From contig JAUZRX010000026.1 of assembly GCA_030949985.1 (NCBI GenBank), positions 1-64,000 on the forward strand: a stretch of 64,000 nt of DNA. Direction: 5' to 3'. Origin of the DNA: Acidobacteriota bacterium. Its GTDB lineage: Bacteria > Acidobacteriota > Polarisedimenticolia > J045. The notes below the pieces were generated by a model. The model searched no databases. It was given only the letters and a program-made list of their open reading frames with translations, and was not told the DNA's origin. The translations under genes and the position numbers were made by a program. Positions 1 through 64,000 of the stretch are shown here, piece after piece (the stretch's first letter is position 1; each line of letters starts with the position of its first letter).

Positions 1-3000
1 GCTTCCGATTCACCGGCGGCGATCCGGCCATGGGGCCAGGCCACCCGGGTGACTCGATCGTTGTCATCATAGCTGATCTGCTCTTCGAACCACACATCCC
101 CCACCGCCGGTGCCACCACCTGCGCTCCCGTGCTGCGGCCCGCCGCGTCCCGCAATTCCTGGCTGCCGTCGTGGCTGCGCCAGACGGTGCCGTCGGAGTG
201 TTTCAGCTCCCGCAGACGGGTGGCGCCGGTGTAGGTCGCCTCGATCACCTGCTCGTCGTCTTCCGGGCCGGCGCCGTGGAGGTCGGTGAGGGTCGTCACC
301 CGCTGCAGCGCATCGTAGCCGTAGCGCAGGGTGGGACCCGCGTAGTGGGGAGCGGCCACGCTGGGGTACTGCACGCTCTCCAGCCGGCCCGCGCTGTCGT
401 AGCCGGCCCTGACGGTCCACAGGGCGCCGCCGCCCGCGGCCTCGCCCCAGCCGGAGGTCAACACCCGCGACAGGGTGTCGTAGCTGTAGCTCACCACCGC
501 GTCGGCGCCGGCGGCGTTGTCGTCCCGGGTTTCGAGAATCCGGCCCAGGCCGTCGTAGCGCCAGCGCTGGGTCTGGGTGGCGCCGGCGGTCAAGTTGTAG
601 TGAGCGGGATCGGCGCCATCGAGGCTGGCGGTCAGCGCCGTGCGGCGCCCCGCCTGGTCCCAAGTGCTCGCCAGCTCCACGCACGCTGTGCCGCCGCTGT
701 TGCATGTGCCCGAAGCGCTGGCGTAGATCGTCTTCGCCACCCGGCTCAGGCTGTCGTACCCGGTGCGCTGCTCCCGGCCGTCGGGCATGATCCGCAGGGT
801 CTGGCGGCCCTGGGCGTCGTACTCGTAGCGAGTCTGCTGCTCGGCCGCCGGACCCGAGCCGTCCGGATCGACCCGGATCGCCGTCAGCCGGCCGCCAGCG
901 TCGTAATCGGAGAACACCTCCTGCCAGCCGTCCGTGTGGACGCTCAGCCCGCTGTGCTTGCGCACCTGCACCTTGCGGCCCAGGCCGTCGTAGACCGTCT
1001 CCGTCTTGTAGGCCTCGCCGCTGGCGGCGCTGTTGCCGGGAAGCCACTGGGCGATCACCCGGCTCTGCACGTCGTAGCTGCGGGTCACCGGGCGGGTCGG
1101 CTCGCCGCTGACGGGGTCGGCCAGCAGCACCCTGACCACCCGCCCCAGGGCGTCGTACTCGAAGTCGGTCTCGAAGCTCGAGCCGCCGCCGGGGTCGCTG
1201 CCGTTTTCCTTGACCTTCCGCCGGGTCACCAGGCCCATCACGTTGCGGGTCAGCAGCAGCTCGTTGCCCGCCGCGTCGGTGGCCTTCACCTTGCGGCCCA
1301 GGGCGTCGTACTCCACGGTGGAGACGTTCCAGCCACCGGAGCCGTCGGGCGTGGCCGCCGTCACGGCCCGGTCGAGAGCGTCGTAGCCCGTACGCGTCGC
1401 CAGCCACTGGGGATCGGCCGGCACCACTGCCTGGGCGGCCTGGGCCACCTGCTTTTCGTAGGCCCGGCCACGGGCGTCGTAGACCGCCCGGCTCCAGCCC
1501 AGGAGCTGGTCGATACCGCCGGAGTCGCTCTCCGAGCCGTAGACCTTGCTCTCCACCACCCGGTCTTCCTGGTCGTAGAACAGCTCCGTCTCGCTCAGCC
1601 AGGTGGTGCAGGTGGGAGAGTCGTTGCCCTGGGGTACGGTGGCCTCGAGGCAGACCTTCTTGCGGATCGGACGGTCCAGGCGGTCGTATTCCACCTTCTC
1701 CGTCCGGCCCGCCTTGCCGTCGCTGCCCTGCACCTGGGTCCACTGCGGTTGCCCGGCGCCGGGCTCGCCACTGGGCACGTACCAGGTACGCACGCTCTGG
1801 CTGCCGCTGGAGGTGGGCAGAGAGTCTCCGTCGACCGCCGCCGAGAAGTAGGCCGTGGCCTGGGTCACGCGACTGAGCTTGTCGTACTGCTTGGTATCCA
1901 CCCGCCACTGGCCGTCGGCCAGGCGCACCGAGACCCGGGTGACGTTGCCGAAGGGATCGTAGGCGTAACGGGTCTCGGTGGACGAGCCGTCACCACTCCA
2001 GTCGGCGCCGTCGCCGAGAGCTGTGGCCCAGGCCTGCTCGCTGAGCACCAGCCCTTCCGGGCTGTAGCTGTACTCCACCAGCGACCAGGTGCGGGTCGAG
2101 CCGTCATCGTCGCGCAGGATACGCTTTTCCGTGGTGCGGCCGGCGGCGTCGTAGTGGTACTCCACCTCGCCGCTGACCTCGGTGCCCGTCTCGTCGGTGG
2201 TCTTCTCGGAGAGCAGGCGACCGCGAAAGTCGAAGCTGCGCTGCTGGACCACCTCCTGCTCCGGACTGGCCGCCAGCAGGGTGCGGGTCTCGATCACGTG
2301 GCTCCAGCCGTCGTACTTCATCCGCTCTCGGCCGAGGAGGTTGCCCGCGGCATCCTCGATGCGGCGCTGGGCCAGATTGCCGGTAGCCGTGGCGCTGCCG
2401 GCGGACGGGCCCGGCATGCCGGGCTCGAGGTAGGTCAGGATCTCTCTGCGCACCAGGGTTTCTTCCGCAGCGTCGACCGTGCCATCACCGTCCGCATCTT
2501 CCACCGCGTAGATCCGCGACTCGGTCAGCGCACCCTGGGTGTCGTAGGTGTAGCGGGTCAACGCGCGCTGACGGCGATCGGCCTGCAGCTCGCCGTCGGC
2601 GCCCACCACGGTCATGGCCGCCCGGCCGCGCTCCTCGATGGGAGAAAGCCAGGGCCAGGTGGCCTGATCCTGGCCGGTGCCGCGGAAGGCCAGCGGCGGG
2701 TCCAACCCCCGAGGCTCGATCACCCAGCGGTCGAGGTAGGACTCCAGGTCGTCGTCGACGGTCTGCCGGTCGGGATCGCTCGAGGGTGCCGCCGTCATCC
2801 AGCCGAAGACCGTCTCGGTAGCCTCGGGTTTGAGCTTGCCGTCGAGGAAGAAGTGGCAAGAGGGCTCGTCGTTCGAACCATCGCCGGTCAGATCCTCCTC
2901 GGGAATACCCTCTGCGGTAAGAGAGTACCGTACCTGGCCGGAGATCGGGTCCACGTCGTAGCAGGTGACCTGCCTTTTTTCGCCGTGGTCCGAGCCGAGT

Positions 3001-3236
3001 CCTGGATCGACCCAGAACTTCACCGGGTGCTCGATCGCCAGATTCCACTTGTGCCCGTACTGCCAGTGCTGGGTCTTGCCCGATGGCCAGATAGCCGAGG
3101 CCATGCGGCCCTGGCCGTCGTAGGTGTAGGTCATCTGGGTTCCGTCAGCACGATCGACGCTGAGGAGGTGACCCTGGTCATCGAAGTGGTGGGTGCTCGT
3201 GCGGCCTTCCGAGGTGATGGTGGCCTGATCGATGTA
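1..3236 (-). CDS. Giant RHS/YD-repeat protein, C-terminal segment (third reading-frame segment, runs off left edge)
   Basis: This segment continues the RHS protein of the two following entries. It stays open from about 3236 to base 1 without a stop, so the C-terminus lies outside the window. It is filled with YD-type repeats (YDALGRKV, YDSLSRV, YDAQGRQT, YDGLGR), each about 20 residues apart, as in secreted RHS polymers that form a beta-cage shell. The preceding segment leaves this frame near 3237-3243: adding one G to the GGG there restores a smooth join reading GEPGPYIDQATIT. No RHS-core or toxin tip is visible, so any variable C-terminal domain would lie beyond base 1. Either a sequencing or assembly indel or a real mutation explains the break; the sequence alone cannot separate them. 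Confidence 0.8.
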
Positions 3237-6200
3237 GGGCCAGGCTCACCGGAAGCATCCGTCGCCTGAACGAAGTCGAAAGCTACCGAGCGAGATGGCG
3301 TCTGGACTCCCGATACCGTGTCGCGCAGAATCGGTGCGAGGTAGATTCCCACCTCGCCGCGGTACTGGATCGATAGCAGCTCATCTCCTGCGCCGTTGAA
3401 GACGTGCTCCAGATTGTCCGACATGTAGCCGCCTCGCGGGGTGTCGCCGGCGTCCATTTCCGCCTTCCAGTGGTATTCGTACTTCGCCACGGTCTCGGCC
3501 GTGCCTCCTGTTTCCTTCACGGTGACTTCCGTGAGATAGTCACGGCCCCCGGATTGCTCGTGGTTGTAGGCTACGTGACGAACCGACTCCGATTCGGGAG
3601 TACCGTCCTGATCCTCGTCGATGGGCTGGATCGCCCTGACCTCGGTGACGACGAACCGGCTGCAAGTGCGCTTGGTGACGAACTCGAACCTGCCCAGTTC
3701 CCGGGGATGGCACGCATCCGCCCTGGGGTTGGTTCGGGCACTGTCGTCGCAGCTCCAGAGGATGGCCTTCTGAGGCGCCCAGTCATCGGAACAGCCGTCC
3801 CTCTCATCGATTTCGCCCCACTCGATCTCGATCGCCGTTCCTCCGGGTCGGGCAATGCGGATCGGATAGCCGTAGGGCCCATCTCCTCCGGACCTCGTCA
3901 TGTGCTTGAAGGTCCGCACCTCTCCACCGGGAAGACGCAGCTCCCAGAACGCCTCATAGACAACTCCATCCCCCACCCTGTACTTGAGCAGCTTGCCCAG
4001 CGGCCCTTCCACCGCCTGATTCGCATTCGGTGGCCAGGGGTAGGAGACCTCCGAGCCGTCGGCGCGATGCCAGACGACCGGTGCCCCGTCACAAACCTTG
4101 CGAATCAACCTCTCATCGAGGAGGTCGAAGGACCAGTTACGGCCGAATCCGCCCTGGATGTTGTCTTGATTCCGGTAGGAACGAGAGAGGGTCAGGTCCA
4201 GCCCTCGACCGGGAATCGACAGGTCGGTGACATTCAGCAGGAATTCGCCGTTGGAGAGCGTGACACCCAGCGGATGACGATCGGCATTGCGAACCGGGGG
4301 AATCCTGTGGGCGCTCGCCCCCGAACACATGCCGACACCCCCCCCGCCCTCCAGCGGGCACTCTCTCAGACCCATGCATACCGTGGAACAATCCTCGACG
4401 TAGCTGCTGCGGCACTTCATGACCTTGCGCGGAGGCTGGATCCAGAAGTTCACGCATTCCAGCTCGTGATGCTCGGCGTAGTCCGACAGGCCGCATCGGA
4501 TGTCGATGGCATTCGGAAAACGCTCGGTGGCGCTGGACCATCCCGGCCGAGGCACAGAAACCGCCGAACGAGGCAGTCCCAGAGGGTCGTCGATGAAAGC
4601 GGGATCGGGATCGTGCACAGATACGCGACCGGCGGCGGTCGTCAAGATCTCTCCAGCCCGAGGCGCCGGATAGAGCCTGCCTGCCGAGGGAAGCTCCAGT
4701 CCCGACCCCAGGGTCTGACCACCGAAGATCTCCATCACGCGGCTGCCGTCGATGCCCAGCAGGCCTTCCATCAGCCGCGCCTCGTCACGCAGGCGGTCCC
4801 CACGACCGACCAGCGGTCGGCGCCACTCGCCCCGCCCCGAGCGGTCGGCCAGGAAGAGGGAGGGCAGCTTCCAGCTCGAGGCTGCCCCGGTGTCTGCCGG
4901 GTGCTCGCTCCAGGGACCCATCATGTCCATGAAGAGCCGCACATCCTCCTCTTCCACGCCTTCGCCATCCCAGCGCTGTTCCGAGACGGCGCGCGCCAGA
5001 CCGCCCGGCATCCAGCGGAATCGCCGGCGCAGCACGGCACCTGTAGCGGTCTCCGTCTCCACCCGCGTGATTCTGCCGTCCACGTCGAAGGAGAGGGTCG
5101 CCGTCTCACCGCCGGAACTCGTCTCCACCCGGCGTACGACGAAACCCAGGTCGCCCTCGGAGGGCGTGAAATCCCAGGTATAGGATGTCGAGCGGTCCTC
5201 CTCGAGAAAGGACAGCGGCCGGCCCGAGCGGTCGAGGACATAGTCGTAGTAGTGCCAGATTCCAACCTCGTCGAGCTGGCCCAGGCGAACAATCCTTCCC
5301 GCTGCGTCGTAGCCGAACTCCTCTTCCCCACCATCACCGTAGCGCAGAGCAGTGATGCGACCGAGCAAGTCCCGTTCCACGGCAGTCGTCGTCGCCGGAT
5401 CCTCCAGGTGATCGATGACCTCGATGATGCGGCCGGCGGCGTCTCGCACCACCTCCATGTCCCGCAAGAGCACCGAACTCTCCCACTCCTGCAGGGTCAG
5501 CACCCGGCCCGCGGCATCCCGCGTCATCGTCTCGGAGAGATTCTCGCTGTAGTGCTGGCGGTCGGTGATCCAGCCGCTCCACGGATCCCGCAGGATCCGG
5601 GCCACGTTGCTCCCCCCGCGCTGGCTCAGGTCCACCTCGCCCCAGGGATCGAGCTGAACCGAATACTCCAGCCCGTCGGCATCGGTCCAACCCACCAGCC
5701 GCCCCGAAAGGTCCCAGCTCCAGCTCGCGCTGCGCTGCATGCGGCTGGTGCCATCCAGGTCGCTGTCCTGGCTGACGCTGGTGGGAAGTCCTCGCCCGTC
5801 CCAGGAATAGGTCCAGTGGTCGACTTCGTCGCCCGCGGCATCCTCGCTCCACATGGATTCGAGGTTACCCTCCGCATCCCACACGAAGTGCTCGCTGGAT
5901 CCACCGGGAAGATCCCGGCGGACCATCCGCCCGGCCCCATCTCGCACGATCAGGACTTCCTGTCCGCCGGGCAGAACCTGGCGCCGCAGGCGACCTGCCA
6001 GGTCGTACTCCCACTCCCACTGGCGAGTTTCCGGGTCGGTTCGGGACACCAGCCGGCCCGCCGCGTCGTAGCCCAGGCTCCAGATCTCGCCCAGCTCGTC
6101 CTCGTACTCCGCGACCCGGCCGGCGGCATCGTAGCGCCACTGCCGCACCTGACCCAGGGCATCGACCCGTCGCTCCAGACGGCTCGAGGGGCCGTAGTAG

Positions 6201-7339
6201 AACTCCGTCACGCCGCCGTCCGGCGCGGTGATGCGCGTGACCTCCCCCAGCACGCTGGTCTCGAGGCTCCAGGTCGACCCGAAGGGATCGCTCACCGTGG
6301 CCAGGTGCCCGGCGGCGTCGTAGCCAAGGCTCCAGCTCGACCACTGGTCTTCACCCACCGGCCAGTCGAGGCCCGTCTGGCGCCCGGCCGCATCGTGGCT
6401 CACGCGAATCACCCCGCAGATCGCCGGAGGGCCGGCCGACAGGCAGGGAGGGTGGATCTCGGCGATCTGCCCGGTGGCCGAGTAGACGTACTCGGTGCGC
6501 CGGCCCTCGGCGTCGATGCGGGCGGTGATGTCGCCGGTGACGGGATCCCGCTCGTAGGTGATCACCGCCTCGGCAGTGCCGTCCTCGTCCGGATCGGTGG
6601 CCTCCGATACCAGCCAGCCGCTCTCGTCGTAGCCGAGTTCCGATACGGCTCCGCAGGGGCTGGTCAGGCGGGTCAGCCGTCCTTCGGCATTGCGCTCGAA
6701 AACCCACTCCGGCCGCACGCCGTCCACCAGAGGTCCTGTGTAGCGCAGCAGCCGGTGCTGACCGTCGTGGGTGAAATCGTGCTCGCCGCCCTCCGGGTCG
6801 ACCAGGCGCACCACGTCGCCCGTGGCCGCGTCGCGCTCGATGGCCCACACACCTCCGGCGGGATCGGTCATCGACGTGCTCATGCCGTCGGCGTCGAAGG
6901 CGTAGGTCCATCCGCCGCCTCCCGGCCCGGTGACCACGGTGGCGTCTGCACCGTAGCTGTAGGTCGTCTCCAGATTCCCCTGGCGCACCGAGGTCGCCCG
7001 ATCGTCGGCGTCGGTCAGCACGTGGAAGATCACCGACTGGTCGGGCGCGATCACGTCCACCACGTGGTTTTGCACGTCCCAGCCGAAAGACCAGGACGCT
7101 CCGTCCGCGCCGACGAAGCCGATCAGCTTGCCGGTCGCATCGTAAGACAGGCTCAGCTCGCGACCGGTCGAATCCAGGATTCGCACGATCCGCGGCGCCG
7201 GAGTGTCCGCCGGCGCCGGCTCACCCCACATCGGCCTGAAGAACTTCACCCAGGCGCCGTCGGTGGCCTGGATCTTCTCCAGGTAACCATCCCGATAGCT
7301 CAAGTCCAGGGCGTTGCCCGAGGGGTCCTCCTCCCGCAC
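3131..7339 (-). CDS. Giant RHS/YD-repeat protein, middle segment spanning end of module 1 and start of module 2
   Basis: A 1402-residue open frame of RHS repeats. Its first ~800 residues carry many YDAAGR/YDLAGR repeats. A degenerate RHS-core-like stretch follows (DPDPAFIDDPLGLPR). Then comes a cysteine-rich linker at about 4330-4500 (around ten Cys, including CVNFW and CRSSYVEDC). From about 4300 downwards a canonical DUF6531-type entry reads LSNGEFLLNVTDLSIPGRG followed by SRSYRNQ. That motif usually lies near the N-terminus of an RHS protein, so one polypeptide appears to hold two RHS modules in series. The annotated Met at 7339 is probably not a true start: upstream coding continues in another frame across a run of six C (7357-7362). 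The last ~35 residues before the stop at 3131 are out of frame. Confidence 0.8.
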   Translation of the reverse strand: MREEDPSGNALDLSYRDGYLEKIQATDGAWVKFFRPMWGEPAPADTPAPRIVRILDSTGRELSLSYDATGKLIGFVGADGASWSFGWDVQNHVVDVIAPDQSVIFHVLTDADDRATSVRQGNLETTYSYGADATVVTGPGGGGWTYAFDADGMSTSMTDPAGGVWAIERDAATGDVVRLVDPEGGEHDFTHDGQHRLLRYTGPLVDGVRPEWVFERNAEGRLTRLTSPCGAVSELGYDESGWLVSEATDPDEDGTAEAVITYERDPVTGDITARIDAEGRRTEYVYSATGQIAEIHPPCLSAGPPAICGVIRVSHDAAGRQTGLDWPVGEDQWSSWSLGYDAAGHLATVSDPFGSTWSLETSVLGEVTRITAPDGGVTEFYYGPSSRLERRVDALGQVRQWRYDAAGRVAEYEDELGEIWSLGYDAAGRLVSRTDPETRQWEWEYDLAGRLRRQVLPGGQEVLIVRDGAGRMVRRDLPGGSSEHFVWDAEGNLESMWSEDAAGDEVDHWTYSWDGRGLPTSVSQDSDLDGTSRMQRSASWSWDLSGRLVGWTDADGLEYSVQLDPWGEVDLSQRGGSNVARILRDPWSGWITDRQHYSENLSETMTRDAAGRVLTLQEWESSVLLRDMEVVRDAAGRIIEVIDHLEDPATTTAVERDLLGRITALRYGDGGEEEFGYDAAGRIVRLGQLDEVGIWHYYDYVLDRSGRPLSFLEEDRSTSYTWDFTPSEGDLGFVVRRVETSSGGETATLSFDVDGRITRVETETATGAVLRRRFRWMPGGLARAVSEQRWDGEGVEEEDVRLFMDMMGPWSEHPADTGAASSWKLPSLFLADRSGRGEWRRPLVGRGDRLRDEARLMEGLLGIDGSRVMEIFGGQTLGSGLELPSAGRLYPAPRAGEILTTAAGRVSVHDPDPAFIDDPLGLPRSAVSVPRPGWSSATERFPNAIDIRCGLSDYAEHHELECVNFWIQPPRKVMKCRSSYVEDCSTVCMGLRECPLEGGGGVGMCSGASAHRIPPVRNADRHPLGVTLSNGEFLLNVTDLSIPGRGLDLTLSRSYRNQDNIQGGFGRNWSFDLLDERLIRKVCDGAPVVWHRADGSEVSYPWPPNANQAVEGPLGKLLKYRVGDGVVYEAFWELRLPGGEVRTFKHMTRSGGDGPYGYPIRIARPGGTAIEIEWGEIDERDGCSDDWAPQKAILWSCDDSARTNPRADACHPRELGRFEFVTKRTCSRFVVTEVRAIQPIDEDQDGTPESESVRHVAYNHEQSGGRDYLTEVTVKETGGTAETVAKYEYHWKAEMDAGDTPRGGYMSDNLEHVFNGAGDELLSIQYRGEVGIYLAPILRDTVSGVQTPSRSVAFDFVQATDASGEPGPTSIRPPSPRKAARAPTTSMTRVTSSASIVLTEPR

Positions 7340-7985
7340 CAGCCAGTAGTTGCTCTCCCCCCGGCACCATCGCGTAGAAGCGCACCAGGCCGCTGCTCAT
7401 GGTCACCTGGAGCCCGCCCTGACCGTCCGGCTCCAGCGGGCCAAAGGCGGAAGGGCGGTCGGGGTTGGGAAGGTACGCTCCCGATCCGCCGGGATCCTCC
7501 ACGTAGGGCACCACGCCGCCCTCGTCGGTCAACAGCAGGTAGCCCCCCTGCACGGGGATCAGGGTCGAGGTCGGCCGCAGGATCCAGTTGACCCCCAGGT
7601 CCCGGAAGACCCGCGGCTCAGAGCCGTAAGGCACACCGGGAATCGTCGCTTCGAGCCCTGCGTCGTAGACCCGCCCCACCACCAGCGGCACGCGCGCCGC
7701 CAGTGTCAGGTCGGTGGTCTTGAAACCGAAGCGGCCGCTGGAAGTCTGCACGAAACCGTGACGAAGACCTTCTGTCGCGTCGCGCTCCAGGGGAAGGAAC
7801 GGGAAGGCCACCTCGCCCCGGGACAGCCCCCGTTGCAGGGGCGCGGGCAGAATCGGCAGCCCCGTTCGCACTTCCTGCCGGGGATCAGCCAGGGATTGGG
7901 CAAGGAGGAAGCTTACCCCTCCCCAGAGCAAGTTAGGAATCAAGGCGACAAGAACAAGCAGCACCCCGCGCAGCGACTGGACCAT
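7221..7985 (-). CDS. Giant RHS protein, N-terminal segment with signal peptide
   Basis: Start of the RHS protein. The ATG at 7985 is preferred over the one at 8006 because GGAGGGG lies five bases before it. The N-terminus is a typical Sec signal peptide (basic MVQSLRG, then a hydrophobic run to SFLLAQSLA), so export is expected. Residues ~75-170 resemble a diverged DUF6531 entry domain (GRFGFKTTDLTL, RDLGVNWILR). Real coding leaves this frame at 7357-7362, where removing one C from the six-C run gives VPGESNYWLVREEDPSGN and joins the next segment; residues after that point are spurious. Known secreted RHS proteins encapsulate polymorphic toxins or act in surface interactions; which role applies here cannot be told. 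Confidence 0.75.
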   Translation of the reverse strand: MVQSLRGVLLVLVALIPNLLWGGVSFLLAQSLADPRQEVRTGLPILPAPLQRGLSRGEVAFPFLPLERDATEGLRHGFVQTSSGRFGFKTTDLTLAARVPLVVGRVYDAGLEATIPGVPYGSEPRVFRDLGVNWILRPTSTLIPVQGGYLLLTDEGGVVPYVEDPGGSGAYLPNPDRPSAFGPLEPDGQGGLQVTMSSGLVRFYAMVPGGEQLLAGAGGGPLGQRPGLELSGWLPGEDPGHRRRLGEVLQADVG

Positions 7986-8108
7986 CGCACTCCCCTCCCA
8001 CCGCATCCGACGGCCGACCGTTCGGACCGTTCGGACCTCCCCCTGCGGTCACCTCATCGCCGCGCTGGAGGGGCCGTGCGGCTCGAGAGAGAGTCCTCAA
8101 CAACAACC

Positions 8109-8123
8109 TGACACGCCATGTCA
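8109..8123. promoter_or_regulatory. Inverted repeat upstream of the RHS gene
   Basis: The sequence TGACA-N5-TGTCA forms a 15-bp inverted repeat about 125 bp upstream of the RHS start. On the minus strand it overlaps a TTGACA hexamer that could be a -35 element, although no good -10 follows at 17 bp. It could be an operator. It is a short symmetric site, so chance is possible. Confidence 0.3.
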
Positions 8124-8128
8124 ACGGG

Positions 8129-8152
8129 TACAGGCGGACTTTTGAGCCTGTA
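8129..8152 (-). terminator. Hairpin downstream of the disrupted secreted-protein gene
   Basis: TACAGGC and GCCTGTA form a 7-bp stem around a 10-base loop, about 20 bp after the stop codon of the minus-strand gene ending at 8173. No T-tract follows, so it may be a weak terminator or only a processed 3' end. Confidence 0.3.
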
Positions 8153-8172
8153 ATGTAAGATTAATAAATCAG

Positions 8173-8633
8173 CTACGGACACCCGCCGATGCGCTGCGGC
8201 AGGCAGGCACCGGGGTCGGGACTGCGCTCGGTGCCGTCGCCGGCCTGGCCGTAGGAACCTTCTTCTTCACCGGTGAGGGCGACGACCAGGTAGAAGCGGT
8301 GGGAAGAAGCGGGGGTGATGGTTGCGGAGGTGCTCCCGCCGGTCTGCAGCCGCCGAGAGACAGATGCCGACCTCCCGGATCTCCTGGGAAGGCAGAGGGA
8401 AGGAGTAGGCGGCCTCGGTGGTGGCCACCAGTTGAGGTCGCCCCGCCATCGTCCGAGATATCATCCCGGAGCCCGAAGAAGACCAACGAGCCATAGTCCA
8501 CGGTGGGGTCCACGCCCCGTCCCTGGTCGACGGCCACGGTGCAAGCGAGATCCACGAAGGTGGCCGCCTCCGCGGGCTGTACCGCGAAGGCGGCCACCGG
8601 CAGGCATGACCCCACCAGACCGATTCGAACCAT
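8173..8633 (-). pseudogene. Frame-disrupted small secreted protein
   Basis: Starts at ATG 8633 with GGAGAGGAT ten bases upstream and encodes a signal peptide (VRIGLVGSCLPVAAFAVQPAEA) followed by a plausible mature start (ATFVDLACTVAVDQ). No single frame remains plausible to the end. The C-terminus reads cleanly only in a different frame, ending SHRFYLVVALTGEEEGSYG then GTERSPDPGACLPQ and a stop at 8173. That ending resembles the C-terminal tail of a family of repeated secreted proteins I have in memory from Acidobacteriota-like genomes; this is a recollection, not a search result. At least one frame change, and probably two, lies between about 8330 and 8480. It is adjacent to the frameshifted RHS gene and may be decayed with it. 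Function is unknown. Confidence 0.5.
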
Positions 8634-8866
8634 GGTGCCATCCTCTCCGGCGACTCCAGCGGCGCCGGCAAGCCCCTCGCCCTCGGCCCGCGCCCCGGCC
8701 GGCTCCCACCCGAAATCCTCCTCCACGCTACGGCGGCGGATCGTCCGGAGCGATCGGGGAATACCCGAATTTGGAAGGGGTCATCCGTGCAAAAAAGGTC
8801 GCGTCCGGGTTCGAAACGGCCTAGATTCATTCCCAGGGGCTCCCTTGCCCCTGAGAGGATTCCCCG

Positions 8867-11203
8867 ATGAGCAGGACCAGCCACTCGCCGAGCGGCCCTT
8901 CCGCCCCGGCGATCTCCACCGCCCCGGCCACGAGCGGAGCCCCCTCCGCGCCCAAGTCCAGGAAGGCGACGTCGGAAAGGAAAGCCGCGACCTCGAAAAA
9001 GGAGCCGGCGCCCAAGAAGGCCCCGATCATACGAACGCCGGCCCCACCGACGCCGGTGCTGGGACCCGACGAGGAGATCGCCGTTCTGGGCCTGGATTCA
9101 CCGCGGCTGTTTCTCAACCGGGAGCTGACCTGGCTGAACTTCAACTGGCGCGTTCTTCACGAAGCCGAAGACGCCCGCAACCCACTGCTGGAACGGGTGA
9201 AGTTCCTTTCCATCGTCGGCTCCAACCTGGACGAGTTCTTCATGAAACGCATCGGCGGCCTCAAGCAGCAGGTCGGTGCCGGCGTGCACAGGCGCACCCC
9301 CGACGGTCGCACGCCGGCCGAGCAGATCGCTCACTGCTACCAGGTGATCCGGCCCATGGAGGCTCGCGCCCAGCAGCTCTGGCATAGCCTGATCCAGGCC
9401 CTGGCCAAGGAAAGAATCCTGGTCAAACCCTACGCCCGCCTGAGTCGCAAGCAGCAGAAGGCCCTGCGCGAAACCTACATCGCGGAGATCTTCCCCCTGG
9501 TCACACCCCAGGCGATGGATCCGGCCCACCCCTTTCCCTTCGTCTCGAACCTGTCGCTCAACCTGCTGGTCACCCTGCACCATCCCGGCGAGCAGCAGCA
9601 GCTCCTCGCACGGGTCAAGGTGCCCGTCGGCGCCGGCATCCCGCGCTACCTGCAGGCGGAGGGCGGGATCTTCGTCCTGCTCGAAGAGGTCATGGCCCAC
9701 AACCTGGACCTGCTCTTCCCCGGCATGGAAGTCGACAGTTGCGAGATGTTCCGGGTGACCCGCAACGCGAACACGGAACTCGACGAGGAAAAGGCCGACG
9801 ATCTGCTGGCGATGATCGAAACCGAACTGCGGGAGCGCAAGTTCGCTCCCATCGTCCGCCTGGAAGTGGCCCCGGGCATCACGCCCCTGCACCGGGGCAT
9901 GCTGGCGGCGGAGCTGGGCCTCGACGAGGAGTCGGACGTCTTCGAGGTCGACGGCATGCTCGGCATGCGCGACCTGATGGAGCTGTGGAAGCTCGATCGC
10001 CCCGAACTGCACGATCCGGCCCACCACCCCATCGATCATCCCGAACTGACTCCTGGCCGCAACATCTTCCACGTGATTCGTGATGCCGGCTCGATCCTGC
10101 TCCAGCATCCCTACGAGTCGTTCCGCACCTCGGTGGAGCGCTTCCTGCTCGAAGCCGCCGAGGACCCCAAGGTGCGGGCGATCAAGATGACCCTCTACCG
10201 CACCTCCGCCGAGTCCCGCATCATCAACGCCCTGATCATGGCGGCCAAGAACGGCAAGCAGGTGGCCGTGGCGGTGGAACTCAAGGCCCGCTTCGACGAG
10301 GAGGCCAACATCCGCTGGGCGGCGCGGCTGGAGGAAGCCGGCATCCACGTCACCTACGGTGTGGTCGGCCTCAAGACCCACTGCAAGGTGGTACTGGTGG
10401 TACGCCAGGATTACAACGGCCTGCGACGTTACGCCCACTTCGGCACGGGCAACTACCACGCCGTGACCGCCCGCATCTACTCCGACCTGGGCCTGCTGAC
10501 CTGTGACGACGCGATCGGGCAGGACCTGACCGAACTGTTCAACTACCTGACCACGGGCTACAAGCCCAAGCGCCATTACAAGAAGATCCTCCCCGCCCCC
10601 AAGGTGCTCAAGGGCGCCTTGCTGGACAAGATCCAGCGCGAGATCGACATCCACCGCAAGGAGCGGCCCGGCCTGATCCAGCTCAAGATGAACGCCCTCG
10701 AGGACGTGGACATCACCCGCGCGCTCTACCGCGCCGCCAAGGCCGGCGTCCGCGTGGACCTGATCGTTCGCGACACCTGCAGGCTGATTCCCGGTATCGA
10801 GGGCCTGTCCGAAAACGTGCGGGTGATCAGCATCGTCGGCCGCTTTCTCGAGCACACCCGCATCTTCTATTTCCGCAACAACGGGCGAGAGGAGTATTTC
10901 ATCGGCTCGGCCGATTGCATGAAACGTAACCTGGAGAGCCGGGTGGAGTCGGTCGTTCCGGTGGAGGACCCACGACACCAGCAGACCCTGCGCCGCTTCC
11001 TCGACATTCAGCTCGCCGACCGCCGCAGCGCCTGGGAAATGCAGCCCGATGGCAGCTACGTGCAACTCACACCGGAGGACGGCGGCGAGGCGGTCAGCAG
11101 CCAGGCGTTCTTCATCGAGTGGGCGGAAAAGCGCCGCAAGGAGAGCACCCGGCTGCGCAAACGACGCGTCAGGGGTGTCGGCCGCCGCAACCTGAAGGCG
11201 TGA
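8867..11203 (+). CDS. ppk: Polyphosphate kinase 1
   Basis: Makes inorganic polyphosphate reversibly from ATP. The 778-residue protein has the full PPK1 layout: an N domain opening LNRELTWLNFNWRVL near residue 82, a head domain, and two PLD-like catalytic domains. The autophosphorylated histidine is His505 in GLKTHCK (His435 in E. coli); the second conserved histidine is His663 in FLEHTRIF. HFGTGNYH is also conserved. The first ~75 residues are an extra Ala/Ser/Pro/Lys-rich tail that looks disordered and is absent from typical PPK1. The start at 8867 follows a GAGAGG motif. The stop overlaps the next gene by four bases (GTGA), implying translational coupling. Confidence 0.97.
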   Translation: MSRTSHSPSGPSAPAISTAPATSGAPSAPKSRKATSERKAATSKKEPAPKKAPIIRTPAPPTPVLGPDEEIAVLGLDSPRLFLNRELTWLNFNWRVLHEAEDARNPLLERVKFLSIVGSNLDEFFMKRIGGLKQQVGAGVHRRTPDGRTPAEQIAHCYQVIRPMEARAQQLWHSLIQALAKERILVKPYARLSRKQQKALRETYIAEIFPLVTPQAMDPAHPFPFVSNLSLNLLVTLHHPGEQQQLLARVKVPVGAGIPRYLQAEGGIFVLLEEVMAHNLDLLFPGMEVDSCEMFRVTRNANTELDEEKADDLLAMIETELRERKFAPIVRLEVAPGITPLHRGMLAAELGLDEESDVFEVDGMLGMRDLMELWKLDRPELHDPAHHPIDHPELTPGRNIFHVIRDAGSILLQHPYESFRTSVERFLLEAAEDPKVRAIKMTLYRTSAESRIINALIMAAKNGKQVAVAVELKARFDEEANIRWAARLEEAGIHVTYGVVGLKTHCKVVLVVRQDYNGLRRYAHFGTGNYHAVTARIYSDLGLLTCDDAIGQDLTELFNYLTTGYKPKRHYKKILPAPKVLKGALLDKIQREIDIHRKERPGLIQLKMNALEDVDITRALYRAAKAGVRVDLIVRDTCRLIPGIEGLSENVRVISIVGRFLEHTRIFYFRNNGREEYFIGSADCMKRNLESRVESVVPVEDPRHQQTLRRFLDIQLADRRSAWEMQPDGSYVQLTPEDGGEAVSSQAFFIEWAEKRRKESTRLRKRRVRGVGRRNLKA

Positions 11204-12450
11204 TCCTCCCCGCCCTTCGCGCGGCCTTCGAAAGCCGCGTAGCCCGGCTCGAAGACACCGCCCTGGTCGCCCTGCGGCGACTGGTCGAGTGCTCCTCGGA
11301 GACCCACGATCCCGCCGGCGTGGACCGCTGCGGCGCCTTGACCGCCCAGCTCTTTGCGTCCCTCGGTTTTGAACCCCGTTTCCATCCCGACCCCGCTGGC
11401 CGCCGCGGGAGCCACCTGCTGCTGACCCGGCCGGCCCCCGGCAGGCCCCGGGTGCTGATGATCTCTCACCTGGACACGGTGTACTCCGCCGAAGAAGTCC
11501 GGCGGCGAAACTTCGCCTGGCGGGAGGAAGGCGAGCGGATCTACGGCCCCGGCGTGATCGACATCAAGGGCGGGACAGTGCTGATGCACCTCCTGCTCGC
11601 CACCCTCGCTGCCGAAGCGCCCCGGCTCATCGACCAGGCCGAGTGGCTGCTGGCCTTCAACGCCGCGGAGGAAACCGGCTCGGCGGATTTTCCCGACCTC
11701 GTGCGCCGGGCCGCCGCCCCCCCGTTCCTGGCCTGCCTCGTCTTCGAACACGGTCACCTGCGGGGGCCCGAGACCTCCAGCATCACCGTCTCCCGCCGGG
11801 GCGCGGCCCGCTTCCGGATCGAGGTTCAGGGCCGGGCGGCCCACTCCGGCTCGGGCCACGCCCGGGGCGCCAGCGCGGTCCGGCAGCTCGCCCGCCTGGT
11901 GGAAGCCCTCGAGGCCCTGAGCGATCCCGCGCGACACCTGACGGTCAACGTCGGTCGCATCGAGGGGGGCTCGGCCGTCAATACTGTGCCGGAGCGTGCC
12001 ACGGCCCTGGTGGATCTGAGGGCCGACGATCCCGCGACCTACGAGCAGGCGGTGGAGACCGTGCTGGCCATGGCCGGAGAAGGTTCCGTCCGCGCCCACA
12101 GCGACGGCTTTCCCTGCTCGATCCGGGTGGAGCGTCTGCCGGGCTACCCTCCCTGGCCCGACAATCCCGGCTCGCGGCACCTCGCCGACATCTGGCGGCG
12201 AGCCGCCCGCGACCGGGGTCACGAACTGGTTGCCGAGCACCGCCTGGGGGCCAGCGACGGCTGCCACCTGTGGGACCTGGCGCCGACCCTGGACGGTCTG
12301 GGCCCTCTGGGCGACGACATCCACTGCGCGACCCACGATCCCGCCCGGGGCCGACGCCAGGAATCCCTGTTGCGCCGCTCCCTGGGCGAGCGGGCGCTGA
12401 TCCACCTGGAGGCCCTGGCGGCGCTGCTGAACCCCGACGAGTCCCCCTGA
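11200..12450 (+). CDS. M20 family metallopeptidase, carboxypeptidase G2-like
   Basis: A predicted di-zinc amidohydrolase or exopeptidase of 416 residues. The GTG at 11200 overlaps the ppk stop. Metal and catalytic motifs are complete: His90 and Asp92 (SHLDTV), bridging Asp121 (GPGVIDIKGG), catalytic Glu157 with ligand Glu158 (NAAEETGS), and the terminal His375 (DIHCATHDP). The middle insert (SRRGAARFRIEVQGRAAHSG) matches the dimerisation domain of M20 enzymes. No signal peptide is visible, so it is probably cytoplasmic. The pattern fits glutamate carboxypeptidase or aminoacyl-amide hydrolase relatives; the substrate cannot be named. Confidence 0.9.
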   Translation: MILPALRAAFESRVARLEDTALVALRRLVECSSETHDPAGVDRCGALTAQLFASLGFEPRFHPDPAGRRGSHLLLTRPAPGRPRVLMISHLDTVYSAEEVRRRNFAWREEGERIYGPGVIDIKGGTVLMHLLLATLAAEAPRLIDQAEWLLAFNAAEETGSADFPDLVRRAAAPPFLACLVFEHGHLRGPETSSITVSRRGAARFRIEVQGRAAHSGSGHARGASAVRQLARLVEALEALSDPARHLTVNVGRIEGGSAVNTVPERATALVDLRADDPATYEQAVETVLAMAGEGSVRAHSDGFPCSIRVERLPGYPPWPDNPGSRHLADIWRRAARDRGHELVAEHRLGASDGCHLWDLAPTLDGLGPLGDDIHCATHDPARGRRQESLLRRSLGERALIHLEALAALLNPDESP

Positions 12451-12517
12451 CAGCCGCCCCATTGACCCGCGCCCCCTTCCCTCGTAGTTTCAGGGCACGA
12501 AGATAAGGAGCCCTCCA

Positions 12518-13768
12518 GTGTCCACGACGCCCAGAACCGCCTCTGCCGATTCTCGGCGCAGGCTCGGGCGGGCGGCCGTTCTGACGCCCGTCGAGCGCTG
12601 GCTGATCCGCCGCCTGCTGGCGGCCAAACGCTGCCCTCCCATCCGCGTGGTGGCCTGGACCGGCCAGGAGTTCGGCGCTTCCCGAGCCGAGGCCGTGGCG
12701 ACCCTGGTGATCCGCGACCGGCGCAGCCTCTGGTCGATGGCTCTCAGGCCCGAGTTGGGCTTCGGCGAGGCCTACTCGCGGGGCAGCGTCGAAGTCGAAG
12801 GCTCGCTGGTCGACCTGCTCGAAGCCGTCTACCGGGCGGTGGGCCCGCACCGGAGCGTCGAGCACCGCTTCTCCGGCCTGCGCTCACGCCTGCGCCACGG
12901 CAACAGCCTCACCGGATCGAAGGCCAACATTCACCACCATTACGACCTGGGCAACGAGTTCTACTCCTGGTGGCTCGACGAGCGGATGCTCTACACCTGC
13001 GCCTATTTCCCCACCCGGGAAGCGGACCTCGAGGCGGCCCAGGTGGCCAAGATGGACCTGGTGGCCCGCAAGCTTCGGCTGCAACCCGGCGAGACCGTCG
13101 TCGAGGCCGGCTGCGGCTGGGGCGCCCTGGCGATGCACTTCGCCGAACACTACGGAGTGCGGGTCAAGGCCTTCAACATCTCCACCGAGCAAATCCGCTG
13201 GGCCCGCGAAAGCGCGCGCCGCAGAGGCCTCGAGGGAAGAGTCGAGTTCATCGAAGACGACTACCGCAACGTGTCGGGTCGTTTCGACGTCTTCGTCTCG
13301 GTGGGCATGCTCGAGCACGTGGGCCGCGATCACTACCCGGACCTGGGCGGCGTGGTCGACCGCGTACTGTCTCCGCAGGGACGGGGCCTGGTCCACACCA
13401 TCGGCCGGGTTCATCCCCGACCGCTCAACCCGTGGATCGAAAAGCACATCTTCCCCGGCGCCTACCCCCCCACGCTCAAAGAGATGATGGACCTCTTCGA
13501 GCCCTTCGACTTGCCCGTGCTCGACGTGGAAAACCTGCGGGCCCACTACGCTCTGACCCTCGAACACTGGCTTCAGCGCTACGAACGCTCCATCGACAAG
13601 GTGCGCCGACGCTACGACGAAAACTTCGCCCGCACCTGGCGGCTCTACCTCAGCGGTTCGATCGCCTCTTTCCGCTCCGGCCACCTGCAGCTCTTCCAGG
13701 TCCTCTTCGGCCGCCACGCCTACCAGGAGGCCTGGACGCGGGAAGAGCTCTACCGCAACCCGGCCTGA
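12518..13768 (+). CDS. cfa: Cyclopropane-fatty-acyl-phospholipid synthase-type methyltransferase
   Basis: A 416-residue member of the CFA synthase/mycolic acid methyltransferase family, which transfers a methylene group from S-adenosylmethionine to unsaturated acyl chains of membrane phospholipids. The SAM loop VVEAGCGWGALAMHFAEHYG lies near residues 193-212. Family hallmarks are the active-site entry (HHHYDLGNEFYSWWLDERM), the cysteine-containing LYTCAYF, the SVGMLEHVG loop and the KHIFPGAYPPTL segment. The start is GTG with AAGGAG seven bases upstream. It is followed within about 25 bp by a flavoprotein reductase, suggesting a lipid-modification pair. A close relative that makes a different methylated lipid is possible. 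Confidence 0.92.
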   Translation: MSTTPRTASADSRRRLGRAAVLTPVERWLIRRLLAAKRCPPIRVVAWTGQEFGASRAEAVATLVIRDRRSLWSMALRPELGFGEAYSRGSVEVEGSLVDLLEAVYRAVGPHRSVEHRFSGLRSRLRHGNSLTGSKANIHHHYDLGNEFYSWWLDERMLYTCAYFPTREADLEAAQVAKMDLVARKLRLQPGETVVEAGCGWGALAMHFAEHYGVRVKAFNISTEQIRWARESARRRGLEGRVEFIEDDYRNVSGRFDVFVSVGMLEHVGRDHYPDLGGVVDRVLSPQGRGLVHTIGRVHPRPLNPWIEKHIFPGAYPPTLKEMMDLFEPFDLPVLDVENLRAHYALTLEHWLQRYERSIDKVRRRYDENFARTWRLYLSGSIASFRSGHLQLFQVLFGRHAYQEAWTREELYRNPA

Positions 13769-13793
13769 GCCCAGCGTGCCCCCTCGTCCCCCG

Positions 13794-14921
13794 ATGACCG
13801 ATGACCGTTGTGACGTGCTGATCGTCGGTGGCGGCCCTGCGGGCTCTTCCTGCGCCCGGGGCCTGGCCGGACAGGGGCTCGACGTGCGGGTACTCGACCG
13901 GGCGGAGTTCCCCCGGTCCAAGATCTGCGCCGGGTGGGTCACACCCCAGGTGATGCAGGCCCTCGACATCGACCCCGAGCACTACGGCCGGGACCACGTC
14001 TGCCAGCCGATCACGGGCTTTCGAGTCGGGATGATCGGGCAGCGCATCACCGCCGTGGATTGCGACGAGACGGTCAGCTTCGGCATCCGGCGCTGCGAGT
14101 TCGACGACTACCTGCTGCGGCGCTCGGGGGCCCGCCTGCATCTCGGCCGGCGGCTCGAGAGCCTCGAGCCCGTCGAGGACGGCTGGCTGGTCAACAGAGA
14201 GATCACGGCCCGCGTCCTGGTGGGCGCGGGAGGGCACTTCTGCCCAGTGGCCCGTCGAATCGTGCCCGCGCCCCGTCCCCCGGAGAGCGCCGTGGCGGCC
14301 CAGGAGGTGGAGTTCCACCTCGACCCTGAACAGCTCGCACATGGCCCGGCGGAAGGCGCCCGCCCCGAGCTGTACTTCACCGACGACCTGAAGGGCTACG
14401 GCTGGGTCGTGCGCAAGGGGGAATGGCTCAACGTGGGGCTCGGCCGCCAGGATCCCCGGGGCTTCCCGGCGGCACTGCGGGCGTTCCTCGACTACCTGGA
14501 GACGGAGGGCAGGCTTCCGCCCCGGGCCAGCCGCCGGTTCAAGGGACACGCCTACCTGCTCTACGAGTGGGCCCCCCGTCCTCTTCAGCGCGACGGAGCG
14601 CTGCTGGTGGGCGATGCCGCAGGCCTGGCCTTCCTCCGCAGCGGCGAGGGCATCCGGCCGGCGGTGGAATCGGGTCTGCTCGCCGCCAAAGCCATCCTCG
14701 CCGCCCGGGGCGACGGCCGGCAGGCCGGCCGCCTCTACCGCCGCGCCATGGAGGAGCGTTTCGGCCCGCGACGCTCCACGCCGCCCCGGGCGTGGACCCA
14801 GCTTCTGCCGCGCCCGTGGCGCGCCCCCCTGGCGGGCCGGCTCCTGGCCCACCCTCTTTTCGCCCGCAAGATGCTGATCGACCGCTGGTTTCTGGCGCGC
14901 CACCTGCCACCGCTGCGATAG
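13794..14921 (+). CDS. FAD-dependent oxidoreductase, geranylgeranyl reductase family
   Basis: A flavoprotein of the GGR/digeranylgeranylglycerophospholipid reductase group, which saturates double bonds in polyprenyl or lipid chains. The dinucleotide motif DVLIVGGGPAGSSCARGLAG opens the protein. Next comes the family PRSKICAGW motif, with the cysteine placed near the flavin, and a second FAD motif GALLVGDAAGLAFLRSGEGI near residue 270. The ATG at 13794 was chosen because the fold begins immediately after it; an in-frame GTG at 13776 is an alternative and neither has a strong ribosome site. It lies just downstream of the CFA-type enzyme, so it may act on the same lipid pool; this is inference. 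Confidence 0.85.
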   Translation: MTDDRCDVLIVGGGPAGSSCARGLAGQGLDVRVLDRAEFPRSKICAGWVTPQVMQALDIDPEHYGRDHVCQPITGFRVGMIGQRITAVDCDETVSFGIRRCEFDDYLLRRSGARLHLGRRLESLEPVEDGWLVNREITARVLVGAGGHFCPVARRIVPAPRPPESAVAAQEVEFHLDPEQLAHGPAEGARPELYFTDDLKGYGWVVRKGEWLNVGLGRQDPRGFPAALRAFLDYLETEGRLPPRASRRFKGHAYLLYEWAPRPLQRDGALLVGDAAGLAFLRSGEGIRPAVESGLLAAKAILAARGDGRQAGRLYRRAMEERFGPRRSTPPRAWTQLLPRPWRAPLAGRLLAHPLFARKMLIDRWFLARHLPPLR

Positions 14922-15007
14922 CTCCGCACAGCCTCGAATGACCCGTCCCTGGGAATCAGAGCTGTAGCATAATGGAAGACGAGTCGTCGCATCGGGGGGG
15001 ATCCTCT

Positions 15008-16510
15008 ATGCCGTTCGCGCCGCCGGCCATCTTCGATCACGAGCCCCAGGGGCGCCCGAGATTCAGGGGCCGCGGCCGGGTGACTTTGTTTTGCCTCGGG
15101 CTGCTCTCAGCTTTCCACGTCTCCTCTCGGGCCGCGACCTGCCCCGAGCTGGCCCCCACCCGGCAGGTCTCCTTTCACGGCCAGGAAAGCCGGCTTTTCG
15201 ATCGCCTGCTCGAGACCATCCGCCGGGAACGGGGCTCGATTCCAGCTCCGCTGAACGTTCTCGAGACCTTCGGAGCCTGCCTCGAGGTGATCGACGGTGA
15301 ACCTGAATTGCAATCACTCCACTGGCAGGTCGACTCCCGCCGTCGGCAACTGACCGTCCGCCTCGGAAACGATTTCAGCAGGAGCTACCGGATCACTCCC
15401 AGGCTCGCCCGGCTCGCCAGGCAGGTCGTCTCGCACCTGGTCGAAAGCCGACAGGCCAGCGACTCGAAGCTGCGGAACGCGCTGTGGTACCTGTGGTTCG
15501 AAAGCACCCTCCGCGCCACCGGCGAACGCTTCGATCGCTACGAGTTCGCCCGGCAGACGATCGCGAGCCGGGCAGCGAGCCGGGGCAGGAGTTTCTCGGT
15601 GGGCTTCGCCGCCGCACGCCAGGAGGACCACTTCGTCGTCACCATGGTCCACGATCCGGAGCTGCGTCGGGCCGGTCTGCGCAGCGGCATGAAGATCACT
15701 CGCCTCGATGGCCGTCCGCCTCAAACCCTCGATCCCGCTGAGGTGGCAAACTACTGGCTGCGCGACCGTCCCTTCACCTACACCTTTGACGCCCTGAACG
15801 GGGGCGCATCCCTCCACTTCGAAGCCGACGCCCTTGCCCGGCAGCATCGAACCCTCGTTCACATCGAGGGCGATGGCGTAACCTACGTCGGCCTCCGCCG
15901 CTTTTCGCAGCGCAGCCTGCTCGAACTCCGCCGCGTCCTCCGCGACGCGGAGCGGATCTCCCCCCGGGGGTTGATTGTCGACCTGAGAGGGAATCCCGGC
16001 GGCGTGGCCTCTCCCGGCCTGGTGGACCTCTTCCTCAAACCCGGAGAAATCGCCATCACCTACCAGGAATGGGGAGAAGAAGAGATCGTGAACTGGTACG
16101 GCACCATCGAGTTCTATGACATCCCCCTGGTCCTGCTCGTCGATCGCCACACCGCCTCGATGGCCGAAGCCCTCGCCGCGGCGATCGCCACCTACCGGCG
16201 CGGCACCCTCGTCGGAGAAACCACTTTCGGCAAGGGAGTGGGACAGGCGGTCTTCGAGATCCTCGACGAGGGCATTCTGCTGCTCGTCGATCGTACGCTC
16301 TACTATCCCGGAACCCGGCGAAGCTGGAACGGCGAGGGGATCGCGGTAGATGTTCCGGTGGCGATCTCCGACGAGATCGAGGCCTCCCTCGATCGACTCC
16401 AGGCCGATCCCCTCCCCGGTCTCGATCGACTCGCGGCGCAGGATCCCGCCCTTCAGCGCGCCATCGACCTCTTGCTCCCTGCCGCATCCCCCCCCGAGGA
16501 GGCCCCGTGA
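15008..16510 (+). CDS. S41 family peptidase with PDZ-like region
   Basis: A C-terminal-processing-type serine protease of about 500 residues. The S41 core carries the catalytic serine at Ser384 (HTASMAEALA) and lysine at Lys409 (TTFGKGVGQ), the 25-residue spacing typical of Tsp/CtpA. The segment LIVDLRGNPGG is the family signature. A PDZ-like stretch (LRSGMKITRLDGRP) precedes it. A basic N-terminus and hydrophobic run (VTLFCLGLLSAFHVSS) indicate export. The ATG at 15008 is preferred because GGGGGG lies eight bases before it and a CATAAT hexamer, a possible -10, overlaps the alternative ATG at 14972. The stop overlaps the TPR gene start by four bases, so the two are probably co-translated. Confidence 0.87.
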   Translation: MPFAPPAIFDHEPQGRPRFRGRGRVTLFCLGLLSAFHVSSRAATCPELAPTRQVSFHGQESRLFDRLLETIRRERGSIPAPLNVLETFGACLEVIDGEPELQSLHWQVDSRRRQLTVRLGNDFSRSYRITPRLARLARQVVSHLVESRQASDSKLRNALWYLWFESTLRATGERFDRYEFARQTIASRAASRGRSFSVGFAAARQEDHFVVTMVHDPELRRAGLRSGMKITRLDGRPPQTLDPAEVANYWLRDRPFTYTFDALNGGASLHFEADALARQHRTLVHIEGDGVTYVGLRRFSQRSLLELRRVLRDAERISPRGLIVDLRGNPGGVASPGLVDLFLKPGEIAITYQEWGEEEIVNWYGTIEFYDIPLVLLVDRHTASMAEALAAAIATYRRGTLVGETTFGKGVGQAVFEILDEGILLLVDRTLYYPGTRRSWNGEGIAVDVPVAISDEIEASLDRLQADPLPGLDRLAAQDPALQRAIDLLLPAASPPEEAP

Positions 16511-18405
16511 AGCTGCGAAAGCGATGCCTGGCTCCCGTCTGGTTGCTGCCGCTTGCGTTTGTCCCCCCGACCCCGGCCCAAAACGCGCTCCCCATCGATG
16601 AGCAGGCCATCATCGCCGAAATGGATCAGCTCGTGGACGCTGCGGCCCCCACCGACGCCAGGACGGCCAGGCGCGCCCAGAAGCTGCTGAAAAAAGGCTT
16701 CAAGGCCCACCAGCGCCACAAGTACGAAAAAGCCCTCGAGCTTTACCAGCAGGCCCTCGACCTCACCCCTCTCGACGCCCGCATCTACTTCGAGGTGGCC
16801 TATTGCTGGAACTCCCTGGGCGAACAGACGCGGGCCCTGGATGCGGCCATCCGCGCCATCGCCCTGGATCCCAAACAAGAGATCTACCACATCATCAAGG
16901 GGAGCATCCTCGACGATCTGGGCTTCTTCGACGAGGCGGTGGCCACCTACCGCCGCCTGCTCGAAATCGCTCCCGACAGCTATCTGGCCCGGGTCAACCT
17001 CGGCATCACGTTTCTCCGGCGCAATCTCCTCGACACCGCGGAGAAGGAACTGCTGACAGCCGTCGAGGTCGCTCCCGAGGCTCCCCTGGCCTATTTCCAC
17101 CTGGCCAGCCTGGCCAGAATCCGCGGCGACGACTACGACGAGGAAAAGTACCTCGATGCCTTCATCGAGCGAAGCGGGCGCGACCCGCGAAGGGAGCCGG
17201 CCGAAGCCCGGCTCGCGCAGCTCCGCCGCATCGAAGTCGCCCTGAACCCCAATCAGCCCCACATGGAGATCGCCCTGGTGGAGCAGATGCTTCGCGGCCT
17301 GTGGAAAGCCAGCAAGTTCAGAGAACTCCATCCGGAGGCCCGGGGTTACCGGGAAACCTACCAGGAAGACCGAGAGATCGCCGACCAGATCCTCTCCATC
17401 TGGAGGGAGAAGAAAAACGACGACCCTTCGGTCGCGCACGCTCGCTACGACCTGCTGCTGCGGGTCGATGACGCCGGCTTTCTCGAGGAGTTCATCTGGT
17501 ACACCGGGCGCCGGAATCTGGGAGAGCCGGCGCGGAAGTGGATCGAGGAGCACCCCCGGCGCATCGAGCGTTTCGAGGCCTGGGCACGGGCCGAGGGCCT
17601 GCTGAAAGACGCTCCGCAGGAGGGCCCAGCCAGGCAGCCGTCGAAGATGGCGAGGATGCGCGCCTATCCACGGGAAGTCATGGAAGCGATACTGAATTCC
17701 ACCAGGTCCTACAAGGTCGATACCCAGGCCGTCTTCGACGAGGACGCTCGGCGGCGCGAGGGAGAGCGCATGGCGCGCATGGCCCTCGGCTCGGGAGATC
17801 GAGTTTCGTGCCGTTCGGCCCTGACCTCGGCCCGCAAGAACCTGCTGGCCCTCGCAACGCTCGCTCTCGAGCCGGTGCTCCGCTGCTACCGTCCCGGCGA
17901 CGAACCCTACGAGGAGGCGATCAAGATGCTCTCGCGCCTGATGGCTCATGCCTCCGAGATCATCTTCGCTCCCCGCGGCGAAGTGGAAATCGACGGAAAG
18001 ACGACTCACATCGGAATCGAAGACAACGACTACCTGATGTACTTCCTGGGCAAGGCGGCATGGCACGGGGAAAAGGAGATCCGGCTGGCCCATGGCGGAG
18101 CCGACGTCGCGCAGGGCCGGCCATCGATGGCGGAAGAACTCTTCGCCCTCGAAACCCTCGCCGGCGGCTACCTGAATGCTCTGAAACAGGGAGAGGAGGA
18201 CGCGTCGGCACCGCAGCAGCGTAAAACACCGGAGTTCGAGCGACTACTGGCCGCCATCAGGCGGGGCAATCTGAGGGGTTTCGCGCTCTACGAGGTGCTC
18301 CACAAGTGGTATGGAGTCCGACTGGACAATCTCTCCAGGGGCGAAGCCCAGGCGTTACGCAAGTACTTGCAAGAACAGGTGCTGATCGTCCGACCCTCTC
18401 GCTGA
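16507..18405 (+). CDS. Secreted TPR-repeat protein
   Basis: A 632-residue protein with a signal peptide (MKLRKRCLAPVWLLPLAF, cleavage near TPAQ). At least four tetratricopeptide repeats lie between residues ~50 and 230, including HKYEKALELYQQALDLTP, EQTRALDAAIRAIALDP and FDEAVATYRRLLEIAP. The remaining ~400 residues are mostly helical with no recognised domain. The start is a GTG overlapping the protease stop, with GAGGAGG before it. TPR domains usually hold protein partners, so this could be an adaptor for the exported S41 protease, as NlpI is for Prc in E. coli. That comparison is by analogy of gene order only. Confidence 0.8.
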   Translation: MKLRKRCLAPVWLLPLAFVPPTPAQNALPIDEQAIIAEMDQLVDAAAPTDARTARRAQKLLKKGFKAHQRHKYEKALELYQQALDLTPLDARIYFEVAYCWNSLGEQTRALDAAIRAIALDPKQEIYHIIKGSILDDLGFFDEAVATYRRLLEIAPDSYLARVNLGITFLRRNLLDTAEKELLTAVEVAPEAPLAYFHLASLARIRGDDYDEEKYLDAFIERSGRDPRREPAEARLAQLRRIEVALNPNQPHMEIALVEQMLRGLWKASKFRELHPEARGYRETYQEDREIADQILSIWREKKNDDPSVAHARYDLLLRVDDAGFLEEFIWYTGRRNLGEPARKWIEEHPRRIERFEAWARAEGLLKDAPQEGPARQPSKMARMRAYPREVMEAILNSTRSYKVDTQAVFDEDARRREGERMARMALGSGDRVSCRSALTSARKNLLALATLALEPVLRCYRPGDEPYEEAIKMLSRLMAHASEIIFAPRGEVEIDGKTTHIGIEDNDYLMYFLGKAAWHGEKEIRLAHGGADVAQGRPSMAEELFALETLAGGYLNALKQGEEDASAPQQRKTPEFERLLAAIRRGNLRGFALYEVLHKWYGVRLDNLSRGEAQALRKYLQEQVLIVRPSR

Positions 18406-18441
18406 TCGTCTCTCGCTGGACGCCGGGATCGGGCAGGTTGT

Positions 18442-19578
18442 TCAGCCCATCGACCAGCCCCGCCAGGGGCCCGCCAGCCCGCGGGCCAGGCCCAGCACCT
18501 CGAAACGCTTGCCCCCCCCACCGGGAAGAATCAGCGCCCGGGCCGCGAGGCGCTCGGCGGTGGCGGCGGGATCCTCGTCGCCCCCCTCGGGGGCGGCCAG
18601 ATCCTCGAGCAGGCCCAGGGCCATCAGGAAACGATCCTGCCAGGTGCGGCCGACCACGGTGAAACCGGCGGCGCGGGCCGTGTCTTCGAGGTGGTCCCAG
18701 TTGACGTGGGCGGTGAGATCCTGCCTTCCGGGCCGAGCCAGCAGGTCCGTCACCACCCGGTGCTCGAAGTACCCCACCGCGGTGCCTTCCCGGTGGGCCC
18801 TGTCGCCCAGGATGGCGGCGGGCAGTCCATAGTCCACCACCAGGGCCCCGCCCCGGGGGAGGATCCGCGCCAGCTCGGCCAACACGCCCGGCAGCGCGGA
18901 GCAAACCTCGGCCCGGTCCCCTTCCCGGGGCACCAACGCATAGTCTTCGGCGATCGCGGCCACCGTGGCCTCGGCGCGGGGACCGGCTTCGAGTCGCAGT
19001 TCCCCGCCGGCGGCCAGAGCGACTCCCACCTCGAGCACGTCGCCCCCCCGGCGCTCGACCAGGTGCACCGGCAGGGCATCGAAAAACTCGTTGGCCAGCA
19101 CCACGCCCTCGACGGCGGGCAGCCCTTCCAGGCCGGCCGCCCAGGTCACTTCGACCCGCTCGCTCCAGGCCGCCAGATGCCGGCGCTGGACCTCCCGCAG
19201 GGAGGAACTGATCTCCACCAGCACGACTTCCTCGAGGGCCGCCAGGCTCGCCGGAGCGTGGCGCTCGAGGCCCTCGAGCAGGTCACCGGCCAACAGCCCG
19301 CGGCCCGGCCCCAGTTCCACCATGCGCCAGGAACCGCCGCCGAGCAGGCTGTGGATCTCCGCCGCCTGCACCGCCAGCCGGCGACCGAAGGCCGGGGCCA
19401 CGTCGGGAGAAGTCGAGAAATCACCCCGGCGACCGGTCATCATGCCGGGCCGGGTGTAGTAGCCGTCCTCGGGGTGGTAGAGGGCCCATTCCATGAAAGC
19501 GCGGTACGAGATCCATCCGTCCCGCTCCACGCGGCGGCGAATGGCCCGTTCCACGGAAGCCGGATCCCGCCCGGTCAA
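18442..19578 (-). CDS. MidA/NDUFAF7-type SAM-dependent methyltransferase (COG1565)
   Basis: A 378-residue member of the family that includes mitochondrial MidA/NDUFAF7, which methylates an arginine of the complex I 49-kDa subunit. Diagnostic sequences are the N-terminal ISYRAFMEWALYHPEDGYYT, a GDFSTSPDVAPAFG stretch, the SAM-binding VELGPGRGLLAGDLLEGL and EFFDALPVHL. The start is TTG, four bases after the nuoB stop; internal ATGs would remove the conserved N-terminus. Tight coupling to a complex I subunit gene fits a role in complex I assembly. The NuoD-type target is not in the window. Confidence 0.85.
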   Translation of the reverse strand: MTGRDPASVERAIRRRVERDGWISYRAFMEWALYHPEDGYYTRPGMMTGRRGDFSTSPDVAPAFGRRLAVQAAEIHSLLGGGSWRMVELGPGRGLLAGDLLEGLERHAPASLAALEEVVLVEISSSLREVQRRHLAAWSERVEVTWAAGLEGLPAVEGVVLANEFFDALPVHLVERRGGDVLEVGVALAAGGELRLEAGPRAEATVAAIAEDYALVPREGDRAEVCSALPGVLAELARILPRGGALVVDYGLPAAILGDRAHREGTAVGYFEHRVVTDLLARPGRQDLTAHVNWDHLEDTARAAGFTVVGRTWQDRFLMALGLLEDLAAPEGGDEDPAATAERLAARALILPGGGGKRFEVLGLARGLAGPWRGWSMG

Positions 19579-19582
19579 GCGT

Positions 19583-20239
19583 TCAGACGCGGCGGAAGCG
19601 CCGGGCCGCCAGTTCCGGGTGGGCCGGCAGGGCCTTGCGGGGGTACTCCGGCGAAGCGTAGGTCAGCGGGTTCTGGGCCGTGCTCCCGGTCGGGGCGAGC
19701 TCCACCGGCTCGGCGCCGCCCCGGTCCTGGGCCGCCTTCCAGCGATCGAGAGCCGAGGGCTCTCCAGCCATGATTTTTCGCTGGAGCATGATCAGCGCAT
19801 CGATCAGGGCCTCCGGGCGCGGCGGGCAGCCGGAGACGTACAGGTCGACGGGGATCAACTCGTCCACGCCCTGGACGGTGGAGTAGGAGTTCATCATCCC
19901 GCCCGAGGAGGCGCAGGCCCCCACGGCCACGGCCCACTTGGGCTCGGGCATCTGGGCATAGAGCTTGCGCACGGCGGGGGCCATTTTCTTGCTGACGGTC
20001 CCGGAGACCAGCATCAGGTCCGCCTGGCGCGGCGAGAAACGCAGCGCCTCGGCCCCGAAGCGGGCCACGTCGTAGCGCGAGGCCACCATGGCCATCATCT
20101 CGATGGCGCAGCAGGCCAGGCCCATGGGAAAGGGCCACAGGGAGTTCTTCCGGCCCCAGTCGACCACGGCGGACAGACGGGTCGTGAAGACCCCGTCATC
20201 GGGCTTCTTGATGATGTGGGGATTGACGTAAGCCTTCAT
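19583..20239 (-). CDS. nuoB: NADH-quinone oxidoreductase subunit B
   Basis: The complex I subunit that holds iron-sulfur cluster N2, the last step before quinone. All four ligand cysteines are present: Cys43-Cys44 ([10 protein letters not shown]), Cys109 (VGACASSGG) and Cys138 ([11 protein letters not shown]). At 218 residues it is longer than many NuoB; the extra length is a C-terminal tail after about residue 165. No other nuo gene is next to it: upstream lies a membrane protein and sigma factor, downstream a MidA-type methyltransferase. The remaining subunits must be elsewhere if a complex is made. Confidence 0.95.
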
Positions 20240-20309
20240 AGGCCGCTGATCCTAGGCCCCCTGCTCCGCGGTGTCAAACGCTCTCGTAAGCCGCCGGGAG
20301 GGCCAGCTT

Positions 20310-21044
20310 TCACGGGCGCTTGGAGGAGAAATTCAGCATCACCTGGGTCGGCCCGTCTGCGGCCTCTGTGGCGATCACCTGGAGGCTGCGATTCTCGTCG
20401 GAATCCCTGGCCTCGAGGGTCATCACGCGGGTTCCCGCGCCACCCAGAGCCGTCGAGCTGACCCGGAAGGTCGCCTTCTCGAGCTGTTGCCGATAGAAGT
20501 CGATCACGGCACCCGCGTCGTCCTGCGTCCGGAATGGCAGGGCTCCGCTCGAGGAACGGTCGTCGCCCCCGGTCATGTAGCCTTCCGGGTCGGATCCCGG
20601 GTAGCGGGGAATCCATTCCGGCACCTGCTCCCAGTACGCGGCATCTCCCCAGCTCATCTCTCCGTCGTCGCTGGAGAGGGTCAGCGAGCTGTCGCCGCCC
20701 TGCACGGTCACGGCTCCCTCCTCGCCGGAAAAGACGAGCTTGCCCTGGGAGAGATCGGAGAGATCCACGGTCAACTCCTCACCTGTCTTCGTGTTGCGCA
20801 CAGTGAGGGTGCCGGCCTCCTTGTCGACCTCCATCAGCTCCAGTTCGGGATTCAAACGGATCGCCGCGGCCGCCGCCGTGATTGCCGGATTGTCGGAGAA
20901 CTCATCGAGACCGGCCTTGACCTTGCTCGCCACGAAGAAGCCCGCACCGAGCATCAGCAATCCGGCCACGACGATCAAGCCGCCGCAACCGATACCGATC
21001 CATGCCAGAGGATGCAGCCCCCGTCGCTTCGCCTGCTCGCCCAT
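20310..21044 (-). CDS. Single-pass membrane protein of unknown function
   Basis: A 244-residue protein with a short basic N-terminus (MGEQAKRRGLHP), one transmembrane segment (WIGIGCGGLIVVAGLLMLGA, about residues 14-38) and a predicted extracytoplasmic part. The central part is beta-rich (TLTVRNTKTGEELTVDLSDL). The C-terminal half (IDFYRQQLEKATFRV, then a beta pattern) looks like a small compact domain. I do not recognise a named family. It begins 26 bp after the sigma factor stop and lies in the same minus-strand run as nuoB. A GGGCGAGG ribosome site supports the start. Confidence 0.7.
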   Translation of the reverse strand: MGEQAKRRGLHPLAWIGIGCGGLIVVAGLLMLGAGFFVASKVKAGLDEFSDNPAITAAAAAIRLNPELELMEVDKEAGTLTVRNTKTGEELTVDLSDLSQGKLVFSGEEGAVTVQGGDSSLTLSSDDGEMSWGDAAYWEQVPEWIPRYPGSDPEGYMTGGDDRSSSGALPFRTQDDAGAVIDFYRQQLEKATFRVSSTALGGAGTRVMTLEARDSDENRSLQVIATEAADGPTQVMLNFSSKRP

Positions 21045-21070
21045 CGCCTCGCCCTTTCTTCAGTGCGGGT

Positions 21071-22059
<989 letters not shown>

Positions 22060-22063
<4 letters not shown>

Positions 22064-22995
22064 GCTTCGATCGATGCCTCCGGGCAGATGCCACGGAAAT
22101 TGCAGCGCCGGCAGCGCCACTCCTCGGGTGCGGCATCGAAATTCCGTTCGCCGGCGACGTCCTGCGAAGGGTCGTCGAGCAACGAGAGCATACTGCGGAT
22201 CGACGCTTCGATTTTCTCGTTGGCCTGCTCGATGACCGCGTCGTCGACACGGCACCACTTCTCGGGATCGGGCAGGCGCAGGTAGACCTCGCGCACCGCC
22301 AGCCTGGCGAGGGGCGCGTCCCAGGTCCGGTGCGCATACGATGCGTAGCCCGTCATCTGCAGCGGGTTGTCTTCGTTGATCCGGCGACCGGTCTTCCAGT
22401 CGACAATGTTCACCCGGCCCTCCGCGTCCCGGTAGGCCAGGTCGATCTTGACCCACACACCGACACCGTGGAAGTCCCACTTCTGCAGGTCCTCGAGGGC
22501 CAGCAGGGCGCCGTTGTCGAGGGCGCGCACCGTCTCGAGATAGTCCAGCCGGACGAAGTCCCGCACCATCGACTCGGCATCTTCCGCCGCCTGCTTCCAC
22601 TCCCGGGGCGAGGGCTCCGGGCCGTATTCGTGCTCGTGGAAGCGGGTACGCCCCTTGTAGTTGCGCTCCTTGCGGGCCAGGTCGTCACGACTGTCGACAT
22701 AGTCCCGACGCATGCCGTCGAGCATGGCGGCCACGGCGGCGTCCACGTCGATGACCCCACCGCGGCGCGCGGTCCGCAGCAGGCGCTCGATGGTGTCGTG
22801 CACCTGGGAACCGACCCACATCGGCACCGTAGTCATCGCCCGCAGGCGCCGCGCCTCGGCCGAGCGGCCGGGGTCGGCGTCGGAGACCTTGCCCAGCGCC
22901 AGGTAGTAGTGGAAGAAATAGGCGCGCCGGCAGTTCTCGAAAGTGCCGTGACGCGAAGCGGACCAGGAGAAATCGTGGGGGACCTGCTCAAACAC
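22060..22995 (-). CDS. PD-(D/E)XK nuclease with predicted 4Fe-4S cluster (RecB/Cas4-like)
   Basis: A 311-residue RecB-type nuclease domain. The catalytic core shows VNIVDWKTGRR, with the lysine of the (D/E)XK motif, and a following QMTGYASYA helix. Cys22 in the FENCRRAYFFHYY entry helix and the C-terminal WRCRRCNFRGIC cluster match the four-cysteine iron-sulfur staple of AddB, Cas4 and related enzymes. No Cas genes or repeats are nearby, so CRISPR adaptation is not supported. It overlaps a Nudix gene upstream and the sigma factor downstream, forming one unit. It probably processes single-stranded DNA ends; this is inference from the family. Confidence 0.85.
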
Positions 22996-23404
22996 TTCCG
23001 GCTCCTTCCTCCCGGCGGCCGAGCAGGGCCACGACGGGATCGTCGGCGGGCAGCAAAGGAAGCTGCTTCATCTCACGGGGTGTGAACCACCCTACCTCGG
23101 CGACCTCCAGCGGCCGCGCTTCACCCTGGACGACGACGGCCTCGAGAAAATGCAGCCGCACCCGGCGCTCGGGGTAGTCGTGTTCGAGCCGGCAGATCTC
23201 ACGGCCGGCCTGCACCGTCAACCCGACCTCCTCGGCCAGTTCCCGTTCGAGGGCCTGGGCGGGATTCTCGCCGGCCTCCACCTTGCCCCCCGGAAACTCC
23301 CAGTAGCCGGCCATGTGCGAACCCGCGCGGCGCCGGGTGAGCAGGTAGACCTCCCCACGGCGAATCACCGCCGCCGCCACGATGATCGTCTCGAGTCCGT
23401 CCAC
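22988..23404 (-). CDS. mutT: MutT-like Nudix hydrolase ((deoxy)nucleoside triphosphate pyrophosphohydrolase)
   Basis: A 138-residue Nudix protein. The Nudix box reads GGKVEAGENPAQALERELAE followed by EVGLTV, with every catalytic Glu and Arg conserved. Flanking features (LLTRRRAGSHMAGYWEFPGG, VGWFTPREMKQLPLLPADDP) are typical of the 8-oxo-dGTP-cleaving MutT branch. The start is GTG at 23404. It is the first gene of a tight minus-strand operon: its 3' end overlaps the Fe-S nuclease by eight bases. Nucleotide-pool sanitation fits the DNA-processing partner. Confidence 0.88.
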   Translation of the reverse strand: MDGLETIIVAAAVIRRGEVYLLTRRRAGSHMAGYWEFPGGKVEAGENPAQALERELAEEVGLTVQAGREICRLEHDYPERRVRLHFLEAVVVQGEARPLEVAEVGWFTPREMKQLPLLPADDPVVALLGRREEGAGSV

Positions 23405-23610
23405 ACCAACCCCCGATCGGAACGATGGTAGCCACAGCGCCAGGTCGCTGCCAGCCCCTCCCGCAGCGCCCGGGTCCCCGCGGAAGAGGAATCCGGGCGC
23501 AGTTTTCGTCCTCTTCGAAAGAATTTATAGCCGAACGGGAGGGTTCCTCGTACCTTTGGGGTCACTCGACGCGGCAGCGGCGCTGCGGCGGTCACGGTCA
23601 AGGAGCCTCG

Positions 23611-24108
23611 ATGCCGACCCACGTCATCATCCAGCCCGACCCCTACCTGGTTCCGGCACTCCTCCTCCTGACAGGGCTGGCGGGTCTTCTCCTGGCTTCC
23701 ATCCGTGGCCGCAGCGCTGCCACCCGGCGGCGCATGGTTCGCGCCACCTGGGGCCTGCTGGCGGTGATCGCCATGGTGGCCTCGGCGACCATGGCTTTCC
23801 ACCGCTCCCAGCTCTTCTGGGAGATCACCTGGCAGGAGCAGAGCAGCACCCTGGTCCTCGATCGCCCCCTCCCCCTCGGCCAGGTGCAACTCGATCCAGC
23901 CGAGGTGGCGAGCGTCACCGAGTTCAGCGCCGTGGAGCGCGGCCTGACCGGCAAGCGGCGCGCGGTGCGCTTCCAGGTCCGCACCAAGGACGGCGAGAGC
24001 TACTGGAGCGCGCCCCTCTACGGCGAGAACGCGGTGGACACCACCCGCCTGGCCCTGCTCCACGCCACCCGCGGCCGTCTTCAACGCTTTCTGGTGGGCG
24101 TGCCCTGA
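23611..24108 (+). CDS. Small membrane protein of unknown function
   Basis: A 165-residue protein with two hydrophobic segments (LVPALLLLTGLAGLLLASI and ATWGLLAVIAMVASATMAF) in its first ~65 residues, then a ~100-residue soluble domain (VRFQVRTKDGESYWSAPLYG). The start at ATG 23611 has AAGGAG seven bases before it. The soluble part resembles small PH-like or DUF3592-type membrane-anchored domains only loosely. It is divergent from the mutT operon across a 205-bp spacer that contains a locally AT-rich stretch (TTTATAG near 23523) but no clear promoter. It converges on the TPR glycosyltransferase with a 9-bp gap. Confidence 0.65.
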   Translation: MPTHVIIQPDPYLVPALLLLTGLAGLLLASIRGRSAATRRRMVRATWGLLAVIAMVASATMAFHRSQLFWEITWQEQSSTLVLDRPLPLGQVQLDPAEVASVTEFSAVERGLTGKRRAVRFQVRTKDGESYWSAPLYGENAVDTTRLALLHATRGRLQRFLVGVP

Positions 24109-24117
24109 CGGCAAGGG

Positions 24118-26001
24118 TCAGCGCGTTTCCTGCACGCCTCGCTCCAGCAGCTTGCGCGCCGCCTGGGCCTCACCGGAAGAGGGCGCCAGGGCGATCACCT
24201 TGCGCAGGTGCTCGAGCCCCAGGTCGGCCCGTCCCAGGCCCAACAGCAGGGCTCCGTACTGGTAGTGGGCCTTGACGTAGCGCGGATTGATCCGAATCGC
24301 GGCCCGGAAACCGCTGAGGGCCGCGTTGGTCAGCCGGGCCCGCTCCCGCAGATCACGGGCCTGCCGGGCCCGGCGGAGCTGGACCAGCGCCAGGTTGTAG
24401 GTAGCGGTGGCGTAGCGCGGCACCTCCTCGAGAGCGCCCTCGAGAGCCCGGCTCGCCTCCTCCAGCTTGCCGAGGCGAATGTAGGCCGAGCCCAGGTTGT
24501 TGTAAGCCTTGGAGCGACCCTCGGCGTCGCGGTACTGCTGGAGAGCCAGCTTGTACTCCTCGATCGCCTTCTCGGTGTAATCCATCTCGTTGTAGGTCAA
24601 TCCCAGGTGAAGGTGGGGCAACCCTTCGCCGGGCGCCTTGATCACCGCATCCCGCCAGAAAGCCAGGTTGTTCTGCCAGACCTTCTCCCGCTCCAGGGTG
24701 GCCCGGGTCATCGGCACGGCGACCAGCACGCAAGGGAGCAGCACCGCCGCCAGCGCCGGCACCGGCCTGGCGCCCAACGGGGTGAGGGCCACCACCCGGG
24801 CGAGCAGCAGCGGGACGAGCAGGCAGAGCCCCACGCTCGGCGCGTAGAGGTAACGCTCGGCGAGAGGCGTCTCGGAAATGCGAAAGGCCACGATGGCCAG
24901 CGAAGGGGCCAGAAAGGCGAAAAACACGCCCAGGGCGACGAGCTCTCCCAGGCCGGATCGGCGTTGCCGCGAGAGCACCGCCCAGACCGCCCCGCCGGCT
25001 CCGAGCAGGAGCACGACGCCGGCCAGTGTCCACCACCCCCCCGGCACCAGGGTGATGAACGCGGACTGGGGCGCGGGCCAGAAGAACTTCTTGAAGTACC
25101 AGCCGAGCGCCCCGAAGAGCGCCCCCACGGAAGCGCCCGAACTCTTGAGATGCCCCGCGTCGATGGCTTGCGAGCGCAACAGGAAGTACACGCCGCCGGC
25201 AGCCGCGAGGACCAGCCACCGCGGCAGGAAGAAGCCGACCCAGCCCACGCCCCGGGGCGCGGCCTGTTTCTCCCGGGCCAGGCGGCGTCGCTCGGCGCGG
25301 GTCAGGCCTTCCGCGGGGGCGGCGGCCCTCTCCGGCCGGGGCAGGAGCAGGTCGAGAGCAGGGAGCAGCAGCAACGCCCCGACACCGGTCTCCTTGCACA
25401 GCATCGCGGCCAGGGCGAACCCCCCGGCCGCCACCAGGTCGGGCCACCGGCCCCTCCGGTGGTGCCGCATCCAGGTCAGCAGGGCCGCGACGAGAAAGAT
25501 CGTACACAACACGTCGGCCCGGCCGGCCATCCAGGACACGCTTTCGACGTGAATCGGATGCACCGCGAACAGCAGGCTCCCGCCCAGGGCGGCCCCCAGG
25601 CCCAGGGCCTGATCGAGGCCCGAAAGCGCGACGAGCCGAAGGCCCAGCAGGAGAACCAGCACACTGGCCAGGGCATGGTAGAAGATGACCGAAGCGTGGT
25701 AGACCCGCTGTCGCGCCTGATCGCGTTGTTCGAGGGGCCAGAAGCGCGTAGCGATCGCCTCATCGATCTGATAGCTCACCACACCCAGGGGGCGATAGTA
25801 ATGGGTACCGAACTGGGGGATGCTCTTGGGCGGGTCGAAGACGTTGGCCAGGGAGTCGAAATACGGAAGCTGCCGCTGGAAGACGATGGGATCGTCCCAG
25901 ATGAACTCGTTGTCGAACGACGGCCGGAAAGCCGCGACGGCAACGAGGGCCACCAGCAGGGCGGCCAGGACGACGAGCAGGCTGCGATTCACGGGTTGCA
26001 T
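24118..26001 (-). CDS. TMTC-like multi-pass glycosyltransferase with C-terminal TPR repeats
   Basis: A 627-residue membrane protein. The N-terminal ~400 residues contain about ten hydrophobic segments with lumenal-type motifs seen in GT-C enzymes: FIWDDPIVF (acidic pair after TM1) and HPIHVESVSWMAGRADVL. The C-terminal ~200 residues hold tetratricopeptide repeats (GLPHLHLGLTYNEMDYTEKA, SKAYNNLGSAYIRLGKLEEA, PRYVKAHYQYGALLLGLGRA). This architecture matches eukaryotic TMTC O-mannosyltransferases and their bacterial counterparts. It would transfer sugar from a polyprenyl carrier to exported protein; donor and acceptor are unknown. A GT9 gene lies 166 bp upstream on the same strand. Confidence 0.8.
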   Translation of the reverse strand: MQPVNRSLLVVLAALLVALVAVAAFRPSFDNEFIWDDPIVFQRQLPYFDSLANVFDPPKSIPQFGTHYYRPLGVVSYQIDEAIATRFWPLEQRDQARQRVYHASVIFYHALASVLVLLLGLRLVALSGLDQALGLGAALGGSLLFAVHPIHVESVSWMAGRADVLCTIFLVAALLTWMRHHRRGRWPDLVAAGGFALAAMLCKETGVGALLLLPALDLLLPRPERAAAPAEGLTRAERRRLAREKQAAPRGVGWVGFFLPRWLVLAAAGGVYFLLRSQAIDAGHLKSSGASVGALFGALGWYFKKFFWPAPQSAFITLVPGGWWTLAGVVLLLGAGGAVWAVLSRQRRSGLGELVALGVFFAFLAPSLAIVAFRISETPLAERYLYAPSVGLCLLVPLLLARVVALTPLGARPVPALAAVLLPCVLVAVPMTRATLEREKVWQNNLAFWRDAVIKAPGEGLPHLHLGLTYNEMDYTEKAIEEYKLALQQYRDAEGRSKAYNNLGSAYIRLGKLEEASRALEGALEEVPRYATATYNLALVQLRRARQARDLRERARLTNAALSGFRAAIRINPRYVKAHYQYGALLLGLGRADLGLEHLRKVIALAPSSGEAQAARKLLERGVQETR

Positions 26002-26167
26002 CTCCTCGCGGCGGGCCGGCGACCTCCGCGCCGATGGCGGGACCGCCCGACGCCACTGCTGGCGGCCGCGCGGTCCGGAGCGGCCATAGGTTACGTCCTC
26101 CGGGACGCCCGAGAAAGGGCGCCGGCCGGAGACAGACCCGGACCCCGCGGCCGAAACCCCGGCCCGG

Positions 26168-27284
26168 CTAGACCGGGGCCTCTTCCGAACCCCGTAGTTG
26201 CTCGAGCACCGCTTCGTAGACTTGCCGCGGCGTGATGCCCATCATGCAGGCGAGTTGCTGGTTGCAGGGCGGCGTGTAGCCGTAGCGGGTGCAGGGCGAA
26301 CAGGGAACGGGGGTGCGAATCGTCCTGAACCGGCTCCCGGGCGGGCCCCACTTGGCATGCACGCCGGGGCCGAAGAGATGCACGGTGCGGGTGCCGACGG
26401 CGTAGGCCAGGTGCAAGACGCCGGAATCGGCGGAGATGTAGACCTGGGCCCGCGCTACCACCGCCGCCGCCTGGGCCAGGCTGCATCGCCCGGCCAGGTC
26501 GATCGCTCCCGCGCCGGCCACCGCAGCGTGAATCTCCCGGGCCGCGGCGCCATCGGAGGGCCCGCCGAGGATCACCACGCCCAGGCCGTCGTCGACCAGC
26601 ATACGGGCCAACTGCCCGTAACGCCGCGGCGGCCAGCGCCGCTGCGGGATCGAGGCCCCGGGATGAATCACCGCGATGCGCCGGGCCTTCAGCGGCTCGA
26701 GAGCCTGCTCGGCGAAGGCCGCGGCCTCCGGGGCGACGGGATAGAACGGCTGCTCGGGATCCCACTCGGGCAGGCGGCCCGTCGCCTGGCGTGCCAGGTC
26801 GAGAAAAGACCTGACCTCGTAGACCTCGTGGGAGTAGTCCACCACTTCGGTCAGGTGTCGACGGCGACGATTCGTGCCGAAGCCGATGCGACGCGGCGCC
26901 CCGGTCCAGCGGGCCACCACGGCCGAGAGGTGATGAAACTGCTCGGTGTCGATCACCACGTCGTAGCGCCGCCGGAGCAGGGCCAGAAGGTCCCGGGGAA
27001 AGCGATCGTAGAGAAAGATCCTGTCGGCCAGGCCCGTGGGCTGAATCACACCGAGGTTGCGCCGCTCGAGGAGCAATTCCAACTCCGCCCCGGGCCAGCT
27101 CTGCCGGAGAGCTTCGAGCATGGGGATGAACAGCACCGCGTCACCGATGCCGCCGGGACGGATGACGAGCACGCGCCGCGGTTCGTCTCCCCCCCCCGGG
27201 GAAGGGGCGGAGCGGGGCCACAGGCACAGCAGCCGGCCGAGGACCGCATCGGCGGCCTTGAGCATGTCAGCCTTGATCGACACG
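26168..27284 (-). CDS. Glycosyltransferase family 9 (heptosyltransferase-like)
   Basis: Probably transfers heptose or another sugar to lipopolysaccharide core or a related glycan at the inner face of the inner membrane. The N-terminal donor motif is RVLVIRPGGIGDAVLFIPML. The C-terminal nucleotide-binding half has AVIHPGASIPQRRWPP and SADSGVLHLAYAVGTRTVHLFGP. The cysteine-rich end (PCSPCTRYGYTPPC, LACMMGI) is typical of GT9 members that act in O-antigen or core assembly. Start: GTG at 27284, ten bases beyond the HAD stop with GGAG upstream; ATG 27266 is an alternative. No complete LPS locus is present around it. Confidence 0.85.
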
Positions 27285-27293
27285 GCAGGCAGT

Positions 27294-27992
27294 CTACTCC
27301 CCGCCGAGGAGGGCCGGGAGAGCCGCCAGGGACGCGATGCGCACGGCATCGCAGTCCTCGTGAACGCCCCAGGGGTCGATCAGCACCGCGGGCAGACCCG
27401 CCCGACGCGCGCCTTCCACGTCGAAGGCGGGGACATCGCCGACGTAGAAAGCCTGCTCGGCGCCGACACCGAGGCGCCGGAGAGCGATGGCGAAGATCTC
27501 CGGATCCGGCTTGGCCACACCCACCAGGTGGGAATCGACCACGGTCTCCAGCCACCGGGACAGCCCGGCCGCCCGCAGATCGGCCTCCACCTGCCCCTCG
27601 GCGTTGCTGACCACCGCCAGGCGGCGGCCCGAGCGATGCAGTGCCTCGAGGGCCCACCCCACACCGGGCAGGGGGCGGCGCCAGAGCCCCTGCCGACGAT
27701 TGGCCGACCACAGGGCCTCCAGGGCGGCGGGAATCGCCCCGGGCTCCAAGCCGGCCCCCGAGAGCACCCGGGAAAAATAGCCGTCCCACAGCTCGCGGGG
27801 CGTGAGCCGCCGCCGGATCGCCTCGTCCGCCCAGCGACGGGCCCTGGCCTCGGCAAGTTCCAAGGCCTCGTCGGCAAGCCTTGCTCCCGCCGGACCGACC
27901 GCGCCACGAACGGCGTCGTAGTCCAGACCGATGAGGGTCCCCCCCGCATCGAGAAGGATGACGTCTTTGGCCGCCAGGACGTCGAGACTCAC
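27294..27992 (-). CDS. HAD-superfamily hydrolase (subfamily IA)
   Basis: A 232-residue phosphatase-like protein. Motif I is LLDAGGTLIG (nucleophile Asp; the usual second Asp replaced by Gly, as in several HAD-IA members), motif II VVSNAEG, motif III KPDPEIF and motif IV YVGDVPAFDVEGA. A helical cap lies between motifs I and II (residues ~20-100). The replacement of the second Asp makes a classical phosphatase less certain; dehalogenase-like or phosphonatase-like activity cannot be excluded. It begins with GTG and its stop lies only ten bases before the GT9 start, so the two are probably co-transcribed. Confidence 0.83.
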   Translation of the reverse strand: MSLDVLAAKDVILLDAGGTLIGLDYDAVRGAVGPAGARLADEALELAEARARRWADEAIRRRLTPRELWDGYFSRVLSGAGLEPGAIPAALEALWSANRRQGLWRRPLPGVGWALEALHRSGRRLAVVSNAEGQVEADLRAAGLSRWLETVVDSHLVGVAKPDPEIFAIALRRLGVGAEQAFYVGDVPAFDVEGARRAGLPAVLIDPWGVHEDCDAVRIASLAALPALLGGE

Positions 27993-28064
27993 GACCGCTT
28001 CCCTGCTCCACCGATCGGACGGAACGGTCTCGAGGGGGCCGCCACGCGCCGACCACGCACGACT

Positions 28065-29540
28065 TCAGCGGCTCCAGACTTCCAGGCGGGAGTCATCGCC
28101 GACATCGACCAGCAAGGTGATCGGCGGCCGCTGGCCCCGCAGGGCCGGCACCGGGCGCCGGCCGCTCTTACGGTCTTCCAGGTCGCATCCGGTGACCTGC
28201 ACCCGGTCGCCGGCGGCTTCCGCCTCGCCGGACACGCGTACGCGACAAGGAGCGGCCAGCGTCACGCGCCCGCTGGAAGCACCGGACAGGCGCAGTTCGG
28301 GACGGGCGCGCGGCGCTTCGAGGTCGAGGTCCACTTCGCTCTCGCCGGCCTCGACGCGGAGTTTGCCGCTGATCTCGCTGATCTCGATGACGGCGTCGCC
28401 CGCCTTGAGTTCCACCTCGAGCGCCGCCCGCAAACGCAGTTCGCTGCCGGTGACCCGGGCGCGGACCTTGCGCACCACGTCGCGCACCCTCGCGGAAGAG
28501 CCGGAGTCCAGGTTGATGTCCAGGACATCGTCCAGGTTGGCCGCTTCGATCGTGGTGCTCTCCTTGCCGTTCAGGTCGACCCTGCCCGCCACACCATCGA
28601 TCTCGACTCGGCCCGCTTCGAGATCCAACTTCAGGGCGCCTCCATGCTCGACGACCTTCACGTCGTGGTCGGAGCCACGAATCGCCAGCGTGTCGTCCCC
28701 GGTGGCGGACTCGCGCACATCGAAACGCCCATCGGCCCCGTCGAAGCGCAACGAGCCCGCCCACCCCTCCACGCTGACCAGGGCGTCGCGCACCGTCGCC
28801 TGGACGCTTCCTCCACCACCGGCGAGCAGCAACTCCCCTCCCGTCAGGGTGGCGGCGATCCGCTGCTCGCCGCCTTCGACCGCATAGCTCGCGTTTTCAC
28901 CCTTCAGGTGCAGGCTGCCCCAGTGGCGCCGCACGCCGACGGTCGTGGATTGCTGATCGAAAATGAAAGGGCCGCGGCAGTCATCGAGCGAGATGCGGTT
29001 GTTGGCCCCGACCAGGCTCGCGCCGGAGATTCTCTCGAGAGTCAGGTCGGAATCGCTCACGGAAAGGAGCAGCCGGGACGCCACGCCCCCCGGCCTGCGG
29101 GCCCGGGCGGTTTCGAGAACCGACTCTTCGGCCAGCGCCTTCCGTTGCTGCTCTTCGAGTTCCATCCGGGCATCCGACAGAGCGATCGAAAGGTCGGATC
29201 CGTCGATACGCAAGGACTCGCCGGCTCCGAGCACCAGCGTCACGTTGAGCGGCGGCGCGAGGGCCTCGTCACCGTGGGGTCGGCCGATGCGCAGCCCGCT
29301 CTTGCCGCCCTCGAGCAGCACGAAGCCCTCGGTGTCCTCTCCGTTGAGCGCGTCCTCGATGGTCATGTGCGATGCGGCGCCGGGGTCGATCCGCACGTCC
29401 ACGCGGCAGGACTCCAGGTCGAGAACCAGGCGGCTGTCGGTCAGGGGACGGTCCACAGGCAGGGGGACGGCCTCCCCGTACGCCGCGAAGCCGCCGAGGC
29501 CCAACAGGCCCAGCAGGAGAAAAAAGCGCGAAATTCCCAT
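28065..29540 (-). CDS. Secreted beta-rich protein of unknown function
   Basis: About 490 residues with a signal peptide (MGISRFFLLLGLLGLGGFAAYG). ATG 29540 was chosen because GAGG lies six bases upstream. The mature part is a long succession of short beta strands with irregularly repeated units (for example GALKLDLEAGRVEIDGVAGRV, NLDDVLDINLDSGSSARVRD). The pattern, alternating hydrophobic strand and Asp/Gly turn, resembles DUF4097/adhesin-like beta-helix proteins that cover cell-surface or putative auto-transporter domains. Two cysteine pairs (ESCRVDV, DDCRGPF, APCRVRV, TGCDLED) could form disulfides after export. No enzyme motif is seen. It precedes the HAD gene on the same strand by 72 bp. 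Confidence 0.65.
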   Translation of the reverse strand: MGISRFFLLLGLLGLGGFAAYGEAVPLPVDRPLTDSRLVLDLESCRVDVRIDPGAASHMTIEDALNGEDTEGFVLLEGGKSGLRIGRPHGDEALAPPLNVTLVLGAGESLRIDGSDLSIALSDARMELEEQQRKALAEESVLETARARRPGGVASRLLLSVSDSDLTLERISGASLVGANNRISLDDCRGPFIFDQQSTTVGVRRHWGSLHLKGENASYAVEGGEQRIAATLTGGELLLAGGGGSVQATVRDALVSVEGWAGSLRFDGADGRFDVRESATGDDTLAIRGSDHDVKVVEHGGALKLDLEAGRVEIDGVAGRVDLNGKESTTIEAANLDDVLDINLDSGSSARVRDVVRKVRARVTGSELRLRAALEVELKAGDAVIEISEISGKLRVEAGESEVDLDLEAPRARPELRLSGASSGRVTLAAPCRVRVSGEAEAAGDRVQVTGCDLEDRKSGRRPVPALRGQRPPITLLVDVGDDSRLEVWSR

Positions 29541-29631
29541 GCACCTCAATGTACCGCCAATCCTGCCCCGCCTCCACCGAGCCCGGGGCGGAGCACCGTG
29601 GATTCTTCCCTGGCGGCCCCGGCGACGGCCG

Positions 29632-30261
29632 TCAGTCCCGCCCCAGGTCCCGCTGCAGGCGACCGACGCGGCGATAGAAACGCCGCAGCAGGTAGATCGT
29701 CAGCCCCACGCCGAAGACGATCAGCGCCACCGCAACGACGCTGGCCAGCACGGCGAGAAGCGATCCGACCAGGGCCGCCACGTCTTCGAAGAAGGAGATC
29801 AGCGGGGAAGCCAGGCCCCCGGTACCGAGGGTCGAGAGCACGCGAATCTTGGATTTCCCCAGGTGGATCCCACCGGCCACCGTCCCGCCCAGCAGCAGAC
29901 CCACCACGGCCGCCGGCAGGGGGTCGAGTTCCCGCAGGGAAGCGGCGACCACCAGCAGCCCCGCCAGGGGACGCACCGCGGTCTCGACCGCGTCGAGCAG
30001 GTGGTCGATCACCGGCACCTTGTCGGCCAGGGTCTCGAAGACGACCGCCGCGCCGAAGACCACGAGGGCCGGCGTGCTCGACAACCACCCGAAAGACGGA
30101 TGCAGCGTGAACGCGCCGCCGAAGATCAGGTCCGTCGCCCCCAGGCGTACGGCCAGACCGAGCACGAAGGGGGGCAGAAAGGCTCTCAGCCCGCAGCAGG
30201 CCGCGAGACTGACTCCCGCCAGCACCTGCCCCAGCACTCCGAGCGTGCCGATCTCGGTCAT
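29632..30261 (-). CDS. DUF4126 membrane protein
   Basis: A 209-residue protein with five to six hydrophobic segments. The segment AACCGLRAFLPPFVLGLAVR and the later FETLADKVPVIDHLLDAVET match the DUF4126 family as I recall it. Function of that family is not established. The start overlaps the amidase stop by four bases, so the two are translated together. Confidence 0.78.
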   Translation of the reverse strand: MTEIGTLGVLGQVLAGVSLAACCGLRAFLPPFVLGLAVRLGATDLIFGGAFTLHPSFGWLSSTPALVVFGAAVVFETLADKVPVIDHLLDAVETAVRPLAGLLVVAASLRELDPLPAAVVGLLLGGTVAGGIHLGKSKIRVLSTLGTGGLASPLISFFEDVAALVGSLLAVLASVVAVALIVFGVGLTIYLLRRFYRRVGRLQRDLGRD

Positions 30262-31847
30262 GGCGACGCCTCACCGGCGGCTTCGGCGACCGGACGCAAA
30301 CTGCCATAGGCGCGGGCGATGTCCACCAGGACGGGCTCGCTGAGCGCCCCGCCGATGATCGACAGGCCCACCGGAAGTCCGTGGACACGTCCCATGGGCA
30401 CGGTGAGATGGGGATACCCGGCGATCGCCGGGTAGCTGGACAGGCCGCCGAGGTAGTGGTCACCATCGACCAGGTCGATCTTCCAGGCGGGAGCCGTGGT
30501 GGGAGCGACCAGGGCGTCGAGTCGATGCCGGGCGATCAGCCCGTCGATGCCCTCCCGCCGGGTGGCCCGCCGCACCAGATTCGACGCCTCGATGTAGGTC
30601 GGCTCGGTCAGCTCTCCCCTGGCCAGCGCTTTCTCGAAAATCTCCTGACCGAACCAGGGCATCTCCTCGGCGGCGTGCTTCCGGTTGAAGGCCACCAGGT
30701 CCTCGAGCGTGAGGGCCGCCAGGCGCGGGTCGGGAAGCGTCGCGAGGTAGGCGTCGAGGTCGTGATGGAACTCGTAGAGCAGGACCTCGTAGGAGGCCTC
30801 GGCGAAACCCTCGGGAGGCTCGAAGCCGAGCCCATCCACGATCTCGGCGCCCGCGGCGCGCAGATCTTCCAGGGCCTGCTCGAAAAGCCGGTCCACCCGG
30901 TCGTGGTAGCCGGTCGCCGAACGCAACACCCCGATTCGCCGGCCGACCAGCGAACCCGGGGCGGCTCCCCGGACCAGCCGCCAGCCGCGAGCCTGCTCCG
31001 CGAGGGCTGTGACCGGATCGTGGGGATCGGCGCCGATCATCGCCTCGAGCAGCAGGGCCGCGTCCTCAACGGTGCGTGCCATGGGCCCGGCCGTATCCTG
31101 GCTGTGCGAGATGGGGACGATGCCCCGCCGACTGACCAGCCCCACGGTGGGCTTGATCCCCACCACGCCATTGACCGACGCGGGGCAGACCACCGACCCA
31201 TCGGTCTCGGTCCCCACCGCCAGCGGAACCATGCCGGCGGCGACGGCCGCCGCGGAGCCCGAACTCGACCCGCAAGGCGAGCGGGTCGGATCGTGGGGAT
31301 TGCGGGTCTGCCCGCCCACGGCGCTCCAGCCACTCGACGATCGCTCCGAACGGAAGTTGGCCCACTCGCTGAGATTGGTCTTGCCCAGGATCACCAACCC
31401 GGCCTCCCGCAGGCGGGCCACCAGGGGCGCGTCGCGGCCCGTGACGTTCTCGCGCAAGGCCAGGGATCCCGCCGTGGTCGGCAGGGGACCCGCGCTTTCG
31501 ATGTTGTCCTTGAGCAGTACGGGAATACCGTGGAGCGGACCCCGCACACGGCCGTCGCGCCGCTCCGCGTCGAGGACGCGAGCCTGCTCGAGGGCACCGG
31601 GATCGGTGGCGATGACCGCGTGCACTTCGCCGTCGAGCGCCTCGATGCGGGCCAGGCACGCGGCGACGATTTGCTCGGAGGTGACCTCGCCCCGCTCCAG
31701 CATGGCGGCCCACTGCGTGGCACTGCGGGCCGCCGGCGGAAGGGCGTCACGCCCCGCGGACTCGACGTGGTCCGTCCCGGCGCAGCCGAGGGTCAGAAGA
31801 AGGCCGAAAGCGACTTCTAGGAGCAACAGCGGGGGCGACAGGCGCAT
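30258..31847 (-). CDS. Amidase-signature lipoprotein
   Basis: A 529-residue amidase-signature enzyme that hydrolyses carboxamides with a Ser-cisSer-Lys triad. Lys113 (IPVLLKDNIE), the cis-serine in CGSSSGSAAA (Ser195/196) and the nucleophile Ser218 in GTETDGSVVCPAS are all present. The N-terminus is a lipoprotein signal (VAFGLLLTLGC, Cys22), so the enzyme is probably anchored in the periplasm or outer membrane, unlike cytoplasmic GatA. No GatB or GatC is present, which argues against tRNA amidotransferase. Peptide-amide or 6-aminohexanoate-type substrates are possibilities. Confidence 0.9.
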   Translation of the reverse strand: MRLSPPLLLLEVAFGLLLTLGCAGTDHVESAGRDALPPAARSATQWAAMLERGEVTSEQIVAACLARIEALDGEVHAVIATDPGALEQARVLDAERRDGRVRGPLHGIPVLLKDNIESAGPLPTTAGSLALRENVTGRDAPLVARLREAGLVILGKTNLSEWANFRSERSSSGWSAVGGQTRNPHDPTRSPCGSSSGSAAAVAAGMVPLAVGTETDGSVVCPASVNGVVGIKPTVGLVSRRGIVPISHSQDTAGPMARTVEDAALLLEAMIGADPHDPVTALAEQARGWRLVRGAAPGSLVGRRIGVLRSATGYHDRVDRLFEQALEDLRAAGAEIVDGLGFEPPEGFAEASYEVLLYEFHHDLDAYLATLPDPRLAALTLEDLVAFNRKHAAEEMPWFGQEIFEKALARGELTEPTYIEASNLVRRATRREGIDGLIARHRLDALVAPTTAPAWKIDLVDGDHYLGGLSSYPAIAGYPHLTVPMGRVHGLPVGLSIIGGALSEPVLVDIARAYGSLRPVAEAAGEASP

Positions 31848-31898
31848 GGCGTATCCTCCGGGCCGAGCATAGCAGCCCGCCCCGGCAGGCAGTGGCCC

Positions 31899-33449
31899 TC
31901 ACCGGCGGCGCCAGGCCAGCCACGCCGCGAAAACCCGCCGCAGGCGCGGCGTCAGGCGGGTGCGGTTCCAGGCGTCCCCCACCCGGCGCAGCACCTCGCC
32001 CTGGGTGGGGTAGGGGTGAATCGAGCGGGAGAGGGTCGCCAGACCGGCACCGGCATGCAGCGCGACACTGATCCCCGAGATCAGCTCTCCGGCCCGCGCC
32101 GCCACGATCGTCGCACCGAGGATGCGATCGCTTCCTCCGCGGTGATGGACCTTGACGAAGCCTTCCGTCTCCCCGTCGAGCACCGCGCGGTCCACGTCGG
32201 CCATCGGCACCCGGACGGTCCTCACCGGCTCCCCACGCTCCCGCGCCTGCTCGGCGGTGAGTCCCACGTGAGCCAACTCCGGGGAAGTGTAGGTGCACCA
32301 GGGCATGACCAGCGCGCTGGCTTTCTCCCGACCGGCGAACAGGGCATTGCGTACCACGATGCGGGCCATGGCATCCGCCGCATGGGTGAACCTGTAGCGC
32401 GAGCAGATGTCGCCGGCGGCGAAAATCGCCCGGTTGCTGGTGCGCAGCCGGTCGTCGACGACCACTCCTTGCGGTCCGGATTCGACTCCCGCCGCCTCGA
32501 GGCCCAGGCCCTCCACACGGGGCACACGGCCCACCGCGACGAAAATCCGATCCACTTCCACCTCACAGGAGCGGCCATGGCTCCGCACTGTCAAACGGGG
32601 TCCACCGGAGCCGGAGACGACCGCCAGGTCCTTCCCGCAGCAAAGCAGGCGAACGCCATCCCTCTCCATGGCCGCCTGCACCCACGCGGCCGCCTCGCGA
32701 TCTTCCCGGGGCAAGATCCCGTGGCCGGTCTCCACCAGCACCACCTCGCTGCCCAGCCGCGCGAAGGCCTGGGCCATCTCGCAGCCGACGGGACCCGCTC
32801 CGATGACGCCCAACCGGCGGGGCCGCTCGGTCAGCGAGAAGAGGGTCTCGTAGGTCAGGTAGCCCGCCGACTCGAGACCCGGTATCGACGGAACGGCGGC
32901 GCGGGCACCGGTGGCGATGACCGCCCGCGCAAAATCCAGCCGCGTGCCGTCCACCTCGACTCGCCGCGGCCCGACGAAGCGCCCCTCGCCGAAGAAGACA
33001 TCGATGCCCAGTTCACGGAATCGCTCGGCGCCGTCGTGAGGCGCGAGCCGGGCTCGCAAGCGCCGCATGCGCTCCATCACCGCGCCGAAGTCCACCTCTC
33101 CGGCCACCGCGTCCGGCAAGCCGAAACGGGACGCCCGCCGCGCCGCCGCGACCGCGCGAGCGCTGCGGATCATCGCCTTGGAAGGCACGCAACCCACGTT
33201 CAGGCAGTCGCCACCGAGCCACTTGCGCTCGACCAGGGCGACCCGCGCGCCCAGGCCGGCGGCGGCCGCCGCAGTGACCAGGCCCGCGGTACCCCCACCA
33301 AGCACCACCAGGTTGTACCGGCCACGGGGCTCGGGATGGACCCATCCCGGCGGGCGAACGCTGTGGGCCAGGGCCAGGTTGTGCTGATCGAGGGGCTCGA
33401 ACGCGGCCATGCCGGCGGGGGTCGCCGGGTCATCGGAGGACAGGGACAT
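31899..33449 (-). CDS. Mercuric-reductase-like pyridine nucleotide-disulfide oxidoreductase
   Basis: A 516-residue class I flavoprotein disulfide reductase. The redox-active pair is Cys82/Cys87 (GGDCLNVGCVPSKA), FAD and NAD(P) motifs are VVLGGGTAGLVTAAAAAG and LGVIGAGPVGCEMAQAFA, and the interface motif IHPYPTQGE contains the catalytic His-Glu pair. A 45-residue extension precedes the first FAD motif. The vicinal cysteines at the MerA C-terminus and the N-terminal metal-binding domain are both missing, so mercury reduction is unlikely. The enzyme belongs to the MerA-like group often called dihydrolipoyl dehydrogenase in annotation. It is divergent from the efflux operon. Confidence 0.9.
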   Translation of the reverse strand: MSLSSDDPATPAGMAAFEPLDQHNLALAHSVRPPGWVHPEPRGRYNLVVLGGGTAGLVTAAAAAGLGARVALVERKWLGGDCLNVGCVPSKAMIRSARAVAAARRASRFGLPDAVAGEVDFGAVMERMRRLRARLAPHDGAERFRELGIDVFFGEGRFVGPRRVEVDGTRLDFARAVIATGARAAVPSIPGLESAGYLTYETLFSLTERPRRLGVIGAGPVGCEMAQAFARLGSEVVLVETGHGILPREDREAAAWVQAAMERDGVRLLCCGKDLAVVSGSGGPRLTVRSHGRSCEVEVDRIFVAVGRVPRVEGLGLEAAGVESGPQGVVVDDRLRTSNRAIFAAGDICSRYRFTHAADAMARIVVRNALFAGREKASALVMPWCTYTSPELAHVGLTAEQARERGEPVRTVRVPMADVDRAVLDGETEGFVKVHHRGGSDRILGATIVAARAGELISGISVALHAGAGLATLSRSIHPYPTQGEVLRRVGDAWNRTRLTPRLRRVFAAWLAWRRR

Positions 33450-33626
33450 GGGGGTACCACCTTTCGGGTCGACTCCGCTCGCGGCGGAAAGACCTACGAT
33501 TCCGCGCGCCGCCCGCAGGTTTCCCGCCCGGCGACCGCTGGTCCCGGCTTACCGCCCTCTCGTGCGCGGCTCGTCGCCCACCCGCGGACCGCGTGCTATG
33601 TTGCGGGCCTCCCGGGGATGGCCAAG

Positions 33627-35021
33627 ATGCAAATCCGCTCCTGCTTGCTGCTCGTCGCCTCGCTGGCGGTTGCGGCACCGGCCGACGGCACCGACGGCAG
33701 CCGGCCCCCTTCCACTCTCGACGGTCGCCAGGCCGTGGCCCTGGCCCTGGCGAACCATCCGCGGCTGCGGGGCCAGCGAGAGCGCCTGGCCGAGTTTCGG
33801 GCCCTGCGGGGCCAGGCTCTCTCCCGCGCCCTGCCCCAGGTCGACGCGGGCCTGTCCACCGTGCGCAGCCGGGATCCGGGCCTGCTCAACTCGCCGAACT
33901 TTTCTTCCCTCGCCGACGGCGGCGACGGCCTGCCCGGCTTCGACGCCTCGTTCCTCCGGCCGATCCCCGTCACGCTCTACGACTACCGCCTCAACGTGGA
34001 GCAGACGATCTACGCCTTCGGACGCATCAGCGCCGCCGTGCGGGCCGCCGCAACCCGCGAGGAGCAGATTCGGCTGGAGATCCGCGCCGCCGAAATCGAG
34101 ACCGCCCGGCAGGTGGTCACCGCCCTCTACGACCTGGCGCTGGCCGAAGCCCGCCTCGAGGTGCTGGCCGCCGAGCGCGCGGCGCGGGAAAAGCAAGTCG
34201 AACAGGCCGAGGACTTCCTCGACATCGGCACGGGCACGCGCCTGTCCCTGCTTCAGGCCCGCTCGGCCCTGGCCGCCCTGCGTCCCCGGGAAATCGCGGC
34301 CCGCGGCGAAGTGGACACGGCCCGGGTGCGACTCAACGAGGCCCTCGGACGCGGCGCCCTGGAACCTGTCGAGACCACCGGGAGAGAACTCAGCGACGCG
34401 CGACTCCCGGAACTGCCGCCCCTGGACGCACTGCTGGCGGCGGCGGCCCGGCGACCGGATCTCGCCGCCCTGCAGACCGAGCGGAAAGCCCTGGACCACG
34501 AACACCAGGTCTGGCGCGCCGGCCTGCTGCCCGACCTGAAGTTCAGCGGCTCGTGGGGCATCAGCACCATCTTCACCGAAGAACTGCTCAACGCGGACTT
34601 CTCCAGTTGGAACGCGGGCGTCTTCTTCGAGTGGACCCTCTTCGACGGCCGCCAGACCCGCTACAAGCTGGCGGAGCTGCGGTCCCGGAAGCGACAAAAC
34701 GAGTGGAGCGAAAAGACACGTCTCGGCGAGATCGAGCGCGACCTGGCCCGGGCGGCGGCGGAGTACCGGCGGGCCCGCATGGCGGCCGACGCGGCCCTGG
34801 ACTCGGTGGCACTCGCCGAGGAGACCCTCCGGGTGGCCCAGGCCAACCACGCGTGGGGAGCCGCCACCACCCTCGACCTGCTGCTCGGGCACCAGGGCCT
34901 GCGCGCCGCCCGTTTCGAGCAGTTGACGGCGGTGCACGACGCCCTGGTCGCCCTGGCCGATGTTCACGCCATGGTGGGCCGACTGCCCTTCCAGCCCCTG
35001 CTCGAGGAGGCGTCCCGATGA
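33627..35021 (+). CDS. TolC-family outer membrane efflux protein
   Basis: A 464-residue outer-membrane channel component. Signal peptide MQIRSCLLLVASLAVAAPA. The two OEP domains are recognisable by internal symmetry (LDGRQAVALALANHPRLRGQ near residue 30; LDALLAAAARRPDLAALQTE near 260) and by long amphipathic helices. ATG 33627 is favoured because GGGGATGG precedes it at seven bases; ATG 33618 is also in frame. The stop overlaps the adaptor start by four bases, so OMF, adaptor and pump are one tripartite operon. Confidence 0.88.
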   Translation: MQIRSCLLLVASLAVAAPADGTDGSRPPSTLDGRQAVALALANHPRLRGQRERLAEFRALRGQALSRALPQVDAGLSTVRSRDPGLLNSPNFSSLADGGDGLPGFDASFLRPIPVTLYDYRLNVEQTIYAFGRISAAVRAAATREEQIRLEIRAAEIETARQVVTALYDLALAEARLEVLAAERAAREKQVEQAEDFLDIGTGTRLSLLQARSALAALRPREIAARGEVDTARVRLNEALGRGALEPVETTGRELSDARLPELPPLDALLAAAARRPDLAALQTERKALDHEHQVWRAGLLPDLKFSGSWGISTIFTEELLNADFSSWNAGVFFEWTLFDGRQTRYKLAELRSRKRQNEWSEKTRLGEIERDLARAAAEYRRARMAADAALDSVALAEETLRVAQANHAWGAATTLDLLLGHQGLRAARFEQLTAVHDALVALADVHAMVGRLPFQPLLEEASR

Positions 35022-36091
35022 AAACCGCCCTCGCTGCCGGCGCCCTGCTCGCGTTGTCCGTGCTGGCCGCCTGTCCCTCCTCACCCGAATCCGCCACGGC
35101 GGCCGCGCCCCTGCCGGCGCCGAAGACCGCCGATCACCGGGACACGCGCATCCGTGTCCGCACCCTCACCCTGGCCCCCGCGCCTTTCGAAGAGTTCCTC
35201 GACGTCAGCGGCACCCTCGAGCCGGTCAAGGACGCCCTGGTGGCTTCGGAGATGGGTGGCCTGGTGCGGGAAGTGCTCTTCGAAAAGGGCCAGGCGGTAC
35301 GCGAGGGCCAGGTCCTGGCCAGGGTGGGCGACGACCTGGCCGAGGCGCGCCTGGACCAGGCCCGGGCCGACCTGATGGCCGCCGAGGCCAACTACCAGAA
35401 GACCAGCCGGCTCTTCGAGCGCCAGGCGGTCCCCCAGCAGGACCTGGTGGCGGCGACTTCCCGGCGCGACCGGGCGCAGGCCGTGGTGCGGGAGATGGAA
35501 ATACGTCTCGAGCGGGCGGTGATCCGCTCACCCCTGGACGGTATCGCGGCCGACCGCCGGGTGGATCCCGGCGAGGTCATCGCCCCGTCCACGCCGATCG
35601 CCCTCGTCCAGCGCCTCGACCCGCTGAAGGTCGCCTGCCGGGTTCCGGACACGGAGATCGGCTGGCTGCGCCGCGGAACCCCCGCCCGGGTGACCATGGA
35701 CGCCTGGCCCGACCAGGTGCTCGAGGCGCGAGTCGGCTACGTGGCAGAGTCGGCCGGCGCCGAGCCGCGCTCCTTTCTCGTCGAGGTGGAACTGCCCAAC
35801 CCGGGGCGACGCATGATCCCCGGCCTGGTGGCACGGGTGCAGTTGCTGCGGCGTCGGCTGGAACAGGCCCTGGTGATCCCCATCGACGCGCTGGTGACCA
35901 CCGACACGGGCCACGTCGCCTACGTGGTCGAACAGTGTCGGGCACGGCGGATTCCGGTGGCGATGCGAGCCGTGGCGGGCGACCGGGTGCTGGTCGACGG
36001 CGGCGGACTGGACTTCGGCATGCGCCTGGTGGTCGACGGCCAGCGGGATCTCGGACCCGGCCGGGAAGTCATCGCGGAGGGCTGCGAGTGA
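35018..36091 (+). CDS. RND efflux periplasmic adaptor (HlyD/MFP family), lipoprotein
   Basis: A 357-residue membrane fusion protein. A lipobox (LSVLAAC, Cys19) anchors it to the inner membrane. The first lipoyl half (VASEMGGLVREVLFEKGQAV) precedes an alpha-hairpin (residues ~105-165), the second lipoyl half (VIRSPLDGIAADRRVDPGEV) and a beta-barrel. The C-terminal region (LVIPIDALVTTDTGHVAYVV) matches the membrane-proximal domain. It links the TolC-like channel to the RND pump. The start overlaps the previous stop, and its own stop overlaps the pump start (GTGA), giving full translational coupling. Confidence 0.93.
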   Translation: MKTALAAGALLALSVLAACPSSPESATAAAPLPAPKTADHRDTRIRVRTLTLAPAPFEEFLDVSGTLEPVKDALVASEMGGLVREVLFEKGQAVREGQVLARVGDDLAEARLDQARADLMAAEANYQKTSRLFERQAVPQQDLVAATSRRDRAQAVVREMEIRLERAVIRSPLDGIAADRRVDPGEVIAPSTPIALVQRLDPLKVACRVPDTEIGWLRRGTPARVTMDAWPDQVLEARVGYVAESAGAEPRSFLVEVELPNPGRRMIPGLVARVQLLRRRLEQALVIPIDALVTTDTGHVAYVVEQCRARRIPVAMRAVAGDRVLVDGGGLDFGMRLVVDGQRDLGPGREVIAEGCE

Positions 36092-39000
36092 GCGGCCTGA
36101 CCGCACTGGCTCTCAAGCGCCCCCTGACGATCTACGTGCTGATGGCCATCGTGGTTCTGGCCGGGCTGTCGACCTACATCGCCCTGCCCCGCGAGTCCTT
36201 CCCCGAAATCAAGATCCCGCTGATCCTGGTCAGCACCTCCTATCCCGGCACGGCCCCTTCCGACATGGAAAGCCAGGTCACCCGCAAGATCGAGCTGGAA
36301 CTCAAGGGGCTGTCGGGACTCAAGGAGCTGCGCTCCACCTCCTACGACGGCAACTCGGTGATCGAGGTCGAATTCAACCCGGAGGTCGATCTGGACACCG
36401 CCCTGCAGAAGGTGCGTGAAGGCGTCGACCGGGCCCGGCCCGAGCTGCCCGAAGAGGTGGACGACCCGACCCTCACCGATATCGACTTCTCCCGGACACC
36501 GATCATGATCGTCACCCTGGCGGGCGATTTCGGCATCGATCGCCTCAAGCAGATCGCCGACGATCTGAAGGACGAACTCGAGGCGATCGCCGGGGTCAAC
36601 CTGGTGCGGATCGTGGGCGGCCGGGACCGGGAAGTGCACGTCTTCGCCGATCCCCAGCGCCTGGCGGCCTACGGCCTGGGCCTGACCGACCTGGTGGAGA
36701 CCATCGCCCGGGAGCACCTGACCGTGCCCGGCGGCGACGTGGACCTGGGGCGGCTGAACTTCCTGGTGCGCATTCCCGCCGAGGTGCAGCGCCCGGAAGA
36801 CATCGGCGCCTTCGTCATCAGTGTCCAGGGCGGGCAGACGATCCGCGTGCGGGACGTGGCCCAGGTGCTCTACGGCTTCGAAGAGGAGACGACCCGGGCC
36901 CGGCTCAACGGTCGGGCGGCCATCTCGATGACCGTGGAGAAGCGTACCGGGGCGAACATCATCGAAGTCGCCCGCAGGGTGCGCGAGCGGGTCGACGCCC
37001 TGCGCCGAACCCTGCCCGCCAGCGCCGAAGTCGAAGTGGTGGCCGACCAGTCGGAAGACATCGAGGCGATGGTGCGGGAACTCGAGAACAACGTGCTCTC
37101 GGGCCTGGCGCTGGTACTGGCCGTGCTCTTCGTGGCCATGGGCTGGCGCCCGGCGGTGATCGTCGCGGCGGCCATTCCCTTCTCGATGCTGATCTCCTTC
37201 CTGGTCATCGCCGGACTGGGCTACACCCTCAACATGGTCGTGCTCTTCTCGATGGTGCTGGTGCTGGGCATGCTGGTGGACAACGCGGTGGTCACCGTGG
37301 AGAACATCTACCGCCACCGGGAGTTGGGCGACTCGGCCCTCGACGCCGCGCGGGCGGGCACCTCCGAGGTGACGATGCCGATCATCGCCTCGACAGCCAC
37401 CACTCTCTGCGCCTTCGCACCGATGCTGGTCTGGCCGGGCATCATCGGCGAGTTCATGAAGTACCTGCCGGTGACCCTGATCATCGGCCTGTCGTCGAGC
37501 CTCTTCGTCGCCCTGGTCTTCAACCCGACCATCGCCCGGGGACTGCTGACCGCCCCGCGATCGTCGGGCAAGAGCGCGCCGTCGCCGGGTCGGGGCCTGG
37601 CGCTCTATCGCCGGGCGCTCGTCACCGCTCTCGACCCCGGGCCGGAAGTCCGCTTCTTCTTCCTCCGCAACTGGCTGTTGCTGGGGGTCTTCTTCGCGGG
37701 TCTCGCCGCATCCACAGCGCTGCTGCTGGCGGCCATGCTGCTGGGCTTCGAGCCTCCGGCCGCCCTGATCGTCGTCCCCGCCGCCGTGGCGGCTGGCGCG
37801 TTCGCGCTCCAGGGTCTCGCCTGGCTGTTCTCGCTCCCCGCCCCGTTCTTCGGCCGCCGCACCTGGATCACCGACAACCGGGCCCGGGTGCTCTATTCCA
37901 TGGGCCTGCTGCTGGTGGGGACGATCCTCGCCTACGGCGAACTGGGATCGGGAACCGAACTGTTCCCGGACCCCGAACCCCGCGCGATCTGGATCGACTT
38001 CGAGTTCCCCCCCGGCACCAACCTCGAGGCCCAGGACGCCCTGGTACGCCGCGTGGAAGCCCTGACCGCCGATACGGCCGACCTGGACGACATGGTGACC
38101 AACGTGGGCTCGACCGGGATCGCCCTCGAGCCGGGTACGGGAGGCGGCGCCTCGAACCTCAGCCGCATTTCCCTGAACCTGCTCAAGTACCACGAGCGCC
38201 GCCAGAGTTCCCTGCTCACCCTCGAGCAGGTCCGCAGGACAGTCGCCGGATGGACCGGCGCCCGCATCACCATCGACCGGCCCCAGGAAGGCCCACCGAC
38301 GGGCAAACCCGTCGAACTGCGACTGATCGGCGAGGACTACGAAGCCCTGGCCGACCTGGCCGACCGGCTGAGGGATCGACTCGAAACCCTGCCGGGCCTG
38401 TACAACGTGGACCACGACTTCGACCCGGGCTATCCCGAGTTGCAGATTCACGTGGACCGGGAAGAGGCCGTTCGGGCGGGAACCCATACCCAGGAGGTGG
38501 CACTGGCGATCCGCACGGCCCTGGCCGGCACCGAGGTGGCCAAGTTCCGCACCGGCGAGGACGAGTACAAGATCACCGTGCGCTTTCCGCCTTCCCGGCG
38601 GCGCAGCGCCGACCCCATCGCGGATCTCGCGGTGATCGATGAGCAGGGCAAAGTGATCCCCCTGCGCAGCCTGGTGCGGGTGGAGGCCACCGCGGGTCCC
38701 GCCGCGATTCGCCGCGTCGATCTCAAGCGGGTCATCACCCTCGAGGCGGACGTGGATCACGCTGCGGGCTACCGCGATCCGGATCTCCGCCGGCAGGTCG
38801 CCGAGGTGATCGAAACGATGGAAGTTCCCCAGGGGGTGCGCTGGGAATTCGCCGGCTCGAACCAGGAAGAAGAAGAATCGAAGACATTCCTCTCCCGGGC
38901 CTTCGTCGTCGCCCTGCTGCTGATCGGCCTGATTCTCGTCACCGAGTTCGATTCCCTGGTCACCCCCCTGACGATCCTGGTCTCGGTGATGCTCAGCCTG

Positions 39001-39435
39001 ATCGGCGTCCTCTGGGGCCTGATCGTGACGGGCATGCCCTTCGGCATCATCATGACCGGCATCGGAGTGATCTCCCTGGCGGGGATCGTGGTCAACAACG
39101 CCATCGTTCTCTGCGACTTCATCTTCCAGCAACGCCGGCAGGGCGCCGGCCGCCGCGAGGCGATCGTGGCGGCGGGGCTGACCCGCCTGCGGCCGGTTCT
39201 GCTGACGGCGGTCACCACCATCCTGGGCCTGATTCCCCTGACCACGGGGATCAATTTCGACTTCTTCAGCGGCGAACTGCTGCTGGGCGGCGAATCCTCC
39301 GACTGGTGGGGACCGATGGGGGTCGCGGTGATCTTCGGCCTGGCGGCGGCGACCGTCCTGACCCTGATCGTCGTCCCGGTGACCTACGACGTGCTGGCCG
39401 GGGCGGTGGAGTCCCGCCGACCCCGCCGCCCCTGA
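36088..39435 (+). CDS. RND efflux pump, inner membrane permease
   Basis: A 1115-residue proton-driven exporter in the AcrB-like superfamily. N-terminal ALKRPLTIYVLMAIVVLAG, a porter domain, TM4 with GMLVDNAVVTVEN, a second porter half and a final TM bundle with IMTGIGVISLAGIVVNNAIV are all present. The usual Asp pair of TM4 is Asp-Asn here and the TM10 Lys is replaced by Asn, so the proton relay differs from AcrB. A ~110-residue segment with additional hydrophobic stretches (RNWLLLGVFFAGLAASTALL, LIVVPAAVAAGAFALQGLAW) is inserted at about residues 525-600 between the two halves. Substrate unknown. The start is GTG at 36088. Confidence 0.94.
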   Translation: MSGLTALALKRPLTIYVLMAIVVLAGLSTYIALPRESFPEIKIPLILVSTSYPGTAPSDMESQVTRKIELELKGLSGLKELRSTSYDGNSVIEVEFNPEVDLDTALQKVREGVDRARPELPEEVDDPTLTDIDFSRTPIMIVTLAGDFGIDRLKQIADDLKDELEAIAGVNLVRIVGGRDREVHVFADPQRLAAYGLGLTDLVETIAREHLTVPGGDVDLGRLNFLVRIPAEVQRPEDIGAFVISVQGGQTIRVRDVAQVLYGFEEETTRARLNGRAAISMTVEKRTGANIIEVARRVRERVDALRRTLPASAEVEVVADQSEDIEAMVRELENNVLSGLALVLAVLFVAMGWRPAVIVAAAIPFSMLISFLVIAGLGYTLNMVVLFSMVLVLGMLVDNAVVTVENIYRHRELGDSALDAARAGTSEVTMPIIASTATTLCAFAPMLVWPGIIGEFMKYLPVTLIIGLSSSLFVALVFNPTIARGLLTAPRSSGKSAPSPGRGLALYRRALVTALDPGPEVRFFFLRNWLLLGVFFAGLAASTALLLAAMLLGFEPPAALIVVPAAVAAGAFALQGLAWLFSLPAPFFGRRTWITDNRARVLYSMGLLLVGTILAYGELGSGTELFPDPEPRAIWIDFEFPPGTNLEAQDALVRRVEALTADTADLDDMVTNVGSTGIALEPGTGGGASNLSRISLNLLKYHERRQSSLLTLEQVRRTVAGWTGARITIDRPQEGPPTGKPVELRLIGEDYEALADLADRLRDRLETLPGLYNVDHDFDPGYPELQIHVDREEAVRAGTHTQEVALAIRTALAGTEVAKFRTGEDEYKITVRFPPSRRRSADPIADLAVIDEQGKVIPLRSLVRVEATAGPAAIRRVDLKRVITLEADVDHAAGYRDPDLRRQVAEVIETMEVPQGVRWEFAGSNQEEEESKTFLSRAFVVALLLIGLILVTEFDSLVTPLTILVSVMLSLIGVLWGLIVTGMPFGIIMTGIGVISLAGIVVNNAIVLCDFIFQQRRQGAGRREAIVAAGLTRLRPVLLTAVTTILGLIPLTTGINFDFFSGELLLGGESSDWWGPMGVAVIFGLAAATVLTLIVVPVTYDVLAGAVESRRPRRP

Positions 39436-39447
39436 GTTGGCAACAAC

Positions 39448-39475
39448 GCCGGAGCGGGAGACAATGCGCTCCGGC
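39448..39475 (+). terminator. Hairpin after the efflux operon
   Basis: A perfect 9-bp stem (GCCGGAGCG with CGCTCCGGC) around a 10-base loop, 12 bp after the pump stop. No T-run follows, so it is at best a hairpin-type or Rho-independent-like stop in a GC-rich genome, or mRNA 3'-end protection. Confidence 0.5.
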
Positions 39476-39510
39476 AGGGGCCACGCGCCCCGTTTCCAAG
39501 GAGGCGCCCG

Positions 39511-39927
39511 ATGCAGAGTCCAGACCCCCACCCCCCCGAGGTGATGAAGCTGCTCGAGCAAAAGGGTCCCCAGACCCGTATCGCCGTGGTCGGCGCCAGC
39601 AACAACCCCGAGAAATACGGCAACATCATCGTGCGCAACCTGGCGGGCAAGGGCTACACCGTGCTTCCGGTCAACCCGCGGGAGCAGACCATCGCCGGCC
39701 TGACCGCGTACGCGAACCTGGCCCAGGTGCCCGGGCCGATCCACATCGTCACCATGGTCACGCCTCCGCCGGTGACGCTCAAGGTGCTCGAGCAGGTGGC
39801 CGAACTGGGCCTCGAGAACGTCTGGCTGCAGGAGGGCAGCTTCGACGACCAGGTGCTGGCCTACGCGGCCGGGGCCCCCTTCCGCACGGTTTACGACGCC
39901 TGCATCATGGTGGTCAGCAACTACTAG
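39511..39927 (+). CDS. CoA-binding (YccU-type) Rossmann protein
   Basis: A 138-residue single-domain protein of the CoA_binding family. IAVVGASNNPEKYGNIIVRN and VLPVNPREQTIAGL are the family nucleotide-binding and second-strand motifs; VWLQEGSFDDQVLAYAA and VYDACIMV complete the fold. Related small proteins are predicted to bind CoA without known enzyme activity. A strong AAGGAGG ribosome site precedes the ATG. It is followed 26 bp later by a ferredoxin-NADP reductase on the same strand. Confidence 0.87.
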   Translation: MQSPDPHPPEVMKLLEQKGPQTRIAVVGASNNPEKYGNIIVRNLAGKGYTVLPVNPREQTIAGLTAYANLAQVPGPIHIVTMVTPPPVTLKVLEQVAELGLENVWLQEGSFDDQVLAYAAGAPFRTVYDACIMVVSNY

Positions 39928-39953
39928 ACCGTAGCCGGAACCGGAGACCGCCC

Positions 39954-40772
39954 GTGACCGCCGACCCGACCAATGCCGTCGTCCTCCAGCGCATCGAGGT
40001 GGCCCCCGGCCTGATCATCCTGCGGGTGGCACCGGACGAGTGGGAGTTCTCCGATTTCGTACCCGGACAGTTCGCCGTACTGGGGCTGCCCGGCTCGGCT
40101 CCCCGCTGCAAGACCTGCGACCCCTGCGAGCCCGACGAGGAACCCCGGCCCGGCAAACTGATCAAACGCGCCTACTCCATCGCCTCGGCTTCCCACTGGA
40201 AGCAGTACATGGAGTTCTACATCACTCTCGTGCGCTCGGGGGCCTTGACCCCCCGCCTCTTCGCCCTGGACGTGGGGGACAGGCTCTGGCTGGGGCCGAA
40301 ATTCACCGGTTCATTCACCCTCGATCCCGTACCGCAAGGCAAGCGGGTGATCCTGATGGCCACGGGCACGGGGCTCGCGCCCTACATGAGCATGATGCGC
40401 ACCCTGCTCCAGGACCAGAGCCACGAATACGTTGTGATCCACGGCGCGCGCCATTCGTGGGATCTCGGCTACCGCTCCGAGCTGTCCACCATGGATCGCC
40501 TCTCTCCCCGCTTCACCTACATTCCCTCGATCACCCGCCCCGCCGAAGAGACCGTGCCCTGGACGGGCCTGACGGGCTACCTCCAGAATCTCTGGAAGGA
40601 CGGCTCCTTCGCCGACATCATCGGCGCCCGACCGACTCCCGAAGACACTCACATCTTCCTCTGCGGCAACCCGGCGATGATCGAGGCGATCATGGGCATC
40701 CTCGAAAGCGAGGGCTTCACCGAGCACAAGCGACGCACACCGGGAACGATCCACGTGGAAAAGTACTGGTAG
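39954..40772 (+). CDS. fpr: Ferredoxin-NADP reductase, FprA-like
   Basis: A 272-residue flavoprotein that moves electrons between NADPH and ferredoxin or flavodoxin. FAD is held by RAYSIASAS, NADP(H) by MATGTGLAPYMSMMRTL and FLCGNPAMIEAI; the protein ends in VEKYW, as do bacterial FprA types whose terminal aromatic stacks on the flavin. An unusual insert at residues ~46-62 contains CKTCDPCEP, three cysteines spaced C-x2-C-x2-C, before the flavin motif. The start is GTG at 39954 with GGAGA eight bases upstream. Confidence 0.92.
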   Translation: MTADPTNAVVLQRIEVAPGLIILRVAPDEWEFSDFVPGQFAVLGLPGSAPRCKTCDPCEPDEEPRPGKLIKRAYSIASASHWKQYMEFYITLVRSGALTPRLFALDVGDRLWLGPKFTGSFTLDPVPQGKRVILMATGTGLAPYMSMMRTLLQDQSHEYVVIHGARHSWDLGYRSELSTMDRLSPRFTYIPSITRPAEETVPWTGLTGYLQNLWKDGSFADIIGARPTPEDTHIFLCGNPAMIEAIMGILESEGFTEHKRRTPGTIHVEKYW

Positions 40773-40798
40773 GCCGGAAGCCGGGCCGCGCGCCGGGT

Positions 40799-41344
40799 TC
40801 AGGCGATCGCGTCGAGCAACGCTCCGGGCGGGGGCCCCGCCTCGTCGTAGGCCCCGGGGGCGGAATGGCCGGAAGGCCCGTCGTCCTCGTCACCCCGAGC
40901 GCGCGATTCGGCCCGGGCCTCGGCCTCCTTGGCCGCCGCCTCCGCGGCCACCCGTCGATCCTGGCTCGAGGGATTCCTCGGCGCGAGTGCCGCCCGACGC
41001 ACCTGCTGCATCTTGCGAATCGTCGCCTCGGGGTCGCCGGGCACGGGGGCGGTGTCGATCTTGACCTCTCCCCCCACCGCGTAGGACCGCCCGTCGGGGC
41101 CTTTCTGCTGGTCGAAAGAGGCTCCCGACCGGGCATAGGGCCCGGCCGCCGCATGATGCGCCCGCTCGTGCTGGCGCACCTCCCGGTCCCGGGCCTGCAA
41201 CTCCCGCACCTGGCGCCGCTCTTCGGGACTCAGCTCACGGCCCGGCGCCGCGGGCCTGGAGCCCGCCTCCCCCGCCCCGTCGTCCTTCCGGACGGCGGAT
41301 ACGCGGGGCAGCGACGCCGCGAACGGGATCGAGCCGATCTCCAC
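40799..41344 (-). CDS. SprA-related putative metalloprotease
   Basis: A 181-residue protein when started at GTG 41344, chosen for the GGGAGGAAAG eight bases upstream; an in-frame ATG at 41371 would add nine residues but has no such site. The conserved block reads [20 protein letters not shown] then [15 protein letters not shown] and [14 protein letters not shown], matching the SprA-related family as I recall it. HERAH is a candidate HExxH zinc motif. The C-terminal part is Ala/Arg/Glu-rich and low in complexity. It converges on the FprA gene (26 bp gap). Confidence 0.75.
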
Positions 41345-41425
41345 AGGTGCTTTCCTCCCAGTTCGCCTCATCGGCCGCGGGAGGCATGACTGTAGGCCTC
41401 CGGAAAAATCTCTCCGGAGGTCCGT

Positions 41426-42304
41426 TCAGCCCATTGCGTAAGGGTCCGCCACCGCACGCCAACTGGCCAGCAGGGGGCCGACGGCCGCCAGGCCCACCAG
41501 CAGGGAAGCCAGAGCCCATTCACCCGCAAGGGCGACGAGGCGGGATCGGCCGCGGCGGCGCAGGGCCTCGCCCACGACGGCGGTGGCCGGAACGAGGGCC
41601 AGCAGCACCAGGCTCGAGAGAGGCAGATCGGCGTAGAAATAGCCCTGCATCCACAGCCCGGCGAGGACCAGGGTCAGCACCGCGCCGCTGCCGCGGGCGG
41701 GGAAGCGCCGCGGCCGGAGCACCGCCATCAGCAACCAGGCGCCGAGCACCGCCGCCAGCACGCCGGCGAGTTGCCCGAGCACCGCGCTGTTCGAGAGCAA
41801 CAGAATCCCGCTGCTGCCGACGCTGAGCAGCAGGAAGGAGAGAGGTGCGGCCAGGGGCTCATCCCGGCGCACGTGGCTCTCCACCGCTCCCCAGAACAGC
41901 AGCACGGCGATTTCCAGAGCGGCCATCCAGCCGGCGGCCGCCAGGGCGCTCCAGGCATAGCGCACCAGCGGGGAGAGGGTGGTCCAGAGCAGGCCCGCCA
42001 CGACCACCAGGCGCAGCAGCCAACGACCCCGACCCAGCCGCGGCAGGCCCGCTTCGAGCAGCCCCACGACACCGGCCAGCAGGGCGAAGAACGGCAACCA
42101 GTCCACCGATTCGACGGGCGGAAAAGGCAGCCCGCCCCGGACCAGGCCATGGGCCAGCGGGTAGGCCAGCGCCCCGGCGAGCACGAACCCCCGACAGCCC
42201 CCTTCGCGGGCGCGATTCCGGTCGAACCCATCCACCGCGCCCAGCACCACGGCCGTGACGAGGAAGGGCAGGACGGCGCCCACGAACAGGGTGGCGAAGA
42301 TCAT
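41426..42304 (-). CDS. Multi-pass membrane protein of unknown function
   Basis: A 292-residue, very hydrophobic protein with about nine membrane segments (MIFATLFVGAVLPFLVTAVV, FFALLAGVVGLLEAGL, ILLLSNSAVLGQLAGVLAAV). It has few charged residues and no motif that I recognise. It lies between the SprA-related gene and yceI on the minus strand with short spacers (21 bp from yceI), suggesting co-transcription. Calling it an actual transporter would not be supported. Confidence 0.6.
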   Translation of the reverse strand: MIFATLFVGAVLPFLVTAVVLGAVDGFDRNRAREGGCRGFVLAGALAYPLAHGLVRGGLPFPPVESVDWLPFFALLAGVVGLLEAGLPRLGRGRWLLRLVVVAGLLWTTLSPLVRYAWSALAAAGWMAALEIAVLLFWGAVESHVRRDEPLAAPLSFLLLSVGSSGILLLSNSAVLGQLAGVLAAVLGAWLLMAVLRPRRFPARGSGAVLTLVLAGLWMQGYFYADLPLSSLVLLALVPATAVVGEALRRRGRSRLVALAGEWALASLLVGLAAVGPLLASWRAVADPYAMG

Positions 42305-42325
42305 CCCGGGGTCGGCGCCCGCGAC

Positions 42326-42901
42326 TCAGCCGCGGATCCCCTCGATGTTGACGATGATCTCCACCTCGTCACCGAGGGGCCCCTGCATGTACTTCATGCC
42401 GAAGTCGCTGCGCTTGATGGTGAAGCGCACGGTGCCGCCGGCGCGATAGTTGCCCCACGGATCCTTGCCCTCGCCGATGAGGTGGAAATCGACGGTGATG
42501 TTCCTGGTCACGCCGTGAAAACTCAGGTCACCGCTGATGGTCCAGGTCTTGCCCTTGGCGCTGACCTTGGTGCTTTTGAACGTGATCACGGGGAACTGCC
42601 GGACGTTGAAGAAATCGGGGCTCTTGATGTGGTTGTCCCGTTTCTCGCTGTGGGTGTCGACGCTGGCGGCCTTGATCTCCAGGTGGATCGAAGAGGCGGC
42701 GGGATCGGCCTTGTCGATGGTGAAAGTCCCGGAAACGTCGTTGAAACGACCGTGAAACTTGCTCACACCGAGATGCTCGATGGCGAAGATCACGTTGGTG
42801 TGCACCGGGTCGATCTTGTAGGTGTCGGCAGCGAAAGCGGGTCCGGCAACCGCGAAGAACGCGGCGGCCAGAAGGGACGTACGCAGCGTCCGATACGACA
42901 T
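42326..42901 (-). CDS. yceI: YceI-family periplasmic lipid/isoprenoid-binding protein
   Basis: A 191-residue lipocalin-fold protein that in other bacteria binds polyisoprenoid quinone-like molecules in the periplasm. The signal peptide cleaves near AFA-ADTY. YKIDPVHTNVIFAIEHLGVS, HSEKRDNHIKSPDFFNV and VTRNITVDFHLIGEGKDPWG are family hallmarks. The small gap to the membrane protein downstream suggests one transcript. Whether it supports respiration or stress resistance here is not shown. Confidence 0.93.
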   Translation of the reverse strand: MSYRTLRTSLLAAAFFAVAGPAFAADTYKIDPVHTNVIFAIEHLGVSKFHGRFNDVSGTFTIDKADPAASSIHLEIKAASVDTHSEKRDNHIKSPDFFNVRQFPVITFKSTKVSAKGKTWTISGDLSFHGVTRNITVDFHLIGEGKDPWGNYRAGGTVRFTIKRSDFGMKYMQGPLGDEVEIIVNIEGIRG

Positions 42902-43028
42902 GGTCAGTCTCCTCGATGTGTTGGGTCTGGGCGCGGGGCCATCATTCCAGTCCAGGGGCGGGCCTCGACGCAGGAAACACTATCGCACACCGGGACGGGA
43001 CGGAAGGTAAAACACCTGTAACCCCGGC

Positions 43029-44084
43029 TCATTTCCGGCGCTCGAGCACCCGGCGGGCGGTGGCCGCCACCTGGGGGTCTTCATCGTCGACCAGTTCCCG
43101 GGCGGCGGCCAGTACGTCGGGATCACCGAGGTTCGCCCCCACGACCAGGGCGTTGCGCACCAGCCCCCCGCGCCTGGGGCGACCGAGGGGCGTCTTGCGG
43201 AACTCGCGACGCCAGGTCTCGGGGTCCAGGCGCGCCAACGCCCCCAGGCTCCACTGCGACCAGCGGGGATCGAGGGCCAGCGCCTCCTCGCCGGAGGGAA
43301 CGACCCGCCGGTTCCAGGGACAGACTTCCTGGCAGATGTCGCAGCCGAACAGCCAGTCCCCCACGGCCGGCTCCATTTCCGCCTCGATCTCGCCCCGATG
43401 CTCGATGGTGAGATAGGAAATGCAGCGCCGGGCATCGAGAAAGTAGGGTTCGGGCAGCGCCCCCGTGGGGCAGGCGTCGAGACAGGCGCGACAGGTCCCG
43501 CAGCGATCGGCGGCGGGCGGGACCGGGGGCAACGGGGGCAAGTCGGTGAGCACCACGCCGATCAGCCGCCAGGAGTCTCCCCGGGGCCCGATCAGGCAGG
43601 TGTTCTTGCCGATCCAGCCGAGCCCCGCCCGCAGGGCCAGCTCTCGCTCGAGAATCGCGCTGGTATCCACCAGCAGGGCGCGGCGGAAGCTCCGGCCGGC
43701 GGCTTTTTCGATCGCCTCGCACCAGTCGGCCAGCCGCTCCCGCAGCAGGTCGTGGTAGTCCCGTCCCCGGGCGTAGCGCGCGATGAACGGACCGATGCCC
43801 GGAAGACGCCGCCGATCGACGGGCTCGGTGAGATAGGACACGGTGCCCACCAGGGCGCTGCGGGCCCAGTCCCACTTGGAAGTCAGCTCCTTGCGGATCG
43901 CCGCCGTGCGCTCCATCCAGGCCATCGAGCCGTGGGCGCCGGCGCTCAACCAGCGGTCGAGCCACGAACCGTGGTCCGAAGGCCCGCAATCCGCCACGCC
44001 GCAGGTCGTCAGCCCCGCCGCCTTCCCGCAACGGGTGATCACCTCCGCACTGATGCCGGGACCGAGACCCTGCCGATCGTCCAT
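43029..44084 (-). CDS. queG: Epoxyqueuosine reductase
   Basis: The last enzyme of queuosine tRNA modification: it reduces epoxyqueuosine using cobalamin and two 4Fe-4S clusters. The protein is 351 residues. The catalytic Asp140 lies in LLVDTSAILERELA; ferredoxin-like cysteine groups CGTCRACLDACPTGA and CDICQEVCPWN are complete. About 45 residues at the C-terminus resemble HEAT-like repeats (VDDEDPQVAATARRVLE). ATG 44084 is the first start that keeps the conserved N-terminus without running into glgA, which is divergent 51 bp away. No other queuosine gene is nearby. Confidence 0.93.
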   Translation of the reverse strand: MDDRQGLGPGISAEVITRCGKAAGLTTCGVADCGPSDHGSWLDRWLSAGAHGSMAWMERTAAIRKELTSKWDWARSALVGTVSYLTEPVDRRRLPGIGPFIARYARGRDYHDLLRERLADWCEAIEKAAGRSFRRALLVDTSAILERELALRAGLGWIGKNTCLIGPRGDSWRLIGVVLTDLPPLPPVPPAADRCGTCRACLDACPTGALPEPYFLDARRCISYLTIEHRGEIEAEMEPAVGDWLFGCDICQEVCPWNRRVVPSGEEALALDPRWSQWSLGALARLDPETWRREFRKTPLGRPRRGGLVRNALVVGANLGDPDVLAAARELVDDEDPQVAATARRVLERRK

Positions 44085-44135
44085 GGAACGATTATGCCTC
44101 TCGCGCAACGGCCCCTCCTCCCCGATAATCCCGCC

Positions 44136-45611
44136 ATGCATATCGCCCATGTCGCCAGCGAAATGGCGCCTCTGGCCAAGGTCGGAGGCCTGGGAGACGT
44201 GGTGGGCTCGCTGCCCGCCGCCCAACAGGCCCTGGGCGACAGGGTGACCTGCGTCCTGCCGGCCTACCGCCGGGTTCTCGACCGGCTGGATCTGCGCTCG
44301 GCCCCGCTGGTGGAGACCCGCTACCGTATCGCCGGGGAAGAAATCGCCGGCGGCGTGATCGAAACCACCCACGGCGGCGTCCGCCTGCTGCTGATCCGCC
44401 ACGACGACTACTTCGACCGGGATGGGATCTACGACGACGGCCGGCACGCCTGGCCCGACAATCCCCGGCGCTTCGCCTGGCTGGCCGGCGCGGCCCTCAC
44501 CGCCCTGCGGCGGCTGGAGCCGGCCCCGGAAGCGATCTTCGCCCATGACTGGCCGCTGGCCCTGCTGCCCGTGCTGTTGCGGGCGCACAGTTATCCCGGC
44601 GATCCCTTGCGGCACTGCGCCACGATCCAGGTGATCCACAACATGGCCCACCAGGGCGTCTTTCCCCTCGACCTGGGCCGCGCCCTCGATCTTCCGGAAC
44701 ACTGGCTCGACGCCGACCTGCTCGAGGCGCTGGGCTCACTGAACATGCTCAAGGGCGGCATTCTCTGCGCCACCAAGGTCCTGACGGTCTCCCCCACCTA
44801 CGCCGAAGAGATCGTCTGGCCGGCCCATGGCGAGGGACTGGACGGCGCCCTGCTCTCCCGGGGCGACGACCTGTGGGGCATCCTCAACGGCATCGACACC
44901 AGCGTGTGGAACCCCCGGACCGATCCCCACCTCCCGGCCTCCTACGATGCCGGCAACCCGGCCGGCAAGACGCGTTGCAAGCGGGCGCTCCAGGAAGAGC
45001 TGGGCCTGGGGCCGCGGGACGAAGCTCCCCTCTTCGGCGTCGTCAGCCGCATCGATCCCCAAAAGGGCATCGACCTGATCGAGCAGGCCGCTCCGTGGCT
45101 GGTCGACCAGGGGGCCCAGCTCGTGCTGCTGGGGTCCGGCCGGCCGGGCCTGCTCGACCCCCTGCACGGACTGGCGCGGATCTGGCGCGAGTCGGTGTCG
45201 ATCCACGAACGCTTCGACGAAGCCCTGGCCCACCGCATCTACGCCGGGGCCGATTTCTTCCTGATGCCCAGCCGCTTCGAGCCCTGCGGGCTGGGACAGA
45301 TGGTGGCCCTGCGCTATGGCACACCCCCCATCGCCCGTCGCACCGGGGGGCTGGCCGATACGGTACGCGACACCTCCGAACATCCCGACGGCGGAAACGG
45401 CTTTCTCTTCGACACGCCCGATGCGGAGGGCCTGATCTGGGCCTGCCGGCGAGCGATCGATCTCTACCGGCAGCAGCCGGCTGAACTCATGGCCCTGCGC
45501 CGGCGGGGCATGATCGAGGATCTGTCCTGGGAGCACTCGGCGCAGACCTACCGGCGCCTGCTGCGCCGGGCGGTGCGCCGGGAACGCCGCCGGGTGATGG
45601 AGAACGCCTGA
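44136..45611 (+). CDS. glgA: Glycogen synthase
   Basis: Adds glucose from ADP-glucose (or UDP-glucose) to alpha-1,4-glucan; GT5 family, 491 residues. KVGGLGDVVGSLP near the N-terminus is the ADP-glucose motif, and the C-terminal half has FLMPSRFEPCGLGQMVALRYG with the catalytic Glu and the RRTGGLADTV loop. The start ATG 44136 lies 51 bp from the divergent queG. Other glycogen genes are not in the window. Its 3' end overlaps the convergent GspB-like gene by 125 bp. Confidence 0.95.
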   Translation: MHIAHVASEMAPLAKVGGLGDVVGSLPAAQQALGDRVTCVLPAYRRVLDRLDLRSAPLVETRYRIAGEEIAGGVIETTHGGVRLLLIRHDDYFDRDGIYDDGRHAWPDNPRRFAWLAGAALTALRRLEPAPEAIFAHDWPLALLPVLLRAHSYPGDPLRHCATIQVIHNMAHQGVFPLDLGRALDLPEHWLDADLLEALGSLNMLKGGILCATKVLTVSPTYAEEIVWPAHGEGLDGALLSRGDDLWGILNGIDTSVWNPRTDPHLPASYDAGNPAGKTRCKRALQEELGLGPRDEAPLFGVVSRIDPQKGIDLIEQAAPWLVDQGAQLVLLGSGRPGLLDPLHGLARIWRESVSIHERFDEALAHRIYAGADFFLMPSRFEPCGLGQMVALRYGTPPIARRTGGLADTVRDTSEHPDGGNGFLFDTPDAEGLIWACRRAIDLYRQQPAELMALRRRGMIEDLSWEHSAQTYRRLLRRAVRRERRRVMENA

Positions 45612-46041
45612 GGGTAGGATCCGCCCCCTGCCCACTCCAGGAAGAGAGCAGACGCACCGTCCCCGGCGCACCGCCGGCCACCAGCAGCACGGCCGTGGGC
45701 GAGATGTGGGCCACCGACCACTCCCCCACCGTCGCCCCTTCCCCCACCAGTCGGCCGTTGACCTGGGCCAGGGGCTGAACGGGGTCCCAGAAGATCGCCC
45801 CGGTCCAGGGCTCCGGTCGCGGATCGTCGGACGGCGGCGGGGCGGAAGCCGGCCACGCCATCAGGCCCCGCGGCATCGGCCCCCGGCGCACGGGACCGAG
45901 GGGCGGGACCGGGGTGGCGGCCACCGCCCGACGAGGCGCGGGCCGCGGGGCGGCAACCTCCAGGGTGCGCGTCGGCGCCATGCGCGCCAGCAGGGCCAGG
46001 GCCAACGCCGCCGCTCCCAGGTAGGCCAGCACCCCCTTCAT
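45487..46041 (-). CDS. GspB/PilP-like periplasmic protein
   Basis: A 184-residue protein with one N-terminal transmembrane segment (GVLAYLGAAALALALLARM), a Pro/Arg/Ala-rich linker and a small C-terminal domain (DPVQPLAQVNGRLVGEGATV, VAHISPTAVLLVAGGAPGTV). The domain resembles GspB and PilP, which sit in the periplasm and connect inner-membrane assembly platforms to the outer-membrane secretin. The ATG overlaps the PilO-like stop by four bases. The last ~34 residues are Ala/Pro/Arg-rich and read antisense to glgA; they may be spurious or a real tail. No secretin gene is adjacent. Confidence 0.65.
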   Translation of the reverse strand: MKGVLAYLGAAALALALLARMAPTRTLEVAAPRPAPRRAVAATPVPPLGPVRRGPMPRGLMAWPASAPPPSDDPRPEPWTGAIFWDPVQPLAQVNGRLVGEGATVGEWSVAHISPTAVLLVAGGAPGTVRLLSSWSGQGADPTLRRSPSPGGVPGAPPGAAGAGRSAPSAPRTDPRSCPAGAGP

Positions 46042-46610
46042 GAACCGGGCTCCCGGTCGGCGGCCTCGGCCAGGCGCAGCAGCGCCGGAGCCTGCACGTG
46101 CAGCGCCGTGACCATGTAGACCTGGGCCACGAAACGCGGATAGCGGGGCGCCGCCTCGATGCGCAGGCGCAACAGCTCCAGCGGTGGATCGCTGCGGGCC
46201 AGGGCGCCGACGAAGGCGACGATTTCCTCGTAGTCGCCGCTCCCCCGCACGGTGGCGGTCATGGCTCGAAACCGGGCGTCCCCGGAGGCCGGCGTCCCCG
46301 GAGGCCCGCCCTCGGCGCTCACCGGCAGCACCTCCCCGGTGCGGTACGTGATCCGGACCAGCGGCACCTCCGCGGCCACCTGGTGCAAGGCGGCGACCAG
46401 GTGGGACCAGGTGGCGAAGGGCGCCGCTCCGGGCGCCGGCCGCGGGGCTACGGCCCGTCGATGGGCCTCGAGCTGAATCTGCCGGCGGCCGAGGGCTCGG
46501 CATTCCACCGCCGAGCGGGCCGTCTGCCATACGCCCACGGCGGTCAGGGCACCGGCGAGCACCAACAGGGTGCGCGCCATGCCGGAACGGAGCTCGGGCA
46601 GGGGCCGCAT
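46038..46610 (-). CDS. PilO/GspM-like inner membrane protein
   Basis: A 190-residue bitopic protein: short cytoplasmic start, one TM (MARTLLVLAGALTAVGVWQT), a coiled-coil-like stretch (ECRALGRRQIQLEAHRRAV) and a ferredoxin-like periplasmic domain (ATVRGSGDYEEIVAFVGALA, LRLRIEAAPRYPRF). This is the PilO/GspM layout. It follows the PilMN-like gene by one base and precedes the GspB/PilP-like gene. PilO normally pairs with PilN in the platform that drives pilus assembly or type II secretion. Confidence 0.7.
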   Translation of the reverse strand: MRPLPELRSGMARTLLVLAGALTAVGVWQTARSAVECRALGRRQIQLEAHRRAVAPRPAPGAAPFATWSHLVAALHQVAAEVPLVRITYRTGEVLPVSAEGGPPGTPASGDARFRAMTATVRGSGDYEEIVAFVGALARSDPPLELLRLRIEAAPRYPRFVAQVYMVTALHVQAPALLRLAEAADREPGS

Positions 46611-46611
46611 G

Positions 46612-48012
46612 TCAGTCCTCCCGCGGCCACGGCGTCACCTCGTCCTCGAGGGCGAAGCGAGCCTTGTCGCCGTCTTCCAGCGCGGCAGCCAGGCGGGGCA
46701 GCCCCTGGACGAAAGGACTGGCGAAGAGATCTTCATGCAGCCCGGTCAGGATCTCGCCCAGCCGGGCCGGGCCGGCGCCACGCACCGTTCCCTCGAGAGC
46801 CAGGCGGGGCCGGACGGCGGACAGGTCCACCACCAGGGTCTCGTAATCCACGCCGGGCCGAACCAGCAGACCCGCCTCCCGCAGCAGGGCCGACCAGTCC
46901 GCGGCGGAGACCCGGCGGGGCGGGGCGGGCTCGACCGGCCGGGCCGCGGCCGGGGAAACCCTCGCGGCCTCCCGGGCCAGGGCCTCGACCCGGGCGGCCA
47001 TCCGGGCCCGGTAGACCCCCGTCCCCAAGGCCGCCACCAGGCTCAGGGCGGCGATCAGACCGGCGGCGGCCAGTGTCCGGCCCTCGGCGCGTCGCTCCCG
47101 CCGCCGCCGGGCCGCCGGCCCCGGAACGAGCAACGGCTCCACCCTCTTTCCGAGGGCGGCGAGCAGCGCGCCGGCGAAGGCGGGCGGAGGGCCGTCGTGG
47201 CCGGCGGCACGAGGCTCCAGGGCCTCCCAGGGATCCTCCCGCTCCACGGCGATCGCCTCGCCGGCCAGGGCCATGCGTAGCTGCTCGACGGTAGGCTCCA
47301 CTTCGGCCGCGCCCCCACAGACGATCACCCGCCGCGGCGGCACACTCTGCTTGGCGACGAAGGCCTGGAGCTGGGCGATGTCGTCCAGGCGCCTTTCGAT
47401 CACGCTGACCGGATCGTCGTCGCCCGGGTGCAGCCGGGGGCTTTCCTGGACCACCACCTCGCCCCGCCCTCCGGCCAGAACCAGGCACAGCCGCCCCCCG
47501 GTGGGCAGGACCAGCAGGCGAGGCCCGTCATCTTCATCCCTCGAGCAGGCCGCCAGCGCCGCGGGAACGATCACGCCCTCCACCGGACAGCCCAAGGTCT
47601 CGAGCAGGCCCGCCCAGCTTTCCAACGGCTCGCGCGGCAGGCGGACCACCCGCAGGTCGACCACGCCCTCCCGTGGACGGCGGAGGATCTCCTCGGCCTG
47701 GAGCATGTCACCACCGCCGTGGCCGGCGTGGCCCAGGCGCCAGGACGCCGCCCGCAACAGGTCGCGCCGGGGCATGGGGGGAAAGCGCAGATGATGACTG
47801 ACGGCCTGGCTGCCCAGCAGCAGGATCCGGCAGGGAGCGGGCGTGCCCAGCTCGGCGATGGTCTCGGCCAGGGCTTCGGCCGGACCGCCCCGGTCACCGA
47901 CGTCCCGGCCGGCGTGAGCGAGCAGGCTCCAGCCCCCCCGACGGCCCTCGACGAGGACCGCCCGCACTCCCTGGGGGGAGACCTCGATGCCGATTCTCCT
48001 GTTCCGGGGCAT
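46612..48012 (-). CDS. PilM-PilN (GspL-like) fusion protein
   Basis: A 466-residue protein with two recognisable parts. Residues ~1-290 form an actin-like PilM/GspL-cytoplasmic fold (RRIGIEVSPQGVRAVLVE opens it; RVIVCGGAAEVEPTVEQL closes it). After a basic linker comes a TM (TLAAAGLIAALSLVAALGTG) and a ~140-residue periplasmic domain (LAREAARVSPAAARPVEPAP, VDYETLVVDLSAVRPRLAL) like PilN/GspL. A single protein carrying both is the GspL architecture. The ATG has GGAGGAAG upstream. It is the first gene of a three-gene unit (PilMN, PilO, GspB/PilP) with no pilin, ATPase or secretin nearby. Confidence 0.75.
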   Translation of the reverse strand: MPRNRRIGIEVSPQGVRAVLVEGRRGGWSLLAHAGRDVGDRGGPAEALAETIAELGTPAPCRILLLGSQAVSHHLRFPPMPRRDLLRAASWRLGHAGHGGGDMLQAEEILRRPREGVVDLRVVRLPREPLESWAGLLETLGCPVEGVIVPAALAACSRDEDDGPRLLVLPTGGRLCLVLAGGRGEVVVQESPRLHPGDDDPVSVIERRLDDIAQLQAFVAKQSVPPRRVIVCGGAAEVEPTVEQLRMALAGEAIAVEREDPWEALEPRAAGHDGPPPAFAGALLAALGKRVEPLLVPGPAARRRRERRAEGRTLAAAGLIAALSLVAALGTGVYRARMAARVEALAREAARVSPAAARPVEPAPPRRVSAADWSALLREAGLLVRPGVDYETLVVDLSAVRPRLALEGTVRGAGPARLGEILTGLHEDLFASPFVQGLPRLAAALEDGDKARFALEDEVTPWPRED

Positions 48013-48152
48013 GCTTCCTCCGGGATCTCGCAGGGCTTATCGGACGCCGGCGAACAAACTCAAGGGCCGGCGGCCCGCTTCGAGAGGCCCCTTGGCGGGC
48101 CGGGAAGGATCCGGGGTTACGATGGGCGGGCTGACCAGGAGGGGATCGCGAA

Positions 48153-48965
48153 ATGGCGGATCTTTCACCGAAGCGCTACGGGAAGGACTACTACCAGCAG
48201 GAGTTCGGGCTCGACGAACTCCAGCGCTTCAACATGCACTGGTGGTCGGTCCGCTTCTACGCCCGCCTGGCCGACCGCCTGCTGCGGCGCCACGGTGGCA
48301 GGCGCGTGCTCGAGATCGGCTGCGCCCATGGTTACACGCTGGCTCGACTCGAAGCGCGCCACGAGACCTGGGGGATCGATCTCTCCGACTACGCCATCGG
48401 CAGGGCGCGGACAATCGCTCCGCGCTCGAGGGTCTTCTGCGCCGACTTCACGGCGGATCTGCCCCCGCAGATCGAGGCGGGCGGCTTCGACCTGATCATC
48501 GCCAAGTACGTGCTCGAGCATCTCGCCGACCCGGAAAAGGCCTTGCACCGCGCCTTCTCCCTGCTCGCGCCGGGGGGCCGCCTGCTCTACTCCGTGCCGA
48601 ACATGGACTCCCCCGGCCGACGCTTCAAGGGCCGGAAGTGGTACGCCTTCGGTGACGAAACCCACGTCTCGCTGCTCGAAAGACACGAGTGGATCGAGCT
48701 CACCCGGCGTACCGGCTTCGAGATCGAACGCACCTTCTCCGACGGTCTGTGGGACATGCCCTACCTCGAGTGGATGCCCACTGCTCTGCAATACCCGATC
48801 TTCTGCCTGCCGACGGTGGTCACCGTCTTCTTCGCCCGGCCGATGCTCCCCTCCCGCTGGGGTGAGAACCTGATCGTCGTGGCCCGGCGACCTGCCGAAA
48901 AGGCTTCTTCCGCCCAGGGCCCCGACGATTCAGCCGTGGCAGCCCTGCGCTCCAGGGACTCGTGA
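48153..48965 (+). CDS. SAM-dependent methyltransferase (class I)
   Basis: A 270-residue methyltransferase. SAM motif I is [19 protein letters not shown] (residues ~50-68), motif [11 protein letters not shown], and [20 protein letters not shown] resembles the post-motif of ubiquinone/menaquinone-type enzymes. The C-terminal part carries a hydrophobic stretch ([20 protein letters not shown]) that could embed in a membrane. AGGAGGGG before the ATG gives a very clear start. Its 3' end overlaps the convergent kinase gene by 36 bp. The substrate is not evident. Confidence 0.82.
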
Positions 48966-50654
48966 CCCGGCTCCAAGCCACCGCGCGAGAACCTGTGCGA
49001 GGGCCTGATCCTCGAGCGGTTTGACCAGAAAGTCGTCCATGCCGCACGCCTCGCAGCGCCTGCGGTCTTCTTCCATGGCGCTGGCCGTCAGCGCGACGAC
49101 GGGGATCCGTGTGCCCCCCGCCTCGCGCGCCCGCAGCCGGCGGGTCGCCTCGAACCCGTCGAGCACGGGCATGTGGCAGTCCATCAACACCAGGTCGTAA
49201 CCGCCTCGTTCCAGGGCTTCGAGGGCCTGTGCGCCGTCCCCGACCGTATCCACTTCGAGACCGAAACGGGAAAGAAATCCCCGCGCCACGAGTTGGTTGA
49301 CGGTGTCGTCTTCAACGAGCAGAACCCGTCTGCCTTCAAAGCGCGTCCCCACGCCGGCGGAACGGGCCGTCACGCCGTCCATCGGCGCGTCCCCCTCGTG
49401 CGGCGGGAGCGGCAGGGAAAAGCCGAAGACGCTGCCCTCCCCGGGGACGGATCGCACGTCGATCCGGCCGCCCATGCCCCGGACCAGATCCCGGCTCAGG
49501 GCCAGGCCGAGCCCGCTGCCCCCATGGGTCCGGGTGATCGAGTTGTCCGCCTGCTGGAAGAACTCGAAGATCCGCCGCAGGGCGCCCTCGTCGATGCCGG
49601 GGCCGGTGTCCGCGACCTCGAAGCGTACGCATGCGCCGTCCCGGGGGTCGGGGAAGACCGATAGCGTCACCCGGCCCATCTGGGTGAACTTGACGGCGTT
49701 GCCGACCAGGTTGCTCAGCACCTGCCGCAGACGGGTCGGGTCGCCCACGTAGAAACGGCCCAGCCGCTCGTCGAAGTCGACCTGCATCGCGAGACCCTTG
49801 CCCCGGGCCCGGGAGCCGAAGAGGTCAACGATTTGAGAGACCAGGGCCTCGAGGTCGAAGGGGATCCGCTCGTATTCCAGCCGCCCGGCCTCGACCTTCG
49901 ACAGGTCGAGGATCGAGTTGAGCAGTCCGAGCAGGGCGCGCCCCGAATCGTAGGCCACCTCGACCTTCCGCCTCTGGCTCTCGGCCAGCGCATCGTCCAG
50001 CAGCAGGGAGAGCATCCCCAGCACACCGTTCATCGGCGTCCGGATCTCGTGGCTCATGTTGGCCAGAAAGGCGCTCTTCGCCCGGCTCGCTTCCTCCGCG
50101 GCGGCAACCGCCCGTTGCAGGCGCACCAGGAGGATGGCGACGTAGGCCGGCAGGGCGAGCAGCGCGATGAAGGCGCCGGCGGTGTAGACCCACTCCTGCC
50201 GCCAGTAGGGGGAAAAACCGACGACGAGCGTGAAACAGGCCACGCTCAGGGCCATGGCCTTCCACAGGTAGCTCACACCGTAGCGGAAACCGTTGCCGAA
50301 GGTCACCCAGAGATAGAGCGGCAGGAAGAGCGCGCCGTAAGCCTCCAGTTCGAAGAGCAGGTAGCCGATGGTGCCGATGTCGAGGAGCAGGCCGAGGTGC
50401 CGCCGCGCCGGGCTGATCCGGGGCCGGAGGATCACCGCCGCCATGATGCAGGCGGAGAGGGTCAGGAAGACCCCCAGGAAGGTCAGCAGGCGCCAATCCG
50501 TCGCCTCGCCCAAGTTCCTGGAGAGCACCAGCCCGACGAGATAGGCCCCACCGAGTAACCCCATGACCAGGCGAATGGCGGCCTGCTCGAACTCGCCGCC
50601 CGTACCGGAGCGCAGCGGTGCGCTCCATCGCCCCAGCCACGAAAAACCCATCAT
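48930..50654 (-). CDS. Hybrid histidine kinase with membrane input domain (RpfC-like layout)
   Basis: A 574-residue sensor kinase fused to a receiver. The first ~180 residues hold about six membrane segments, with [20 protein letters not shown] between the third and fourth. HisKA phosphoacceptor is His202 ([11 protein letters not shown]); HATPase_c has N-box [11 protein letters not shown]1 DTGPGID and G2 GGSGLGLAL. The receiver accepts phosphate at Asp492 ([13 protein letters not shown]) and ends [10 protein letters not shown]. No HPt domain is present. The membrane topology and FGNGFRYG motif resemble RpfC-type DSF sensors, but RpfF and RpfG are absent, so the signal is unknown. Confidence 0.88.
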
Positions 50655-50663
50655 CTATGAAGA

Positions 50664-50690
50664 TTTATAGACGTCCCTCCGGGCGGTCAA
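50664..50690 (-). promoter_or_regulatory. Candidate promoter of the hybrid kinase gene
   Basis: On the minus strand TTGACC (50690-50685) and TATAAA (50669-50664) are separated by 15 bp, a little short for a sigma-70-type promoter. The implied start point is about 3 bases before the ATG at 50654, so the mRNA may be leaderless; no Shine-Dalgarno sequence is present. It overlaps the 3' end of ccoS. Confidence 0.4.
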
Positions 50691-50902
50691 GCGCCGCGCG
50701 CGGGCGGGTCCCCGGAGGTGGAGCCCGGGTCGGCGGAACCGTCGCCGCGGGCCCGGATCGGGGAGTCGTCGTCGTCGAGCATGCGCAGGGCCGGAGTCTC
50801 CAGGTCGTCGAACTGCCCCCGGCGCACCGCCCAGGCGAAGAGCAGCACGCCCACCAAGGCGAGGAGCAGGGCCAGGGGCAGCACGAGATAGACGACCGAC
50901 AC
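50687..50902 (-). CDS. ccoS: cbb3-type cytochrome oxidase assembly protein CcoS
   Basis: A 71-residue protein needed for haem/copper insertion into cbb3 oxidase. The N-terminus is one membrane segment (VVYLVLPLALLLALVGVLL) followed by FAWAVRRGQFDDLETPALRML, the CcoS signature. The GTG start is at 50902. The last ~25 residues are Asp/Ser/Pro-rich. It is separated by 3.2 kb from the rest of the cbb3 operon, an unusual split. Confidence 0.9.
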   Translation of the reverse strand: MSVVYLVLPLALLLALVGVLLFAWAVRRGQFDDLETPALRMLDDDDSPIRARGDGSADPGSTSGDPPARGA

Positions 50903-51091
50903 GGTTGGATCCGTTCAGGGCGGCCGGACGAGACGGGTCCGGACCGGCGGCCCGTTCCAAAAGCCTCCGCCGCGCGAGGGGCCGGCACACACGACGGCAC
51001 TCACAGTATGGCCCATGGGACTGCGTTCCGTCAGGTGCACCGAACGCGAAATCCAGGCCTCTCGCATCGAAAAGACCTTGCCGGCGGACTG

Positions 51092-52573
51092 CTAGATCCG
51101 ATCGTGGGCCAGTGCGGGCGAAGCGGCGCCGAGGGCGCTGAGCGCGCGTCGCAGGATGCGGCCACAGACCCGGGCGGTCTGGTCCGGCGCCGAGGGCGGG
51201 AGGTGCTCGAGCAGGGCGGCGACCCAGGCGCCGATGAGGCGTGTTTCCGCTTCCCCGCGGGTTTTCTCGAGCAGATCCTCGATGCTCGCCGCAAGGGCCT
51301 GGAGGTGCCCGGCGGCCTGCCGCGGATCCCCCGAGCCGAGAGCCTCGAGAGCCTGCGCGGCCTGCCGGCACCCCTGCCGGGCCGCCTGACCGGCCGCACA
51401 CTCCGCCCCCTCCGGGTGATCCGCCGGGGGGGCGCCGAAGGCCGCCAGCAGCCGACGCTGGGCCAGGGCTGCGGCGACGCGGCCCCGGTGCCCGTAGACG
51501 ATGCCTCCCAACCGGTCCGAAGGCGGGGCGGGCTCGACCCGGAGCACCCGGTATCCCGCCCCGGAGTCCGGACAGCCCAGCCCTTCGAGCCGGGCGCGGC
51601 AGGCCGCGACCACCACCGAGGGAGGCACCCCGTCGACCTCGGCGCGCCCGACTTCGAGAGCCTGGAGCGCCAGGTCACCCTCCCCCCAGGGCCCGGTTTC
51701 CCAGTAGTGGGCCCCGCCTCCGAGAACCATCACCACCGGCGTTCCGCAAGCGCTCGCCAGGTGCACGGGTCCGGTGTCGAAACCCACCACCAGGTCCAGG
51801 CGGCGGACTTCCCCGACCACTTCCTCGAGAGTGGTCGTCCCCACCCGGTTGCGCGGAGGCGTCGTCAGCCCGCGCGCCAGGGTATCGGCCCGGGAACGAT
51901 CCTCCTCGCCGCCGAGCAGGACCAGCCGGTACCCGGCATCCACCAGCATCTGGGCCAGGGTCTGCAACCAGCGGGCCGAGCTGCGGCGGGCGGGGTCGCC
52001 GGCCCCCGTCACCAGGCCGACCCGCAAGCCGCCGGTGCCGGGGCGGGACGCGGTCATCGGCTTCCAGACGGGCAGTTCGCGCCCCAGGGCCTCCGCGCAG
52101 ACCAGTCGGCGCAGGTCGGTCATGTGCACCCGCCCGGCGGGACGGGCGTCGACGGCGGCCAGCAGATAGGTCGCCCACACCCCGCGGATCAGGCGCTCTC
52201 CGGCGGCACTGACCCAGGGGCCCCAGGCCGCCTCTCCCGCCGCCGCGGTGGCCAGCAGGGCGCCGGCCTGGTGGTAACTGAGATTGACCACCAGGTCACC
52301 GGGGCGAGCCAGGGGGGCGGCGAGTTCGGCGGCCATCGTGCGTGCCGCCGGATCCCCCCGGCGACAGGCCTTTTCCACTTCCAGCAAGGAGACGTCCGCC
52401 ACGGCGACGCACTCCACCGCCTCCGGGGCCAGGAGCCGGGCGAGGCCCAGCAGGTGCCGACGAACCACCAGGCGCGTTTCGACCCCTCCGCGCACCAGGC
52501 CCTCGAGGGCGGGCAGCGTCTGGGCCAGGTCACCCATGCGCTCGAGCTGAAACAGGACCATCCGCGCCGACAC
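51092..52573 (-). CDS. Glycosyltransferase family 9 protein with C-terminal helical extension
   Basis: A 493-residue protein. Residues ~1-340 are GT9-like (MVLFQLERMGDLAQTLPALE at the donor side; VGLVTGAGDPARRSSARWLQ and VVGFDTGPVHLASACGTPVV later). The remaining ~150 residues are helical and rich in Ala/Leu/Arg (EALGSGDPRQAAGHLQALAA), a part not found in standard heptosyltransferases. GTG 52573 is used because GGGAGG lies six bases before it; a TTG at 52612 would give an unlikely extension. It shares its neighbourhood with methyltransferases and ccoS but not with a recognisable LPS cluster. Confidence 0.78.
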   Translation of the reverse strand: MSARMVLFQLERMGDLAQTLPALEGLVRGGVETRLVVRRHLLGLARLLAPEAVECVAVADVSLLEVEKACRRGDPAARTMAAELAAPLARPGDLVVNLSYHQAGALLATAAAGEAAWGPWVSAAGERLIRGVWATYLLAAVDARPAGRVHMTDLRRLVCAEALGRELPVWKPMTASRPGTGGLRVGLVTGAGDPARRSSARWLQTLAQMLVDAGYRLVLLGGEEDRSRADTLARGLTTPPRNRVGTTTLEEVVGEVRRLDLVVGFDTGPVHLASACGTPVVMVLGGGAHYWETGPWGEGDLALQALEVGRAEVDGVPPSVVVAACRARLEGLGCPDSGAGYRVLRVEPAPPSDRLGGIVYGHRGRVAAALAQRRLLAAFGAPPADHPEGAECAAGQAARQGCRQAAQALEALGSGDPRQAAGHLQALAASIEDLLEKTRGEAETRLIGAWVAALLEHLPPSAPDQTARVCGRILRRALSALGAASPALAHDRI

Positions 52574-52664
52574 GGTCAGCCTCCCGGGATCGAAATCGAA
52601 CCCTCCCGGCAAACCTAGGTCGCGCCGCGGGCCGGGTCGAATCGCCCCGGCCCGGCCGGCGGCT

Positions 52665-53360
52665 TCAGGGCGGCGTGCGGGGCCCGCTCTTCGCGCCGCC
52701 GGCGGATCCCCGCCGGTAGACCTGCCGCAGTCGCCGGACGGGACGGTCGTCCGGGTCGCCGACCTCGACGGACTCCAGCAGGCTCAGCCCGGCCTTCTCG
52801 AGGCGGGTGAGTTCTTCGCGGGTCAGGGGCCAGGGTGGCCCCTCCGCCTCTTCGCCGGCTTCCCGCAGGCGGCAGACCAGCACCAGCCGCCCCCCCTCCG
52901 CCACCAGGTCGGCGGCCTTGTCCATCGCCTCGGGGCGGATCTCGGCGGGCAGCGCCTGGAAGGTATAGACCTCCACCACCAGGTCGAAGGCCCGGCTCCA
53001 GCACGAGGGCAACGCGTAGAGATCCGCAACCCGGTAGTCCACGTCGCTGGATGCAAAGCGCCGGCGGCACCACTCGATGGCCGTCGGCGCCAGGTCGAAG
53101 GCCGTCACCTTCCAGCCCCGCCGGGCCAGTTCTTCGGCATCGTCACCCAGCCCGCAGCCGATGACCACGGCCCGCCCCCCACCGGCGGGCTCGCCCTGCT
53201 CTTCGAGCCACTCGACCAGCGGCCCCTTGGGAGCCAGATCCGCCCAGGGAACGAGGGCGGCGTCCCCCCCGGCCTCCTGGTAGAGGGGCTCGAACCACTC
53301 CGTTCCCACCCGCCGGGAAGACCCGGCGTTCCGCTCGCGGCCGTCAGGCCTCCGGCCCAT
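52665..53360 (-). CDS. SAM-dependent methyltransferase (TPMT/class I-like)
   Basis: A 231-residue methyltransferase. AVVIGCGLGDDAEELARRGW (SAM motif I, residues ~65-84) and VTAFDLAPTAIEWCRRRF (motif II) are clear, followed by VVEVYTFQALPAEIRP. The N-terminus reads EWFEPLYQEAGGDAALVPWA, an arrangement seen in thiopurine-methyltransferase-type enzymes. Substrate unknown. It is divergent from the DUF1820 gene across 85 bp. Confidence 0.82.
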   Translation of the reverse strand: MGRRPDGRERNAGSSRRVGTEWFEPLYQEAGGDAALVPWADLAPKGPLVEWLEEQGEPAGGGRAVVIGCGLGDDAEELARRGWKVTAFDLAPTAIEWCRRRFASSDVDYRVADLYALPSCWSRAFDLVVEVYTFQALPAEIRPEAMDKAADLVAEGGRLVLVCRLREAGEEAEGPPWPLTREELTRLEKAGLSLLESVEVGDPDDRPVRRLRQVYRRGSAGGAKSGPRTPP

Positions 53361-53395
53361 GAAAGACTCCTCTCATCGCCCCCCGGAATGTGGCA

Positions 53396-53404
53396 TGGTA
53401 TAGC
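53396..53404 (+). promoter_or_regulatory. Possible extended -10 upstream of the DUF1820 gene
   Basis: TGGTATAGC resembles an extended -10 (TG-n-TATAGC) about 42 bp upstream of the GTG at 53446. No convincing -35 is seen, so this is only a weak candidate. Confidence 0.25.
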
Positions 53405-53445
53405 AGTGGACGCTGCCGCACCGGGCAGCCCCGAGGAGGACAGGC

Positions 53446-53781
53446 GTGGCGGGCCGTAAGCGCTATCGAGTGGTGTTCCACAACCAGGGGAAGGTCTACG
53501 AAATCTTCGTCAAGGCGGTCTCCTCCGCCGAAATCTTCGGTTTCGTCGCTCTCGAGGGCATCGTCTTCGGCGAGAAGAGCCAGGTGGTGGTCGACCCCTC
53601 CGAGGAGAGCCTGAAGAACGAGTTCCGCGACGTGGAGCGTTGCCTGGTGCCGCTGCACGCGGTGATCCGCATCGACGAGGTGAGCTGCGAAGGTGTCAGC
53701 CGCATCGTTCCCGGTGGCAAGGAGGGCGCCGTCGCCCCCTTCCCCGCACCGATCTACACGCCACCGCCCAAAGGCAAGTAG
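53446..53781 (+). CDS. DUF1820 family protein
   Basis: A 111-residue protein. YRVVFHNQGKVYEIFVKAVS, IFGFVALEGIVFGEKSQVVV and EFRDVERCLVPLHAVIRIDE match the DUF1820 family of small cytoplasmic proteins known mainly from Proteobacteria. Function is not established. The start is GTG at 53446, two bases upstream of a small membrane protein gene at its other end, so both may be one transcript. Confidence 0.85.
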   Translation: MAGRKRYRVVFHNQGKVYEIFVKAVSSAEIFGFVALEGIVFGEKSQVVVDPSEESLKNEFRDVERCLVPLHAVIRIDEVSCEGVSRIVPGGKEGAVAPFPAPIYTPPPKGK

Positions 53782-53783
53782 AA

Positions 53784-54065
53784 GTGGGGTGCGGTTGCCT
53801 GCTGGCGCTGATCGCCACCGCCTCCCCCCGGCTGGTCATCGTACTCCTCGTGCTCTTCAGCAACTGGTTCGGCCGCGCCTTCGACGGGCTGCTGATCCCG
53901 CTCCTCGGCTTTTTCTTCCTGCCCTACACCCTGCTGTGGAGCAGCGTGGTCTACAACGTCTACGGCCACTGGGGGCTGTGGCAGGTCCTGCTGCTGGTCG
54001 TCGCCCTGCTGCTGGACTTCGGCCACCTGGGGGGAGTCCACGCCAGCCGGCGCCGGTCCCGCTGA
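53784..54065 (+). CDS. Small membrane protein
   Basis: A 93-residue protein starting at GTG 53784, just two bases after the DUF1820 stop. It contains three hydrophobic stretches (RLVIVLLVLFSNWFGRAFDG, LLIPLLGFFFLPYTLLWSSV, LWQVLLLVVALLLDFGHLGG). The WFGRAFDGLLIPLLGFFFLP region resembles small uncharacterised membrane proteins in many bacteria, by memory. Converges with ccoI (18 bp apart). Confidence 0.65.
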   Translation: MGCGCLLALIATASPRLVIVLLVLFSNWFGRAFDGLLIPLLGFFFLPYTLLWSSVVYNVYGHWGLWQVLLLVVALLLDFGHLGGVHASRRRSR

Positions 54066-54083
54066 CCCGGCGACCCGAGCGTC

Positions 54084-56552
54084 TCACGGCAGGCCCGGGA
54101 CTTTTCCCGCCGGCCCGGGCGCCGGGAAGGTGCGCGCGCGGTAGGCCAGGGTGATCACGGTCAGGGAACTGGCCGGCATCAGGATCGCGGCGACCAGCGG
54201 GTTGATCTGCCCGGCCATGGCCAGGGCCGCGGCGACCAGGTTGTAGAGCAGCGAGAACACCAGGCCGGTGCGGATCACCCCCAGGGTACGCCGCGCCCCG
54301 TCGACGACTTCGACGAGGGGAGCGACGCCTTCCCGGCTGAGATAGACATCGGCGGCGGCCATCGCCGCCTCGGCGCCGGAGTGCACGGCGATGCCCACAC
54401 CGGCCGCCGCCAGGGCCGCCGCGTCGTTGACGCCGTCGCCCACCATGACCACCCTCTCCGGCCGGGGATCCGACTCGATCACCGCCAGCTTCTGCTCGGG
54501 GAGCATCCCGCCCCGGCAGACATCCTCGGGCAATCCCAGTTGCCGCCCCACCTGGCGCACCAGCACCGGGTGGTCGCCGGAGAGCAGACCCACCCGCCAC
54601 CCTCGCTGCTCGAGGGCCTCGAGGGCGGCGCGGGCATCGCGCCGGATCGGGTCGCCCAGGCCGGCGCCGGCCACCACCACGCCGTCCCAGGCCACCAGCA
54701 CGGGAGTCAGTCCTTCACCGATCGCCGCCTCGACCTGCCGCCGCTCGGCGGCTTCCAGCGGTCGGCCGATCTCCCCGGCGATGAAACTCGGCGAGCCGAT
54801 GGCCACCGGGCGACCTGCCAGCCGGGCCCGCATGCCGCTGCCCAACACCTGTTCGACCGCCTCGATGGACGCCTCGCCGGAGGCCTCGAAGGCCTCGGCC
54901 AGGGCCAGGGCCACCGGGTGGCTCGAGCCGCGCTCGATGGCGGCGACGGCGGGACCGATGCTCCGGTCGCCCCACCAACGCAGCACCTGCATCCGGCCCT
55001 CGGTGAGTGTGCCGGTCTTGTCCAGCCAGATGCGGCCCGGGCGGGCCAACCGCTCGATGATGTCGGCCCCCCGCAGGAGGATGCCCCGTCGGGCCGCGCT
55101 GCCGATGGCGGCGCTGACGGCCAGGGGCGTGGCCAGGCCCAGGGCGCAGGGACAACTGACGATCAGCAGCGCCACCGCGTGTTCGATGGCCGCCGAGGGA
55201 TTCTCCGGGTGCCACCACCACCAGAGGACCACGGTGACGCCCGCGAGGAAAAGCACGGTGGCGGTGAACACCCCCGACAGCCGGTCCGCCATTTGTACGA
55301 TGGGAGCCTTGCGCCGCGAGAACTCCTCCACCATCGCCATCAGTTGCCCCACCCGGGTCTGCTCGCCCGTGCGCTCGACGCGCACCACGAGGCGTGAGCC
55401 CAGGTTGAGGGTTCCGGCGAAGACCTCGTCGCCGACCGCGATGGGAGCCGGCTGGGACTCCCCTGTCAGCAAGGCGAGATCCAGGGCGGAGGCGCCTTCC
55501 ACGACCACGCCGTCTGCGGGCACCGTCTCGCCCGCCCGTACTTCCACCAGGCTGCCGGGAGTCAGCGCCTCGACGGGGACCTCCCGCCCGACGGCGCCCT
55601 CGTCCAACGTGTCGAGCACCCGCGCCGTACGCGGGGCGAGGGAGAAGAGCAGCCCCGCCGCGTCGGCCGCCGCCCGCTGCCGCCGCCGCTGGATGAAACG
55701 GCCGGCCAGCAGCAGGAAGATCAGCGCGGTCACCGACTCGAAGTAGACTTCTCCCGTGCCGCGTATGGTGTTGAGGGCCCCCCAGCCGAAACCCGCGGCG
55801 ATGCCGATGGAGATCGGCAGGTCCATGTGCAGGGTCCGGGTACGCCAGGCACCCCAGGCGCCCCGGAAGAAAACCCCTCCGCCCCAGATCACCGCGGGCA
55901 GGGTGAGCAGCAGGCTGACCCAGCGAAAGAAGGTCTCGTACTCTCGGGCCATACCGTGGAACATCCCGCCGTAGAGGGCGAAGGCGATCAGCATCACGTT
56001 GCCCGCCACCGCGCCGGTGATGCCCAGGCGCAGCAGGAAACGGCGATCTTCCCGGCGGGCCCGTTCCTCGGCGGCGCTGGCCCGGTAGGGATGGACCGGG
56101 TAACCCAGCGAATCGAGCAGGCCGGCCACCCGCGAAAGGGACAGGCGCCGGGGATCCCAGCGCACCCGGGCCCGGCTGCGGCCGAGGTCGAGCCGAACTT
56201 CCAGCACGCCTTCCATCACCTGCGGCACTTTCTCCACCAGCCAGACGCAGGCCGCACAGTGCACGCCTTCGAGGTAGAGTTCCGTCTCGGCCAGGGAATC
56301 GTCGAGCCGGCGACAGTAGAGCGCGAAGAAGGCCGGGTCGTCGAACTCCTCGTAGGCCCGTCCCGTCACCCGCGGCTGCTGGGCCTCCGCCTCCCGGGCC
56401 AGGTTGTAGTAACCGTCGAGACCATGCTCGTGGATCACGGCAAAAACCGTGCGGCACCCCTCGCAGCAGAACTGCCGCTCGGCCCCTTCTTCCACCAGCG
56501 CGGCCGGGACCGGCAGACCGCAGTGGGTACAGGAAACCTCCCGGGCGTTCAT
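54084..56552 (-). CDS. ccoI: Copper-translocating P-type ATPase CcoI
   Basis: An 822-residue P1B-type ATPase that supplies copper for cbb3 oxidase. The first ~50 residues contain five cysteines (Cys8, Cys11, Cys29, Cys30, Cys33), a FixI/CcoI N-terminal zinc-ribbon-like feature. An HMA domain follows with Cys99 and Cys102 in HCAAC. The membrane ion-binding CPC lies in SCPCALGLATP, the phosphorylated Asp in LDKTGTLTEG, and GDGVNDAAALA completes the P domain. It is the last gene of the cbb3 operon and overlaps the SafE-like gene by four bases. Confidence 0.95.
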   Translation of the reverse strand: MNAREVSCTHCGLPVPAALVEEGAERQFCCEGCRTVFAVIHEHGLDGYYNLAREAEAQQPRVTGRAYEEFDDPAFFALYCRRLDDSLAETELYLEGVHCAACVWLVEKVPQVMEGVLEVRLDLGRSRARVRWDPRRLSLSRVAGLLDSLGYPVHPYRASAAEERARREDRRFLLRLGITGAVAGNVMLIAFALYGGMFHGMAREYETFFRWVSLLLTLPAVIWGGGVFFRGAWGAWRTRTLHMDLPISIGIAAGFGWGALNTIRGTGEVYFESVTALIFLLLAGRFIQRRRQRAAADAAGLLFSLAPRTARVLDTLDEGAVGREVPVEALTPGSLVEVRAGETVPADGVVVEGASALDLALLTGESQPAPIAVGDEVFAGTLNLGSRLVVRVERTGEQTRVGQLMAMVEEFSRRKAPIVQMADRLSGVFTATVLFLAGVTVVLWWWWHPENPSAAIEHAVALLIVSCPCALGLATPLAVSAAIGSAARRGILLRGADIIERLARPGRIWLDKTGTLTEGRMQVLRWWGDRSIGPAVAAIERGSSHPVALALAEAFEASGEASIEAVEQVLGSGMRARLAGRPVAIGSPSFIAGEIGRPLEAAERRQVEAAIGEGLTPVLVAWDGVVVAGAGLGDPIRRDARAALEALEQRGWRVGLLSGDHPVLVRQVGRQLGLPEDVCRGGMLPEQKLAVIESDPRPERVVMVGDGVNDAAALAAAGVGIAVHSGAEAAMAAADVYLSREGVAPLVEVVDGARRTLGVIRTGLVFSLLYNLVAAALAMAGQINPLVAAILMPASSLTVITLAYRARTFPAPGPAGKVPGLP

Positions 56553-57322
56553 GGGCCGGCGCAGCAGGGAGGCTCCTCTTCGGCGGCGGCCTGCACCTGC
56601 TCGACGGCCTGTTCCACCGTGGTCGGCGCCCGGCGCCCGGAAGTCGCCACGGCCACCTTCTCGATGCGGGTGACCACCGCCAGCAGGCCGACGACGATCA
56701 GCGCCACCGCGGAGATCGTCGGGAGATGACGGCGCAGGGGACCGGCCATGGCCTGCAGCCCGAAGCCCAGGGACACCATCACCGGCAGGGTCCCGGCCCA
56801 GAACACGGCCATCACCAGCGCGCCCCGGAGGGCGCTCGATGTTCCGGCCGCGGCGACGACGAAGGCATAGAGCCAGCCGCAGGGGAGCAGAGCCGAGGCC
56901 AGGCCTATCACAAGGGCCCGTACCATCGGGGGCTTTTCACGCAACTGGGCCATCAGGCGTCCGAGCAGACGTTGCACGGACGCGGGCAGGGCCAGGCGTC
57001 CGACGTCCACGCCGCGCAACTGGAGCAGGGAGACCACACCCCACAGGGCGATCAGCACACCGGCCAGAATCGCCGTGACCCGCTGAACGCCCGCCAGGCT
57101 GCCGGCCAGGTCCAGCGCCGCCCCCAGGCTGCCGGCGGCCGCGCCGAGGATCCCGTAGGCCACGAGCCTCCCGCCGCTGTAGCAGGCGTGCCCGATGCCC
57201 CGGCGCCACCCCCGGGAGGGGTCCGCACCGGCATAGACCGCCACCAGCGGACCGCACATGGCCGCGCAGTGCAACGAGCCCAACAGGCTCGCCAGAAAGA
57301 CCGTCACCACCAGGGCTGTCAT
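56549..57322 (-). CDS. SafE/TauE-type membrane protein (cbb3-associated)
   Basis: A 257-residue protein with six to seven membrane segments. GSLHCAAMCGPLVAVY (Cys19, Cys23) and ASALLPCGWLYAFVVAAAG give it the DsbD_2/SafE look of proteins found beside cbb3 operons, where they are thought to help copper delivery or haem/thiol handling. A C-terminal CC pair (EEEPPCCAGP) is also present. Its ends overlap ccoI and ccoH by four bases each, so it is translationally coupled within the operon. Confidence 0.85.
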   Translation of the reverse strand: MTALVVTVFLASLLGSLHCAAMCGPLVAVYAGADPSRGWRRGIGHACYSGGRLVAYGILGAAAGSLGAALDLAGSLAGVQRVTAILAGVLIALWGVVSLLQLRGVDVGRLALPASVQRLLGRLMAQLREKPPMVRALVIGLASALLPCGWLYAFVVAAAGTSSALRGALVMAVFWAGTLPVMVSLGFGLQAMAGPLRRHLPTISAVALIVVGLLAVVTRIEKVAVATSGRRAPTTVEQAVEQVQAAAEEEPPCCAGP

Positions 57323-57807
57323 CGTGGTTCGAGCTCCCGTGTCCGGGTCAGGGTGTAGCGCTGTTCACCATGCTCCACGACCCAGCGAAACTCCCACCTC
57401 CCCGGACGCTCCACGTTCAGCTCCGCCCGGTACCGGCCCGGTCCCGCCGGCTCGAGCCGCAGCTTTTGCCGGTGAGAGGAGCGGGCGATGGGAAAGGCCT
57501 CCACCTCGAGACTGGCGCCGTCGAGGTCGGCGCCCCGCCTGTCGCGCACCTGGGCCACCAGGGCCAGGGTTCCGGGAATCGGAGCGGCCGTGTCCAATTC
57601 GAAATGCAGCCTCCAGCCCAGTTCCCGGTTGATCGCCTGCTGGGCCTGGTGCTCGTCCCAGGCCAGGGCCTTCTGGTAGTAGTCCTCTTCCACGGCGAAA
57701 GAGGGGTTGGACCGCGCCACGACCAGCAGGGCGATGTTGGAGCCCACGCCCAGCACGAGCAGGCCGACGATGAACACCGGCCACTGCCATCCCTTCTTCA
57801 GTACCAT
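57319..57807 (-). CDS. ccoH: FixH/CcoH family protein
   Basis: A 162-residue protein with one N-terminal membrane segment (WPVFIVGLLVLGVGSNIALL) and a beta-rich periplasmic part (VEEDYYQKALAWDEHQAQQA, LRLEPAGPGRYRAELNVERP) typical of FixH/CcoH, which stabilises early cbb3 subcomplexes. ATG 57807 lies eight bases after the ccoG stop with GAGGG upstream; ATG 57825 with GGAAGG just before it is an alternative that overlaps ccoG. Confidence 0.88.
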   Translation of the reverse strand: MVLKKGWQWPVFIVGLLVLGVGSNIALLVVARSNPSFAVEEDYYQKALAWDEHQAQQAINRELGWRLHFELDTAAPIPGTLALVAQVRDRRGADLDGASLEVEAFPIARSSHRQKLRLEPAGPGRYRAELNVERPGRWEFRWVVEHGEQRYTLTRTRELEPR

Positions 57808-57814
57808 GCCGCCC

Positions 57815-59224
57815 TCATCTTCCATGGCCTTCCGGACCCAGCAGCCGGTACTCGTACTCCCGGTCGAAGGCCTCTCCGCTGTGGATGCGAATCCGCACGA
57901 CACGCTCACCCTGGGCGAAGCTCCCGGGCAAGACGTTGAGGAAAAGCGCCGTCGTCCCGGTCTTGCCGGCCCCCACCCGGATCGGATTCTCCGGGGCGAT
58001 CATCTCGACACCCTCGCCATCCACCAGGCTGAAGGTGTAGAGGCGGTCCTCGTTGCTGCGGTTGACCAGCTTGATGCGCACCTGGTTCGAGATCGCGCCG
58101 CCGGGCAGTTGGGTGTAGGGCGCTCCCAGACCGCGCAGAATGGTCACGTCGGTGTCCTGCTTGCGGGCCAGGCTGAGGACCAGCATGCCGAAGACCAGCG
58201 CCAGGATCAGCGGGTAGAGCACCACCCGCGGCCGCAGAATGCGCGTCTTGCGGCCCTTCAGGGCGTCCTGCGAGCTGTAGCGGATCAGGCCCCGAGGCCG
58301 GCCCAGCTTCTCCATCACCGCATCGCAGGCGTCGATGCACTGGGTGCAGCCGATGCATTCGAGTTGCAGACCGTCGCGAATGTCGATGCCCGTGGGGCAG
58401 GTCACCACGCAGGCCCGGCAGTCGACGCAGTCGCCCCAGGCGCCACCCTCCGGCGGCGGCCCCTTTTTCTGCTCACCGAGCCGACCACGCACCTCGCCAC
58501 GGCGGCGGTCGTAACCGACGATCAGCGAGTTGCGGTCGAGAAGCACCGACTGGAAGCGGCCGTAGGGGCAGGCCACGATACAGACCTGCTCTCTGAAGTA
58601 GGCGAAATCGGCGAACATCAGCAGCGTGACCAGGGCCATGATGGCAAAGGCCGTGGGATGCTCGGCCGGAGGTTGCTGAATCCAATAGAACAGCTGGTCG
58701 ACGCCCACGAAGTACGCCAGAAAAGTGTGGGCCACGAAGATCGAAACACCGAGGTAGGCCACGTACTTGAGCACGCGACCCGCCGAAGCGCCCTCCCGGT
58801 CCATCTTCAACTGCCGGGCGCGGCTCCCTTCGAAAAGACGCTCGATCGGCCGGTAGATGAACTCCATGTAGATGGTCTGCGGGCAGGCCCAGCCACACCA
58901 GACCCGCCCGAAGATCGCCGTCAGCAGAAAGATCGTGATGAAGATCCCCACCAGCAGGAGCATCAGCAGCATCGTGTCGGTGGCGAGGAAGGTCTTGCCG
59001 AAGAACGTGAATTGCTGCCGGGGAATATCGAGGAGCATCAGCGGCTTGCCGCCGACCTCGAGATAGGGAATCGCGGTGAAGGCCGCGATCAGGGTCCACG
59101 CCACGACCAGGCGCCTGCGATAGAAGCGGCCCTTGGACAGCTTCGGCCGAATCCAGCGCCGGGATCCATCGAGATTGAGCGTCGAGAGGACCTGTTCCTC
59201 GGCCTCCGGTACGTGTCGACTCAT
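57815..59224 (-). CDS. ccoG: cbb3 oxidase accessory protein CcoG (polyferredoxin-like cupric reductase)
   Basis: A 469-residue membrane protein that reduces copper for cbb3 assembly in well-studied relatives. It has about five TMs, GRVWCGWACPQTIYMEFIYR, a REQVCIVACPYGR group, and two complete ferredoxin-like 4Fe-4S groups (CVDCRACVVTCPTGID, CIGCTQCIDACDAVM). The C-terminal ~120 residues form an Ig-like CcoG_C domain (VRIKLVNRSNEDRLYTFSLV). It sits between ccoP and ccoH in the cbb3 operon. Confidence 0.95.
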   Translation of the reverse strand: MSRHVPEAEEQVLSTLNLDGSRRWIRPKLSKGRFYRRRLVVAWTLIAAFTAIPYLEVGGKPLMLLDIPRQQFTFFGKTFLATDTMLLMLLLVGIFITIFLLTAIFGRVWCGWACPQTIYMEFIYRPIERLFEGSRARQLKMDREGASAGRVLKYVAYLGVSIFVAHTFLAYFVGVDQLFYWIQQPPAEHPTAFAIMALVTLLMFADFAYFREQVCIVACPYGRFQSVLLDRNSLIVGYDRRRGEVRGRLGEQKKGPPPEGGAWGDCVDCRACVVTCPTGIDIRDGLQLECIGCTQCIDACDAVMEKLGRPRGLIRYSSQDALKGRKTRILRPRVVLYPLILALVFGMLVLSLARKQDTDVTILRGLGAPYTQLPGGAISNQVRIKLVNRSNEDRLYTFSLVDGEGVEMIAPENPIRVGAGKTGTTALFLNVLPGSFAQGERVVRIRIHSGEAFDREYEYRLLGPEGHGR

Positions 59225-59305
59225 CCCGACTCTCCTTTCCCGGCCGCCCCTGTCCTTCTGGACGGAGATGCGGCGGGCAGGAAAACGATACGCCCCGGAG
59301 AGCCG

Positions 59306-59917
59306 CTATTCACCCCCCGCGGCGGTCGTCGATGGCTGCTCACCTTCTTGATCGGGCTGGTAAAGCTCTCCCTCGGGAGCCTTGCCGTTGGGAGGGTTGG
59401 TGCCCTGGAGAGTCAGCACGTAACCCGCCAACTTGACCACGTCGGCCGGCGGCAGCAGGTTGCCCCAGGCCAGCATGCCCTTGGTCACCACACCGTCGTG
59501 AATCGTGCGGTAGATGTCGGTCGGCTTGCCGCCGTGAATCCAGTAGGGATCCGTCAGGTTCGGGCCGATCTGCCCCTCGCCGAACATTCCGTGGCAGGCC
59601 ACGCACTTGCTGCGAAAGATCGCCTTGGCCTCTTCCATCGCCCCTTCGTTCTGAGAGAAGGTCAGAATCGCCTCGTCGTCGATCTCACCCATCGCCAGGA
59701 TCGCCTTCGACTGCTGCTCGTAGTACTCCTTCATCACCGCCTGGTACTCGTCGGCCACCGTCCCTCCCGGGCCGAAATGGTAGTAGGGCACATAGAGCAC
59801 GGCGAAGACGATCGTGGCCCAGAAGATGTAGACCCACCAGCGGGGCAGGGGGTTGTCGTATTCCTGGATGCCGTCGAAATTGTGATCGAGGATCTTGTCC
59901 TGTTCAGGCGTCGTCAT
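59306..59917 (-). CDS. ccoP: cbb3 cytochrome oxidase subunit CcoP, mono-haem form
   Basis: A 203-residue membrane-anchored c-type cytochrome. DHNFDGIQEYDNPLPRWWVY before the TM is the CcoP signature. A single haem-binding motif CVACHG (Cys105, Cys108, His109) is present, with the axial Met likely in TKGMLAWGNLLPP. Standard CcoP has two haems and is ~300 residues, so this is the short form. ATG 59917 has AAGGAGG ahead of it; the 3' end of ccoQ overlaps by 14 bp. Confidence 0.93.
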   Translation of the reverse strand: MTTPEQDKILDHNFDGIQEYDNPLPRWWVYIFWATIVFAVLYVPYYHFGPGGTVADEYQAVMKEYYEQQSKAILAMGEIDDEAILTFSQNEGAMEEAKAIFRSKCVACHGMFGEGQIGPNLTDPYWIHGGKPTDIYRTIHDGVVTKGMLAWGNLLPPADVVKLAGYVLTLQGTNPPNGKAPEGELYQPDQEGEQPSTTAAGGE

Positions 59918-60107
59918 CGTGATCCTCCTTCCGGAGCACGGGATCGTCATCCACCAGGGGCATGAACCGGGCCTGCTCGAAGCGACTCCGATTGCGTCCG
60001 GCGAAGGTGTAGATCGTAATCAGCCCGACGGCAACCACCGCCGAGAGGAAGCCCGCCTCGGCCCAGGAGACCAGCCCGGAAGCGCCGACGATGTCACTCA
60101 GCCTCAT
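59904..60107 (-). CDS. ccoQ: cbb3 oxidase subunit CcoQ/FixQ
   Basis: A 67-residue single-pass protein (WAEAGFLSAVVAVGLITIYT, then an acidic tail DDDPVLRKEDHDDDA). Position between ccoNO and ccoP plus size and topology identify CcoQ, which stabilises the oxidase complex. Starts one base after the ccoNO stop. Confidence 0.88.
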   Translation of the reverse strand: MRLSDIVGASGLVSWAEAGFLSAVVAVGLITIYTFAGRNRSRFEQARFMPLVDDDPVLRKEDHDDDA

Positions 60108-60108
60108 T

Positions 60109-62337
60109 TCAGTCGGTTCCCGCGGCCTGGGTGCCGGCGGCGGGCTCCTTCTTGATATCGGTACCGAGACGTTGGAGGTAGGCGATCAGGGCGACAATTT
60201 TCTTGTTCTCGAGCCCCTCGGACTCTCCCTGCTCGACCAGGCCGTCGGCGATCCCCTTGGCCTGGGCCCGGGCGTAGTCGATCGAGCGATCCACCTCGCT
60301 CTGGTCGTAGGGCACCCCGAGCCGCTTCATCGCCGTCATGTACTTGGGGATGTTCTCGTAGTTCAGGTCTTCCGTCAGCAGCCACGGGAAGGGCGGCATG
60401 ATCGATCGGGGAGTGATCGACTCGGGGTCCTTCATGTGCCGCAGGTGCCACAGGTCGGGATACTTGCCCCCCACCCGATGCAGGTCGGGTCCGATGCGGC
60501 GCGAGCCCCACTGGAAGGGGTGGTCGTAGACGAATTCGCCGGGCTTGCTGTACTCGCCGTAGCGCTCGGTTTCAGCCCGGATCGGCCGCACCATCTGCGA
60601 GTGGCAGTTGTAGCAGCCCTCGGAGATGTAGATCTCGCGGCCGGCCAGCTCCAGCGGCGTGTAGGGCTGGACGCTGGAGATGGTGGGCACGTTGGACTTG
60701 ATCAGGAAGGTGGGAATGATCTCGAAGAGCGATGCCGCGATCACGGTCACGGCGACCATCACGGAAAAGAAGAACGGGAGCGACTCCCACTTCGCATGCC
60801 AGCGGGCCTTCATGAAGTACTCGAGGCGGTAGGCCACGTTGGCCACGTGGGCGCCGCTGGCCTCGAGATCGGAAGGCGAGTCCACCGTGGGCTTGAAATC
60901 GCGGGCCAGGGCGGGCGCCTGGTGCACCGTCTCTTCGTAGGTCGCCGGCCGGCGGCGCCAGGTCATCAGCAGATTCCAGGCGCAGAGGAGGGTCCCGGTG
61001 ATGTAGAGGCTGCCGCCGACGACCCGCGCCCAGTACATGGGCATCAGTTTCTGGGTCGTCTCGACGAAATCGGGATACGCCAGCCGGCCGGCCTCGTCGA
61101 AGGTCAGCCACATCAGACCCTGGGTCAGGCCGGCGGCGTAGATCGGGACGATGTAGAGCAGGATCCCGATCGTGCCGATCCAGAAATGCACCTCGGAGAG
61201 TTTCTTGCTCCACAGCTCGGCCTGGAAGATGCGCGGCGCCAGCCAGTAGAGCATGCCGAAGATCAGGAAACCGACCCAACCCAGCGCCCCCGCGTGAACG
61301 TGGGCGATGGTCCAGTCCGTGTAGTGGGAAAGATAGTTGACCTTTTTGATCGACAGCAGCGGCCCTTCGAAGGTCGACATGCCGTAGAAGGTCACGGCCA
61401 CGACGAAAAACTTGAGAATCGGGTCCTCGGCCACCTTGTGCCACGCCCCTCGCAGGGTCAGCAGGCCGTTGAGCATGCCGCCCCAGGAGGGCATCCAGAG
61501 CATCACGGAAAAGAGCATCCCCAGGGTCGAGGCCCACTCCGGCAGGGCCGTGTAGTGCAGGTGATGGGGGCCGGCCCAGATGTAGATGAAGATCAGGGTC
61601 CAGAAGTGGAGGATCGAGAGCTTGTAGGAGAAGACCGGTCGATTCGCCGCCTTGGGCATGTAGTAGTACATCAAACCCAGGAAAGGCGTGGTGAGCAGGA
61701 AACCCACGGCGTTGTGGCCGTACCACCACTGCATGAAGGCGTCCTGCACGCCGGCGTAGATCGAATAGCTGTCGGTCAGCGTGGCGGGAACCCAGAGGTT
61801 GTTGAAGATGTGGAGAATGGCGATGGTGATGATCGTCGCCAGGTAGAACCAGATCGCCACGTAAAGGTGCCGCTCGCGGCGTATCTTCAGGGTCATGAAG
61901 ACGTTCAGCGCGAAGACGACCCAGATCAGCGTGATCGCGATGTCGATCGGCCATTCCAGCTCGGCGTACTCCCGGCTCTGGGTGATGCCCAGCGGCAGGG
62001 TGATGGCCGCGGCCACGATGATCAACTGCCAGCCCCAGAAGTTGAGTTGACTCAGCAGCCCGCTCCACATGCGGGTCTTGAGCAGTCGCTGGAGCGAGTA
62101 ATAGACCCCCGCGAAGATCGCGTTGCCGGCGAAGGCGAAGATGACGGCGTTGGTGTGCAGGGGCCGCAGCCGTCCGAAGGTGATCCAGGGGATCTTGAAA
62201 TTGAACAGCGGATCGGCGAGCTGGAGAGCCGCGAGCAGCCCCGCCAACATCCCGACGATGCCCCAGACGACGGTAGCCAACACGAACTTCCGCACGACCT
62301 TGTCGTCGTAGACGAATTGCTCCATCTGTGCGTTCAT
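60109..62337 (-). CDS. ccoNO: cbb3 cytochrome oxidase CcoN-CcoO fusion
   Basis: A 742-residue protein carrying the catalytic haem-copper subunit and its mono-haem cytochrome partner in one chain. Residues ~1-475 are CcoN with twelve or so membrane segments, including YGHNAVGFLLTTPFLGLMYY, WAGPHHLHYTALPEWA and TDWTIAHVHAGALGWVGFL, which hold copper/haem ligand histidines. After a linker come a membrane anchor and CcoO with the haem motif CYNCHSQMVRP near residue 574. Fused CcoNO is known from Bacteroidota and some other groups. The gene is 12 bp downstream of the cNMP-domain gene. Confidence 0.96.
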   Translation of the reverse strand: MNAQMEQFVYDDKVVRKFVLATVVWGIVGMLAGLLAALQLADPLFNFKIPWITFGRLRPLHTNAVIFAFAGNAIFAGVYYSLQRLLKTRMWSGLLSQLNFWGWQLIIVAAAITLPLGITQSREYAELEWPIDIAITLIWVVFALNVFMTLKIRRERHLYVAIWFYLATIITIAILHIFNNLWVPATLTDSYSIYAGVQDAFMQWWYGHNAVGFLLTTPFLGLMYYYMPKAANRPVFSYKLSILHFWTLIFIYIWAGPHHLHYTALPEWASTLGMLFSVMLWMPSWGGMLNGLLTLRGAWHKVAEDPILKFFVVAVTFYGMSTFEGPLLSIKKVNYLSHYTDWTIAHVHAGALGWVGFLIFGMLYWLAPRIFQAELWSKKLSEVHFWIGTIGILLYIVPIYAAGLTQGLMWLTFDEAGRLAYPDFVETTQKLMPMYWARVVGGSLYITGTLLCAWNLLMTWRRRPATYEETVHQAPALARDFKPTVDSPSDLEASGAHVANVAYRLEYFMKARWHAKWESLPFFFSVMVAVTVIAASLFEIIPTFLIKSNVPTISSVQPYTPLELAGREIYISEGCYNCHSQMVRPIRAETERYGEYSKPGEFVYDHPFQWGSRRIGPDLHRVGGKYPDLWHLRHMKDPESITPRSIMPPFPWLLTEDLNYENIPKYMTAMKRLGVPYDQSEVDRSIDYARAQAKGIADGLVEQGESEGLENKKIVALIAYLQRLGTDIKKEPAAGTQAAGTD

Positions 62338-62349
62338 CGTAGCTCCATC

Positions 62350-62733
62350 TCAGCCCGCTTCCGGGTCCAACAGCCCTTCCCGTCGCAGCCCGCGACTGCC
62401 GAGAGCCCGGGCGACCTGCTCCTCGGCTTCGATCAGGGTCCCGGGAACGAAAACCAGGTCCGCATCAGCCGCAACGGTGATCTGTACCGGTGATTCCGCG
62501 TCGAGTTCGGTCGGAAGCTGCAAGAGCACGGCAGCGCCCTCCGGGGCGACGATCTCGCGGCGGAGTGCCTGCTCTCCTTCACCGCCTTCGAGCCGGACAC
62601 TGCCCGCGAGGAGAACGAAGACCCCTCCGGGCCGGTGCCCCCGATAGAGCAGGACCTGTCCCGCTGGACGAAGCCCCCGGATCACATCCTGCCATCCGAG
62701 AAGCCGTCGCACTGGCTCCGGAACAGACCCCAC
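62350..62733 (-). CDS. Stand-alone cyclic-nucleotide-binding-domain-like protein
   Basis: A 127-residue protein. GTG 62733 with GGGAGAG upstream is preferred over more upstream starts, which would run across the FNR-type sites. VRRLLGWQDVIRGLRPAGQVLLYRG and HRPGGVFVLLAGSVRLEGGE match the beta-roll of CRP/FNR effector domains (GGVFVLLAGSV is the hallmark strand pair). The chain stops where a DNA-binding domain would begin. It is the first gene of the predicted cbb3 operon. It could be a sensor subunit or protein-interaction module; ligand residues for cAMP are not evident. Confidence 0.7.
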   Translation of the reverse strand: MGSVPEPVRRLLGWQDVIRGLRPAGQVLLYRGHRPGGVFVLLAGSVRLEGGEGEQALRREIVAPEGAAVLLQLPTELDAESPVQITVAADADLVFVPGTLIEAEEQVARALGSRGLRREGLLDPEAG

Positions 62734-62795
62734 TGTCTCTCTCCCGCTGCATCTCAACCCGGGCCGCGGCTCATCCCGGCTGCAGCCCGCGATGG

Positions 62796-62837
62796 AGTCT
62801 ACGGGAGACCCTTGACGCGGCCCTTGATGCGGATCAG
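62796..62837 (-). promoter_or_regulatory. Predicted FNR-activated (class II) promoter of the cbb3 operon
   Basis: On the minus strand TAGACT (62801-62796) fits a -10 hexamer and implies a start at 62789, with a 56-base leader to GTG 62733. The proximal FNR-type box (62824-62837) is centred at 62830.5, exactly -41.5 from that start, the position used by FNR as a class II activator. The -10 matches four of six consensus bases; the start point is inferred, not shown. Confidence 0.55.
62824..62837. promoter_or_regulatory. FNR-type box 1
   Basis: TTGATGCGGATCAG matches the FNR consensus TTGAT-N4-ATCAA at nine of ten conserved positions. It lies between the cNMP-domain gene and the divergent FNR-like gene and is centred at 62830.5. 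Confidence 0.7.
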
Positions 62838-62845
62838 AGTAGCGC

Positions 62846-62859
62846 TTGATCTGCGTCAA
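62846..62859. promoter_or_regulatory. FNR-type box 2
   Basis: TTGATCTGCGTCAA matches the same consensus at nine of ten positions and is centred 22 bp (about two helical turns) from box 1. It lies 26 bp before the ATG of the FNR-like gene at 62885, so it may mediate autoregulation of that gene as well. Confidence 0.7.
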
Positions 62860-62884
62860 GATCGAGGCCCGAGGCTGCTATGGG

Positions 62885-63652
62885 ATGCCGCAATCGATGA
62901 CGACCCCCGAACAGCCCAACCCGGGGAGCCGAAGCGCCCACTCCCGGCAGGCCAACTGCTTTTCCTGCCAGATCAAGGACCGGACCGAGTGGTGCGCCCT
63001 GAGCGAGGACGAACTGCGCGAGGTCAACCGCTCCAAGGTCTGCAACTCCTACGAGCCGGGACAGGTGATCTTCTACCAGGGAAACCCCTGCCTGGGCATC
63101 CACTGCATCGAAGAAGGCACCGTGGCGCTGCGGAAGTTCGACGAACGGGGCAACACTTTGCTGGCGCGCCTCTTCCACGCGGGCGACACCCTGGGCTACC
63201 TGGCCTACTTCTCGTCCCAGGGCTACAGCGGAACCGCCGAAGCCCTGACGCCGTGCCGGATCTGCTTCGTGGACCGGGCCGCCATCCGCAACCTGCTCGA
63301 GCGCAACCCGGCGCTGGGGGTGCGCTTTCTCGGCCGCATCGCGGACAACCTGCGGGAGGCCGAGGACTCCAAGCTGCGCATCGTCGCCGTTCCCCTCAGG
63401 GCGCGGGTCGCCCATCTGCTGCTCGCCCTGAGGGACCGCTTCGCCACGGTGGCGGAGGACGGCTCGCTGACCATCGAACTGCCGCTCTCGCGGATGGACA
63501 TGGCGGCCATGGTGGGAGCCCGCCCCGAGAGCATTTCCCGGGTGATCCGCCACTTCGAGAACAACGGCATCGCGGCGTTCAACGGTCGCACGGTGAGGAT
63601 TCCCGACCTGGACCTGCTCCTCGACATCTGCGAGGAAGCAGGGCAGCCCTGA
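62885..63652 (+). CDS. CRP/FNR-family transcriptional regulator, FNR-type
   Basis: A 255-residue oxygen-responsive-type regulator. Cysteines Cys25, Cys28 and Cys37 (NCFSCQIKDRTEWC) plus Cys124 near TPCRIC lie where E. coli FNR holds its 4Fe-4S cluster. The effector beta-roll (residues ~55-130), a dimer helix and a winged HTH follow. The recognition helix GARPESISRVIRHFE carries the Glu-Ser-Ile-Ser-Arg that reads TTGAT half-sites. ATG 62885 keeps these features; ATG 62897 is an alternative. It probably controls the divergent cbb3 operon and itself through the two boxes between them. Confidence 0.85.
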   Translation: MPQSMTTPEQPNPGSRSAHSRQANCFSCQIKDRTEWCALSEDELREVNRSKVCNSYEPGQVIFYQGNPCLGIHCIEEGTVALRKFDERGNTLLARLFHAGDTLGYLAYFSSQGYSGTAEALTPCRICFVDRAAIRNLLERNPALGVRFLGRIADNLREAEDSKLRIVAVPLRARVAHLLLALRDRFATVAEDGSLTIELPLSRMDMAAMVGARPESISRVIRHFENNGIAAFNGRTVRIPDLDLLLDICEEAGQP

Positions 63653-63656
63653 CCCC

Positions 63657-64000
63657 GTGCGCACCCCGGGCCCGGCCCGGCTGGGCCTGCTGGCCGCAGC
63701 CCTGCTCTTCTCCACCGGGGGGGCCGCCATCAAGGCCTGCTCCCTGAGCGCCTGGCAGGTGGCTTCCGGCCGCTCGGCCCTGGCCTTCCTGGCCCTGGTC
63801 CTGCTGGTCCCCGCCTCTCGGCGACACTGGACCCGGCCGACCCTGATGGTGGGAGCCGCCTACGCGGCGACGATGATCCTCTACGTGGTGGGCAACAAGC
63901 TGACCACCGCCGCCAACACGATCTTTCTCCAGGCCACCGCCCCCCTGCATGTCCTGCTCCTGGGCCCCTGGCTGCTGGGGGAGCGCAGCCGGCGCCGGGA
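63657..64000 (+). CDS. DMT/EamA-type transporter, N-terminal fragment (runs off right edge)
   Basis: The first ~114 residues of a membrane protein. LGLLAAALLFSTGGAAIKAC, SGRSALAFLALVLLVPA and TMILYVVGNKLTTAANTIFL are the first EamA repeat of drug/metabolite transporters. GTG 63657 lies four bases after the FNR-like stop. The rest is outside the window; substrate unknown. Confidence 0.8.
   Translation, partial: MRTPGPARLGLLAAALLFSTGGAAIKACSLSAWQVASGRSALAFLALVLLVPASRRHWTRPTLMVGAAYAATMILYVVGNKLTTAANTIFLQATAPLHVLLLGPWLLGERSRRR

Follow-up and report, generated by a model that had tools for sequence, protein, structure and literature searches.

What machine does a set of platform genes serve when no motor, pilin or pore is encoded beside it? 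The question is raised by a minus-strand gene trio at positions 45487-48012 of the window, i.e. the whole 64,000-nucleotide stretch of Acidobacteriota DNA analysed here. The preliminary description, made from the letters alone, had read the trio as tightly packed genes for a fused GspL-type protein, a PilO/GspM-like protein and a GspB/PilP-like protein, and had suggested that these either complete an apparatus coded elsewhere or form a platform for a different purpose.

Three platform genes in the window

The span and the packing of the trio were borne out. All three frames are intact, the stop of the first gene and the start of the second lie one base apart, the second and third genes overlap in an ATGA, and a GGAGG motif is found upstream of the first ATG. 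GC at the third codon position equals 0.88 for the first two genes. Chance reading frames were ruled out by gene spacing together with the orthology and selection described below. Two neighbors lie outside the machine, namely a divergent methyltransferase gene (48153-48965, plus strand, identified by Pfam), which adjoins the first platform gene also in a genus-mate, and a convergent frame (43398-45611, plus strand) with a gene that we take, from its sequence, to be glycogen synthase. The latter coordinates are the limits of the open frame, within which the start of the gene is not fixed, and its 3' end overlaps the third platform gene. The earlier reading that the window lacks an ATPase, a pilin and a secretin also held: whole-genome profile searches covering the window returned no secretin, T2SSE-type ATPase or PilC/GspF there, nor any pilin among the two of the genome's three pilin-profile matches that were listed.

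The first gene (46612-48012, minus strand) encodes a predicted PilM-PilN fusion protein of 466 amino acids, hereafter PilMN, which is GspL-type and GspL/MshI-like. It was assigned by alignment with four orthologues (30-34% identity) and by an AlphaFold2 model of moderate confidence (mean pLDDT 65.3, pTM 0.53). The model shows an actin-like cytoplasmic part (approximately residues 1-292), a long helix (298-349) that likely includes a membrane span, and a C-terminal alpha-beta part (approximately 366-458). The predicted fold of the cytoplasmic part is of the PilM/FtsA type, with PilM matched at a Foldseek E-value of 1.1e-11 and at Z 16.5 (rmsd 4.7, 277 aligned residues, VIA comparison), and FtsA close behind at Z 15.2; we regard the protein as PilM and not FtsA because the two are separated by gene context, not by fold. 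Family searches with the window's protein gave no PilM match (Pfam PilM_2, NCBIfam pilM), and none of the window's own platform proteins rose above noise in Pfam. Three of the five members of the PilMN alignment matched PilM_2 weakly (best E 0.0048), and a profile built from the orthologues, run against the PDB, matched PilM from the type IVa pilus machine (E 1.7e-6). The platform proteins are thus divergent in sequence and were nearly missed by standard family models.

The second gene (46038-46610, minus strand, 190 aa) encodes a PilO/GspM-like protein, 33-37% identical to three orthologues in the alignment. Its model (mean pLDDT 75.6) comprises a long N-terminal helix (residues 6-54) and a ferredoxin-like domain (approximately 63-170), predicted to be periplasmic, which together correspond to the fold of PilO (Z 10.8, rmsd 2.3, 94 aligned residues); unrelated ferredoxin-like proteins reached up to Z 8.0 against the same model. 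A single sub-threshold match, to GspM, was obtained in NCBIfam (E 0.0079, 15.9 bits against a cut-off of 60). The third gene (45487-46041, minus strand, 184 aa) is a PilP/GspB candidate by its position and its alignment with four orthologues, to which it is 24-41% identical, mostly within one block. It has a hydrophobic N-terminal segment and a short conserved block at approximately residues 83-125 in the five aligned proteins. Searches of Pfam, NCBIfam and the PDB gave it no family or PDB-sequence support of its own, the PDB matches being unrelated, and its orthologues weakly matched the Pfam families CdsD_C (E 0.018) and Y4YQ_C (E 0.058). Of the names originally proposed, those of the first two proteins are consequently backed by predicted folds and by orthologues in complete loci, while the GspB/PilP name of the third rests on position and alignment.

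The trio shares with the type IVa PilM-PilN-PilO-PilP platform the predicted PilM and PilO folds and the gene order M-N-O-P, but differs in that PilM and PilN appear as one protein and in that there is no adjacent pilQ in the window. With GspL-GspM of type II secretion it shares the predicted single-chain architecture of an actin-like and a C-terminal alpha-beta part, matches of the models to EpsL (Z 12.2) and EpsM (Z 8.4), and the sub-threshold GspM match, but the fold scores for PilM and PilO exceed those for GspL and GspM.

Complete loci in relatives

PilMN orthologues were found in seven out of 60 relatives, counting the window's own genome, in seven out of 41 genomes of the class, and in 10 out of 396 sampled genomes of the phylum (four candidates per genome scored), including three distant ones that all belong to genus g32. 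Orthologue-bearing contigs were named as Acidobacteria bacterium Mor1, two Acidobacteria metagenome assemblies and one "bacterium" assembly. A search of the literature by title, with the acidobacterial names as query, found nothing on this filament system.

Two class-mates, G020 (which matches Acidobacteria bacterium Mor1) and G033, carry the genes in a single locus with the order HDOD, prepilin, ATPase, PilC/GspF, one or more pseudopilins, PilMN, PilO, PilP and secretin. The locus of G020 lies on one contig, and four of its proteins have Pfam support, as have the HDOD protein and the prepilin of the window's genome. PilMN, PilO, PilP and the secretin also stand together in genomes G005 and G006. 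The locus of G041, a distant relative from another class and one of the g32 genomes, was read as well and has in addition, at its end, genes for an AAA ATPase that carries a SPOR domain and for a TPR protein, which we take to resemble MshM and MshN. These orthologues inside complete loci of relatives rule out a novel platform family, and the window's operon encodes the platform, here displaced, of an already known type of machine, a type IV filament system. No new class of system is involved. A full complement of neighboring partners, which according to the preliminary description would make the trio simply the missing part, is present in G020 and G033 and absent from the window's genome as assembled. 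The suggestion of an apparatus coded elsewhere is supported by the complete pilus-type loci of these two relatives and by the orthologous HDOD-prepilin pair on another contig of the window's genome; the other one, a platform for a different purpose, may still apply.

The relatives' loci resemble those of the MSHA pilus in having, within one locus, fused PilM-PilN-type, PilO-type and PilP-position proteins, an ATPase with an MshEN domain, PilC/GspF and a secretin, a resemblance extended in the distant locus by the AAA ATPase/SPOR and TPR proteins. They differ in that the secretin of G020 scores higher for GspD (178.8 bits) and PilQ (171.8) than for MshL (158.6, with a cut-off of 250.2), and in that the ATPase of G020 scores best for PilB; in the window's genome, most of the system was not found. 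By comparison with the MSH (MSHA) system, as modelled by Denise et al. (PMC6668835), G020 and G033 have the pilin, ATPase, PilC and secretin, and the window's genome has an orthologous pilin, but no ATPase, PilC or secretin of the same lineage was found there. Since secretin and ATPase score higher for other families, sequence does not single out MSHA, and "MSHA-like" is a tentative label for this system.

Retained and missing parts in the window's genus

In the window's genome, the orthologous HDOD-prepilin pair is situated on contig C4, apart from the platform, and the same pair occurs in the genus-mate (G001). Prepilin orthologues scoring at least 187 bits were found in exactly those seven of the 60 genomes that have PilMN, so that platform and prepilin are retained together; the best pilin outside these seven reached 55 bits, and second pilins from these loci scored up to 59. 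Selection was assessed as omega (NG86) between the window's genome and the genus-mate, where PilMN is represented by its first 146 residues, cut at a contig end next to the same methyltransferase as in the window. Omega was 0.22 for PilMN (first 145 codons only), 0.14 for the prepilin and 0.17 for HDOD, compared to 0.15-0.37 for five neighboring genes. There is thus purifying selection on the prepilin, on HDOD and on the first 145 codons of PilMN, and judged from the latter the platform seems to be kept by selection.

Other components of the same lineage were found in fewer of these genomes. The secretin (>800 bits) was found in four of the seven PilMN genomes, the ATPase in two at full length and in G006 in part, and PilC in two and, in part, in G005. 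Profile searches returned neither this ATPase nor this PilC in the window's genome, the genus-mate or the sister genus (G008), and no such secretin in the first two or, as a whole gene, in the third. In the sister genus, approximately 100 bases separate prepilin from PilMN, which leaves no ATPase-PilC block at the usual site, and a secretin frame reaches a stop inside the contig after the N-domains, followed by unrelated sequence. With this truncated protein as query and E-values up to 10, the window's genome showed no secretin N-domain remnant. Likewise, a PilO search with E-values up to 10 gave no credible match in the genus-mate (best E 0.16) and none at all in the sister genus. The contigs of both end in or just after PilMN. 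A weak PilO-profile match on contig C58 of the window's genome (E 0.33) was rejected, as the sequence looks unrelated.

The preliminary description had also proposed looking for a second PilMNO set, and one was found on contig C64 of the window's genome, together with its own ATPase, PilC/GspF, PilP, secretin and pilin-like genes. The names on this contig were read from sequence, and profiles matched PilN, the secretin, the ATPase, PilC and one of the pilins. Because this second machine comes with a PilM, N, O and P of its own, the window's genes are not simply its missing part, and we did not choose it as their first home. On contig C51, a further locus has three genes in a row, of which one encodes a GspE/PilB-type ATPase (with MshEN domain) and the others a B-box membrane protein and a prepilin-like protein. 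The Walker and zinc-type motifs of this ATPase are intact and its omega is 0.16, with looser values for the B-box protein (0.37) and the prepilin-like gene (0.36). Among the 41 class genomes, ATPases of this type scored above 700 bits solely in the window's genome, the genus-mate and the sister genus (next best 452 bits), a shared distribution that may stem from a single ancestral event. The protein has an MshE-related c-di-GMP motif (60.3 bits, cut-off 38), which does not single it out since the ATPase of the class-mates has this motif too. In a tree that took in both genus sequences, it was placed next to the cognate ATPase of the class-mates, with weak support (78/71) and long branches flagged. 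Elsewhere in the window's genome, a lone PilT-like gene on contig C10 and an ATPase-profile match inside a 570-residue frame on C19 had no recognised pilus genes alongside, and further ATPase-profile matches occur on C23 and C24.

A displaced platform and its possible partners

The best explanation, offered tentatively and with somewhat less than an even chance, is that the operon is the platform of a dispersed type IV filament system whose original motor genes were lost, and which now works as a hybrid with a separate ATPase and a borrowed PilC and secretin. PilMN, PilO and PilP would form the inner-membrane alignment platform of a system dedicated to this acidobacterial class. An ancestral single locus would have been taken apart in the genus, with HDOD and prepilin staying together, the three platform genes moving to the site between the methyltransferase and glycogen synthase genes, and the original ATPase, PilC/GspF and secretin being lost rather than left unassembled. 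The platform would most likely still work with the pilin of its own system, driven by the GspE/PilB-type ATPase of the C51 operon, while PilC and secretin would be supplied by a different filament machine of the same cell, and filaments would thereby be assembled. A narrower version, to which we give no better than a one-in-several chance, is that a machine has kept platform, pilin and HDOD after the loss of its original motor, its PilC and its outer-membrane barrel, and runs on the other ATPase operon, the secretin having become a barrel-less N-domain lipoprotein in the sister genus; its product would then be a pseudopilus or an envelope scaffold and not a surface pilus.

The serious rival, which we consider unlikely yet well worth weighing, is an ordinary scattered type IV filament system whose own ATPase, PilC and secretin fall into the assembly gaps of draft genomes. 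No match to the prepilin peptidase family PF01478 was found in the window's genome, although 12 out of 14 control genomes have one, and a second PilC and a second PilQ, as present in the genus-mate and the sister genus, had no match there either. In the sister genus the T4P genes, and in the genus-mate PilQ, have accB/accC as neighbors. The prepilins on C64 would need a peptidase and none was detected, so a gap in this assembly may have taken out several genes, perhaps among them those read here as lost, and the missing peptidase may be such a gap. Since neither it nor a second PilC or PilQ was found despite a listed completeness of 100%, a block of genes of this kind may be absent from the assembly. 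The other two assemblies are listed as less complete (91% in 750 contigs for the genus-mate, 85% in 480 contigs for the sister genus). Against the reading of loss, moreover, single parts went undetected in two fragmented genomes that clearly have the system, namely the cognate ATPase in G005 and the cognate PilC in G006. What counts against assembly gaps is that the same three components are missing in three genomes of two genera in which PilMN and prepilin are kept, and that in the sister genus prepilin and PilMN lie close together and the secretin frame stops inside the contig.

Rather improbable is a motor-less envelope scaffold or surface structure, for which platform and pilin are kept and a dynamic pilus is not made. 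The analogy is with Akkermansia, where PMC5332112 describes Amuc_1098-Amuc_1102 as a pili-like cluster that includes one secretin-type protein and another annotated as FtsA. By NCBIfam, Amuc_1101 is PilM-like, and Amuc_1100 has a PilO-type fold that resembles the window's PilO model (Z 9.9); the cluster differs in belonging to another phylum and in that its secretin stands with the platform. The lack of a detected cognate motor and pore in three genomes and the truncated secretin frame of the sister genus would suit such a structure. It is countered by the C51-type ATPase, kept in the same three genomes and under purifying selection between the window's genome and the genus-mate, and by the other PilC and secretin available in the cell on C64.

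We give still less weight to a decaying remnant of a lost pilus system. In the window's PilMN, five residues and a helix motif of the EIERS type, common to the four aligned orthologues, are missing, a loss that also speaks against an entirely normal function. The PilP candidate gene has a run-on tail, its last approximately 40 residues being encoded antisense to the end of the glycogen synthase frame, without a clear counterpart in the orthologues. Such decay is hard to reconcile with three intact, tightly spaced frames and with omega values, for the tested third of PilMN and for the prepilin, that are like those of the neighbors. Lastly, it is very improbable that the trio is a spare platform exchanged into the machine on C64, where the only PilC detected in this genome is encoded, as that machine is already furnished with PilM, N, O and P, and the window's platform has its own orthologous prepilin.

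That a filament machine is kept here without its own motor and pore, as the hybrid reading has it, is plausible. If this is borne out, nature would offer an example of such a machine losing and exchanging parts while platform and pilin stay under selection, and one could ask which parts are truly needed and whether platforms accept foreign motors and pores. The analysis also describes a dedicated filament system in Acidobacteriota, with a platform so divergent in sequence that standard family models missed it.

The ATPase operon and prepilin maturation

Elsewhere in the genome (G000), contig C51 encodes in a row a GspE/PilB-type ATPase, a membrane protein with a B-box zinc finger and a protein resembling a prepilin (L080:7700-10591). 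Among the 41 genomes of the class that were searched, a close relative of this ATPase was found only in the genus-mate G001 and the sister-genus genome G008. Despite the presence of several prepilin-like genes, no match to the prepilin peptidase domain Peptidase_A24 was obtained across the whole of G000.

HDOD-like proteins and a cut secretin

A second HDOD-like protein, named by resemblance, is encoded close to the prepilin in G000 and G001 (L095:12483-14009 and L096:4258-5832). Another such gene (L078:3613-4713) lies in G008 on contig C214, which also harbors a truncated secretin, i.e. a secretin N-domain frame whose stop precedes the barrel (L078:61-774).

Other genes

A lone PilT-like ATPase gene is found on contig C10 of G000 (L141:7416-8591), adjoining alaS-like and recX-like genes, all named by resemblance. 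Within the window, the two long frames at positions 3-7339 carry stretches that resemble YD repeats and may belong to an RHS-type protein. The genes at 54084-62337 resemble those for a cbb3-type cytochrome oxidase together with the cluster for its assembly.
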